DNA of 43,111 nt from Candidatus Zhuqueibacterota bacterium (GTDB taxonomy: Bacteria > Zhuqueibacterota > Zhuqueibacteria > Zhuqueibacterales > Zhuqueibacteraceae), in NCBI GenBank assembly GCA_003576975.1, contig QEVD01000027.1, positions 1 through 43,111 of the forward strand. Direction: 5' to 3'. A model generated the notes under the pieces. The model ran no database searches, had not been told where the DNA came from, and was given only the letters and a program-made list of their open reading frames with translations. The position numbers and the translations under genes are program-made. Below are positions 1-43,111 of the stretch, one piece after another. Within the stretch, counting starts at the first letter, position 1, and each line of letters begins with the position of its first letter.

Positions 1-391
1 GCAGGCGGGAGTTGAAGCGATCGGCATACGGTTGATTGCCGCGCATGTCATCGATTCGGATATGCAATCTCAAACTGTCGTTTTGCGGATTATAAATCTC
101 CGCGTGCAAGACGCGAAAACTCGACCAATCCGGGTCAAACTTGCTGATCTTCAGTCCCGGATACTTTCCGGAAAATATCTCCAGGCGCAAGCTGTTCCTG
201 CCGTGCATAACGTGATCGGAGTCAAGTGCATACAGTTCGTGGCATTCCCACCGTAATCGATCCAGCTCTTCGTCATGTTCGAAATCGAAGTAAAAGGGTT
301 TTTCTTGCTGACATGAAATAAGCGCGAGCGCGAATACTGCAACGCGGCGCCATTTCTTTTTGCTTCGTATGTTTTGAATCATTGCAATCAT
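1..391 (-). CDS. Lipoprotein, N-terminal part (3' end beyond window)
   Basis: The minus-strand frame opening at the ATG at 391 stays open to the window edge, giving about 130 residues. It starts with a basic stretch (MIAMIQNIRSKKKWRR), a short hydrophobic run and a lipobox-like ALIS-Cys at about residue 27, so I infer a lipid-anchored envelope protein. The part after the Cys has the alternating beta pattern and the FDFE...GRNSLRLEI...YNPQNDSLRLHIRIDD signature of a carbohydrate-binding-like beta-sandwich; this resemblance is remembered, not searched. The ATG overlaps the TGA of the upstream phosphoesterase gene (ATGA, 388-391), so the two are probably translationally coupled. An alternative ATG lies at 382. 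No precise function can be given. Confidence 0.7.
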   Translation of the reverse strand, partial: MIAMIQNIRSKKKWRRVAVFALALISCQQEKPFYFDFEHDEELDRLRWECHELYALDSDHVMHGRNSLRLEIFSGKYPGLKISKFDPDWSSFRVLHAEIYNPQNDSLRLHIRIDDMRGNQPYADRFNSRL

Positions 392-1278
392 TTCGTTCTT
401 TCGCCAAATTCAAACACGACGATTTCCGGCGGCACGCCGAGACGCACGGGGATATCAGTCGTGCCGATGCCGCTGGTGACATAAAGCATTTTACTCCCCT
501 CTTGAAAAAAACCATAAATATGGCCGGGATCAGGCTTGCGTTTGGTCAATTCCCAAAAGAAATCCGGCAAATGAATCTGGCCGCCATGTGTGTCGCCGCT
601 CAACACCAAAACATTTCTCGTCGCAGGAATCGGAGCGTAGACGAGTGACGTATGAGAAAGCAAAATCGTGGGATGCTCACGCGCGATCAAGGAATCGGTC
701 AGCGCCAGATCCGGCTCCAGGCGCGGCCAGCAATCAATGCCGGCGAGTCGCAATATTTTGTCGCCGAACGCTAGATCGACAAAATTATCGCGTAAAAAAC
801 GAACGCGGTGTACATCAGGCGGATCGGCGGAACCGCTGCGGTGGCAAAACATGCAGCTTTGGCGAGAGAAGGAATAATCCGCATCGCCCATTACGGCATA
901 GACGCCGAGTGGCGCCTGCAAACGGCTTAAAAAATCGAACGTGTAACCATAATCATCGCGGCCTCCATGCCATTTCACATAATCACCGGTGAGCAGAATC
1001 ACATCGGGCTGAATGTCATTGAGAATCTCTAAAATACGGTTGCCAATCTTGCCGCCACGCCGATCAAAATGCATGTCGCTAAGATGAACGATCTTTTTCC
1101 CTGCCAATGTTTCAACAAACGCTGGCGCAGAGATGAACAAGCGCCGCACGCGAATGTCGGCATCATCGACAAAAAAATAGCCGCAAAAAAGCAACACCGC
1201 AAGGCCGGCGAAAATGACCGGCAGTGCAGCATGAGGTTTTTGACCGCGCAATAGGCTTTGCTTTAAACTTGCAGCCAT
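388..1278 (-). CDS. Membrane-anchored metallophosphoesterase with non-canonical motifs
   Basis: A 296-residue calcineurin-like metallophosphoesterase of the YkuE/LpxG-like type, with one N-terminal membrane segment (about residues 17-38). Metal-binding motifs are present in order: LSDMH (D68, H70), LTGD (D99), a GNHD-equivalent reading GDAD (131-134), LSH (H209), and a GHTH-equivalent reading GDTH (228-231) followed by GGQ. The usual catalytic His of GNHD is thus Ala, and the first His of GHTH is Asp. A short insert after GDAD contains Cys-Met-Phe-Cys-His (142-146), a CxxCH sequence. The family usually cleaves phosphomonoesters or diesters, often of lipid precursors; the substrate here is unknown. 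I chose the ATG at 1278 over an in-frame TTG at 1287. The stop overlaps the following lipoprotein start (ATGA). Confidence 0.85.
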   Translation of the reverse strand: MAASLKQSLLRGQKPHAALPVIFAGLAVLLFCGYFFVDDADIRVRRLFISAPAFVETLAGKKIVHLSDMHFDRRGGKIGNRILEILNDIQPDVILLTGDYVKWHGGRDDYGYTFDFLSRLQAPLGVYAVMGDADYSFSRQSCMFCHRSGSADPPDVHRVRFLRDNFVDLAFGDKILRLAGIDCWPRLEPDLALTDSLIAREHPTILLSHTSLVYAPIPATRNVLVLSGDTHGGQIHLPDFFWELTKRKPDPGHIYGFFQEGSKMLYVTSGIGTTDIPVRLGVPPEIVVFEFGERTK

Positions 1279-1388
1279 ATCTATCAAATGATGAATTGGT
1301 TCACAAACTCAAGGTCTCAATACCCCAATTTCAGGCATGCTGAAATCTGAGGCCCTGTGGAGGGCAATTAACCCGACTAATTTATATC

Positions 1389-1466
1389 ACCCCAAAGATA
1401 CAAAGACACCAAGAACAATTTGATGACATGACTTTTGTTTCTTCGTGCCATTATGTCTTCATGGTT
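1389..1466. repeat. Imperfect long inverted repeat in intergenic region
   Basis: In the roughly 420-base gap between the phosphoesterase and SulP genes, a purine-rich arm (1389-1414, containing CAAAGACACCAAG) is followed after about 25 bases by a degenerate complementary arm (1438-1466, containing CTTCGTGCCATTATGTC). About two thirds of the positions pair over 28 bases. The sequence resembles the widespread CACAAAGACACAAAGAC-type intergenic inverted repeats of environmental bacteria. The rest of 1279-1704 is AT-rich and presumably holds the divergent promoters; I see no gene there. Confidence 0.5.
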
Positions 1467-1693
1467 AAGAATCTTTCAGAGTTCTATTCGATGCGTGAAA
1501 CGTGCAACGCCTCGAAACATTTTGCAGAGTTTTACCCCACAAGCAGAATTTCCGCAGAAATACCCTGACATCTTTTGTAATCGCTTCAAAAAATTCCTAA
1601 CAATTGTTTAGTAGAAAGAATTCTTTTTGCTTATTTTCGGCAGTTTTTTTCCGGCAACACGCGTTGCCGCTTCTTGTCAGGATGAACCATTTC

Positions 1694-1699
1694 AGGAGA
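1694..1699 (+). promoter_or_regulatory. Ribosome binding site of the SulP gene
   Basis: AGGAGA lies five bases before the ATG at 1705 and fixes the start of the SulP gene. Confidence 0.75.
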
Positions 1700-1704
1700 T
1701 TTAG

Positions 1705-3444
1705 ATGTCATCGCCGCTGCTTCCCAAACTCTTCACCGTCCTCAAAGAGGGGTATTCCCGCAAACAACTGATGCAGGATTTGACAGCCGGCGTTATTGTC
1801 GGCATCATCGCATTGCCTTTAGCTATCGCCTTTGCTATTGCCTCGGGGGTCAAGCCCGAGCAGGGTTTGTACACCGCGATCATTGCCGGCTTTCTGATCT
1901 CCGCGCTAAGCGGCAGCCGCGTGCAAATCGGCGGGCCGACCGGCGCCTTCATCGTGATTGTTTACAGCATCGTGCAACAGCACGGCTATGATGGCTTGGT
2001 CGTTGCCACCTTCATTGCCGGCATTCTCATCATGATCATGGGTTTTGCCAAACTCGGCGCGATCATCAAATACATTCCCTATCCCGTCACCATCGGCTTC
2101 ACGGCCGGCATCGCATTGATCATTTTCTCCGGCCAAATTCGAGATTTCCTCGGCCTGCCCATCGCCGCCATGCCCGCGGAGTTTGTCGAAAAGATTGTTG
2201 TTTATGCGGAAAACATATCGGCGATTAACTCTTCTGCTCTCGGCATCGGCTTGTTGTCGTTAGCCATCATCATCTTCTGGCCAAAAGTGACGCGCCGCGT
2301 GCCCGGCTCGCTGATCGCGATTCTGGTGTCAACCGCGCTGGTTCATCTGCTGCAGTTGCCGGTGGAGACGATCGGCAGCCGGTTCGGCGAGGCTCCGAAT
2401 TCTTTGCCGGCGCCGCAGGTGCCCAACCTGTCGTGGGATTTGATTGTCAAAATGTTCAACTCGGCGGTGACGATCGCACTGCTTGCCGCCATCGAATCGT
2501 TGCTTTCCGCTGTGGTCGCAGACGGCATGCTCGGCACGCGCCACCGTTCGAACATGGAACTTATCGCGCAGGGAGTTGCCAATATTGCTTCACCGATTTT
2601 CGGCGGCATTCCAGCCACAGGCGCGATTGCCCGCACGGCCGCCAATGTCAAAAATGGCGGGCGCACACCAATTGCCGGCATCATTCACGCCCTCACGTTG
2701 TTGCTCATTATGCTGTTCTTCGGCAAATGGGCAGCGTTGATTCCAATGGCCACGCTTGCGGCAATTTTGATCATGGTGTCTTATAACATGAGTGAGTGGC
2801 ATTTATTCGTCAAGCTCTTTCGCAGCCCGGTTAGTGATGTTGCGGTATTGCTGACAACGTTCTTGCTCACGGTGTTGATCGATTTGACGGTCGCGATTCA
2901 AGTCGGTATGGTGTTGGCGGCCTTTCTCTTTATGCGCCGCATGGCGAGCGTAACGGAAGTCGGCTTTATCACTGCGGATTCGTTGCAAGACGACACCCTA
3001 ACCGATGCCGAGCGCGATCTCGCCGATCCCCTGGCTATTTCGAAACGCCAAGTGCCCGCAGGCGTGGAAATCTTTGAGATCAACGGGCCGTTTTTCTTTG
3101 GTGCAACAGATAAATTCAAAGACACAATGCGCCTGGTGGAGAAGCCGCCCAAGGTTTTGATTCTGCGCATGCGCCAGGTGCCGGCCGTCGATGCGACCGG
3201 CTTACGCGCGCTTGAAGATGTTTTCGAGAAAACCAAGAAAGACGGCACGGTGCTCATCCTCTCCGGCATACGCCGCCAGCCGCTGATGGCATTGCGCCGC
3301 ACCGGCCTGCTCGAAAAAATTGGGCGGAATAATGTCTATCGGCACATTGACAAAGCTTTGCAGCATGCCAAAGAGTTGGTGGCGCCGCAGATCGGCGCGC
3401 CGCCGCACGCGGAACACCGGCCTGCAACATTGAGCCACAGTTAG
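1705..3444 (+). CDS. SulP (SLC26-type) inorganic anion transporter with STAS domain
   Basis: A 579-residue SulP-family permease of usual length. The N-terminal membrane domain (about residues 20-400) opens with the family signature [20 protein letters not shown] and continues with [10 protein letters not shown] and a QIGGPTGAF segment, then repeated hydrophobic helices. A C-terminal cytoplasmic STAS domain follows (about 450-555) with the VDATGLRAL loop corresponding to the conserved STAS loop. Members carry sulfate, bicarbonate, C4-dicarboxylates or other anions across the inner membrane, and sequence alone does not settle the substrate. No carbonic anhydrase or sulfate-assimilation gene lies beside it. 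It appears to be transcribed alone: the upstream gene is divergent and the downstream gene convergent. Confidence 0.93.
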
Positions 3445-3650
3445 GGTTCGCGCCAAAAGGCTTCGATCCCGGCTTGACCGGGCCGGGCGACTCTTGCATA
3501 TCAAGAATCCCTGAAACTCTTCATGCACGGCCAAGCTGTTGCCAAGGCTTTTTCTACCTTAAAGTTTGACCGAATCCGCGATGCATGCGGGTTTGATCAG
3601 GATGCCCATTTACCAGTTGTGTTAGGCACAAAAAATTTTGCACGAGAGCT

Positions 3651-3850
3651 AGGCGGCAACTCCGAAGGAGTGAAATGGTTATAGTCATGCGCACACGCCG
3701 TTTCTGCAAACTCCGAAAGGAGTGTCATATTTGGTTTTCACGATAAAGCCTGCGCCACGTCGATGAAATCTACATGTCACTCCTTACGGAGTTGAGGGCC
3801 GTTCCAGCACGCCGTTTCTATAAACATTGCACTCCTCGCGGAGTTGTGAG
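3651..3850. repeat. Cluster of four short palindromic intergenic repeats
   Basis: Four copies of a short palindrome of the form AACTCC-(2-4 nt)-GGAGT occur in about 190 bases. Two are direct, at 3658-3671 and 3709-3723; two are inverted, at 3779-3793 and 3831-3845. Flanks are shared too: CACGCCGTTTCT precedes the cores near 3695 and 3809, and GTCATATTTGG or its counterpart follows. A full unit therefore appears to be about 40-45 bases. No gene is visible between 3445 and 3952; the repeat cluster is the main content. Spacing is irregular and orientation alternates, so this is a REP-like family and not a CRISPR array. Confidence 0.8.
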
Positions 3851-3952
3851 CGGCCGGCCGTCGAGCTTAAACGACTGACAACCATCGTGCAAAATTCAGG
3901 TTCTATAAATCGCATTTCCGGACAGACACGAATTGGCATGCACCCTCGCGCA

Positions 3953-5023
3953 TCAGTCTTTGAGAATGGGCGTTGCGCTGGCCTGCTGCTGAAAGTGATC
4001 GAGTCTGGGATGCATGATCCTTCGCCAGAGCGGCGGCGCCAGGGCGAGCAGCATCATGCCGGGATAGCCCGTGGGGAGTTGCGGGCTTTCTTCGAAATGG
4101 CGCAAGGTTTGATAACGCCGCAGCGGATGCACATGGTGATCGGCATGGCGTTGCAGCTTGAAGAGAAAATAGTTCGTGACGCGCTGGTCGGCGTTCCAGG
4201 CATGCGCCAGATTCACTTTCTCATAGCGACCGGAGGCAAGCTCGCGTCGTTGCAAACCGTAATGCTCGAGATAATTCACAATTTCCAGTAACGTAAACCC
4301 GACGGCGCTTTGCACAAAAAAATAAAAAACAGCCTGCCAGCCGAATAAACTTCCCAGCATTGCGGCAAACATTACCGGCAAAGCCACAAACCACAGCATG
4401 CGATTGTGATACCCCCAATGTGAATATCCCCGGTGTTGCAAACGCTGTTTTTCTATTCTCCAGGCGTCAAGCCAGCTACGGCTCACCGTGCGAACATAAA
4501 AGGCATACAGCGACTCACCTCTGCGGGCGGTGGCCGGGTCGCGCGGCGTGGCAACATGAACGTGATGGCCGATGAGATGTTCGATATAAAAATGCATGTA
4601 GCTCACCGTCATGAGCAACACGTGTCCCAAGGCTTTCTCAAAAGCATTTTTCTTGTGAAACAACTCATGCGCTACCGTGACGCCAACGCCGCCCGTGGTA
4701 ATCCCGATCGAAAGGGCAAAACCGGCAAGTTCGAATCCGGTTAACGCCTCATGGGTTACCACGTGCGCGCCCCAAATCACCAAACTGATTTGCAGCGGCA
4801 CGTAGAGAAATGTGATCACACGAAACCCGAACTTTTCTGACAAACGCTCCAATGCGTCCGCGTCGAGGTTTGTCCGGTCAGAGCCGATCATCAAATCCAG
4901 CAAAGGGATCAGCCCGAAGGTAATCATCGGCGTCAGATAATAGAAAACCCCGCCAAGCCAATGCCCGAGGATCACGCTCAGCGGAACGACATAAGCCAAA
5001 CTGTAAGGCCAGGGACTCATCAT
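3953..5023 (-). CDS. alkB: AlkB-type membrane alkane/fatty-acid hydroxylase
   Basis: A 356-residue integral-membrane non-haem di-iron hydroxylase. All AlkB histidine boxes are visible: HELFHK (119-124), EHLIGHH with the following HVATPRDPATARRGES (148-170), NYLEHYGL (250-257) and LQRHADHH (290-297). Several hydrophobic helices surround them. AlkB enzymes hydroxylate terminal methyl groups of alkanes using electrons from rubredoxin; no rubredoxin domain is fused and none is encoded nearby, so the electron donor lies elsewhere. The frame is open upstream to 5125, but that extension is not AlkB-like. The paired ATGs at 5023 and 5020 follow GGAGG almost immediately, so 5020 is the more comfortable start. 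The gene stands alone, divergent from the barrel locus. Confidence 0.9.
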   Translation of the reverse strand: MMSPWPYSLAYVVPLSVILGHWLGGVFYYLTPMITFGLIPLLDLMIGSDRTNLDADALERLSEKFGFRVITFLYVPLQISLVIWGAHVVTHEALTGFELAGFALSIGITTGGVGVTVAHELFHKKNAFEKALGHVLLMTVSYMHFYIEHLIGHHVHVATPRDPATARRGESLYAFYVRTVSRSWLDAWRIEKQRLQHRGYSHWGYHNRMLWFVALPVMFAAMLGSLFGWQAVFYFFVQSAVGFTLLEIVNYLEHYGLQRRELASGRYEKVNLAHAWNADQRVTNYFLFKLQRHADHHVHPLRRYQTLRHFEESPQLPTGYPGMMLLALAPPLWRRIMHPRLDHFQQQASATPILKD

Positions 5024-5635
5024 ACCTCCATGATAAAATGAATCATTATTTAGACGCAACGCTGGGAGACGCTTTGTTTCTTTCCGCGACGGTTCAACCG
5101 GAACGCCGTCAGCAAACCCTCGCATCGCTGCTGGTGCGCAGATGCAAAAATATAGAAAACTCCTACGCTATTGCAAAGCGCCCTTTTTGCAGGACTTTCC
5201 GGCGCGAGGGAGCGATGCCAGTGCTTCATTCACCAAAATCACCTCATTACCCAGCTTGACCTGCTGTTCTTTCTTCTCTCCTATTCAACCAACCTCCTGA
5301 TCTGCTCACGCTTTCCGCAGTTTTTGCCCTTACGGTGTATGGTTGAGAGCAAAAGCGTTATTTCAGCGGGTACAACGTTACACTTTTTCTCTCCGCCGAT
5401 TCTGGCATCAGGACTCGATGTCAAAATTATAGAAATGCTTGTAAGGCTGGCGAGTGGATTCCTGCGCTCGACAGCTAGAGATTTTTATCCAACCCCGGAT
5501 TGGTTTCGTCCAATCAATTCAAAAGCCCTTCAAGCTTTGGATTTATCTTCCAATGCTCTCCTCTACAACGATGCTATTTTAAGATTTGTTAACGAAGAGA
5601 GCACTGCAGCCTGTTTATTTTTTGAGGAGACGTGT
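5024..5635. other. Divergent intergenic region before the barrel locus
   Basis: About 610 bases separate the AlkB start from the first barrel gene. A plus frame is open from 5171, but its translation has no signal peptide, low-complexity composition and no recognisable domain, and the real start at 5636 has its own ribosome binding site. I see no gene, hairpin terminator or riboswitch. The promoters of both divergent genes should lie here. Confidence 0.5.
5624..5630 (+). promoter_or_regulatory. Ribosome binding site deciding the barrel-protein start
   Basis: GAGGAGA lies five bases before the ATG at 5636, which directly precedes a classical signal peptide. This argues against the much longer upstream open frame. 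Confidence 0.75.
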
Positions 5636-7486
5636 ATGAAAGCGCCGCAGGACTGTCCGATGATTCTAAAATCTCTCGGAGCCCTGGTTTTTGGTATCCT
5701 TCTGATGACTTCTGTGCAAGCCCGAGGTACAGATGTACGCGGCGAGCAATCCGGCGTCTGGAATCTGGCTGGCAGTCCATACATTGTGACGGGTGACATA
5801 TCCGTGCCTGCAGGAGCAAGCTTGACTATCGAGCCGGGCGTCATTGTGAAATTTTCCGGACCTTACTCCCTGCGCGTCCATGGTGCTTTGCGCGCAGTTG
5901 GCAGCCTGACAGCGCGCATCGTTTTCACCTCCATCAGCGATAATGAATTCGGGGAAGATCGGCCGCGCAATCAGTCCCCCTCCTTCAATGATTGGATTGG
6001 ACTGGTGTTCGCCAATGGCATCGAAGCCGAATCGCATTTAGAGCAATGCATCATCCGTTATTGCCGCAAACCCATTGAATTCGAACAAGGCCAGTCGGTG
6101 TTGGAGAAAATTATCATCTCGGATTGTAGCGCCACAACCCTGGGATTAAATGGAGTTCAGATTCCAATTCAAGATGGCATTCAAGCCACCTATAGCATCA
6201 ACACAGTGGCCGCCACCCCATCCAATTCGCTACAACGTGAGGCCTCGACAGCCGCCACATCGCCAGCCAGCGCCACCTCAGAAGAGCAATTCACCTTCGG
6301 TGAAGTTTCGGCCACCAACTATGCTTTGAAAAATCTGAGCATCTTTGGCTACTTCTCCACGCGTTTTGAGAAAGTCCTGGATGAGCCGAGTGCGGAAAAC
6401 GGACAAACGATAAAAACAGATGCGCCGGCCGAATTTACTTACCCGTTCTTCAATATCATGCTGGAGCATCAGCTTCATCAGCGCTTCAAAATCTTTATCA
6501 ATCTCAATGGTTCCGGCGCCGAAGAAATCCGGGTACAGAATTTTTGGGGTGAATACACGTTTTCCTCCTGGCTGAATTTGCGCCTGGGAAAAATCTATCG
6601 CCGTTTTGGCCTCTATAATGAAATCCTGGATGCCGTGCCTTCTTATTATGGTATTGAGCCGCCGGAATTGTTTGACAGCGATCATTTGCTGATCTCCCGC
6701 ACGACGGCTTTTATGGTATACGGCGCGATGGACGCCGGTCCCGGCATTTTGAATTACAGCGCCAGCACGGATAATGGGGAAGGCAATCCGGTTAAGAACA
6801 CGTTTCCTCTCGGGTATGATGTAAACTACAAACTCGGCGGCGGCGAGTTGGTGTTGGGCACTTCGGGTTACACGTCCGGCGGGCAAACGAATTCCACTTT
6901 GGGCGTCGGCAACGGCGCGCCCCAAAGCGGCGTGCTGCCCTGGATGGTTGTCGATAAATTCTCCATCCTCGGCGGCTATGCCGAAACGCGAATAAAAAAT
7001 CTGACGGTGCAGGCCGAGTATTGGCGCGCCAAACACAATGCACAGCGTGATCCGGCTGCGATCCTGGCGGTTATCAACAATGTTGCGATCAATGCCAATC
7101 AGCTTGCGAGATTTCTCCGGAATCCTGGCCTGGGCGCGACCGAGAACAATGTGGCAACCTCGGCAAAATACAGTATCCATACCTGGTACCTGCGCGCCGG
7201 TTATTCGCTAGAAAGCGCGATCGGAGAATTCGGACCTTACGTGCAGTGGGATTACTACAGCAACCCCGAAACCATTGCCAACAAGGATTTCGGCGGCGAC
7301 AATGAAGCCGGCGTGACGGATGACGGCAAATTCAGCAAAGCCACCCTCGGCCTGGTGTTTCGCCCGATTCCGCAAGTGGCGGTCAAACTTGACGGCAGCT
7401 CTCACTTCCAAAAATTCCACGGTGCGGCGGTCAGGTATTATGATTTGCGCCTCGATGTCTCATATGTTTTTGGGCAATTATTCTAA
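5636..7486 (+). CDS. Outer-membrane porin-like barrel with N-terminal beta-helix-like module
   Basis: 616 residues. A signal peptide (about 1-34) is followed by a module (about 38-185) with the pattern GVWNLAGSPYIVTGDI...PAGASLTIEPGVIVKFSG...RIVFTS...DNEFG, typical of short right-handed beta-helix coils. The same module starts the TonB receptor at 14308. A Ser/Thr/Ala-rich linker (about 195-225) leads to a C-terminal barrel of amphipathic strands (WGEYTFSSWLNLRLGKIYRRFG; LRLDVSYVFGQLF) ending in Phe, as outer-membrane barrels do. The barrel resembles phosphate-selective (OprO/P-like) porins in general pattern, which is inference. A PBP-like gene follows after 67 bases, a common partner of such porins, so the likely role is small-solute or oxyanion uptake. 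Confidence 0.75.
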   Translation: MKAPQDCPMILKSLGALVFGILLMTSVQARGTDVRGEQSGVWNLAGSPYIVTGDISVPAGASLTIEPGVIVKFSGPYSLRVHGALRAVGSLTARIVFTSISDNEFGEDRPRNQSPSFNDWIGLVFANGIEAESHLEQCIIRYCRKPIEFEQGQSVLEKIIISDCSATTLGLNGVQIPIQDGIQATYSINTVAATPSNSLQREASTAATSPASATSEEQFTFGEVSATNYALKNLSIFGYFSTRFEKVLDEPSAENGQTIKTDAPAEFTYPFFNIMLEHQLHQRFKIFINLNGSGAEEIRVQNFWGEYTFSSWLNLRLGKIYRRFGLYNEILDAVPSYYGIEPPELFDSDHLLISRTTAFMVYGAMDAGPGILNYSASTDNGEGNPVKNTFPLGYDVNYKLGGGELVLGTSGYTSGGQTNSTLGVGNGAPQSGVLPWMVVDKFSILGGYAETRIKNLTVQAEYWRAKHNAQRDPAAILAVINNVAINANQLARFLRNPGLGATENNVATSAKYSIHTWYLRAGYSLESAIGEFGPYVQWDYYSNPETIANKDFGGDNEAGVTDDGKFSKATLGLVFRPIPQVAVKLDGSSHFQKFHGAAVRYYDLRLDVSYVFGQLF

Positions 7487-7553
7487 GAGACGCAAACGCC
7501 GCCAGCCGGCTGTGTCAACCAGAGGGATTCGAACATACCTCCCGGAGACGAAT

Positions 7554-8006
7554 ATGTTGTGTGTACGAGGTTATAGAAGACTTGCATTGTGGTGTTTTTT
7601 TGCGTTGGGGATGAGTTGCTGGGCCGCGACTTCAGCCACGGCGCAGATCAGCGTCGTGGTGGCAAAGAACTCCAAAGTGACGATAGACAAGATGACGAAG
7701 GCCGAGGTCAAAAAGATCTTTGCCGGCGTCAAACTCAAATGGAAAGACGGCGGCAAAATTCAGATCATCGATCAGCCCGAGACAGATATCGGCGTTAAAT
7801 TTTACAAAGCCGTGCTGGGAAAGTCTCATATGCAGGTACATAAGCAATGGCTCAAGCTGTTATTGTCTGGCCAGGCTTCCGCGCCGCTGAAGGCGCCTTC
7901 GGACGCCGAGGTGAAAAAAATGGTCAGCCGTCACGCCTATGCCATCGGATATATTGCCGCGAACAATCTGGACGACTCGGTGCGTGAAATTTTGCGCGTT
8001 GACTGA
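7554..8006 (+). CDS. Small phosphate-binding-protein-like (PstS/PBP-like) exported protein
   Basis: 150 residues. A signal peptide ends near ATSATAQ (about residue 32), and then a single domain of the PBP-like type found in PstS homologues begins: ISVVVAKNSKVTIDKMTKAEVKKIFAG, KWKDGGKIQIIDQ, FYKAVLGKS, and GYIAANNLDDSVREILRVD at the end. Only one lobe of a normal two-lobe binding protein is present, with no ABC permease or ATPase nearby. I therefore infer a periplasmic binder or adaptor and not a transporter component. The ATG at 7554 is preceded by CGGAGA. It lies 67 bases behind the barrel gene and 180 before the first TPR gene, probably in one operon. Confidence 0.8.
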   Translation: MLCVRGYRRLALWCFFALGMSCWAATSATAQISVVVAKNSKVTIDKMTKAEVKKIFAGVKLKWKDGGKIQIIDQPETDIGVKFYKAVLGKSHMQVHKQWLKLLLSGQASAPLKAPSDAEVKKMVSRHAYAIGYIAANNLDDSVREILRVD

Positions 8007-8048
8007 GGCGATTGTTCATAAACGTTTGCCGGTCGCCTCTAGCTGTCC

Positions 8049-8100
8049 CGGTTTGCATCTTCATCTGAAACCGCGAATCAGCGCCCGGCGTAACCGGGCG
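8049..8100 (+). other. Two small hairpins between PBP-like and TPR genes
   Basis: CGGTTT (8049-8054) can pair with AAACCG (8068-8073), and CGCCCGG (8082-8088) with CCGGGCG (8094-8100) around a five-base loop. No T-run follows, so these are not classical terminators. They may modulate expression of the downstream TPR genes. Confidence 0.4.
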
Positions 8101-8186
8101 ATATGTTACACCACTGCAATGTGTTAGCGCCGGAGCGCAGCAAACTGGCTGATTATTTTGCAAAACATCGTTTGACGAGGTGAGTA

Positions 8187-10058
8187 ATGAGAAAGCTGAA
8201 TGCGTGTGTACTCATGCTGATTGCTTATATCCTGTGCGCAAGCGTTCCGGAAGCCTGGTCGCAGAAGGCCGAGGCGCTGCAATGGTTCACGGCGGGCGTC
8301 TCCGAAAAAGAGGTCGCGCGAAAAATTCAAGCATATGAACGCGCCATCGAACTTGACCCGCTTTTTGTCGAGGCGCTATACAATCTCGGAATGGTTTATA
8401 AATCACAACAGGATTATGCCCAAGCCGAGCAGTTTCTTCTCAAGGCCAACAATGCCAAAACCGAAAAAACACCGAAAGATTTGAATGTTCGCATTCTTTA
8501 CGAGCTTTCCACCACTTACGCCAAAACCGGGAAACTGCAAGAGGCGGAGGCGGGCCTGCGCAAAGCCCAAAATGCCGTCGACGAGGACCGCATCGCCAGC
8601 ATGATTTCTTTCGAGTTGGGGCGCTTGCTGCACCAGCAGCAGCGTTATGCCGAAGCATTGACGGAGCTGCGCGCCGGTATGAATCGCGTTGCAGAAAACC
8701 GCGGCAAATTCGCGACGCTGATGTTGACGATTCAAAACGAGCAGCAAATGCAGACATTGTACGAGAAAGCTACGCAGGCAAAACAAACCGGCAAGCTTGC
8801 GGACGCGCGCGTGCTGTTTGAAGAAATCCTCCAGCAAGACCCCAACTTCAAAGACGTTGCGGCGCAATTGGAGAGGTTGGATTCGCAGCAAAAGGTTGAT
8901 GCGAACAAAGCGGTGTTTAATTCGCTGTATGAAGAAGCCAGGAAACACGAAACGGCCGGCAACCTCGAGCTGGCGATTGCGGCTTATGAGAAGCTGCTCT
9001 TGCAGGCTGGCGTTTACAAAGATGCGCGCAGCCGGGTGCAGGAATTACGGCAGCAAAACGACAAAATCCGCACACAGAAAAAATTAGAAGAACAATACAT
9101 TCTCGGAATGTCCGCGCTCAAGGCGAAAGATTGGGCGCGCGCCCTCATCATTTTCGAAAACATTTTGCAGGCGGATCGCGAGTTTCGCGATGCGCGCAGG
9201 CGCCGGAACGAGGCGCAGCGCGGCCTGGATCGTGAAAGCTCTGAAACCGTGGTTGCCCGCTTTTATGCCGAGGGCGTTGCGGCCATGGGCCAGGGTGATC
9301 TCACCAGCGCATTGGCGGCGTTTGAGAAGGTACACAAAATCAACCAGGACTATCGCGATATCGCAAGCCTGTTAGTGGAAGTGGAAGAGCAGATTCAAAA
9401 ACAAGGCAACGCATCCGCGGAGATGTCTGCTGCGGCAGCGCCGGTGGCTGATTCACTTTATCAAAATGCGCTGGCAGCGATTCAACAAGAGGATTGGGCA
9501 CAGGCCGTCACGATTTTGGAGAAACTGCAGGCGGCTTCGCCGGAGGACGCCAATTTGGTCGATCTCCTGGCGCAAGCGCGCACCAACCTGCAAATCAGCG
9601 CCGTGAGCGTGCCCTTCAAAGAAGCCGGCCCCGGACATTCCGTATTGATGCTTGGCGGCGTTCTGGCGGCGGTGATCGTACTACCCCTGATCGGTTTCGT
9701 CACATTCTCGCCGACGGTGCGCGCGCGTGTTTCGTTGCTGCGCGGCGACTATCAAAGCGCGGCGCAGATTTATGAACGAATGCTGCAGCAAAAGCCGGGG
9801 CGGCTGAAGCTTTATCCCGTTCTCGCCGATATTTATTTAATGACCGGCCGCCGCGATGAACAGGCGTTGAAAGTTTTCAAAACCATTCTGCAATTGAATC
9901 TCCTCACCGCCAATCGGGATGAAATCAATGCCGCCGTGGCGCAAACCTATCTCTCGCAAGGCAGAATTGATGCGGAAGCGATCAAAGTTTTTGAAGACGC
10001 CTTGCAGGCGGAATATCGCAAAACAGAACAGATGACGCGCAGCAAGAATGGCAGATAA
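8187..10058 (+). CDS. TPR protein A: signal peptide, TPR region, one membrane span, second TPR block
   Basis: 623 residues. A signal peptide (cleavage near AWSQ, about 26) leads to a long TPR region, with repeats such as KIQAYERAIELDPLFVEALYNLG and DWARALIIFENILQAD, and an alternation of DW-type starts and Y(R/K)DA-type ends. One hydrophobic helix (about 485-506) is followed by a conserved 117-residue tail beginning FSPTVRARVSLL with further TPRs (IYERMLQQKP, LYPVLADIYL, KTILQLNL). The predicted topology is periplasmic TPR, inner-membrane span, cytoplasmic TPR. AGGTGAG stands just before the ATG. It is a paralogue of the proteins at 10146, 12263 and 17896. The function is unknown; TPR arrays usually scaffold protein complexes. 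Confidence 0.85.
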   Translation: MRKLNACVLMLIAYILCASVPEAWSQKAEALQWFTAGVSEKEVARKIQAYERAIELDPLFVEALYNLGMVYKSQQDYAQAEQFLLKANNAKTEKTPKDLNVRILYELSTTYAKTGKLQEAEAGLRKAQNAVDEDRIASMISFELGRLLHQQQRYAEALTELRAGMNRVAENRGKFATLMLTIQNEQQMQTLYEKATQAKQTGKLADARVLFEEILQQDPNFKDVAAQLERLDSQQKVDANKAVFNSLYEEARKHETAGNLELAIAAYEKLLLQAGVYKDARSRVQELRQQNDKIRTQKKLEEQYILGMSALKAKDWARALIIFENILQADREFRDARRRRNEAQRGLDRESSETVVARFYAEGVAAMGQGDLTSALAAFEKVHKINQDYRDIASLLVEVEEQIQKQGNASAEMSAAAAPVADSLYQNALAAIQQEDWAQAVTILEKLQAASPEDANLVDLLAQARTNLQISAVSVPFKEAGPGHSVLMLGGVLAAVIVLPLIGFVTFSPTVRARVSLLRGDYQSAAQIYERMLQQKPGRLKLYPVLADIYLMTGRRDEQALKVFKTILQLNLLTANRDEINAAVAQTYLSQGRIDAEAIKVFEDALQAEYRKTEQMTRSKNGR

Positions 10059-10145
10059 ATGACGGCGTCCAGCGCGCTGCGCACGGCATTTTTGCGTCTG
10101 ACTAAAAAGCACCAAACCCTCACCACTCTTCGACGAGGTGAAATC

Positions 10146-11996
10146 ATGCAATCGATCATCCGTGTACGCACAACCGCCTTTGCGCTTTTTTGCCTGGGGG
10201 CATTCGCCGCCGTGGCGCAGGTGAGAAATCAGGACGCCGTACGCTGGTATAATACCGGCGTTAACGAAAAAGATCCGCAAAAAGCCATCGCGGCTTATGA
10301 AAAAGCCCTGGCGCTCGATTCGACGTTTACCGAAGCGCTATTTGCGATCGGCTACGCTTATAACAATCAAAAAGATTTTGCCCGCGCCGAGGGCTATCTT
10401 CGCAGAGCTTCTCGGATCGAATCAGGAAAAAGCAAAGGCGATCTCAAAGCCAAAATCTTATTTGAGCTGTCGAATTCCCATTTTGGCGCAGGGGATTTAA
10501 ACGCGAGCGCAGAAGCGCTGCGTCAGGCCAAAGTCAGCGCCTCCGACGATAAGCTGAAAACCAACATCGTTTTCAAATTGGCGCGTGTGTTGTGCCAGCA
10601 AAATCTTTTTCAGGAGGCTTTGTACGAGCTGCGCGAGCGCCGCCAGCAGGATTCGAAGAACAAAGACAGCTTTGACAACTTTATCAGTCTGGTCGAAAAT
10701 GAAATCGCTGCGGCGCAAACACGCGTGGCGGAAAATACCGCGGCCAATCCAGAGGCTGCCCCTCCCCTGCAACCGCAACTTTCTGATTCACAAACCACGT
10801 TGACACAAGCCGGCGCTCCAAGCGTGAGCCAGCCGGTTAAGATGGCAGAGCAGGCTATTGAAGATCTTTACCTGCAAGCGTTGGGTTATGAAACCGCCAA
10901 CAATCTGGAAATGTCGGCGGCAACCTATGAAAACCTGTTGCAGCAATCTCCAAACTACAAAGACGCCCGCATGCGCTTGCAAACCGTGCAACGCCGTCTC
11001 ATCGAAAAACAAATTGCGCTGGAAGCCGAACAAAAGTATACCGAGGGTTTGGCCGCTCTCCGGGTGAGTGATTGGTTGGGCGCGATTGCCTCGTTCGAAA
11101 AAACCCTCGAGCTGAAGCCCGACTTTAGCGAGGCGCGCCAGCGGTTGCAGGAATCGCAGAAACGGCTCGATCAGGAGAATACCGATGAAATTCTGGCGCG
11201 TTATTACACCGAGGGTTTGAGCGCCATGCGCCGCGGCGATTTGGGCCGTTGCCTGGTTGCGTTCGAAAAAGTGCGCAAGCTCGATCCCAACTATCGTGAA
11301 GTGGCGGCGTTGTTGGCGCAAGTCGAAAGCGAAATTCAAAGCCAACGGCTCTCCGCAATTCCGCAGGCCGTACCGCGCACCGCTTCTCCAGTGGTTGATT
11401 CGCTTTATTATGCCGCGCTCAAATTTTTGCAGCAAAACGACTGGAAACGGGCAGTTGTTACGCTGGAAAAGCTTCGAATTCTCTCGCCCGACAACAGCGA
11501 AGTGGCACGTTTATTGGCGCAAGCGCGCATGAATTTGAGCTTTGCCAGCGCGGAAATGGCCAGCGTTGATGTCAGCAACGATACACGCAAAATATTGACC
11601 ACGGCCGGCGCTGTGTTGGCTGTCATTGTGTTGCCGTTTTTATTCATTTTCATATTCTCGCCTTCAGTGCGCGCACGCTTGCACTTGTTGATGGGCGATT
11701 TTCACGGCGCCTCGCGTATTTATGAGCGCATGCTGACGCAAAAACCGACGCGCGTCGAGTTATACCCCGCGCTCGCCAACATCTATCTGCTTTCCGGCCG
11801 GCGCGACGAAAATGCGATGAAGGTTTATAAAACCGTATTGCAACTCGATCTGCCGTTCCAAAACCGGGAACAGATCAATGCCGTTTTCACGCAACATTAT
11901 TTGTCTAACGGCCGCAGCGACAACGACACCATCAAGGCTTTGGAAAGCGCCATCCAAATCGAGCTGAATCGCAAAAGCGCCCGGCGCGAATCCTGA
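10146..11996 (+). CDS. TPR protein B (paralogue of A)
   Basis: 616 residues with the same plan as protein A: signal peptide (cleavage near AAVAQ), TPRs such as KAIAAYEKALALDSTFTEAL and DWLGAIASFEKTLELKPDF, a membrane helix at about 483-503, then a tail starting FSPSVRARLHLL with IYERMLTQKPTRVELYPAL and KTVLQLDLP. The frame is open back to 10059, directly after the stop of protein A, but the ATG at 10146 follows GAGGTGAA and starts the signal peptide, so I use it. The gene is 87 bases behind protein A and is followed by a strong terminator at 12120-12151, so A and B end one transcription unit. Confidence 0.85.
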   Translation: MQSIIRVRTTAFALFCLGAFAAVAQVRNQDAVRWYNTGVNEKDPQKAIAAYEKALALDSTFTEALFAIGYAYNNQKDFARAEGYLRRASRIESGKSKGDLKAKILFELSNSHFGAGDLNASAEALRQAKVSASDDKLKTNIVFKLARVLCQQNLFQEALYELRERRQQDSKNKDSFDNFISLVENEIAAAQTRVAENTAANPEAAPPLQPQLSDSQTTLTQAGAPSVSQPVKMAEQAIEDLYLQALGYETANNLEMSAATYENLLQQSPNYKDARMRLQTVQRRLIEKQIALEAEQKYTEGLAALRVSDWLGAIASFEKTLELKPDFSEARQRLQESQKRLDQENTDEILARYYTEGLSAMRRGDLGRCLVAFEKVRKLDPNYREVAALLAQVESEIQSQRLSAIPQAVPRTASPVVDSLYYAALKFLQQNDWKRAVVTLEKLRILSPDNSEVARLLAQARMNLSFASAEMASVDVSNDTRKILTTAGAVLAVIVLPFLFIFIFSPSVRARLHLLMGDFHGASRIYERMLTQKPTRVELYPALANIYLLSGRRDENAMKVYKTVLQLDLPFQNREQINAVFTQHYLSNGRSDNDTIKALESAIQIELNRKSARRES

Positions 11997-12018
11997 GGGC
12001 GAATTCTCGTTTGAAATC

Positions 12019-12050
12019 CCTGCGTGCAGTAGCTTGATAAGCACCGCAGG
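12019..12050 (+). other. Hairpin behind TPR protein B
   Basis: CCTGCG-TGC (12019-12027) can pair with GCA-C-CGCAGG (12041-12050) around a 13-base loop. There is no T-run; the real terminator lies about 70 bases further on. The remaining sequence of 11997-12262 shows no gene. Confidence 0.35.
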
Positions 12051-12119
12051 AAAGCGACCGGTTTTCCGAACAAGATATCAAAAGCCGGGATTTTAGAGCG
12101 AAATTTCGTTGCACCGGGA

Positions 12120-12151
12120 CAGGGCAAGCTGTTAGCTTGCCCTGCATTTTT
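12120..12151 (+). terminator. Rho-independent terminator after TPR protein B
   Basis: A perfect 11-base stem (12120-12130 with 12134-12144, core GGGCAAGCT/AGCTTGCCC) around a GTT loop is followed by CATTTTTG. It ends the barrel/PBP/TPR-A/TPR-B unit and implies a separate promoter for TPR protein C. Confidence 0.8.
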
Positions 12152-12262
12152 GTATGGTTTGAAAAATTTATAAGACTTGATTTCGCAAAGCGGCTTTTTT
12201 TGCGGTAATCTTGTAAAATTTGTAAAAAGCGCGCCGCCAAAATTCGTTTTGAGGAATGACGG

Positions 12263-14038
12263 ATGAGAAGTCTCGGGTTAGGTCGAGGGTTTGGAATCTT
12301 GCTGGTGTTGATGGTGCTATGTCCGCGCGCGGCTTGGGCACAATCGCAAAACGAGCAAGCGAACCGCTGGTTTAAATCCGGCTTGAAACAAAAAAACACG
12401 GAACGGGCGATCGCCGACTATCGCAAAGCCATCGCCATCGATCCAGCGTTCAAAGAAGCGCTATTCAACCTGGCGCTGCTTTATCGCAAGCAAAAAGATT
12501 ATGCCCAGGCCAAAACTTTGCTGGAACAGGCGCGCGCGGCCGCCGGGCAATCGCCGGCGGGCGATTTGGCGTTCAACATCTCATACGAACTGGCGTTGAT
12601 TTATGGGCGCATAGAGAGCGCGGACGCGAGTGCGGAAGAACTGCGCCATGCGAAAAGCCTAGCGCCGGACGCCAAGCGGCAAGCGCTGGCCTCGCTGGAG
12701 TTGGCGCGAATACTAAACCAACAGGGCCGCTACCGTGAGGCGTTCGCCGAGCTTGACGAAGGCCGCCGCCTAGATCCGGGCGCACGCGCAAACTTTGACA
12801 AGCTGCGCTCCTCAATCGAAGAGATGCTGCAGCTTGATGAGCTTTATCAAGAAGCTGCCAAAGAACGGGCGGGCGGCAACCTCGAAAACGCCCTGGTGTT
12901 GCTGCAGCAGATTCAGGCGCAATACCCCGGTTTCAAAAACGTGCCGATGGAAATTGCAGATTTGAACGAACAAATCGCGGCAGATAATCAAGAGAAAAAA
13001 GCCGAGCAAATTTATCTGCAAGCGCAAGGATATGAAGCGGACGATCGCCTGGAGCGCGCGATTGCCGCGTACGAAAAACTGCTGGAAATCGCGCCTGCTT
13101 ATAAAGACGCCGAATTTCGTTTGCAGCGGGTTCAGAAACGCCTGGAACAAAAACAGCGCTTGCTGAATGTGCAGCCCTGGCTCGCGGCCATGCAGGCTGA
13201 CACGGGCCGCTCGATCCTGGCGGAACGCGCCCGCCGTTATTACCTCGACGGCCGGCGCGCCATGGAAAACGGAAACTATGCGCGCGCGCTGGTGGCATTT
13301 GAAAAAGCGCGTGAGTTGAATCCCGGCGATGCCGAGGTTGACTACTTGCTGGCCGAGGTGCGGCAGCGTTTGCAGCCGGCCACCACCTTTTTGCCCTTCG
13401 AACAGTTCGCTGACACCGGCCTGACATTCGGGGATTCACTCACATTTTTTGCGTTGGATTCCATTACCCCGGCGCCCAGCGAGACGAGCGCCGCGCCCAT
13501 CATGGCCGCAACGGATTCCGGCGTGACCATTGTGCCTGCGATTACACGTTTGCGCGATGACGATGCAAAATTTTTTGATCAAACAGATTTCACCGCAGGC
13601 GAAGAGGCCGTCGTCGATGCCGGTTTCAATTGGCAAGCAATCATCTTTTCCGGCGCGGCCGTCACGCTGATTTTTTTGTATTTCAAAGGCGTATTTCCAT
13701 TTTCGAGTGAGGTGCATGCGCGCGCATTTCTCTTGCTGGGCAATTTGCAACGCGCGGCATTGATTTATGAAAAACAATTGCAGCGCGATCCGGAAAACAT
13801 GAGTGTCTATCCGCGTTTGGCCGGCGTTTATCTGCGCGCGGGCCGCACAGATGACGCTGCGTTGCAAATTTATGAAAGAACACTGGGGCTCAATCTTGCA
13901 ACGGCTGATCGCGAGAAAATATTTACGCTGGTGGCGCAAAGCAAGCATGCGCCAGGTTTTGCCACACCGGCATCCGATGCCATGCCGAATCAGGCCTCAC
14001 AACCGCAGTATCGTACCTCAGCCCACAAAGGCGTGTAG
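12263..14038 (+). CDS. TPR protein C (divergent paralogue)
   Basis: 591 residues. A signal peptide (cleavage near AAWAQ) precedes TPRs such as RAIADYRKAIAIDPAFKEAL and RAIAAYEKLLEIAPAYKDAEF. The membrane helix is at about 457-477, then a shorter-conserved tail (HARAFLLLGN, IYEKQLQRDPENMSVYPRLAGVYLRAG). It differs from A, B and D: the FSPxxRAR signature is weakened to FSSEVHAR, the segment before the helix is longer and acidic, and the last 30 residues are Ala/Pro/Gln-rich in place of the conserved YLSxG repeat. GAGGAATGA lies shortly before the ATG. The gene probably heads its own unit after the terminator at 12151. Confidence 0.85.
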   Translation: MRSLGLGRGFGILLVLMVLCPRAAWAQSQNEQANRWFKSGLKQKNTERAIADYRKAIAIDPAFKEALFNLALLYRKQKDYAQAKTLLEQARAAAGQSPAGDLAFNISYELALIYGRIESADASAEELRHAKSLAPDAKRQALASLELARILNQQGRYREAFAELDEGRRLDPGARANFDKLRSSIEEMLQLDELYQEAAKERAGGNLENALVLLQQIQAQYPGFKNVPMEIADLNEQIAADNQEKKAEQIYLQAQGYEADDRLERAIAAYEKLLEIAPAYKDAEFRLQRVQKRLEQKQRLLNVQPWLAAMQADTGRSILAERARRYYLDGRRAMENGNYARALVAFEKARELNPGDAEVDYLLAEVRQRLQPATTFLPFEQFADTGLTFGDSLTFFALDSITPAPSETSAAPIMAATDSGVTIVPAITRLRDDDAKFFDQTDFTAGEEAVVDAGFNWQAIIFSGAAVTLIFLYFKGVFPFSSEVHARAFLLLGNLQRAALIYEKQLQRDPENMSVYPRLAGVYLRAGRTDDAALQIYERTLGLNLATADREKIFTLVAQSKHAPGFATPASDAMPNQASQPQYRTSAHKGV

Positions 14039-14296
14039 CCGAAAAGTCTGCTTCACTCAAAAGACGCACTCGAAAACAGATAGCCAGCCGCACCGATTGT
14101 GTAATAAAAGGGGATTTCGGCCACACTCCTAGTTGGACGGCAACGCCGGCGCTCTTTTCCCTGCCGTCACCACCTTCTTCACTTTTCCGCAACCACCGAA
14201 TTTGTCGAGTACAATCTCAAGAATAAACCTAAGCTTGAAGCTTGTTTAAACGCTGCGATCCAGGGCCGGATTCTGATGGCGTGATGTTCATCTCAC

Positions 14297-14302
14297 GGAG
14301 GT
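14297..14302 (+). promoter_or_regulatory. Ribosome binding site deciding a GTG start for the TonB receptor
   Basis: GGAGGT lies five bases before the GTG at 14308, which opens directly onto the signal peptide (MFILHYNFRYIFLTCILVL). The in-frame ATG at 14284 and TTG at 14242 lack such a site. Confidence 0.7.
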
Positions 14303-14307
14303 CGGCG

Positions 14308-17300
14308 GTGTTCATCTTGCATTATAATTTTCGATATATATTTCTCACCTGCATTCTTGTTTTGGCAGTTCAATCCAACTGCGGTCAGATCTTTGCCGGC
14401 GAAGTGTCTGGCGCCCAGCGCGGGATTTGGGGATTGGCGGGCAGCCCTTACACTGTTGTTGGGGACATCGTCATTCCAGCAGGCGAAACGCTCGAGATCA
14501 AACCGGGCGTTGTGGTCAAATTCACCGGCTATTACAGCATTCAAGTTCACGGCACATTGATTGCAAATGGCGGGGTCGCCGATCGCATTGTTTTCACGTC
14601 GATGTATGATAATGAATTCGGCCGGCTCGGCACGCCCAGCCGCAAATTGCCGTCACAGCGGGATTGGCGAGGAATCGAGTTTCGTGGCGAAAATCACAAC
14701 ACCTCGAGCCTGGTTTATTGCATCGTGCGATACAGTGATCAAGCCGTCATCGCGAAATCGTCCCGGCCGGCATTGAGAAATTTGATCATAACCGATTGCA
14801 ACACGAGCAAGCTCATCCTCAATGGCCAAACAATTGCCGTCGTAGACGGCGTTGCGCATGATTATGGCCCGGGCGGCGAGATCGAAGTCGTCACACGCAT
14901 TACAAACGAGGCAACGCCTCATGAGACAGCCGCGCCGGCAAACAACACTCCCGCGAACAATAATACCTCTCTTCCTGCGGAGCCTGAACCTGAAGCGACC
15001 AGCTTTACAACTGACGCCAAGCTGTTTGGCATTGTGAGCGACGAGGAAACCGGCGAACGCTTGCCGGGCGCCAATATCGAACTTATTCCAGAGGGCATTG
15101 AAGGGCAGGCGACCGGCGCCGCTTCGGGCGCGAATGGCGAATTTGAAATCGACAGCGTCGTTCCCGGCATTTACATGATTATGATCACTTATGTCGGATA
15201 CGACAAAAAAACGTTGGGAAATGTGGAACTGGCGCCGGGCATGACCAAGGGGCTTGAAATCACGCTGACCCACATTGGGCTTCAGTTGAATCCGGTGATT
15301 GTGACGGCTTCCCGGCGGCCCGAAAAAGTTTTTGAAGCGCCGGCCGCCATCACGTTGCTCGAAGACGAGCAACTGCAAAAAACCACCATTTCGCCGGTAG
15401 AACATCTGAAAAACGTGCCCGCAGTTGACTTCGCCGCAACCGGCATCAATCAAGCGAATGTTGTTGTGCGCGGCTTCAATAACGTGTTCTCCGGCGCTCT
15501 GCTGGCATTGACGGATAATCGCATTGCCGGCTTGCCCTCGCTGCGCTTCAATGCTTATAATTTGATTCCGCCCGGCAACGACGATCTCGAGCGCATTGAA
15601 ATCGTTTCCGGGCCGGGCGCGGCGTTGTACGGTCCGAATAGCGCCAACGGCGTTTTACATCTCATCACCAAATCACCGTTCGGCTCGGAAGGCACGACGG
15701 TAAGCGCGGGCGGCGGCGAGCGCATTGAGTTCATCGGCGCTTTCCGGCATGCCAACAGTTTCAATGACCGGATCGGCTACAGAATTTCCGGCCAATATTA
15801 TCGCGGCGTTGATTGGCCCTACCGCGATCCGGCAGAGCCGGAATTCTTCAGCGTTAACGGTCAAAACGTGCCGTCCCCCGGGCGCGATTTCAACGTCACG
15901 CGCTTCAGCGCTGATGGCCGCGTTGATTTTCGGCCCATCACCGGCATGACCACCATCGTTTCCGCCGGCGTCAGCCAAATAAGCGATATCGAGCTGACCG
16001 GCATTGGCGCCGCGCAGGCGGTTGATTGGCGCTTCTCTTACGCGCAGGGCCGACTGTACTACAAAAATTTCTTTGCACAAGCGTATCTCAACATGTCAGA
16101 CGCGGGCGATACGTTTTTGCTGCGCACCGGCGCGCCCATCATCGACAAATCAACGCTGATGGCAGGACACGTGCAACACGGCATCACGCTGTTCAAGCGC
16201 CAGCGTTTCACCTACGGGCTTGATTATTTGCAAACCAAGCCCAGCACCGGCGGCACGATCAACAACCGTCATGAGGCTTATGATCGCATCGATGAAAAAG
16301 GCGCATTTCTGCAATCAGAAACGGCGATTTCATCCAAACTCGATTTGATTTTGGCGGCGCGCCTTGATGATCATACGTTTATCAAAAAACAAGTGGCTTC
16401 TTCGCGCGCGGCATTGCTGCTCAAGCCTCAAACGAATCATGCGGTTCGTTTCACGTTCAATCAGGCTTATGGCACGCCCACGGCCAATAATCTTTTTTTG
16501 GATATTTTATCCGCCTCCGTCCCGACCCGCGCGCTGAATCCGTTGCTCGAGCCGTTTGTCGGGCCGGTGTTTTTTAATCTCTATGCCGAGGGCACGGCGC
16601 CTCGCCGCGGCGGCTTCTTGCGGCAAAGTCGCGGCGGCTTCACGTTCAGGTATGACAATGCGCAACGCCCGCAAATGATTTCACTCTTCGGCCCGGCGCT
16701 CGGCATGGGCAATGCTTATTTGCCCCCGGACGTGAATGCCGTGTGGCCGGCATTGCGCACGATCATTCTTGCTGCGCAACCGCCCGGGCCGAACAAAGAC
16801 GCGTTGAGCGCGGCATTGCCGCAAAATTTAAGCGCCCAGGTGCCGGGAATTTTCAGGGCCTATTCCATTGACGAAACCGACAACCACAACCACATTCGAA
16901 GTGGGCTACAAAGGTTTATTGGGCCAGCGCTTGCTGGCGAGCGTCGATGTTTATCGTTCGCGTGTGCGAGATTTCGTCGGGCCGCTGATAGTCGAAACCC
17001 CTCATGTTTTCATCGATCCGGCTGCGCTGGCGCCGGTATTGGCGCATGATCTGACGGCCAACGGTTTTTCCGCGGCGCTCGCGCAGGCCACGGCGCAAAG
17101 CCTCGCACAAAGCCTGGCGGAGTTGCCTCTCGGACTGCTTTCACCGCAAGAAATTCAGAATGCCACGGACGTTATTTTGACGTATCGCAATTTCGGCGAT
17201 GTTTCATTCTATGGCACGGACATCAGCTTCAATTACAATGCAAGCCGAAGCTGGCGTTTCGGGTTGAATTATTCTTTCGTGAGCAAAGATTTCTTTGCAA

Positions 17301-17623
17301 AAAGCGCAAAGCAGCCGCATGACATCGCTTTGAATGCGCCGAAACACAAACTCGGCGCGAGCGTGCATTACAACGATGTGAATACCGGCCTGGATGGCGA
17401 GTTCCGCGTGCGCTACGTCGAAGGCTTCCCGGTGAATTCCGGTGTGTATATCGGCGCCGTGCAAACCTATACGCTTGCCGATCTCGATGTCGGTTATGCG
17501 ATCGGCAGCAACACCCGAACTTCACTCGCGGTGCAAAACGTGTTCGATCAACCTTATCGCGCATTTGTGGGCGCGCCGATCATCGGGCGTTTGATGATTT
17601 TGCGCCTGGTGCAATCGTTTTGA
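14308..17623 (+). pseudogene. TonB-dependent receptor with beta-helix-like N-terminal module, frameshifted near 16870-16895
   Basis: Domains in order: signal peptide; the beta-helix-like module also found at 5636 (GIWGLAGSPYTVVGDI, PGVVVKFTGYYS, RIVFTSMYDNEFG); an Asn/Pro/Glu-rich linker; a carboxypeptidase-regulatory-like domain (GIVSDEETGERLPGANIELI...VGYDKKTL); a plug (NPVIVTASRRPEKVFEAPAAI...VRGFNNVF...EIVSGPGAALYGPNSANGVLHLITK); and a TonB barrel ending in LRLVQSF. The first frame reads to a stop at 17047-17049, but barrel coding moves to the +1 frame at about 16870-16895, within ACAACCACAACC, and continues (FEVGYKGLLGQRLLASVDVYR) to 17623. One extra base (or two missing) explains it, so it is either a sequencing error or a recent mutation. 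The likely role is TonB-driven uptake across the outer membrane; the ligand is unknown. Confidence 0.85.
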
Positions 17624-17895
17624 TCCAATTCGTGCCAGGCTCAACGGCAATCGCTAGAATTGGTTCTTGCAAAGGTTCGATCGGCGCATCAAAAAACTTA
17701 ACAGTTCTCATCAACTCAAGTAACCAAGTCCGGATTTTTTTCGCCCGGGCGAGCGTTAGCCTCCGGACACAGCAGGAAACAAGCAAAAGACCCGGGCACA
17801 ATTGCTTTGCAAATTTAACATCACCTCAGACTTACTAGGACTATGAATGACACGGATGAGATCATTTGCGAACGATACTTCTGAGGAACTCATCT

Positions 17896-19782
17896 ATGCT
17901 ACGCCATTATTTGATACTCGCCGCCTGCAGCCTGCTCATGCTCGCTGCGCCTGCCGTCAAAGCCGATACCAATGACTCAAAAAGCCAGCGCGCACAGCAA
18001 TGGCTTGAAACAGGCTTGAACGAACGCAATCGTCAGAAAAAAATTGCGGCATTTACCCACGCCCTTGAAATCGATCCAGATTTCGTCGAGGCCGCGTACA
18101 ATCTCGGCCTGGTTTACAAGCAGCAGCAGGATTATGCCCGGGCGGAACAATTCATTGCGCGCGCGCATGCGAACGCCGCAACAATAACCAACGAAGAATT
18201 GAAACTCGCCATTCTCTACGAACTCGCGACCACTTATAAAAGGCGCAACAAGCTTGCGCAATATGAACAAACATTGCGGGCGGCCAAAGCGCAGGCGCGC
18301 GAAAAAGAGATGGGCGGCACCATAGCATTCGAGCTTGGGCGGTTTTTATATCAGCAAGAGCGCTGGCAGGAAGCCTTGGTGGAATTGCGCGAGGGCGAAC
18401 GGCTCTACCCGGCGCAAGCACAAACCTTCGCTAATCTCATCCGCCTGTCCGAAAATGCCGCAGCGCTACAGCGCCTGTACCTCGCCGCTGAGCGGGCTGA
18501 ACGCGAAGGCAAGCTTCAGGAAGCAAAAAATCTCTATGCCCAAATCGCGAAGCAAGCTCCGCAGTTCAAAAATGTTCAAGAAAAACTGGCGGCGCTGACC
18601 GCTGCCTTGCAGAAAAAAGAGGCGGAGGCCGCGTGGCTGGCGCTCTATCAACGCGCACAAGCTCATGAAACCGCGGGCAATTGGGAACGGGCGATCAATT
18701 CGTATGAAGACTTGCTGAAAATAGCGGGCGATTTCCGCGATGCGCGCGCACGGCTGCGCTTTGCGCTGAAACAACTCGAACGCCGGCAAAACGCCTCGCG
18801 CAAGGCCGCGGACGAATGGGCGCCGCTTTATGATGAAGGCGTGCAGGCCTTTACCCGAAAAAATTGGGCCGCCGCCGTGCGGGCGTTTGAACAGATCGCC
18901 AACTCAGCGCCCAATTATCGCGACGTGCGCAAACGCCTGGCACGTGCGCGCGAGGCGCAGCGGCTCGAATCCAACGAGGCCGAAGTGGAACGCTATTACG
19001 CCGACGGCGCAACAGCCTACGCCGTCGGAGATCTGCATCGCGCCCTGGTTTTGTTGGAACACGGTTATCGGCTGAATCCCAATTATAAAAATATTGCGAC
19101 GCTTTTGGCCAATACCAACAACCAATTGGAACAACGGCGCACAACCGTCATCCGCGAGACAGTTCCCGCAGCGCCCACGCCGCAAACCGATGCGCTTTAC
19201 TCCGCTGCCTTGGCTGCCATCGAACAGCAGGATTGGCGGAACGCAGTCGCAGCGCTGGAGAAACTGCAGCAAGACTTGCCGGCTGATCAAGAAATCAATC
19301 AATTGCTCGCGGAGGTGCGTGTGAATTTGAGTATCACCGAAGCAAACTCGCGCAGAGTCTCGGCCAGCACGGGCAGCACCTCCGTCATGTTTATCGGCGG
19401 CGCGGTCACCGGATTGTTGTTATTGCCCTTGTTCGGGGTGATGATGTTTTCACCGATGGCGCGCGCGCGTTTTTATTTGCTGCAGGGAAACTATAATGCG
19501 GCCGCGCGAATTTATGAAAACCGCCTGGCGAGCAGGCCGAATCGCGTGCAGCTCTATTCGATGTTAGCCAGCATTTACTTGCTTGCCGGCCGCAAGGATG
19601 AAACGGCTATAAAAATCTACAAAACGGTTTTACAACTGAATCTCGCAACGCGCAATCGTGATGAGATCAACACGATTGTAGCGCAAGCCTATCTTTCAGA
19701 AGGCGCGAAAGACACGGACGCGATCAAAATTCTGGAAGATGCGCTGCGCGCCGAAGTACGCAATGTCCACAAAAAGCGCTGA
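17896..19782 (+). CDS. TPR protein D (paralogue of A and B)
   Basis: 628 residues. A signal peptide (cleavage near AVKAD) precedes TPRs such as KIAAFTHALEIDPDFVEAAYNLG, NWAAAVRAFEQIANSAPNYRDV and DWRNAVAALEKLQQDLP. The membrane helix is at about 496-517, then the tail FSPMARARFYLL with IYENRLASRPNRVQLYSML, KTVLQLNLATRNRDEINTIVAQAYLSEG. It is closer to A and B than to C in the tail. The frame is open back to 17866, but GAGGA eight bases before the ATG at 17896 supports this start. It follows the TonB receptor after 272 bases that contain no recognisable gene. Location after the receptor suggests that a TPR protein pairs with each barrel. Confidence 0.85.
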   Translation: MLRHYLILAACSLLMLAAPAVKADTNDSKSQRAQQWLETGLNERNRQKKIAAFTHALEIDPDFVEAAYNLGLVYKQQQDYARAEQFIARAHANAATITNEELKLAILYELATTYKRRNKLAQYEQTLRAAKAQAREKEMGGTIAFELGRFLYQQERWQEALVELREGERLYPAQAQTFANLIRLSENAAALQRLYLAAERAEREGKLQEAKNLYAQIAKQAPQFKNVQEKLAALTAALQKKEAEAAWLALYQRAQAHETAGNWERAINSYEDLLKIAGDFRDARARLRFALKQLERRQNASRKAADEWAPLYDEGVQAFTRKNWAAAVRAFEQIANSAPNYRDVRKRLARAREAQRLESNEAEVERYYADGATAYAVGDLHRALVLLEHGYRLNPNYKNIATLLANTNNQLEQRRTTVIRETVPAAPTPQTDALYSAALAAIEQQDWRNAVAALEKLQQDLPADQEINQLLAEVRVNLSITEANSRRVSASTGSTSVMFIGGAVTGLLLLPLFGVMMFSPMARARFYLLQGNYNAAARIYENRLASRPNRVQLYSMLASIYLLAGRKDETAIKIYKTVLQLNLATRNRDEINTIVAQAYLSEGAKDTDAIKILEDALRAEVRNVHKKR

Positions 19783-19963
19783 TAAAATTTTGTGCAGCCG
19801 CCTCCTCCCTGCTCCGGCGTTTGCCGCCAGCGGCCGGGGACTCATCTCGGCTAAAGTCATTTCCGCCGGCGGCGTTTAGTTGAGATTAGTTCTTGCTTCT
19901 CGGGGTGAAATAGAATATTTTCAGCGAAATTTTTTTAACCCAGGACCGACGATTCATCCGACA

Positions 19964-21139
19964 ATGGCTCACCAACAATCACGCGCGGCACGGCATTCCC
20001 TCTCTCCTGAAATCGATCAGACGCTTTGGCAAAAAGCGCAGGCACTGCATGGCAATTTGTTGACCATCGATACGCATGCCGACACGCCTCTGGTTTATTT
20101 AAAACAACCCTTCGATCTCACCATGCGGCAGGCGCAAGGGCATCTGGACATTGCGCGTATGCGCGAAGGCAAGCTGCGCGTGCAATTTTTTGCGGCTTAC
20201 ACGCCCACCCGCTTCAGCATGGGCGAGGGCGCGCTTCATTTCGGCATGCGCATGCTGGATATCATTCATCACATGATTGAGTCGCATCCGCAAGACTTTG
20301 CGCTGGCGTATTCGAGCGCGGACATTCGCCGGCTGGCGGAATCCGACAAAATTGTGCTCGCCATCGGCATGGAAAACGGCGAGCCGATTGAGGGCAATCT
20401 CGCGAACCTTCGAAATTTTTACCGCCTGGGCGTGCGCTATCTTACGCTGACACACTGGCTGAATAATCATCTCGGCGACAGCTCGACGGACGCCGAGCCG
20501 TTGTGGAACGGCTTAAGTGATTTTGGCAAGGAAGTCGTGCAGGAATGCAATCACCTCGGCATCATGATTGATGTTTCACACGTGCATGACACGGTTGTCG
20601 ATGCCTGTTTAGATCTCAGCCGGGCGCCGCTGCTTGCTTCGCATTCGAATGCTCATGCCTTGTGTGATCATCCGCGCAATCTCAGCGATGATCTCATCAA
20701 ACGCATTGCTGCTGCCGGCGGGGTTATTCAGGTCAATTTCAGCAATGATTTTCTGAGCCAGCCGCATTGCAATCATAGCCGCCGCTATGAAGCCGAAGAA
20801 CAACGCCTCAAGCAAGAGCTTGACAATTCCGAAGAAGTGGTGATTTTAATGAAAGAATGGCTTGCCCAAAATCCGCCGCCAGCGCCTCCGCCGATCGATA
20901 TCATCATCGAGCATATCGAGCATATCGTCAATCTCACCGGCAGCGTTGAGCATGTCGGTTTTGGCTCTGATTTCGACGGCATCAAATACACGCCGGCAGG
21001 CCTCGAGGATGTCAGCGCCATCCCAAAGCTAACATATCATTTGCTCAAGCGCGGTTTTTCGGAAAAGGATATACAAAAGATTTGGGGGGAAAACCTGCTG
21101 CGCGTCATGGCCTCGGCGGAACAAGCTGCCGGCCGCTGA
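19964..21139 (+). CDS. Peptidase family M19 (membrane-dipeptidase-like)
   Basis: 391 residues, without a convincing signal peptide, so probably cytoplasmic. The zinc-site pattern of renal-dipeptidase-type enzymes is complete: TIDTHADTP near the N-terminus, IGMENGEPIEGN, LTHWLNN, DVSHVHD, LASHSNAH followed by HPRNLSDD, and VGFGSDFDG near the C-terminus. M19 enzymes hydrolyse dipeptides, often tolerating D- or dehydro-residues at the C-terminal position. The ATG at 19964 has only a weak upstream site; an in-frame TTG at 19880 is possible but its extension is not family-like. A second, membrane-anchored M19 gene lies at 28712. No operon partner is evident. Confidence 0.9.
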   Translation: MAHQQSRAARHSLSPEIDQTLWQKAQALHGNLLTIDTHADTPLVYLKQPFDLTMRQAQGHLDIARMREGKLRVQFFAAYTPTRFSMGEGALHFGMRMLDIIHHMIESHPQDFALAYSSADIRRLAESDKIVLAIGMENGEPIEGNLANLRNFYRLGVRYLTLTHWLNNHLGDSSTDAEPLWNGLSDFGKEVVQECNHLGIMIDVSHVHDTVVDACLDLSRAPLLASHSNAHALCDHPRNLSDDLIKRIAAAGGVIQVNFSNDFLSQPHCNHSRRYEAEEQRLKQELDNSEEVVILMKEWLAQNPPPAPPPIDIIIEHIEHIVNLTGSVEHVGFGSDFDGIKYTPAGLEDVSAIPKLTYHLLKRGFSEKDIQKIWGENLLRVMASAEQAAGR

Positions 21140-21582
21140 TTCGACCATCGGCGCAAATCTCAATCCTGGCGGAATCGCATAGCCGGGGAAAATCCCGCCT
21201 GTCCTTGCCTGCAAATCTAAAATTTCCAACCAATAAAACTCCTAAAACCATCGCTTTCGATAGTATACAAAATGCCGCGAGATGTATAAATTCAAGCCGT
21301 TACGCCAGCTTTAAGGCCATCTGGCGCGCTGATGCCGTAATTTCTAAAATTGGCTTTTTGAGGCGTCATTCAAGCGAGTTTTATGAAGTACCCGGTAATT
21401 TGCCTGCAACTTCACAAGCTGTGGTGTTTGAATATCAAGGTTTTGACTTTTGTGGGATTTCATTTCAGCGGGCGAAACACTTTCAGAATTTTATTCTACC
21501 TTTACAAAAAAATTGCCTGTTTTCATATATCATCATCCAACGTTGCGTTTATGGGTTGCTCATTTGATTGCCATTTTCAAAC
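21140..21582. other. Intergenic region, no gene recognised
   Basis: About 440 AT-richer bases between the dipeptidase and the decayed response regulator. Frames are short or low in protein character, and I see no terminator hairpin with a T-run. Confidence 0.4.
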
Positions 21583-22031
21583 ATGACTGAAACAGCCGCT
21601 GCCCGGGAAATAATCACGGTCGCTGTCATTGACGATGATGCCAACGTTCGACAAGGCTTGTGGTGGTTGCTCAACAACGTTATTGGAATTCGTTGCAGGA
21701 TATTGCCATGCCGGGCGTATCCGGCTTCGATGCCATTCCGTTAATCAAAGCCAAACACCCGGCGCTGAAGATTATTATGCACTCGAATTTTGATGACGAT
21801 GACAAAATCATGCGCGCGCGCCAGGCCAAGGTCTGCGGTTACATCTTAAAAAATGCCTCAGCTCCCCAGCTTTATGAGGCCATTGAACAGGTTTATGGCG
21901 GCAATTCCGTCTGGCCGGCAGGATTCGAGCCGGACGAGCCGGACTTCAACAATTCCATACCTCACGCTTTCTTAAAAGCCCTTAAGCGCAGGCTTAGCGC
22001 TCTGGCAGACGGCAAGCGCAAACCGGATTGA
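21583..22031 (+). pseudogene. Response-regulator receiver gene with internal deletion and frameshift
   Basis: The frame from the ATG at 21583 reads the first beta strand and helix of a receiver domain (ITVAVIDDDANVRQGLWWLLNN), then runs out of frame and stops at 21742-21744. The second half continues in another frame from about 21700: QDIAMPGVSGFDAIPLIKAKHPALKIIMHSNFDDDDKIMRARQ, YILKNASAPQLYEAI and GNSVWPAGF. Only about 23 residues separate the acidic triad from the phosphoacceptor Asp of DIAMPG, against about 45 normally. So roughly 60 bases, not a multiple of three, are missing. No LuxR-type DNA-binding domain follows. The gene is probably dead in this sequence. No histidine kinase is adjacent. 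Confidence 0.8.
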
Positions 22032-22133
22032 GCATCGGGCCGAAATAACTCATTCGAAAAACAGCAGTTGCATTATTGAGATTTTATGTTATATTCTGAT
22101 CACGCAATTCTACCAAGCGTGATGAGGCATGCC

Positions 22134-22424
22134 ATGACGACCACGGATCTTACCAAAAAGCTTGCAGAACGTCTGGAAATTTCCCAACGCGAGTCGCGTG
22201 ATTTATTGCGCCTCATGTGCGACACTATCGCGCGCAGCTTGACCCACAAAGAAACCGTGATTCTGCGCGGTTTTGGCAGTTTCGGCACGCGCACCCGCGC
22301 CCCCAAGAAATTTTACAATCCCGCGGCCAAGAGCCACATGTTGCTCCCGCCCAAGGAAGTCGTCTTCTTTCGCCCCTCACAGCGGTTGAAAGATAGTCTA
22401 GCGCAGCGGAGTGAAGAATCATGA
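22134..22424 (+). CDS. HU/IHF-family DNA-binding protein
   Basis: 96 residues of the bacterial histone-like fold: TTDLTKKLAERLEISQRESRDLLRLMCDTI forms the helical dimer part, ILRGFGSFGTRTRAPKKFYNPAAKS the beta arm, and VVFFRPSQRLKDSL the C-terminal strand and helix. Such proteins bend DNA and organise the nucleoid as dimers. GAGG six bases before the ATG at 22134 supports this start over ATGs at 22086 and 22122. The stop overlaps the start of the HU-LysM gene by ATGA (22421-22424), so both are translationally coupled and may form heterodimers. Confidence 0.9.
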   Translation: MTTTDLTKKLAERLEISQRESRDLLRLMCDTIARSLTHKETVILRGFGSFGTRTRAPKKFYNPAAKSHMLLPPKEVVFFRPSQRLKDSLAQRSEES

Positions 22425-23938
22425 GCGCTAAAGTTCGTTACTTGAAGCTGGTCGCACGCGGACCATATTACAAAAAAAACTATACGCTCGCCAAAGAACA
22501 TACCACGCCGGAATTTTTGCATCAATTCATGCGCGAAGCCACGGCGTTGATCGAAGAGGGACTCGCGCGCGACGGCTTGGTGCGCCTGCATGAGTTTGGC
22601 ACGTTCGAACTGCAATGGGCCGAAGCGCGCCGCGGCCGCAATCCCAGAACCGGTGAGGCCATCATCATCCCCGGCAAAAACCGCATCGTCTTCCGGCCTG
22701 CCAACAAACTGGAAAACCTCGCCAATCGCGAATTCGCGCATCTTAAGCCGTCGCCTATTGTTCTTGAGCCAAAACCGCTTCCAGCCGCCCCTCAACCCAA
22801 GCCTGTTTCTCCGCCTCCGCCGTTGCCGCCTCGTGTCGCAGAAATTCTTTCTGATTTCGCTCCGGCGAGGCCGGCCGCAAAGCCCTCGCATCTGCGTTTT
22901 GATTTTGCCGAGGAAGAAGCCGCAGCAGAGGAAGCAGAATTGACGCAACTGGCCGAATCGGCATTTGTCGTGGGCAGTTTTGAAGAGGAGCCGGCATCAG
23001 ACGAGAAGGCCTGGAGCGATCTTCTGAGCACGCCCAGAAAGCCGGTGCGGCCACACACTGTGGAGTTTCCTAAAAGGGATAAGGAAAACGGCCCGGCATT
23101 GAGCGCGATGACGCATGACGTTCCCGCCAGCACGACGACGCATTTTACTCCACGCCCGGAACCCGCAGCTTCTCCCTTGGCACCGGAGAAAACGAACGTT
23201 CACTCAAGCGCAGGCGACCAATTAACCGAGACCGCTCCAACACCGCGTACACAATCGTCCGATATCTTTGTCGAGCGTATGCGCCAGAGGCAATATACAC
23301 CGAAACCGCATAACGGTTTTTCCCGCGAACCTGAGCCTTCTCGCAAAGGTTTGAAGCGGTTTTTCTGGCTCGCCGGCGTCATGGCGGCGTTATTGCTCTT
23401 GCTATTTGCCTTCCTCAAGATTTGGCCCGGGCGTGAGCAAACGAGCACAAATGGAACGTCAACGGAAATCGCAGAGACCACGGCGCCACCCCAACCGTCG
23501 GTTGCAGAACAGGTGTTACCGGCCACGCCCAAGCCTTTCTTTCCGGGCGGCTCCCATCAAGTCGTTGCGGGTGACAATCTCTGGAAAATTTCGGGACGAT
23601 ACTACGTTGATCCATTCTTGTGGCCGAATATCTACCGCGCGAATTCTACCTCTATCGGCAATCCGGATGTGCTGGAAATGGCGCAAATGCTGGCGGTGCC
23701 CGTGCTGCACGGCCAGCCGAACAACCTGACGCCGGAAGACCGCCGCAACCTGGCGCAAGGCTACTTTCTGGTTTTTGATTACTACAAGAAAACCGCTGAG
23801 AAACACCTTGCCCCATTTGCGCTCTGGGCCGCGGTGAAATACGATCCTGCAATTTTGGAAACACATCGCGATCAGATTTCGGCGGACGAGTTGGCATTCT
23901 TGCACGCGCACGAAACCGGCCGGATGGCCGTGAGGTAA
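22421..23938 (+). CDS. HU-like domain, membrane span and LysM domain in one protein
   Basis: 505 residues. The N-terminal 105 residues have the HU-like pattern (HQFMREATALIEEGLARDGLVRLHEFGTFELQWAEARRGRNP, then PGKNRIVFRPANKLENL) of the HU-CCDC81-like group. A Pro-rich and acidic linker (about 112-310) with no predicted fold follows, then a membrane helix (about 313-333) behind basic residues, then a Thr/Pro-rich stretch, a LysM domain (about 378-430: HQVVAGDNLWKISGRYYVD...NIYRAN) and a helical tail. By the positive-inside rule the HU part is cytoplasmic and LysM periplasmic. LysM binds peptidoglycan and HU domains bind DNA, so I infer a link between nucleoid and cell wall. Related HU proteins with SPOR domains are known from Bacteroidetes. 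It is translationally coupled to the upstream HU gene. Confidence 0.88.
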   Translation: MSAKVRYLKLVARGPYYKKNYTLAKEHTTPEFLHQFMREATALIEEGLARDGLVRLHEFGTFELQWAEARRGRNPRTGEAIIIPGKNRIVFRPANKLENLANREFAHLKPSPIVLEPKPLPAAPQPKPVSPPPPLPPRVAEILSDFAPARPAAKPSHLRFDFAEEEAAAEEAELTQLAESAFVVGSFEEEPASDEKAWSDLLSTPRKPVRPHTVEFPKRDKENGPALSAMTHDVPASTTTHFTPRPEPAASPLAPEKTNVHSSAGDQLTETAPTPRTQSSDIFVERMRQRQYTPKPHNGFSREPEPSRKGLKRFFWLAGVMAALLLLLFAFLKIWPGREQTSTNGTSTEIAETTAPPQPSVAEQVLPATPKPFFPGGSHQVVAGDNLWKISGRYYVDPFLWPNIYRANSTSIGNPDVLEMAQMLAVPVLHGQPNNLTPEDRRNLAQGYFLVFDYYKKTAEKHLAPFALWAAVKYDPAILETHRDQISADELAFLHAHETGRMAVR

Positions 23939-24257
23939 CGGAAGCAGCGGGATCGCGTTTTGCAGTTCAATGTTGAAAACAGCCCTTCCCGGCCAAATCC
24001 CAAAAATTTCGGCGCACTCAAACGGCATTGAATCTCCACATTGCATTTCATTCCCACAATATTTTTGCGTCCCCGTTCAAACACTTTTTCTTTGCTTTGA
24101 AGCCAAAATTTATTAGTATTTGGCCGATCCGAATTTTTGCGCTACAAGATCGCCCGTGCCTCGATCCCGGAAAAATATAAGGAATCCATCGTTGTTGCTC
24201 GGGCGTAAAAGAATCATACAATTTCATCTTTTCACATAAGAATTATCGAGGCGTTTG
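23939..24257. other. Intergenic region, no gene recognised
   Basis: About 320 bases between the HU-LysM gene and the peptidase/Omp85 gene. It is AT-rich towards the downstream start, consistent with a promoter region, but no clear consensus element or hairpin is visible. Confidence 0.4.
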
Positions 24258-27200
24258 ATGAAAAAACTCTTCTCCTGGCTTGCTGCAGTCCTGTTGCTGC
24301 CCGGTCTTGCCTGGTCACAGAATTTCGGCCAGAATAAAGTGCAATACCAGTCCAAAGACTGGCAATATCTGCAAAGCGAGCATTTTGATATTTATTTTTA
24401 TCGGGGCGGCGAACATGCTGCAACCTTTACGGCTGCGGTGGCGGAATCCGCGCTGGTTTCGCTCAGCCGCACCTTTCAGTTTCAACTGATCGCGCGCATC
24501 CCTTTTCTGGTATATAACTCTCACAACGATTTCGAAGAGACCAACGTTACCTCCGGTATCCAACCTGAATCCGTCGGCGGTTTCACCGAGTTCTTTAAAG
24601 GCCGCATCGTGATTCCTTATGAAGGCTCCAACGAGCAGTTCCGCCATGTCATCCATCATGAGTTACTGCACGCGGTTCTGCTGCAATATTTTTATGGCGC
24701 CGGCGCCGGCGCAGTGATTCGCGGCATTACGCGCTTTCAAATTCCGCTCTGGCTCAACGAGGGTTTGGGAGAATACGAATCGCAGCACTGGGATAGCAAC
24801 GCCGACAACATGATTCGCGATGCCGTGCTCAACGATTATCTTCCCTCCCTACTTCAGCTTGAGTATATGGCCTATCAAGGCGGGCAAAGCTTCTACTATT
24901 GGGTCGAACGCCGCTACGGACGCGCCAAAATCACAGAGTTGTTGCAAGAGCTGCGCTCAACCCGCAATGTGAACGCCGCATTCTTGCGCGCGCTGGGCGA
25001 AGATCTGGAAGTGGTTTCCGAGCAATGGCAAAAAACGCTGAAACAATGGTATTGGCCTGAAATTGAACGCCGGCAAGCGCCGACGGATTTTGCGAACGCG
25101 TTCACCGATCATCGCAAAACGTCAAATTATATCAACAATAGTCCCTCCCTCTCGCCCGACGGTTCGCGCCTGGTTTATTTGACCGATCGTTCCGGCCTGT
25201 TCGACATCCGTTTAATCAATGCGATCACCGGACAAGACATGGGGAAACTGGTGAGCGGCCAAAAACAATCGGGCATCGAGGAATTGAAATGGTTGCGCCC
25301 CGGCATCAGTTGGGCGCCGGATAACAACCGCATCGTTTTTGCCGCCAAAAGCGGATGGCAAGACGTTCTGCACGTGGTGGATGTGCATCGCCGCAAGATG
25401 ATTCGCACCTACAAACCGGGATTCGAGGGCATTTGGAATCCCTCCTGGTCGCCGGATGGCAAATACATCGCCTTCACCGGAATGAAGGAAACGCGCGGCG
25501 ATTTATATCTGCTCAACGTCGAAACGGAAGAAGTGAAACAAATTACGAAAGATGCTTTTTCCGATTTCGAACCAACCTGGTCTCCTGATGGGCGCTGGAT
25601 TGCATTCTCCTCCGATCGCGGCGATCCGGACGCGGCGCACGAAACCTCGATTTGGGAACACAATTACAGCAACAGCGACATCTACCTCATTCGCCCGGAC
25701 GGCACGGGCCTGCAGCGCGTCACCTCGCTGGCGAGCACGGAAATTGCGCCGGAATTTTATCACAATTCCGACAGTTTGCTTTACTTATCCGATCGTAATG
25801 GCATTTCGAATGTATACCTCAAAGTCCTTTCAACCGGTGAAGAACAGCCGCTGACGGATTTGCTGGTCGGCATCCAACAAATGTCGATTGCGAACAGCGG
25901 GCAACGCCTGGCGTTCACTTCTTTTTATCGCGGCGGTTACGATATCTATCTCTGGCGCAATCCGTTGTCGAACCTCGGCAAATATGCCACGCTGGAGGTA
26001 ACGGATGCCTTGAAATATCGCGATTTGCCGCTGGACAGTCTTGATTCGCCGCAGATGGCGAGCATGAGCAACGAACAAACCCAGGGCCGGCCTTATCAGA
26101 ATTTTGCATTTGATCGCGATTTCACACGCGGCATCGTCAACAACGGCACGGCGATACACGACGACGTGGAAGCGCCGCCGCCGGACAACTTGCAATCCGA
26201 TGGCAGCTTCACGGTTCGCTCATACAAACCCAGCTTCAGCGTCGACTATGTCGGCGGCGTTACCGGTTATGATCCGTTTTTTGGATTGCAGGGCTTGGGG
26301 CAAGTCTATTTGTCGGATTTAACCGGCAATCATCAAATCGGCATTGGCGCCTATCTCAATCGTTCCATCGCCAACAGCGATTTTGCCCTGAGTTACGCGT
26401 TCCAGGGTTGGCGGCCGAGCATCTATTTTGCATTCGGCCAGCAAGTGAATTTTTACTTGTCAAATTTACAGGGCGACTTCGATCTCTTCGGCAGCATCGA
26501 ACGTTTTCGCTTCATCAATTTTATCGGCGGCGTGAGCTATCCGTTTTCACGCTTTGACCGCATCGATTTCTCCGCTGCTTATCTTTACACGATTCAGGAT
26601 AACCTCACGTATATCGATGTACCTTCACTGAAAAGCTCGGCGGCGGTATTCTCCCTGGAGTTGACGCGTGACAACACGCGCTGGGGATATTACGGTCCAG
26701 ACGACAATCGCCGCAGCTCGATATCGGCCTCCTTCAGTCCGGGCATCGGCAGCATTCCGCGCGAGTTTGCCACCGTGCAAGCTGATTTTCGCAACTACAA
26801 AGCACTGTCGCGCCAATGGGGCTTGGCCTGGCGCACGGCAGGCGGCGCCAGCTTCGGCAAGAAGCCGCAACGTTTCATTCTGGGCGGCATTCCCAACTGG
26901 CTCAATCGCGAGTTTGCCCGCGGCTTAGGCTCGTCGGATATTAATGATCTCACGTTCAGCGAGTTTATTTATCCGGTGCGCGGCACGAATTATTATGAAC
27001 AAATCGGTACGCGTTATTTTATCATGAACGCCGAGATTCGCTTCCCGTTCATTCAATTTCTGCTGCTGCAAGCGCCCATTCCGTTATTCTTTCAGCAAGT
27101 ACGCGGCGCGGTTTTCCTGGATGCCGGCAGTACGTGGGAAAACAGCAAGGATTTCAGGCTGTTTACTCGCAATGCCGCCGGCGAAAAAATTTTGGATGAC

Positions 27201-27335
27201 GTTTTAGCCGGCTTCGGCTACGGCATTCGCTTCTACAGCCCCATCGGTTTGTTGCGTATTGACGCCGCATGGAACACGGATTTGCAAAACTTCACCAAGC
27301 CGCGCTACCTCTTTTCGCTCGGAACGGATTTCTAA
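24258..27335 (+). CDS. Peptidase (gluzincin)-TolB propeller-Omp85 barrel fusion protein
   Basis: 1025 residues. A signal peptide (cleavage near AWSQ, about 21) is followed by a zinc-peptidase domain with HELLH (134-138) and NEGLGEY, whose Glu at about 168 is the expected third ligand (gluzincin pattern). Next is a WD40-like/PD40 propeller of the TolB type (about 290-560), with repeated SPDGxxxxY and SWSPDGKYIAFTG blades. The C-terminal 350 residues form an Omp85/BamA-type surface-antigen barrel (FILGGIPN, FIMNAEIRFPF, RGAVFLDAGSTW, GFGYGIRFYSPIGLLRIDAAW) ending in GTDF. An outer-membrane location is therefore inferred. Related fusions are known in FCB bacteria. GAGG six bases before the ATG fixes the start. 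It forms an operon with the next gene. Confidence 0.9.
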   Translation: MKKLFSWLAAVLLLPGLAWSQNFGQNKVQYQSKDWQYLQSEHFDIYFYRGGEHAATFTAAVAESALVSLSRTFQFQLIARIPFLVYNSHNDFEETNVTSGIQPESVGGFTEFFKGRIVIPYEGSNEQFRHVIHHELLHAVLLQYFYGAGAGAVIRGITRFQIPLWLNEGLGEYESQHWDSNADNMIRDAVLNDYLPSLLQLEYMAYQGGQSFYYWVERRYGRAKITELLQELRSTRNVNAAFLRALGEDLEVVSEQWQKTLKQWYWPEIERRQAPTDFANAFTDHRKTSNYINNSPSLSPDGSRLVYLTDRSGLFDIRLINAITGQDMGKLVSGQKQSGIEELKWLRPGISWAPDNNRIVFAAKSGWQDVLHVVDVHRRKMIRTYKPGFEGIWNPSWSPDGKYIAFTGMKETRGDLYLLNVETEEVKQITKDAFSDFEPTWSPDGRWIAFSSDRGDPDAAHETSIWEHNYSNSDIYLIRPDGTGLQRVTSLASTEIAPEFYHNSDSLLYLSDRNGISNVYLKVLSTGEEQPLTDLLVGIQQMSIANSGQRLAFTSFYRGGYDIYLWRNPLSNLGKYATLEVTDALKYRDLPLDSLDSPQMASMSNEQTQGRPYQNFAFDRDFTRGIVNNGTAIHDDVEAPPPDNLQSDGSFTVRSYKPSFSVDYVGGVTGYDPFFGLQGLGQVYLSDLTGNHQIGIGAYLNRSIANSDFALSYAFQGWRPSIYFAFGQQVNFYLSNLQGDFDLFGSIERFRFINFIGGVSYPFSRFDRIDFSAAYLYTIQDNLTYIDVPSLKSSAAVFSLELTRDNTRWGYYGPDDNRRSSISASFSPGIGSIPREFATVQADFRNYKALSRQWGLAWRTAGGASFGKKPQRFILGGIPNWLNREFARGLGSSDINDLTFSEFIYPVRGTNYYEQIGTRYFIMNAEIRFPFIQFLLLQAPIPLFFQQVRGAVFLDAGSTWENSKDFRLFTRNAAGEKILDDVLAGFGYGIRFYSPIGLLRIDAAWNTDLQNFTKPRYLFSLGTDF

Positions 27336-27345
27336 GGAACAGTTT

Positions 27346-28623
27346 ATGTCGATAAAACTCTCTTTTCTTGCTTTCGCAGTTGCGTTGGCGGCGGGCTGCG
27401 CGGGCAATATGAATCAACATATGGGCGGCCGGCAACAATCTCTGGGCGTGGTGAATTTTGGCCTGCAAACCGCAAACGTGATTGACCCGAACCGGAACAA
27501 CGTTTTGTGGACGGTGCTCGATGTGCCGCACCGCAGCCTGCAATTTGAGCGCAGCGGCGGAAAATTCACCGCAGAGTTTGAGTTGACCCTGGCGTTGCGC
27601 GATGATCGCGGCCATGCCGTGCAACTTGTCGATGATTCGCGCATGATTACGGTGGACAGTTACGACGCCACGCAGCCGGATACGGTTTATGCCCGGGTAT
27701 CCTATTTCATGGAAGCGCCGCCCGGCGAGTATAAATTGGAAGCAATGGTAACCGATCGCGTCGCGAAAGGGCGCGGCTACAGCACACAACCTGTCGTGAT
27801 TCGTGATCTATTCTCGTCTGACCTCACGTTGAGCGACATCATTCTGGTCGACAGCCCGCCGAAAGAGTTTCCGCGCGAGGATCAAATCATTCCCTCATTT
27901 CGCCAACGCTTTAATACCACCGTCTATGCTTTCGCGCAGGCGCGGCACGTACGCGCCGGGCAACGCTTGCAGGCCATCTTGCGCATTGGCAACACCGAAA
28001 CCGGCAACGCCAACCGCGCCGAGATCGATACCACTGCCAGCCAGGAAACCGTCAACATCGTTTTTCCGATTCCTCCGGCGCAGCTTGGTCTGGGCCGCAT
28101 GGAAATCAGCATGACGATCGATTCCGATCAACGCACCGTGGTTTCCAAACGAAATCTGCTGGTGCGTTGGGCCAACCGTCAAAACGCGACCACGGCAAAA
28201 GCGCTGAATGACTATCTTGAACCATTACGGCTCATCATGACCGGGCAACAATGGAAGGAAATCAAGAATGCCTCGCCGGAAGAACAACGCCGCTTGCTGG
28301 CCGACTTCTGGCAGGAGCGCAATCCTGATCCGGCTTCGAACGCCAATCTCTTGGAAGAGGAATTCTACTGGCGCGTGGGTGAGGCCAACTCTCGTTTTGC
28401 GTGGGGAAAAAGTCAAGGTTGGTCAACCGATCGCGGCCGCGTTTATGTCGTTTATGGCCAGCCCGATGAAATTTTGCGGCAATACGATCGCTATAGCCGC
28501 AGCATTGAAGTTTGGCGTTACGAAGAGCCCGCGCGCGAATTCGTTTTTTACGACGAACAAGGCGATGGCCGCTATCATCTCATTCGCCAAACCAATGCAA
28601 ATTTAGCGGCAACGGGTTTGTAA
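27346..28623 (+). CDS. GWxTD domain-containing lipoprotein
   Basis: 425 residues. The signal peptide ends in a lipobox LAAGC (Cys about 19), so the mature protein is a lipoprotein. The N-terminal two thirds are beta-rich (three sandwich-like segments), and the C-terminal part is the GWxTD domain, with LLADFWQERNPDP, NSRFAWGKSQGWSTDRGRVYVVYGQPDEI and WRYEEPAREFVFYDE. The domain's biochemical role is unknown. The gene starts 10 bases after the Omp85-fusion stop, and its ribosome binding site (TAAGGAA) includes that stop codon. Tight coupling suggests that the two proteins act together at the outer membrane. A terminator follows directly. Confidence 0.92.
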   Translation: MSIKLSFLAFAVALAAGCAGNMNQHMGGRQQSLGVVNFGLQTANVIDPNRNNVLWTVLDVPHRSLQFERSGGKFTAEFELTLALRDDRGHAVQLVDDSRMITVDSYDATQPDTVYARVSYFMEAPPGEYKLEAMVTDRVAKGRGYSTQPVVIRDLFSSDLTLSDIILVDSPPKEFPREDQIIPSFRQRFNTTVYAFAQARHVRAGQRLQAILRIGNTETGNANRAEIDTTASQETVNIVFPIPPAQLGLGRMEISMTIDSDQRTVVSKRNLLVRWANRQNATTAKALNDYLEPLRLIMTGQQWKEIKNASPEEQRRLLADFWQERNPDPASNANLLEEEFYWRVGEANSRFAWGKSQGWSTDRGRVYVVYGQPDEILRQYDRYSRSIEVWRYEEPAREFVFYDEQGDGRYHLIRQTNANLAATGL

Positions 28624-28656
28624 GCGAACAGCAACTGAATCGTTTGCTTTTTAACG

Positions 28657-28686
28657 GCCCACGGCTCACAGCCGTGGGCTTTTTTT
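28657..28686 (+). terminator. Rho-independent terminator after the GWxTD gene
   Basis: A perfect 10-base stem GCCCACGGCT/AGCCGTGGGC (28657-28666 with 28670-28679) around a CAC loop is followed by seven T. It closes the Omp85-fusion/GWxTD operon; the next gene is convergent. Confidence 0.92.
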
Positions 28687-28711
28687 GTGGCAATAGATGC
28701 ATCATGCAAAT

Positions 28712-29896
28712 CTATGGCAAAGTTTGCAGCAATAACCGCTGTACATTGCCGCCCATGATTTTATAAATCTCCTCACGTCCCAAACCCTCCTCCAGCAGAG
28801 CCGCGGTGAGCAGCGCCATCCCGCTGGCGTCGAACGGCGTGGTCACCGCCCCGTCGAAATCCGATCCTAAACCAACGTGATCAATGCCGGCAACGTTGAC
28901 GGCATAACGAATCGCCGCGGCAATGGCAGCGGCATCTACGCCGCAAACAGCGGTTTCCCAAAAGCCGATGCCGATCACTCCGCCGGTTTGCGCGATGCCG
29001 CGCAAATGCTCGTCGCTCAAATTGCGTTGATTATCACATTGCCCGCGGCCTCCGGAATGTGAAACAACAAGCGGCCGGGTTGCAATTGCGAGCACCTCAT
29101 CAATCAAACGCGGCGAGGCATGGGCGAGATCAACCAAAATATGCAATTCCTCCATGCGTTTGACTGCAAGCGTGCCAAACGCCGACAAACCGCCCTTTTC
29201 AACGCCATGAGCGGAACCGCCGACTTCGTTATCGAAAAAATGAGTCAGGCCGATCATGCGATAGCCGGCCTTGAAGAAGATATCGAGATTGTTGAGATTG
29301 CCTTCGAGCGGATGCGCGCCTTCCATGCCGAGAAATCCGGCTGTCATATCGGTTGACTCCCGGCGCGCTGCCATATAATTCTGCAAGTCGCTTGAGGTTT
29401 TGATGAGCACCAACTTGCCGTCCGAACGTCCGGCGATTTCATGAAGTTTGCGCGCTTGAAACAAGGCGCGTTCTTTCAAACTCGTCCACGTCGCAACGGG
29501 CCAGCGTTGCGCCATGGCGAGCAAGGTAATATCGTCGGAATCACCTGTGTTGCGTTCGATATTGAGATTTCGCGGCGTCTTCGTCACGACGGTGAAGGCC
29601 TGTACCGCCACGTTGCCCGCCAGCAAACGCGGCACATCAACATGGCCATCCGTGCTGCGTGTGAGCAAATCACGGTTCCACAAGAGCGCGTCAGCGTGCA
29701 AATCTGCAATAAAAAGCGAATCATGCAAAAGCTGAACCGTCTCAGTAACTCGATAGGGCGGCCGCACATGAACCGCATTCAAACGCCGGGCAACACGCGC
29801 CGGCAGAAACGTGACGACTATCGCGACAATCCCCAACGTTAATCCGGCAACAATAAGAAAACAGCGCTTGAGCAAGCTCTTTTTCGTTTCCGTCAT
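28712..29896 (-). CDS. Peptidase family M19, membrane-anchored
   Basis: 394 residues. An N-terminal membrane segment (about 11-31, CFLIVAGLTLGIVAIVVTF) precedes the M19 domain with FIADLHADALLW, LGMEGAHPLEGN, LTHFFDNEVG, VDLAHASP, VVSHSGGRG followed by QRNLSDEH, and VGLGSDFDG. The domain therefore probably faces the periplasm, unlike the cytoplasmic-looking M19 at 19964. Family members cleave dipeptides. The gene is downstream of the kynurenine-pathway genes on the same strand after 161 bases, so it may contribute amino acids, including tryptophan, to that pathway; this is an inference from position. The ATG at 29896 has only a weak upstream site. Confidence 0.9.
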   Translation of the reverse strand: MTETKKSLLKRCFLIVAGLTLGIVAIVVTFLPARVARRLNAVHVRPPYRVTETVQLLHDSLFIADLHADALLWNRDLLTRSTDGHVDVPRLLAGNVAVQAFTVVTKTPRNLNIERNTGDSDDITLLAMAQRWPVATWTSLKERALFQARKLHEIAGRSDGKLVLIKTSSDLQNYMAARRESTDMTAGFLGMEGAHPLEGNLNNLDIFFKAGYRMIGLTHFFDNEVGGSAHGVEKGGLSAFGTLAVKRMEELHILVDLAHASPRLIDEVLAIATRPLVVSHSGGRGQCDNQRNLSDEHLRGIAQTGGVIGIGFWETAVCGVDAAAIAAAIRYAVNVAGIDHVGLGSDFDGAVTTPFDASGMALLTAALLEEGLGREEIYKIMGGNVQRLLLQTLP

Positions 29897-30057
29897 ACAA
29901 TTTTCAGGGCGGCAGAAATCACATGAATAGCGAGGTCAATTCAAAATTTTTATGAAATGTCTCAACGCATTTGCGTAATCGCAGCACATCCCCTGGTGGG
30001 CGATTTAGGCAATGCTTTCCCAGCCTCACGCCTATTGCGTTTGACCGTTGCCGCGCA

Positions 30058-31431
30058 TCAAGCCTTTGCAATTGGCGTCAATCTTTTGTGGATAAGATGG
30101 TCGGCGCGTTGCCAATCCAGGGCGCGGAGATCGCTCACGTCCCGGCACAGCTCGGCTAAAATTTCGTTTTGAATCTTGCCGCGCGAGAGCGCAACCAAGT
30201 AGGGAATGCGGTGGAACGTCACCATCGAATATTTGGGAATAAAGATTTGGGGATAACGCTGTTCCAGCATTTGCTCGACTTTCTTGCGAAACAAAAAACG
30301 TTCGTCGGCAACGAGATCACGCATCTCCACAAAGTTTTCCAGAGCTAAATCAGCGATGGCGTCGCTGTTGACTTTGCGCAGCTTTTCGTATTCGCTGAAA
30401 ACGTTCTCCCAGTCCGTGCCATACTTTGCAATACACTCGTTCATCATCGTACAATCTTCGAAAGCGCAATTCACGCCTTGCCCAAAAAATGGCACGATGG
30501 CATGCGCGGCATCGCCCAACAACGCCATCTTGCCATTGATATGCCAGGGCGCGCATTTGATTGTCACCATCGCGCCCGTTGGATTCGAAAAATATTCTTG
30601 TACCAAGTTCGGCATCAGCGGCGCCACATCGCCAAACTGCTGCCGAAAAAATGCGGCAACTTTTTCATCGCTGCTCAAGCTTGCAAAACTGGGGTCGCCC
30701 TCAAAGGGGAAGAAAAAGATGCAGGTAAAGCTGCCGTCGATGTTCGGCAGTGCAATAAGCATGTAGGTTCCGCGCGGCCAAATATGAAGCGCATTGCTGT
30801 TTATCACATACTCGCCATTCGGGCCGGCTGGAATGGTCAACTCTTTATAACCATGCTCGATGTAGTGCTGCGAATAATTGAAACGCCGCCCGTGCATCAT
30901 GTCAAAGCGAATTGCAGAGGCTGAGCCATCAACGGCGATCACCGTCTGCGCCGGCAGCAGAGACTCGGCGCCGGAAATTTGATGGCGAAATTTCACTTCA
31001 TTTTTTTCAAAATCCATGCCGGTGCAGCGCATATTGAAATGAAAGGCGACATTGGGATACTTCTCCGCCTCATGGATCAATGCGATATTCAAATTTGCGC
31101 GCGATACGGAATAAATCGCTTCACTCTCGTCTTTGCCGTAGGGTTGAAATGTCAATTCGCCGTCGAGGGCGTGCATCATGCGGCCCCGCATCGGCACCGC
31201 AATCTTCATGATGCTGTCATAAATGCCCACTTCGCGCAAGGCATGAAAGCCGCGCACCGAAAGCGCAAGATTGATCGAGCGTCCGCCGCCGGTTTTTACC
31301 CGGCGCATATCAGGACGGCGTTCATAGATCTCAACTTGCAAGCCCCGACGCGCCAGATAAATCGCCAACAACGGGCCGGCCAGGCCGCCGCCAATCAATG
31401 TTAATTTATTTGTTGCAGTCTTTTTTGTCAT
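30058..31431 (-). CDS. kmo: Kynurenine 3-monooxygenase
   Basis: 457 residues, an FAD-dependent aromatic hydroxylase converting kynurenine to 3-hydroxykynurenine with NADPH and O2. Visible: the N-terminal dinucleotide fold LTLIGGGLAGPLLAIYLARRG, the GGGRSINLALSVRG stretch typical of KMO (not of general hydroxylases), YSVSRANLN, and the second FAD motif LLGDAAHAIVPFFGQGVNCAFED. The length matches the eukaryotic and Bacteroidetes enzymes. AGGGGA precedes the ATG. It lies 24 bases after the kynureninase gene, so the two are co-transcribed. The product is the substrate of that kynureninase. Confidence 0.96.
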   Translation of the reverse strand: MTKKTATNKLTLIGGGLAGPLLAIYLARRGLQVEIYERRPDMRRVKTGGGRSINLALSVRGFHALREVGIYDSIMKIAVPMRGRMMHALDGELTFQPYGKDESEAIYSVSRANLNIALIHEAEKYPNVAFHFNMRCTGMDFEKNEVKFRHQISGAESLLPAQTVIAVDGSASAIRFDMMHGRRFNYSQHYIEHGYKELTIPAGPNGEYVINSNALHIWPRGTYMLIALPNIDGSFTCIFFFPFEGDPSFASLSSDEKVAAFFRQQFGDVAPLMPNLVQEYFSNPTGAMVTIKCAPWHINGKMALLGDAAHAIVPFFGQGVNCAFEDCTMMNECIAKYGTDWENVFSEYEKLRKVNSDAIADLALENFVEMRDLVADERFLFRKKVEQMLEQRYPQIFIPKYSMVTFHRIPYLVALSRGKIQNEILAELCRDVSDLRALDWQRADHLIHKRLTPIAKA

Positions 31432-31455
31432 ATGAATTCCCCTGTGCCTATTTGA

Positions 31456-32721
31456 TTAAAGACTGCCGCGCACAGCGCCGGCGAAACGATAAACATCCAA
31501 AAACGTGTTATACAACGGCACCGGCGCGACGCGAATAACGTCAGGCTCTCGCCAATCGCAAATAAAATTTCTCGCCAACAATGCTTGAAACAAGGCGCCG
31601 CCGTCATTTTTGACTCGCAACGACAATTGCGCGCCTCTTTGATTTTTATCGGCGGGTGTGATGATCGTCAGCATATCGCCGGCAAATTGTTTGAGCAAAA
31701 ACTCCAAATAGCCGGTCAACACGCGGCTTTTCACCCACAATTTTCGGATCGTCACTTCATCAAAGATATCGAGTGAGGCTTTCAAAGCGGCGAAAGACAA
31801 GATGGGCGAGTTGCTCAGTTGCCAGCCTTCGGCAGTCGCAATCGGCTCAAATTCCGGTTCCATCAAAAATCGTTTCGCCTTATTATGCCCCCACCAGCCT
31901 GCCAGGCGCGGCAAATCACAATCCTGAGCATGTCGTTCATGTATAAAACACCCGGCAACACTACCGGGCCCGGCATTGAGATACTTGTAAGAACACCATA
32001 CGGCAAAGTCGGTTCCCCAATCATGCAAAGACAACGGCAAATTTCCGACGGCATGCGCCAGGTCAAAACCAACCATACAGCCCCTGGCATGGCCGGCTTG
32101 CGTAATGTGTTTTATATCGAAGGCCTGGCCGGTATAGTAATTCACGACGCCCAGCAAAATCAAAGCGATTTCATCGCCTTTTTCCTCCAACAACGCATTG
32201 ATATCTTCACTTCGTATCGTCGTTTCATCGGCGCGCGGCTGTAGCTCGAGCAATGACGTTTCAGGGTCATAACCATGAAACTTGATCTGAGACTTGACAG
32301 CGTATTGATCAGAGGAGAAAGCGCTGGCCTCCATCAGGATTTTGTGCCGTTTCGGAGTCGGCCGGTAAAACGTCATCATCATGAGATGAAGGTTTACGGT
32401 GAGCGAGTTCATCGCCACCACTTCACTCGGATGAGCGCCGACCAGTCGTGCGAGCGGCGGCGCGAGAATCTCATGGTAGGATTGCCAGGGATTTTTGGCG
32501 CGCAGATGCGCGTCAACGCCGAGGCGCTCCCAATCCAGCAGTTCCTGCTCAATGTAGGCACGCGCCGATTTGGGCTGCAACCCAAGCGAATGGCCGCACA
32601 AGTAAACACAATCCTCGCCAATTTTAGTTTTAGGGATATGAAAGCGTTCGCGATACTTTGCGAGAGGATCGCGAGCGTCAACGGCCAGGGCAAAATTGCG
32701 GTTGGTACGATAGTCAATCAT
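31456..32721 (-). CDS. kynU: Kynureninase
   Basis: 421 residues, a PLP-dependent hydrolase (fold type I) splitting kynurenine or 3-hydroxykynurenine into anthranilate or 3-hydroxyanthranilate and alanine. Family marks: YLCGHSLGLQPKSA near the N-terminus, MNSLTVNLHLMM, VGFDLAHAVGN, the PLP-lysine region VWCSYKYLNAGPGS, and RLAGWWGHNKAKRF. The length is normal. The gene lies between the cyclase gene (111 bases upstream) and kmo (24 bases downstream). Together with KMO and TDO it gives the full route from tryptophan to 3-hydroxyanthranilate. No downstream ring-cleavage (HAAO) gene is in the window. Confidence 0.96.
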   Translation of the reverse strand: MIDYRTNRNFALAVDARDPLAKYRERFHIPKTKIGEDCVYLCGHSLGLQPKSARAYIEQELLDWERLGVDAHLRAKNPWQSYHEILAPPLARLVGAHPSEVVAMNSLTVNLHLMMMTFYRPTPKRHKILMEASAFSSDQYAVKSQIKFHGYDPETSLLELQPRADETTIRSEDINALLEEKGDEIALILLGVVNYYTGQAFDIKHITQAGHARGCMVGFDLAHAVGNLPLSLHDWGTDFAVWCSYKYLNAGPGSVAGCFIHERHAQDCDLPRLAGWWGHNKAKRFLMEPEFEPIATAEGWQLSNSPILSFAALKASLDIFDEVTIRKLWVKSRVLTGYLEFLLKQFAGDMLTIITPADKNQRGAQLSLRVKNDGGALFQALLARNFICDWREPDVIRVAPVPLYNTFLDVYRFAGAVRGSL

Positions 32722-32832
32722 CCGTGATCAGCCAATCTTGTTTAGTTCAGGATACTCAAAGAAACGACTTCTCTTGACGCCGTCATTCATGCGGACTTCC
32801 TTGCCGAATGAACGCAGCATTTCTGCACAAAA

Positions 32833-33651
32833 TTACAGCGAAACAATCGGGTAAATGACCGGCCGGCTCGGCGCGGCGTCAGCAACAAAACTTGGCGTCT
32901 GAAGATTCAGCAGATACTCTCCATCAGACACACTGTCATCGATGTAAATCATCTCCGTAATGGTTTTCAAAGAAGGATGATTCTCGTCAACATTTTGGCT
33001 GCCTTGCGGTACATTCCAAAACACATGATGGGCGCTCAGCCGGCCTTCGTCAAACATGCGATCCACCGAAGGCAAATCGACAAGCAAATGTTGCACGCCT
33101 AGGCTGGCAACCAATGCCATCGCCTCCCTCGAAAAAAAAGCCGGCATATGTTGCGCATAGCGCCGTGATTTTTTGGCAGGCTCCTGGCGCGATGTACGTA
33201 TGATCAAGCCGCGTAAAAAATCAGCAGAACGAGCTTGCAAATGATTAGATAGCTGCTCACGAGTGACCAGCCAATCTTCCTTTTGCTTCGCCGGGAGGTA
33301 TGAATCGGCGCACGCAAGAGCCGGCTCCGGCGTGACCGTAATAAGAGTCGCCGGAATGAGAGCATTCTGCAAGATGCGGTGAAGCGAAATCCTCTCATGT
33401 GAAATATGCCCGACGCATTCGGTGTGAGTTCCATTGCAATGTGGAATCAATCGATACTCCTCGACGTTACAGCTTCCTCCCCGCCTGGTATCGCCGACAA
33501 ACGAGCCGCTCTCGAAAGGCCGCGCCGTTGCCTCCGGGGCATCAAAATGATTGGGCTGGGCGCCATCAAAACACAATGGAATCGCGAGATCAATCGCGTT
33601 AGCAAGATCTACCCCATAAACCTTCCCTGCAATTTCACATTCAAGCTTCAT
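32833..33651 (-). CDS. Cyclase-family (arylformamidase-like) protein
   Basis: 272 residues from the ATG at 33651 (an ATG at 33684 is also possible). It belongs to the cyclase family that includes KynB, N-formylkynurenine formamidase. The family metal motif, normally HxGTHxDxPxH, reads CNGTHTECVGH here (about residues 72-82). The first His is Cys (with a His just before), Asp is Glu, and Pro is Val. The conserved LLVDLPSVDRMFDEG and AHHVFWN stretch is present. Placed between TDO and kynureninase, it is the obvious candidate for removing formate from N-formylkynurenine. That role is inferred from position and family; the altered motif leaves some doubt. Confidence 0.8.
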   Translation of the reverse strand: MKLECEIAGKVYGVDLANAIDLAIPLCFDGAQPNHFDAPEATARPFESGSFVGDTRRGGSCNVEEYRLIPHCNGTHTECVGHISHERISLHRILQNALIPATLITVTPEPALACADSYLPAKQKEDWLVTREQLSNHLQARSADFLRGLIIRTSRQEPAKKSRRYAQHMPAFFSREAMALVASLGVQHLLVDLPSVDRMFDEGRLSAHHVFWNVPQGSQNVDENHPSLKTITEMIYIDDSVSDGEYLLNLQTPSFVADAAPSRPVIYPIVSL

Positions 33652-34187
33652 GCTAAAAACTGCTTCTCGTTTAATCCGAACCATTCCACTGCGGTTGCAC
33701 TACACCGTCGTTTTCTGCCCTCGTCGCGCATTTCTGGAAACGAAGCAATCAAAGCATTGCGAAATTTTGAGAGAGCGGGGCAATGCTGAATTTGGGCGCA
33801 GGAACGGAACATCAACGGCGGGGCCGCAAGAACCCATTCTGTAAAACCATGATCGCAGATTTCTCGCAACTCAGGCCGGTTTTCGTGGAGAATAGGAGTG
33901 TCAATGTCGAGCTTGAGAGGTAAGCGCTGTTGTTTACTGTACGGCAAGGAAAGCTCATCCATGTAAGCGTGTTCAACGTTTTGCGGCTTGCCAAATCTAC
34001 TGGTGTTCAGTATTTGGTATGGCAAGAATAATCTTGATTTTACCGGCTGATGTGTGTCAAGCTCATTCACGATTGCCAGTAAATTGCTGATCAATGAGCA
34101 TCGAAGGCGATTTTAACCTAAACCGGCGTCGCGGTCAACTCGCATTCAAATAACGGTGATTTGATCGACGGTTTTCGACACTGAGGC
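33652..34187. other. Intergenic region with an unassigned open frame
   Basis: About 540 bases between the cyclase and S9 peptidase genes. A minus-strand frame with a TTG start is open from 34094 to 33648 (148 codons) and would overlap the cyclase start. Its translation has no signal peptide, membrane helix or motif I recognise, and no good ribosome binding site. It may be chance, or the residue of a lost gene. No terminator is evident. Confidence 0.35.
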
Positions 34188-36596
34188 TTAATTGCTCCCC
34201 ACTTCAATCTTGCGATTCCTGACATACTTCTCGGCCCATTCGAACATTTCGGCGAGTGCGTGCAACACGGATTCGCGCGCAACATAGCCGTGACTCTCAT
34301 GCGGCAGCAACACCAAACGCGCGGTGCCGCCATTGCCTTTGATGGCTTGATAGAGCCGCTCGGATTGCATTGTGTGTGTACCGGGATTGTTATCCGCTTC
34401 GCCATGAATGATGAGAATCGGCTCGTTGATTTTATTGGCATGCGTAAAGGGCGAAACTTTCATATAAATCTCCGGCGCTTCCCAAAACGAGCGGCGCTCG
34501 CTCTGAAATCCGAAGGGTGTCAGCGAACGATTATAAGCTCCGCTGCGCGCAATACCGGCGGCAAAATCATCGGAATGCGCCAGCAAGTTTGCCGTCATAA
34601 ACGCGCCATAGCTGTGGCCGGAAACAAAAACGCGCTTGCGGTCAATCACGCCCAGGGAATCGAGCTTGTCAATGGCTGCCCGGCCGGAGGAAACGATTTG
34701 CTCTACAAAGGTATTGTTCATGGTTTCGGGGTCGCCGACCACCGGCATCGTAGCGTCGAGCAAAACCGCGTAGCCCTGTGTCAGAAAAAATAACGGCGAG
34801 GCGCCGCGCAAAAACGTGAAGGTAAACGGCGAGCCGCGGACTTGCCCGGCAGTGGCGGGATCGGAATACTCCAGCGGATAAGCCCAAATCAACAGCGGCA
34901 ATTTCGCGCCGGCTTGATAGCCGGGCGGCAAATACAGCGTGCCTGAAAGCGGCACCCCATCGGCGCGATTGTACTTCACCAGTTCTTTTTTTAATCCGGT
35001 GAGCTGCGGTGCGGGATCTTTGAAATCTGTGAGAGTCGAACGCGTCTTCTTTTTGAAATCGACGATGAAGTAATTGGGCGGCTCGGTTTGCGATTCGTAG
35101 CGGGTTATGATCGTATTGCGTTCTTTACCGAAAAATGCGATGAATTGCTCATAGGCCTTCGGCGGTGATTGAAAAAGTTGTTGCTTGGCCAGCGTCTTTA
35201 GATTCATGCGATCGACACGCGGCCGGTCGCCTTCCGCCGAAGCGCCGCGCGCATTCAGATAAATCCAATCGCCTTCTTGCAGCAAAACGGTTTCGCCGTT
35301 GGGCCGCGTTTCATAGATCGGCCGGCCCGGGTCGTTATAAGCATCGTTCACGCTCAGATCAAAAAGAACTTTTCGCGTTTTGGCAGGCTTGGCCAAATGC
35401 AAAAACGTCGTCGTGCGCCACCGGCGGTCGCGATCATACTCGGCCAGCAAAACTTCATCGCGCTTTGCAGTCCAATCAAAACCGGAAAAGCGATGCTGAA
35501 TCTGCATAACTTCAGCCGGTGCTGCTGTGAAGGGCGCGGCCTGCGTCATAAGCTTGTCGCGAAAGGGGACCTTCTTCAACGGATCGCCGCCGTCAAGCGC
35601 TTCCACCCAAAGCAACTTTGCGGGATGCAACGGCTGCCACTCCACGCTGCGCGGGCCGGTGGGAACGCCTTGCGTTGGAATTTCGTCGGAGATGGGAAGA
35701 TCGGCAATCATGGCGACAAACTGGCCGGTGCGATCCCAGACTTCCGTCGAACGAGAAAAATAAAAATAGGGCACGCGGTAAGAGAACGGTTTCTTGAGTT
35801 TTGTGACAAGCACATACTTTTCGTCAGGTGAAAACTCTGCATTCATAATCATTGCCGGCTCGCCGATCGTCGTCATATCACCGGAAACGCAATTCACCAG
35901 CGCCAGTTGCGTCGTGGCAAAATACTCAAACAACATTTCGTCGTGCGGATTCTTCAATAAATCCTGAAAGGTCATAACCTTTGAAATTTTGCCGGAGGTT
36001 TCCTCGATGTTCGGGCCAAAAGGAACCTTGGGCGACTCCGGCATTTTGCCGCGCCCCGCGGGTATCATTTGCACGAGAAGATGCGTGTTATCACTCGTCC
36101 ACTGAAACGGCGCGGTCAGAACGTCGCTCACGCGCACATTTGCAAGCGCATTGGCTTTGCCGGTCGCGGCATCCGCCACCCAAACCTCGACGCCGTCATC
36201 GAGATCATGTGTGAATGCGAGCTTTGTGCCGTCATAGGACCAGCGCGGCACGCCGATCCTGGCATCTGCGGGCGCTTGCAGGTTAACAATTTTGCCTTGT
36301 TGTATCCAATGAACGGAGAGGCGGGTATACTGGGATAACCGTTGCCGGCTGCCGGTATCCGGATTGATGCGCAAACCGCCCAATTTCAAAAACGGCTGCG
36401 CCAATAATGCAATCGAGGGATGCGGGCGATAATCCACCAGCGCCATCGCTTCTTTGCGCGGACTCACGATCACAAAAGGCGTGGGCGGCGCATCGAGTAT
36501 GGCGACGACTTCCTGCGGCGGAAGTTTGTAAGGCGTTTGTGCGAAGCTGTGCGTCACGAGCAGAAAAATTCCCAAACAAAGTATGATTTTTTTCAT
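34188..36596 (-). CDS. Secreted S9-family prolyl-oligopeptidase-like (glutamyl-endopeptidase-like) peptidase
   Basis: 802 residues. A signal peptide (MKKIILCLGIFLLVTHSFA) implies export. The N-terminal half is a beta propeller (PRWSYDGTKLAFTHD, AEFSPDEKYVLVTK) and the C-terminal part an alpha/beta hydrolase with Ser in GHSYGAFM, Asp in HGEADNN and His in PHESHGY, the catalytic triad of S9. The YPLEYSDPATAGQVRGSP stretch points to the S9D glutamyl-endopeptidase-like branch. The frame is open to 36614; I prefer the ATG at 36596 because it starts the signal peptide. It sits between the cyclase and TDO genes, so it may release peptides that feed tryptophan degradation (inference). Confidence 0.9.
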   Translation of the reverse strand: MKKIILCLGIFLLVTHSFAQTPYKLPPQEVVAILDAPPTPFVIVSPRKEAMALVDYRPHPSIALLAQPFLKLGGLRINPDTGSRQRLSQYTRLSVHWIQQGKIVNLQAPADARIGVPRWSYDGTKLAFTHDLDDGVEVWVADAATGKANALANVRVSDVLTAPFQWTSDNTHLLVQMIPAGRGKMPESPKVPFGPNIEETSGKISKVMTFQDLLKNPHDEMLFEYFATTQLALVNCVSGDMTTIGEPAMIMNAEFSPDEKYVLVTKLKKPFSYRVPYFYFSRSTEVWDRTGQFVAMIADLPISDEIPTQGVPTGPRSVEWQPLHPAKLLWVEALDGGDPLKKVPFRDKLMTQAAPFTAAPAEVMQIQHRFSGFDWTAKRDEVLLAEYDRDRRWRTTTFLHLAKPAKTRKVLFDLSVNDAYNDPGRPIYETRPNGETVLLQEGDWIYLNARGASAEGDRPRVDRMNLKTLAKQQLFQSPPKAYEQFIAFFGKERNTIITRYESQTEPPNYFIVDFKKKTRSTLTDFKDPAPQLTGLKKELVKYNRADGVPLSGTLYLPPGYQAGAKLPLLIWAYPLEYSDPATAGQVRGSPFTFTFLRGASPLFFLTQGYAVLLDATMPVVGDPETMNNTFVEQIVSSGRAAIDKLDSLGVIDRKRVFVSGHSYGAFMTANLLAHSDDFAAGIARSGAYNRSLTPFGFQSERRSFWEAPEIYMKVSPFTHANKINEPILIIHGEADNNPGTHTMQSERLYQAIKGNGGTARLVLLPHESHGYVARESVLHALAEMFEWAEKYVRNRKIEVGSN

Positions 36597-36976
36597 GGCG
36601 TCTCTTTCGTCCATTCACTTCAACTGGGATCAAAAAGGCAGGGCGCGTCACAATAAAGATTGGCGCTCCAGAAAACTGGATTATTGCGCAAAGGCAGTCC
36701 TGACGCCCTGGGACGCAGATCTTTGAACCCAGTACTTGGACCGGTGATCATCGCCCTGCCTTATTATATGCGATTCGCGAGTCGATATACGATAGGATTT
36801 TTTCCAGATGCTGTTATGAAAAAATTGCGCACGCTGGGCATCTTCTGCCAGCGGCTCCGCCACCTTCAACGCCTTCGTGGCTGCCACAAAATCATCTTTA
36901 TCGCTTGAGGCCGAGAATGAAGATTGCTTTTACGCACAGCATTAATCATTGTGCGTCACAGCAGCTCGCACCTGGC
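36597..36976. other. Intergenic region with short unassigned frames
   Basis: About 380 bases between the S9 peptidase and TDO genes. A minus frame of some 75 codons (about 36681-36905, containing AATKALKVAEPLAEDAQRAQ) has a protein-like helical pattern but no start with a ribosome binding site, and I recognise no family. An overlapping plus frame (36660-36908) is no better. It is possibly a gene remnant. Confidence 0.35.
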
Positions 36977-38074
36977 TCATTTTGCGGAATAATAAAACCC
37001 CAGGTTTCTGCGAATCTCTTCCGGCAATTCCGGGAGTTCCGAACGCGGGATCAAAAACGTTGATAGATTAAACAAATCTGCAAACAATTTGTGTTTATCC
37101 ACCGTCGCCTTCAAATATTGATAACCCGCGGAGCCGCCGGTGCCGGTTTTGTTGCCGATCATGCGATGCACCATCAAGGCGTGTTTATAGCGCCAGGTCG
37201 TGAACAACTCGTCAATCTCGACCAGCGCGGTGAGCAGCCGGTAAGGCAAATGCAAAATCGGTTCGTCGCGATAGAGTTGTATTAACAATGCCGCCTGCAT
37301 GGCTTTGTAGGATAACTGGCGTTTGCCCTTGTCGGTCAACCGCCGGTGCGAGGCTTCATCGAACAGGGCGTTGAAACTTTCAACGTTTGCCACCAAGCTT
37401 TCTTCCAGCTTGTGCTTTTCTTCGGCGGAAATGGTCGGATTGCCGGCAATTTTTTCGCGTTCGAATTGCAGCATGCGCGTGACCGCCTGGCGATAGGATA
37501 ACCAAAAATTGAAGCCGTTGAAATCGAGAAACGGCGTGCGTTCGAGCCAACGCTCGATGAGCTGCAACAGCGAGGGTTCCGCCTCCGATTGCAAAATGAT
37601 TTTCTCATGCTCGGGCGAAACATGTGTCGTGTAGGCATTCTTGTCGAACAACATGCGCCGTTCCGGCCGCAAGCCCAGCTTGTTTTCAATCAAGCGAAAT
37701 TGCACGCTTTGAAATCCCGAGGCCGGCGCCAGCAAGCCGCGAAATTCCAAAAAATCCAGCGGCGTCATCGTTTCGATAATGCGGAATTGCTCGTTGATCA
37801 ATTTTTGAATTTCGCTGACGCGCAACAGCCGCGAAACCACGACGCTGATTTGCTTCTCATCGACATAATCGCCTTTGAACAAGGCCAGCACCGAATCAAG
37901 CTCATGAAGGATCTGCTTGAACCAAAGCTCGAATACCTGATGCACGATGATAAAAAGCGTTTCATCATGCGCCGGGCGGCCGTGTTCAGCGCTTTTGGGT
38001 GATTGGCTCCCGAGCAAGCGTTCAAGCTGCAAATAGTCGGAATAATAGAGAGGCTGATTGTTGTTTTCCGCCAT
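36977..38074 (-). CDS. kynA: Tryptophan 2,3-dioxygenase
   Basis: 365 residues, the haem enzyme that opens the indole ring of tryptophan to N-formylkynurenine. Seen: HDETLFIIVHQVFELWFKQ (His45 is the likely active-site base), FRGLLAPASGFQS, and FTTWRYKHALMVHRMIGNKTGTGGSAGYQYL (His298 the likely haem ligand), then DLFNLSTFLIPR. The protein is longer than typical proteobacterial enzymes (about 280-300) and closer in pattern to animal and Bacteroidetes forms. It heads the minus-strand kynurenine region but is separated from the cyclase gene by the S9 peptidase. A perfect palindrome lies nine bases upstream of its ATG. Confidence 0.96.
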   Translation of the reverse strand: MAENNNQPLYYSDYLQLERLLGSQSPKSAEHGRPAHDETLFIIVHQVFELWFKQILHELDSVLALFKGDYVDEKQISVVVSRLLRVSEIQKLINEQFRIIETMTPLDFLEFRGLLAPASGFQSVQFRLIENKLGLRPERRMLFDKNAYTTHVSPEHEKIILQSEAEPSLLQLIERWLERTPFLDFNGFNFWLSYRQAVTRMLQFEREKIAGNPTISAEEKHKLEESLVANVESFNALFDEASHRRLTDKGKRQLSYKAMQAALLIQLYRDEPILHLPYRLLTALVEIDELFTTWRYKHALMVHRMIGNKTGTGGSAGYQYLKATVDKHKLFADLFNLSTFLIPRSELPELPEEIRRNLGFYYSAK

Positions 38075-38082
38075 ATCATCAC

Positions 38083-38095
38083 GGCACGTCGTGCC
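38083..38095. promoter_or_regulatory. Perfect palindrome just upstream of the TDO start
   Basis: GGCACG-T-CGTGCC has six-base arms around a single central base. Its near edge is eight bases from the TDO ATG, where the ribosome binding site should be. It could be a repressor site or a translation-blocking hairpin; a chance palindrome cannot be excluded. The rest of 38075-38288 is the divergent promoter region with the PAP2 gene. Confidence 0.4.
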
Positions 38096-38288
38096 TTTCC
38101 TTCATTTTTTTAAAAGATAAATAAATCTCTTCTAAAGTCAAGCTTCGATTTGGAACTGCAATTGTGTTTAGTTATATTCGTTCTCACAAAAGCGCGCCGC
38201 GATTCGATTTCATCAGCATAACTCAAAGCCGCTTCATGAGACAACGCTGTGCCTAGAATCATCTACATTCCCAAACACCGGGAGCTTC

Positions 38289-39260
38289 ATGGCATTCCTT
38301 CCAATCTCACTCAAGCAGTTTTATCATCAGCGTTATGGTCGCATTCGCTTTCGCCTGCTGGATCTGTTGTCCCTCGGTTACATTGGATTACTGGCTCTAC
38401 TCCTGCCCTTCTTCCACCATCATGTGCCCTACTGGCCGCAGGATTTCTTAATTCATGTTGTCCTGGTTATTGTTTTTCTGGAAATCATACGGTTTGGTGA
38501 AGCGCATGCGCACAATCGCGTGCTCTGGTTTCTGCGAACCTTCTATCCGATCATTGCCATCTTTTACGGCTACTTTGAGATGAATCACATGAACCGCATG
38601 TTTACCGGTTCGTACTGGGCCATTGATCTTCTCATTGAAGCAGATGTCGCGATCTTCGGCGTCCATCCCACCATTTGGGCGCAGCGTCTTTACACGCCCT
38701 GGCTCGACGAGCTGATGAATGTTTTCTATGTTTCATATTATTCATTTCTGCCGCTGGCAACACTTCCGCTGTTTCTGCGCGGCAAATATGAAGAAACGCT
38801 CGCCGCTTTTTCGATTGTGACGCTGTCTTATTGCGGCAATTTTGTTTTGTTCTATGCCTTCCCCTCACTCTGTCCGCGCATGATCGATTCATTACAGGCT
38901 TTGCGCACAACGGAATACACTGGCTATTTTTTCGGACCCTTGACGCAACAGTTGCAATCGCAAGGCGCGATTGCCGGCGGTTGCTTTCCATCGACGCATG
39001 TTTCCGGCGCCATGGCCTGGGCGCTGGTCGCATGGCGGTATAACCGCCGGATAAGTTATGTTTTAATTCCGCTGGCTTTGGGCGTGGCGTTAGCGACCGT
39101 GTATCTCGGTTATCATCATGCTCTTGATCCGATCGCGGGGATCGCCCTGGCTTTTGTGGCATATCACGCCGGGCTGTATCTTTTGCAGAGGCGGGGAGAA
39201 GATCCGCAGGCCAAACATCAGTTCACAAAAAACGTAACCTTGATTGAGCAATCTCTGTAA
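38289..39260 (+). CDS. PAP2-superfamily membrane protein (inositolphosphotransferase-like)
   Basis: 323 residues with about six to eight membrane helices. The PAP2 active-site motifs are GGCFPSTHVSGAMAW (residues about 233-247) and YLGYHHALDPIAG (about 277-289), with the catalytic His residues in STH and YHH. The long hydrophobic N-terminal half and absence of a clear KxxxxxxRP motif match the Aur1/inositolphosphotransferase-like branch better than plain lipid phosphatases. A role in head-group transfer or removal on membrane lipids is therefore likely, but the substrate is unknown. GGGAG lies shortly before the ATG. The gene stands alone on the plus strand between two minus-strand groups. 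Confidence 0.85.
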   Translation: MAFLPISLKQFYHQRYGRIRFRLLDLLSLGYIGLLALLLPFFHHHVPYWPQDFLIHVVLVIVFLEIIRFGEAHAHNRVLWFLRTFYPIIAIFYGYFEMNHMNRMFTGSYWAIDLLIEADVAIFGVHPTIWAQRLYTPWLDELMNVFYVSYYSFLPLATLPLFLRGKYEETLAAFSIVTLSYCGNFVLFYAFPSLCPRMIDSLQALRTTEYTGYFFGPLTQQLQSQGAIAGGCFPSTHVSGAMAWALVAWRYNRRISYVLIPLALGVALATVYLGYHHALDPIAGIALAFVAYHAGLYLLQRRGEDPQAKHQFTKNVTLIEQSL

Positions 39261-39339
39261 ACTCGCCGTTGTCACGTGAGTTCAATTGATACAAAGCCTG
39301 ACAAGCTTGCGGCAAACCCGCGGGAGCAGAACACGCTGC

Positions 39340-39840
39340 TCACGCCGGCATTTTGTCTTGCCGGTTCTTGCTCAATAAAATCTCCACTACCGCTTTTTGC
39401 CGGTAACGGAAAATACGATCAAGTTGCCGCTTGATGAACGGGTATGCCAATTCACCAAACGGCCGAAACGGCAAACGATACTGCACTTCATCTTCAATGG
39501 CGGTGCCTTCGGCAATTTCGCGAAAACGGTGGGTATGAATCCACAACGCGTAAGGCCCGCGCAATTGCTCATCAACAAATTCATGCGGAGGGTTCCAACG
39601 CGAAATTAATGTTTGCCAGCGCATGGGAATGCCGAAAAGCCGGATTTCATAATCGATCAATGTGCCGGCTTGGATCACGATCGGCCCCGGCGTCAGAATG
39701 CGAAAAAGCATCTCCGGCGGGGTGATGCGGCCGAGGTTGGCGGCCTCCGAAAAAAATGAAAAAACGGTGTCAATCGGCAGCGGAACTGTCATCGCTGTTC
39801 TTAAAATATGCGTACCTGATCGCGATTTCATAACATTCAT
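39340..39840 (-). CDS. SRPBCC (START-like) family protein
   Basis: 166 residues, matching the small SRPBCC ligand-binding fold often annotated as cyclase/dehydrase-like: [28 protein letters not shown] at the N-terminus, [41 protein letters not shown], and a C-terminal helix [17 protein letters not shown]. Such proteins bind hydrophobic small molecules; many are found beside redox or lipid genes, and no reaction can be assigned. The start lies 15 bases after the CoA-transferase stop, so it is the last gene of that operon. A GAGCAG/CTGCTC hairpin (39324-39341) overlaps its stop but lacks a T-run. Confidence 0.85.
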
Positions 39841-39855
39841 GTCTCATCCATTCTC

Positions 39856-40776
39856 TCAGAATCCATAATTCACTTCCCCGCTCATGCGTTGTTGCACCGT
39901 CAAGCGCTTATGCACCTCCGGGCCGAGCTTCTGCCAATAGGCGGCACGATCGGGCAAATCATAAATCCACTCGTTGAGATAATCCGCCATTTTTTGCTCG
40001 TCTTTCGAAATATCATCCCAAGCAATATAGGCATCATTATCGCGATCATAGTAGCCCTGCGCAAAGCTCGGGTGCGCGCCGAACGGTTCGACGACCACAG
40101 CGTTCACGATCATGCCGGGAATCACCGTGCGGTTCGGATCCTGGCGAATAACGTTTTCATCCACCAGTTCTTCCACAACAACAATCACTCGCCGCGCGGC
40201 AAATGCTGCTTCTTTTTGCACGCCGTATAGACCCCAAATTTGCGTGTTGCCTTGCGCATCGGCGCGTTGCGCATGCACAATCGCCACATCGGGATTGAGC
40301 GCAGGCACGACGTAAAGCACTTCGCCGGTATACGGGCAGGTTACCGTTCGAATCAAGGGATTGACGATCGGCAAGTCCGTGCCTTTATAACTGCGCAACG
40401 GCATAAACGGCAGCTTGGCCGCGCCCGCCACGAAGCGTTGCGCCATGCCGAAGTGTGAATATTCCTCCAGCTCGATTGGATGCGGCTTGCCTTTCTCCAC
40501 CGCGCGGCGCAGCGCATGCAATGGCCCAACGCCGGGATTGCCGGCCCAGGAAAAAATCATTTTTCCCACACAGCCTGCCGCAATCATCTGATCATAAATC
40601 AAATCCGGCGTCAGGCGGCATATCGTGAGATTCTGCCGGCGTTGCCGAATGATCTCATGCCCGGCGGCAAAACAGATGAGATGGGTAAAGCCTTCGATCG
40701 CAATCGTATCACCATCATGCACGTTTTTCATGACGGCTTCCGACATCGACATGACTTTCGAGTTGAAAATGCTCAT
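39856..40776 (-). CDS. CoA-transferase alpha subunit (glutaconate-CoA-transferase/IpdA-like)
   Basis: 306 residues of a class I CoA-transferase A subunit: KNVHDGDTIAIEGFTHL (the glycine-rich CoA loop region), CVGKMIFSWAGNPGVGP, FMPLRSYKGTDLP, VTCPYTGEVLYVVPALNPDVAIVHAQRADAQGN, then an extended C-terminal part (EPFGAHPSFAQGYYDRDN). Such subunits form heteromers with a B subunit that carries the catalytic Glu. No B subunit is adjacent: downstream is the SRPBCC gene and upstream P5C dehydrogenase. The partner must be elsewhere or the protein does something else. GAGAGAG precedes the ATG. Substrate not assignable. Confidence 0.88.
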   Translation of the reverse strand: MSIFNSKVMSMSEAVMKNVHDGDTIAIEGFTHLICFAAGHEIIRQRRQNLTICRLTPDLIYDQMIAAGCVGKMIFSWAGNPGVGPLHALRRAVEKGKPHPIELEEYSHFGMAQRFVAGAAKLPFMPLRSYKGTDLPIVNPLIRTVTCPYTGEVLYVVPALNPDVAIVHAQRADAQGNTQIWGLYGVQKEAAFAARRVIVVVEELVDENVIRQDPNRTVIPGMIVNAVVVEPFGAHPSFAQGYYDRDNDAYIAWDDISKDEQKMADYLNEWIYDLPDRAAYWQKLGPEVHKRLTVQQRMSGEVNYGF

Positions 40777-40814
40777 GACTCTCTCATTATCGCTTCGTTA
40801 GAGATGTTGCCAAC

Positions 40815-40884
40815 GTTGCTCGCCGCCGCTGGTTTATCATATTTCGTGGCAGACATGATAAACCAGCAGACAGCAACGAGCAAC
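40815..40884 (-). other. Large two-tier stem-loop between P5C dehydrogenase and CoA-transferase genes
   Basis: Inner arms GCTGGTTTATCAT (40828-40840) and ATGATAAACCAGC (40855-40867) are perfect 13-base complements around a 14-base loop. Outer arms GTTGCTCG (40815-40822) and CGAGCAAC (40877-40884) extend the stem across small internal bulges. No T-run follows in either direction, so it is not a standard terminator. It begins 18 bases after the P5C dehydrogenase stop and may protect that message or tune expression of the downstream genes. Confidence 0.8.
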
Positions 40885-40901
40885 AAGAAAACCTCTGTCA
40901 A

Positions 40902-42473
40902 TCACTTCTGAATGGTGCGGCTCTGTTCGCGCATGAATTGCTGCACATAATACGGCCCGCATCCGCCCTTGCCGCTGCCGCCCGAACCCTTCCAACCGCA
41001 GAAGGAATTCACGCCGGGCCACGCGCCGGTTGTCGCGCCGCTGCGGCGATTGGCATAGGTCACGCCCGCTTCGATATTGTCGAAGAAATAAGCCAGCTCC
41101 TTCTTGTTCTTCGTGTAAATGCCGGCGGTAAGGCCATACTCTACATTATTGCCCAATTGCACGCCTTCTTCCAGGGATTCCATCTCGCCCACCGCCAGAA
41201 ATGGCAGAAACAATTCCTCTTTGAAGATGCGATGATCACGCGGCAAATCATCGACAATGGTCGGCTCAACAAAGTAGCCGTTGGAAAAATTGCCCTCGCG
41301 CAATTGGCGGCCGCCGGTGAGAATCGTTCCGTCGCGCCGCGCTTCTTCCGCTGCTGCGGCAAATTTATCATAGGCCTTTTGGTTGACCAGCGGGCCCATA
41401 AAAACGTCGCGCTCAATGGGATCGCCAATTTTGATGGCCGCGGTTTTCCGCAGGAGCAGCTCGAGAAACTTGTCTTTCACTTTTTCGTGAACATAAACGC
41501 GTGAGCAGGCGCTGCATTTCTGCCCCTGCAATCCAAACGCTGACTTCATCACACCATCAGACGCCACCTCGAGATCCGCGCTGGGCATCACGATCGCAGG
41601 GTTCTTGCCGCCCAACTCAAGAATCACCGGTTTGATATAGTCCCGGTTGAACTCTTGAAAAATTTTCATGCCCACAGCTTTTGATCCGGTGAAGACAATG
41701 CCATTGAGCAACGGGTGGCTTATCAGAATATTACCCATGTGGCGATCACCCGCAACAAAGTTGACAACGCCGGGAGGCATGCCCGCAGCAATATAAATCT
41801 CCGCCAAACGCCCGGTGATCCACGGCGTATCAACAGACGATTTATACACCAGCGTATTGCCGCCGAGTAGAACGCCGGCGCTCATGCCGGTGGGCAGCGC
41901 CAGGGGAAAATTAAACGGCGCGATCATCGCCCAGACGCCATAAGGCCGCAAAACCGAGCGCGTATCCTCCTTGGGTGAAAGTTTACCGAGTGGTTTTAAA
42001 AAGCCTTTGGCATCGAGCAACTGCTTGGCATAATAATCCAGCAGGTCGGCGGACTCTTCCACGTCGCCCATGGATTCCAGGCGGTTTTTGCCGACTTCAA
42101 ACGCCATGATTGCGGCCAGCGTGAATTTGTCTTTGCGAATAAGGGCAGCCGCTTTCTGCACAATCTTTGCGCGTTTTTGATAATCGGTTGCCGCCCATTT
42201 CGGGAACGCCTCTTTGGCTGCGCGCACGGCGGCATCGACTTCGTCCGAGGTTCCCTCACGGAAATAAGCCAAATCAATGCGCGTGTCTACCGGGCTTTTA
42301 CTGGCGAACGTTTGCCCGGCGCCGGCGACTGCTTGATTGTTGATGTAATGCGGATGCGATTCGCCAAAACGTCCTCGCACTTTGTCCAGCGCGCGATCAA
42401 ATTCGCGATGAAACTTTTCCATATCCGCGCCGAGCGTGGAATAGGTGATTTTAAACTGCTTTTTTGCAGCCAT
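40902..42473 (-). CDS. pruA: L-glutamate gamma-semialdehyde (P5C) dehydrogenase-type aldehyde dehydrogenase
   Basis: 523 residues, the length of PutA/RocA-type P5C dehydrogenases rather than general aldehyde dehydrogenases. Motifs: RPYGVWAMIAPFNFPLALPTG, VNFVAGDRHMGNILISHP, VFTGSKAVG, ELGGKNPAIV (catalytic Glu), and FGLQGQKCSACSRVYVHE (catalytic Cys in GQKCSACSR, typical of this branch), with a C-terminal GATTGAWPGVNSFCGWKGSG. It would oxidise glutamate semialdehyde to glutamate with NAD. AGGAGAG before the ATG is a good ribosome binding site. Together with the class III aminotransferase 54 bases upstream, it suggests ornithine or related diamino-acid breakdown. Confidence 0.9.
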   Translation of the reverse strand: MAAKKQFKITYSTLGADMEKFHREFDRALDKVRGRFGESHPHYINNQAVAGAGQTFASKSPVDTRIDLAYFREGTSDEVDAAVRAAKEAFPKWAATDYQKRAKIVQKAAALIRKDKFTLAAIMAFEVGKNRLESMGDVEESADLLDYYAKQLLDAKGFLKPLGKLSPKEDTRSVLRPYGVWAMIAPFNFPLALPTGMSAGVLLGGNTLVYKSSVDTPWITGRLAEIYIAAGMPPGVVNFVAGDRHMGNILISHPLLNGIVFTGSKAVGMKIFQEFNRDYIKPVILELGGKNPAIVMPSADLEVASDGVMKSAFGLQGQKCSACSRVYVHEKVKDKFLELLLRKTAAIKIGDPIERDVFMGPLVNQKAYDKFAAAAEEARRDGTILTGGRQLREGNFSNGYFVEPTIVDDLPRDHRIFKEELFLPFLAVGEMESLEEGVQLGNNVEYGLTAGIYTKNKKELAYFFDNIEAGVTYANRRSGATTGAWPGVNSFCGWKGSGGSGKGGCGPYYVQQFMREQSRTIQK

Positions 42474-42527
42474 GGAAAACTCTCCTCTCTCAGATGAAGT
42501 TTAACATTCTTCTGGCCGCCGCCCTTG

Positions 42528-43111
42528 TCATCCGATGGGCACTTTCGCGGCCACCACATTCATGCTCTGCTCCAGCACATTCACAATTTCCTCAATTTGT
42601 TCCCGCGTCACAATAAACGGCGGCGCGAGCAAAATGCCGTCGCCATTTGTACCGTCAACATGTCCGGCGTTGGTCCAGATGATCAAGCCGCGCGCCAATG
42701 CCTCAGTGGCAATCTTCTCAACGACTTTTAGATTGCGTGCGAATGGCGCGCGCGTCGCTTTATTCGCCGTTAATTCGATTCCAGCGAGCAAGCCTTTGCC
42801 GCGAATTTCGCCGACAAACGGATGATCTTCCAGACGTTTGAGAACGGCATGAAGAACATTCCCCATGTCGCGGCAGCGCTCGACGAGATGATGCTCTTGC
42901 AAATAACGAATCGTCGCAAGTCCGGCAGCGCATGCCACGGGATGATGCGCAAAAGTCTGTGCGTGCAAAAAATCACCGCCGCTGTTGTAGAGGGCTTCGA
43001 TCAACTCGCCGCGCGCCAGCATGGCGGAAAGCGGAACATAACCGCCGGTGAGGCCTTTCCCGGCAAGCAAAATGTCCGGCGCTGCGCCCGTGCCCGTTAT
43101 CGCAAACCAAT
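42528..43111 (-). CDS. Class III PLP-dependent aminotransferase, C-terminal part
   Basis: About 194 residues visible; the N-terminus lies beyond the window. The frame enters as WFAITGTGAAPDILLAGKGLTGGYVPLSA, in which the Lys of AGKGLTGGY is the PLP lysine of class III enzymes. Then come HAQTFAHHPVACAAGLATIRYLQ, IRGKGLLAGIEL and DGILLAPPFIVTREQIEEIV near the end. The pattern is of the adenosylmethionine-8-amino-7-oxononanoate/omega-amino-acid/ornithine aminotransferase group, and the part seen cannot tell which. Its gene leads into P5C dehydrogenase after 54 bases, which favours an ornithine- or omega-amino-acid-type substrate (inference). Confidence 0.92.
   Translation of the reverse strand, partial: WFAITGTGAAPDILLAGKGLTGGYVPLSAMLARGELIEALYNSGGDFLHAQTFAHHPVACAAGLATIRYLQEHHLVERCRDMGNVLHAVLKRLEDHPFVGEIRGKGLLAGIELTANKATRAPFARNLKVVEKIATEALARGLIIWTNAGHVDGTNGDGILLAPPFIVTREQIEEIVNVLEQSMNVVAAKVPIG

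Follow-up and report, generated by a model that had tools for sequence, protein, structure and literature searches.

A candidate trans-envelope sensory locus with two outer membrane barrels and four TPR-TM-TPR proteins in a Zhuqueibacterota bacterium

What task might be shared by two outer membrane (OM) barrels, a one-lobe PstS-like periplasmic protein (PBP) and four TPR-TM-TPR proteins? Their genes lie within a 43,111-nt stretch of a Zhuqueibacterota genome (G000; contig QEVD01000027.1), here called the window, and all are read from the + strand. Barrel 1 (5636-7486) comprises a signal peptide, a beta-helix-like N-terminal module (MOD) of ~160 residues (5720-6196), a linker, and an OprO/OprP-like porin barrel (~6311-7486). 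It is followed by the PBP (7554-8006), assigned by profile matches, and by TPR A (8187-10058), which has a signal peptide, periplasmic TPRs, a TM segment, and a predicted cytoplasmic TPR tail (9621-10025). The same architecture is seen in TPR B (10146-11996; tail, 11568-11972), TPR C (12263-14038; tail, 13616-14017), and TPR D (17896-19782; tail, 19363-19764). Between TPR C and TPR D lies a TonB-dependent receptor (TBDR; 14242-17623) with a MOD (14389-14868), a CarboxypepD_reg domain, a Plug domain, and a barrel; its frame is broken near 16861. This gene set, on one strand and with no other gene type between its members, agrees for the most part with a first-pass annotation. That annotation also placed a terminator behind TPR B, and an intrinsic terminator-like hairpin of 11 pairs, 7 of them G-C, with a T-rich tail is present there (12120-12144, + strand). 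Shuffled sequences contain about as many terminator-like sites overall (25.8 versus 29 observed), so only this long stem stands out. As had also been reported, no ABC transporter, ExbB/ExbD, or TonB gene is present among those window proteins that were scanned (part of the ORFs). A gene upstream of barrel 1 (1705-3444) was named by eye as a SulP-like anion transporter. Across seven segments of the locus, dN/dS ranges from 0.07 to 0.38, with a value of 0.26 for barrel 1 when compared with a genome of the same species.

The earlier description of these genes as a single locus holds only in part: the genes are real, but the frame of the TBDR is split and the genes belong to two cassettes, barrel 1/PBP and TPR A-B-C/TBDR/TPR D, which are separate in relatives and joined here. 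Among the genomes read, two barrels in a single locus are found only in this species (G000 and G099). Two congeneric genomes keep TPR A-B-C, TBDR, and TPR D in synteny. In the window the TBDR is spread over two frames, and ~49 bases are missing near 16861 relative to G099, in which the receptor is whole, a single frame of 1144 aa. Plug and TonB_dep_Rec barrel domains are present both in the window pieces and in this intact copy.

The two barrels share the MOD, at 45% identity; the G004 orthologue of barrel 1 is missing it. A search of the PDB with the MOD gave nothing significant (best E 0.45). By itself barrel 1 has no match in Pfam or NCBIfam; the profile of its family, when compared with the PDB, matches Porin O (E 4.5e-5) and Porin P (E 0.039). 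OprO/OprP porins are 16-strand, anion-selective barrels. A structure model of barrel 1, made from an alignment of just the window protein and that of L089, is too poor to use (mean pLDDT 27.7). The STN domain is absent from the Pfam matches (E <= 0.001) of all 11 MOD-TBDRs scanned. Strong MOD genes (E <= 1e-25, query included) number 14, and 11 of these adjoin TPR-TM-TPR or kinase-system genes; one MOD-TBDR (G031:C30) sits among glycosidase-like genes with no TPR gene adjoining, and two others (G006:C465 and G031:C197) are truncated by contig ends.

The PBP of the window matches NCBIfam TIGR02136 with an E of 5.9e-11, under the cut-off of that profile, and covers profile positions 118-226 of 295. 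At E <= 0.01, PF12849 matches 14 of the 23 members of the family, whose profile matches PstS structures. A full two-lobe PstS encoded with PstA, PstB, and PstC is not what the locus contains: the PBP is partial and no Pst ABC genes were seen. The likeness to OprO/OprP porins and PstS is one of sequence-profile similarity to barrel 1 and the PBP, whereas the window PBP is single-lobed, Pst ABC genes were not seen beside it, and barrel 1 bears an N-terminal MOD.

Porin/PBP pairs also recur elsewhere. A porin-labelled gene lies directly upstream of the PBP in 28 of the 31 PBP genes read (30 of 51 PBP matches plus the diverged PBP of G002:C4, named by eye; those of L121 and of G099, at L142, were missed by the gene caller and lie outside the 31). 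Directly downstream, a HAMP transducer is present in 22 of the 31 loci. Three of these are chemoreceptors and 19 are histidine kinases; among the latter, one is truncated by a contig end and another is spread over two frames. Pfam found HAMP, HisKA, and HATPase_c in 17 of 20 loci labelled as histidine kinases. L131, which lies at a contig end, shows HAMP and HisKA, L139 has a sensor half in one frame with the kinase-labelled frame behind it, and L128 was rejected as a histidine kinase, because Pfam shows a chemoreceptor. These porin-PBP-HAMP cassettes share with the window the porin family, the one-lobe PstS-like family, and the gene order. The difference lies in the slot of the HAMP histidine kinase or chemoreceptor, where both the window and G004 have a TPR-TM-TPR gene. 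A literature search found no paper describing such a porin-PBP-HAMP transducer cassette.

TPR A-D are homologous; relative to the tail of A, those of B, C, and D show 52, 37, and 54% identity. TPR B, as modelled with AlphaFold2, is all helical (mean pLDDT 75.6, pTM 0.34), and the positive-inside test gives moderate results: the K/R count is higher after the TM segment than before it in 61 of 82 proteins, with a tie for TPR B and TPR D of the window. The suggestion that the TPR proteins bridge periplasm and cytoplasm is consistent with both the sequences and this model. A tree of the tails is poorly resolved, with 27 of 75 inner branches open and neighbor labels that change often; because the alignment has too few columns, it cannot decide how often the TPR genes moved.

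The first-pass annotation would have fallen if barrels and TPR proteins lay apart in relatives. In fact, a barrel or MOD gene adjoins 17 of the 60 TPR-tail clusters read (14 of these with firm barrels, one with a MOD-only gene, and two doubtful). In these counts the window enters twice and same-species G099 three times, two of them with barrels and one with neither partner; both window entries and the two G099 barrel entries are among the 17. The doubtful clusters are G002:C4, whose barrels and PBP were named by eye with no Pfam family match, and G003:C19, which was labelled from the G002:C4 seed at E 3e-8, again with no Pfam match. Ser/Thr kinase (STPK), FHA, or PP2C genes adjoin 30 of the 60 clusters. 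Both kinds of partner are present in 3, and neither stands directly beside 16; the last group includes G004:C930, where the PBP separates TPR from barrel, and G013:C469, where the TPR-kinase alongside is truncated ahead of its kinase domain. L070 (G037), which encodes a TPR-TM protein with no tail, was left out of the 60. The locus listing holds 71 loci, including the window, and neighbors were labelled at 98 loci (L146 in place of L075) by phmmer; since its seeds were drawn from these same loci, unlike barrels may be missed. When only loci fetched for their TPR tail are considered, 18 of 132 genes next to TPR-tail genes carry a barrel/MOD label (three being the doubtful ones of G002:C4 and G003:C19) versus 2 of 141 genes at least five places away, with a p of 9e-5 that is optimistic because neighbors in related genomes are not independent. 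For kinase-system labels the corresponding counts are 50 of 132 and 0 of 141. Families f1, f2, and f5 show TBDR-TPR linkage, as does f9, where the TPR protein has no tail.

In relatives, the TPR-TM-TPR family belongs to an operon of a membrane kinase, an FHA protein, a PP2C phosphatase, a TPR-TM-TPR protein, and a TPR-kinase. The operon of the window genome is outside the window, on another contig (G000:C390). The membrane kinase keeps HxD and DFG in 26 of 26 proteins. In the TPR-kinase that ends the operon, the catalytic Asp (HxD) is present in none of 31 readable loops and DFG in 2 of 30 readable places, one further protein having no readable loop; judged by these residues, it looks like a pseudokinase. 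This protein of ~770 residues had been considered as a plain "cytoplasmic TPR" protein, a reading rejected on its Pfam kinase domain and motifs. The tail HMM also matches 12 of 32 TPR-kinases in their TPR part (best E 5e-16) and none of the 7 own-family TPR-kinases in the loci read; the similarity may be ordinary TPR resemblance. Of 99 genomes, 25 are TPR-positive, and every one of these has a match to the FHA protein; in 24 it covers most of the protein, in G004 only an FHA domain. Such a match also occurs in 18 of 74 TPR-negative genomes; thus, the kinase system does not depend on these TPR proteins. At the four own-family kinase operons read (G000, G001, G002, and G003) the usual TPR-TM-TPR position is vacant, as if the gene had moved to the receptor loci. 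In G003 and G005, which belong to the same family, a TBDR, TPR-TM-TPR genes, and the TPR-pseudokinase form one co-directional run. A run of PP2C, MOD-TBDR, and TPR-kinase is found in G043, and in G021 a MOD-only protein of ~220 residues is encoded between PP2C and TPR-TM-TPR.

Because OM pore and receptor genes stand beside the TPR family of the kinase operon, the locus looks more like a sensing system than a nutrient pump. On a narrow balance of probability, we favor the reading that, in sensory cassettes of candidate phylum KSB1, TPR-TM-TPR transducers link OM receptors with a kinase/pseudokinase/FHA/phosphatase system. The proposal builds on gene content and order, their recurrence, domain architectures, catalytic residues, and the presence of TPR-TM-TPR genes in the HAMP slot; from these we infer which proteins touch, on which side of the membrane the tail lies, which way the signal runs, and what the ligands and outputs are. 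The region would then contain two trans-envelope sensory cassettes. In one, the OprO/OprP-like porin and the one-lobe PstS-like protein would form an OM/periplasmic receptor, perhaps for an anion such as phosphate; in the other, the receptor would be the TBDR with its N-terminal periplasmic MOD. Both would hand their state to the TPR-TM-TPR proteins. The periplasmic TPR solenoid may meet the MOD or the PBP, a single TM helix would cross the inner membrane, and the short conserved tail on the cytoplasmic side may dock on the TPR part of the TPR-pseudokinase. The latter would act with the membrane Ser/Thr kinase, the FHA protein, and the PP2C phosphatase encoded at G000:C390, so that the state of the receptor sets Ser/Thr phosphorylation in the cytoplasm. 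More tentatively, these elements may make up a trans-envelope signalling system, so far undescribed, in one class of KSB1/Zhuqueibacterota, in which a core of membrane Ser/Thr kinase, FHA-propeller protein, PP2C, and TPR-pseudokinase, plug-in TPR-TM-TPR wires, and interchangeable OM receptors (MOD-TBDRs or porin/PBP pairs) would integrate many OM inputs in one cytoplasmic phospho-switch. No paper describing this gene combination was found in a literature search, with most subscription papers beyond its reach.

Two known routes from envelope to cytoplasm, sigma signalling of the FecA type and the threonine pathway of the T6SS, offer comparisons. In the FecA/PupB type, a TBDR with an extra N-terminal periplasmic domain works beside a single-pass inner membrane protein, and the same combination adjoins here. 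The MOD, however, replaces STN, and the output linked to the receptors is of the Ser/Thr kinase kind. In the window, as in syntenic G001 and G002, the TBDR has TPR genes as its direct neighbors, with neither FecR nor an ECF sigma factor gene among them. Examples of such TonB-dependent cell-surface signalling are FecA/FecR/FecI and PupB/PupR (PMC11637429, PMC7186176). The T6SS threonine phosphorylation pathway (TagQRST-PpkA-Fha-PppA) has a Ser/Thr kinase, an FHA protein, a phosphatase, and an upstream sensor module (PMC11323562). Kinase, FHA, and phosphatase are likewise encoded together in relatives and at G000:C390, outside the window, but here the receptors are a TBDR or a porin plus PBP, and TPR-TM-TPR and TPR-pseudokinase proteins are additional; no TagQRST-like genes were noticed on inspection. 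A T6SS as the general output was rejected, as a search of 15 TPR-positive genomes found the marker VipB (PF05943) in just 3 (G000, the window's own, G099, and G006); VipB and the kinase operon of G000 lie on different contigs. If the sensing proposal is true, envelope signalling would gain a further architecture: a modular route leading from a TBDR or porin to eukaryote-like kinases and including a conserved pseudokinase. The domain assignments allow this proposal to be tested directly, in a phylum reported to be uncultured (PMC11683472).

Other explanations fit some of the same data. It is unlikely, though worth weighing, that the TPR-TM-TPR proteins are assembly or scaffold factors for envelope machines, in the manner of Tgl, PilW, and GltE, with the kinases controlling assembly and the barrels as clients. 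In f7 genomes the kinase operon runs into T2SSF/T2SSE genes (at L066) or adjoins secretin and polysaccharide-export genes (at L105), and the NCBIfam profiles for Tgl, PilW, GltE, and MamA match weakly. All of these matches, however, are far under cut-off and look like generic TPR; no pilus gene was recognized by eye beside own-family TPR-TM-TPR genes, and a periplasmic chaperone needs no conserved cytoplasmic tail.

We consider still less probable the uptake function originally proposed, in which two OM entry routes share periplasmic TPR adaptors and substrate is passed to unlinked inner membrane transporters. TBDRs and OprO/OprP-like porins are transport proteins, the PBP is PstS-like, and the putative SulP-like gene lies upstream. 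Nevertheless, one PBP lobe is not expected to close around a substrate, and no recurring transporter was noticed beside the cassettes among labelled neighbors. Uptake is not the best reading because the commonest partner of the TPR family is the kinase operon to which it belongs, because HAMP transducers follow the porin/PBP pair in most loci, and because TBDR, TPR, and TPR-pseudokinase genes form co-directional runs in two genomes. A lineage-specific expansion of paralogues with partly accidental neighbors, the four TPR copies sharing no task with the barrels, would suit the clusters lacking either partner, the species-restricted cassette join, and the changing labels on the tail tree, but is very improbable given the near/far difference in barrel/MOD labels, the TBDR-TPR linkage across families, and the dN/dS values of the seven segments. 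When named genomes were scanned with the TPR tail, one locus was found, in KSB1 MAG_5 (JABWAN010000050.1).

Between 5636 and 19782 on the forward strand, the window contig (C224 of a 7.25-Mb assembly in 776 contigs) encodes, in order, an OprO/OprP-like porin barrel (barrel 1), a one-lobe PstS-like periplasmic protein (PBP), the TPR-TM-TPR proteins TPR A and TPR B, a terminator-like hairpin (12120-12144), TPR C, a TonB-dependent receptor (TBDR) and TPR D. The composition claimed by the first-pass annotation is real, and each of its two halves is conserved in relatives; the genes make up two cassettes, which sit apart in relatives. In two congeneric genomes, G001 and G002, TPR A, B and C are followed by the TBDR and TPR D as in the window, but barrel 1 and PBP are absent from the locus. 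The G002 orthologues of barrel 1 and PBP lie on contig C5, downstream of a TPR-TM-TPR gene of their own, and those of genome G004 (C930) are arranged barrel-PBP-TPR as in the window. Contig C4 of G002 holds a possible additional porin-TPR-porin-PBP set, named by eye only. Because an AlkB-like gene flanks the loci of G001, G002 and the window, the porin/PBP cassette may have entered the window species at the AlkB-TPR A junction.

Barrel 1 and the TBDR have in common an N-terminal module (MOD) of ~160 residues, 45% identical between the two. In barrel 1 MOD sits between the signal peptide and the barrel, and the G004 orthologue (63% identical) is without it; domain transfer inside the locus would be the simplest reading. 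The window TBDR is split over frames of 935 and 251 residues. By comparison with the single 1144-aa frame of a genome of the same species (G099), the window is short of ~49 bases near 16861, a gap that may stem from misassembly or be a genuine lesion. Between these two genomes dN/dS is 0.07-0.38 for seven locus segments, figures that few changes underlie. A second split TBDR, with Plug and barrel in separate frames, adjoins a TPR-TM-TPR gene in G002 (contig C1, L056 8939-10913).

The gene neighborhood of the porin/PBP pair suggests a sensory cassette. In profile searches the one-lobe PBP family matches PstS structures, and the barrel matches Porin O (E 4.5e-5). A porin-labelled gene lies directly upstream of 28 of the 31 PBP genes read, and a HAMP transducer directly downstream of 22; of these transducers, three are chemoreceptors and 19 histidine kinases, including one truncated at a contig end and one divided between two frames. 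TPR-TM-TPR follows PBP directly in two cases, the window and G004. Of the remaining seven, two (both in G002) have TPR-TM-TPR ahead of the porin, four have other or unrecognised genes, and one runs up to the end of its contig. It is mainly because its gene fills the transducer's slot after porin/PBP that TPR-TM-TPR is read as a transducer. Across the phylum, cassettes of porin, one-lobe PBP and HAMP transducer are common (for example L022 9097-13605), and some genomes have several.

In each of TPR A-D, an N-terminal hydrophobic segment and TPRs precede a single TM helix, and ~100 conserved residues form the tail after it. AlphaFold2 models TPR B with helices throughout (mean pLDDT 75.6, pTM only 0.34). 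K/R residues are commoner after the TM than before it in 61 of 82 family members (in the window, A and C are richer after the TM; B and D tie), a bias that fits a cytoplasmic tail, short of proof. At E <= 1e-10, 26 of 290 genomes carry the tail, every one in the window's own class. A cut-off of E <= 1e-8 gives 29 of 82 genomes from the phylum; these include G099 and, with weak matches, G020 of the same class and G078 of another. Elsewhere in the window genome, in a contig-end frame (C452, L012 2-1018), a long proline/glutamate-rich stretch leads into a TM helix, after which a TPR tail begins but seems to go out of frame. On C273 (L011 957-10344), genes for an outer-membrane barrel (OMP_b-brl_4), TPR-TM-TPR, a peptidase-like protein and a protein whose C-terminal end looks TonB-like by eye succeed each other on one strand.

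In other families of the class, TPR-TM-TPR belongs to an operon-like run that consists, in this order and with domains as in the G018 proteins, of a membrane Ser/Thr kinase (kinase, TM, PEGA, CarboxypepD_reg), an FHA protein (FHA, TM, FG-GAP repeats), a PP2C phosphatase (with a TM), TPR-TM-TPR and a TPR-kinase. Kinase-system genes directly adjoin 30 of the 60 tail clusters read and a barrel/MOD gene adjoins 17; three have both and 16 neither. The 17 include 14 firm barrels (L056, L060 and L011 by Pfam), one MOD-only gene (G021:C27) and two doubtful cases (G002:C4, G003:C19). Among direct neighbors of tail genes, 50/132 bear kinase-system labels and 18/132 barrel/MOD labels, versus 0/141 and 2/141 of genes at least five places off, although neighbors from related genomes are non-independent. 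Co-directional runs of TBDR, TPR-TM-TPR genes and TPR-kinase occur in G003 and G005, both of the window's family (the G005 TBDR is cut by a contig end). The order in G043 is PP2C, MOD-TBDR, TPR-kinase, and in G021 a MOD-only protein of ~220 residues lies between PP2C and a TPR-TM-TPR gene. The four kinase operons read in the window's own family (G000, G001, G002, G003) are without TPR-TM-TPR in its usual slot; these genomes carry such genes at receptor loci. An FHA-protein match is found in all 25 TPR-positive genomes of 99 (in G004, to the FHA domain only) and also in 18 of 74 TPR-negative ones.

The loci read encode 58 kinase-domain proteins, with motifs called by pattern reading rather than structure-based alignment. 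All 26 membrane kinases keep the HxD aspartate and DFG. The 32 TPR-kinases keep the aspartate in none of 31 readable loops (mostly HxN; no loop was found in that of G047), and among these 31 DFG is kept in two, lost in 28 and unreadable at a contig end in one. Thus, the TPR-kinase closing the kinase operon (L073 8354-17669 on C390 of the window genome, and relatives) looks like a pseudokinase in each readable copy. Twelve of the 32, all from outside the window's own family, are matched in their TPR part by the tail HMM.

The kinase-system linkage and the HAMP transducers after porin/PBP favor signalling over the uptake role first suggested for the locus. A signal would pass from an outer-membrane receptor through TPR-TM-TPR to the TPR-pseudokinase, kinase, FHA protein and phosphatase; we infer the contacts, signal direction, ligands and outputs of this route. 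A literature search of partial coverage found no description of this combination of receptor, TPR-TM-TPR and kinase/pseudokinase/FHA/phosphatase. FecA-type transducers have an STN domain, which usually occupies the place in a TBDR where MOD sits; STN was found in 0 of 11 MOD-TBDRs, which so appear unlike them. Eleven of 14 strong MOD genes adjoin TPR-TM-TPR or kinase-system genes, one does not (G031:C30) and two are cut by contig ends; among the 11, the G037 TPR protein is without the tail and the gene pairs of G021:C1 and G047 are divergent. In family f7, T2SSF and T2SSE genes come after one kinase operon (L066 11488-15492), and secretin and Wza/Wzz-type polysaccharide-export genes flank another (L105 1-1023 and 13232-16800), one locus of each kind having been scanned; hence surface machines may be outputs of the kinase system.

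A named-genome scan gave one named relative, candidate division KSB1 bacterium MAG_5; Zhuqueibacterota is the newer name of KSB1 (PMC11683472). Downstream of the locus, the window encodes one M19 membrane dipeptidase on each strand (19880-21139 and 28712-29896) and two adjoining proteins with HU-like DNA-binding domains (22086-23938), the second with ~400 extra residues and a hydrophobic segment. Genes of tryptophan/kynurenine breakdown occupy the reverse strand at 30058-38074 (FAD monooxygenase, kynureninase, S9 peptidase and tryptophan 2,3-dioxygenase).
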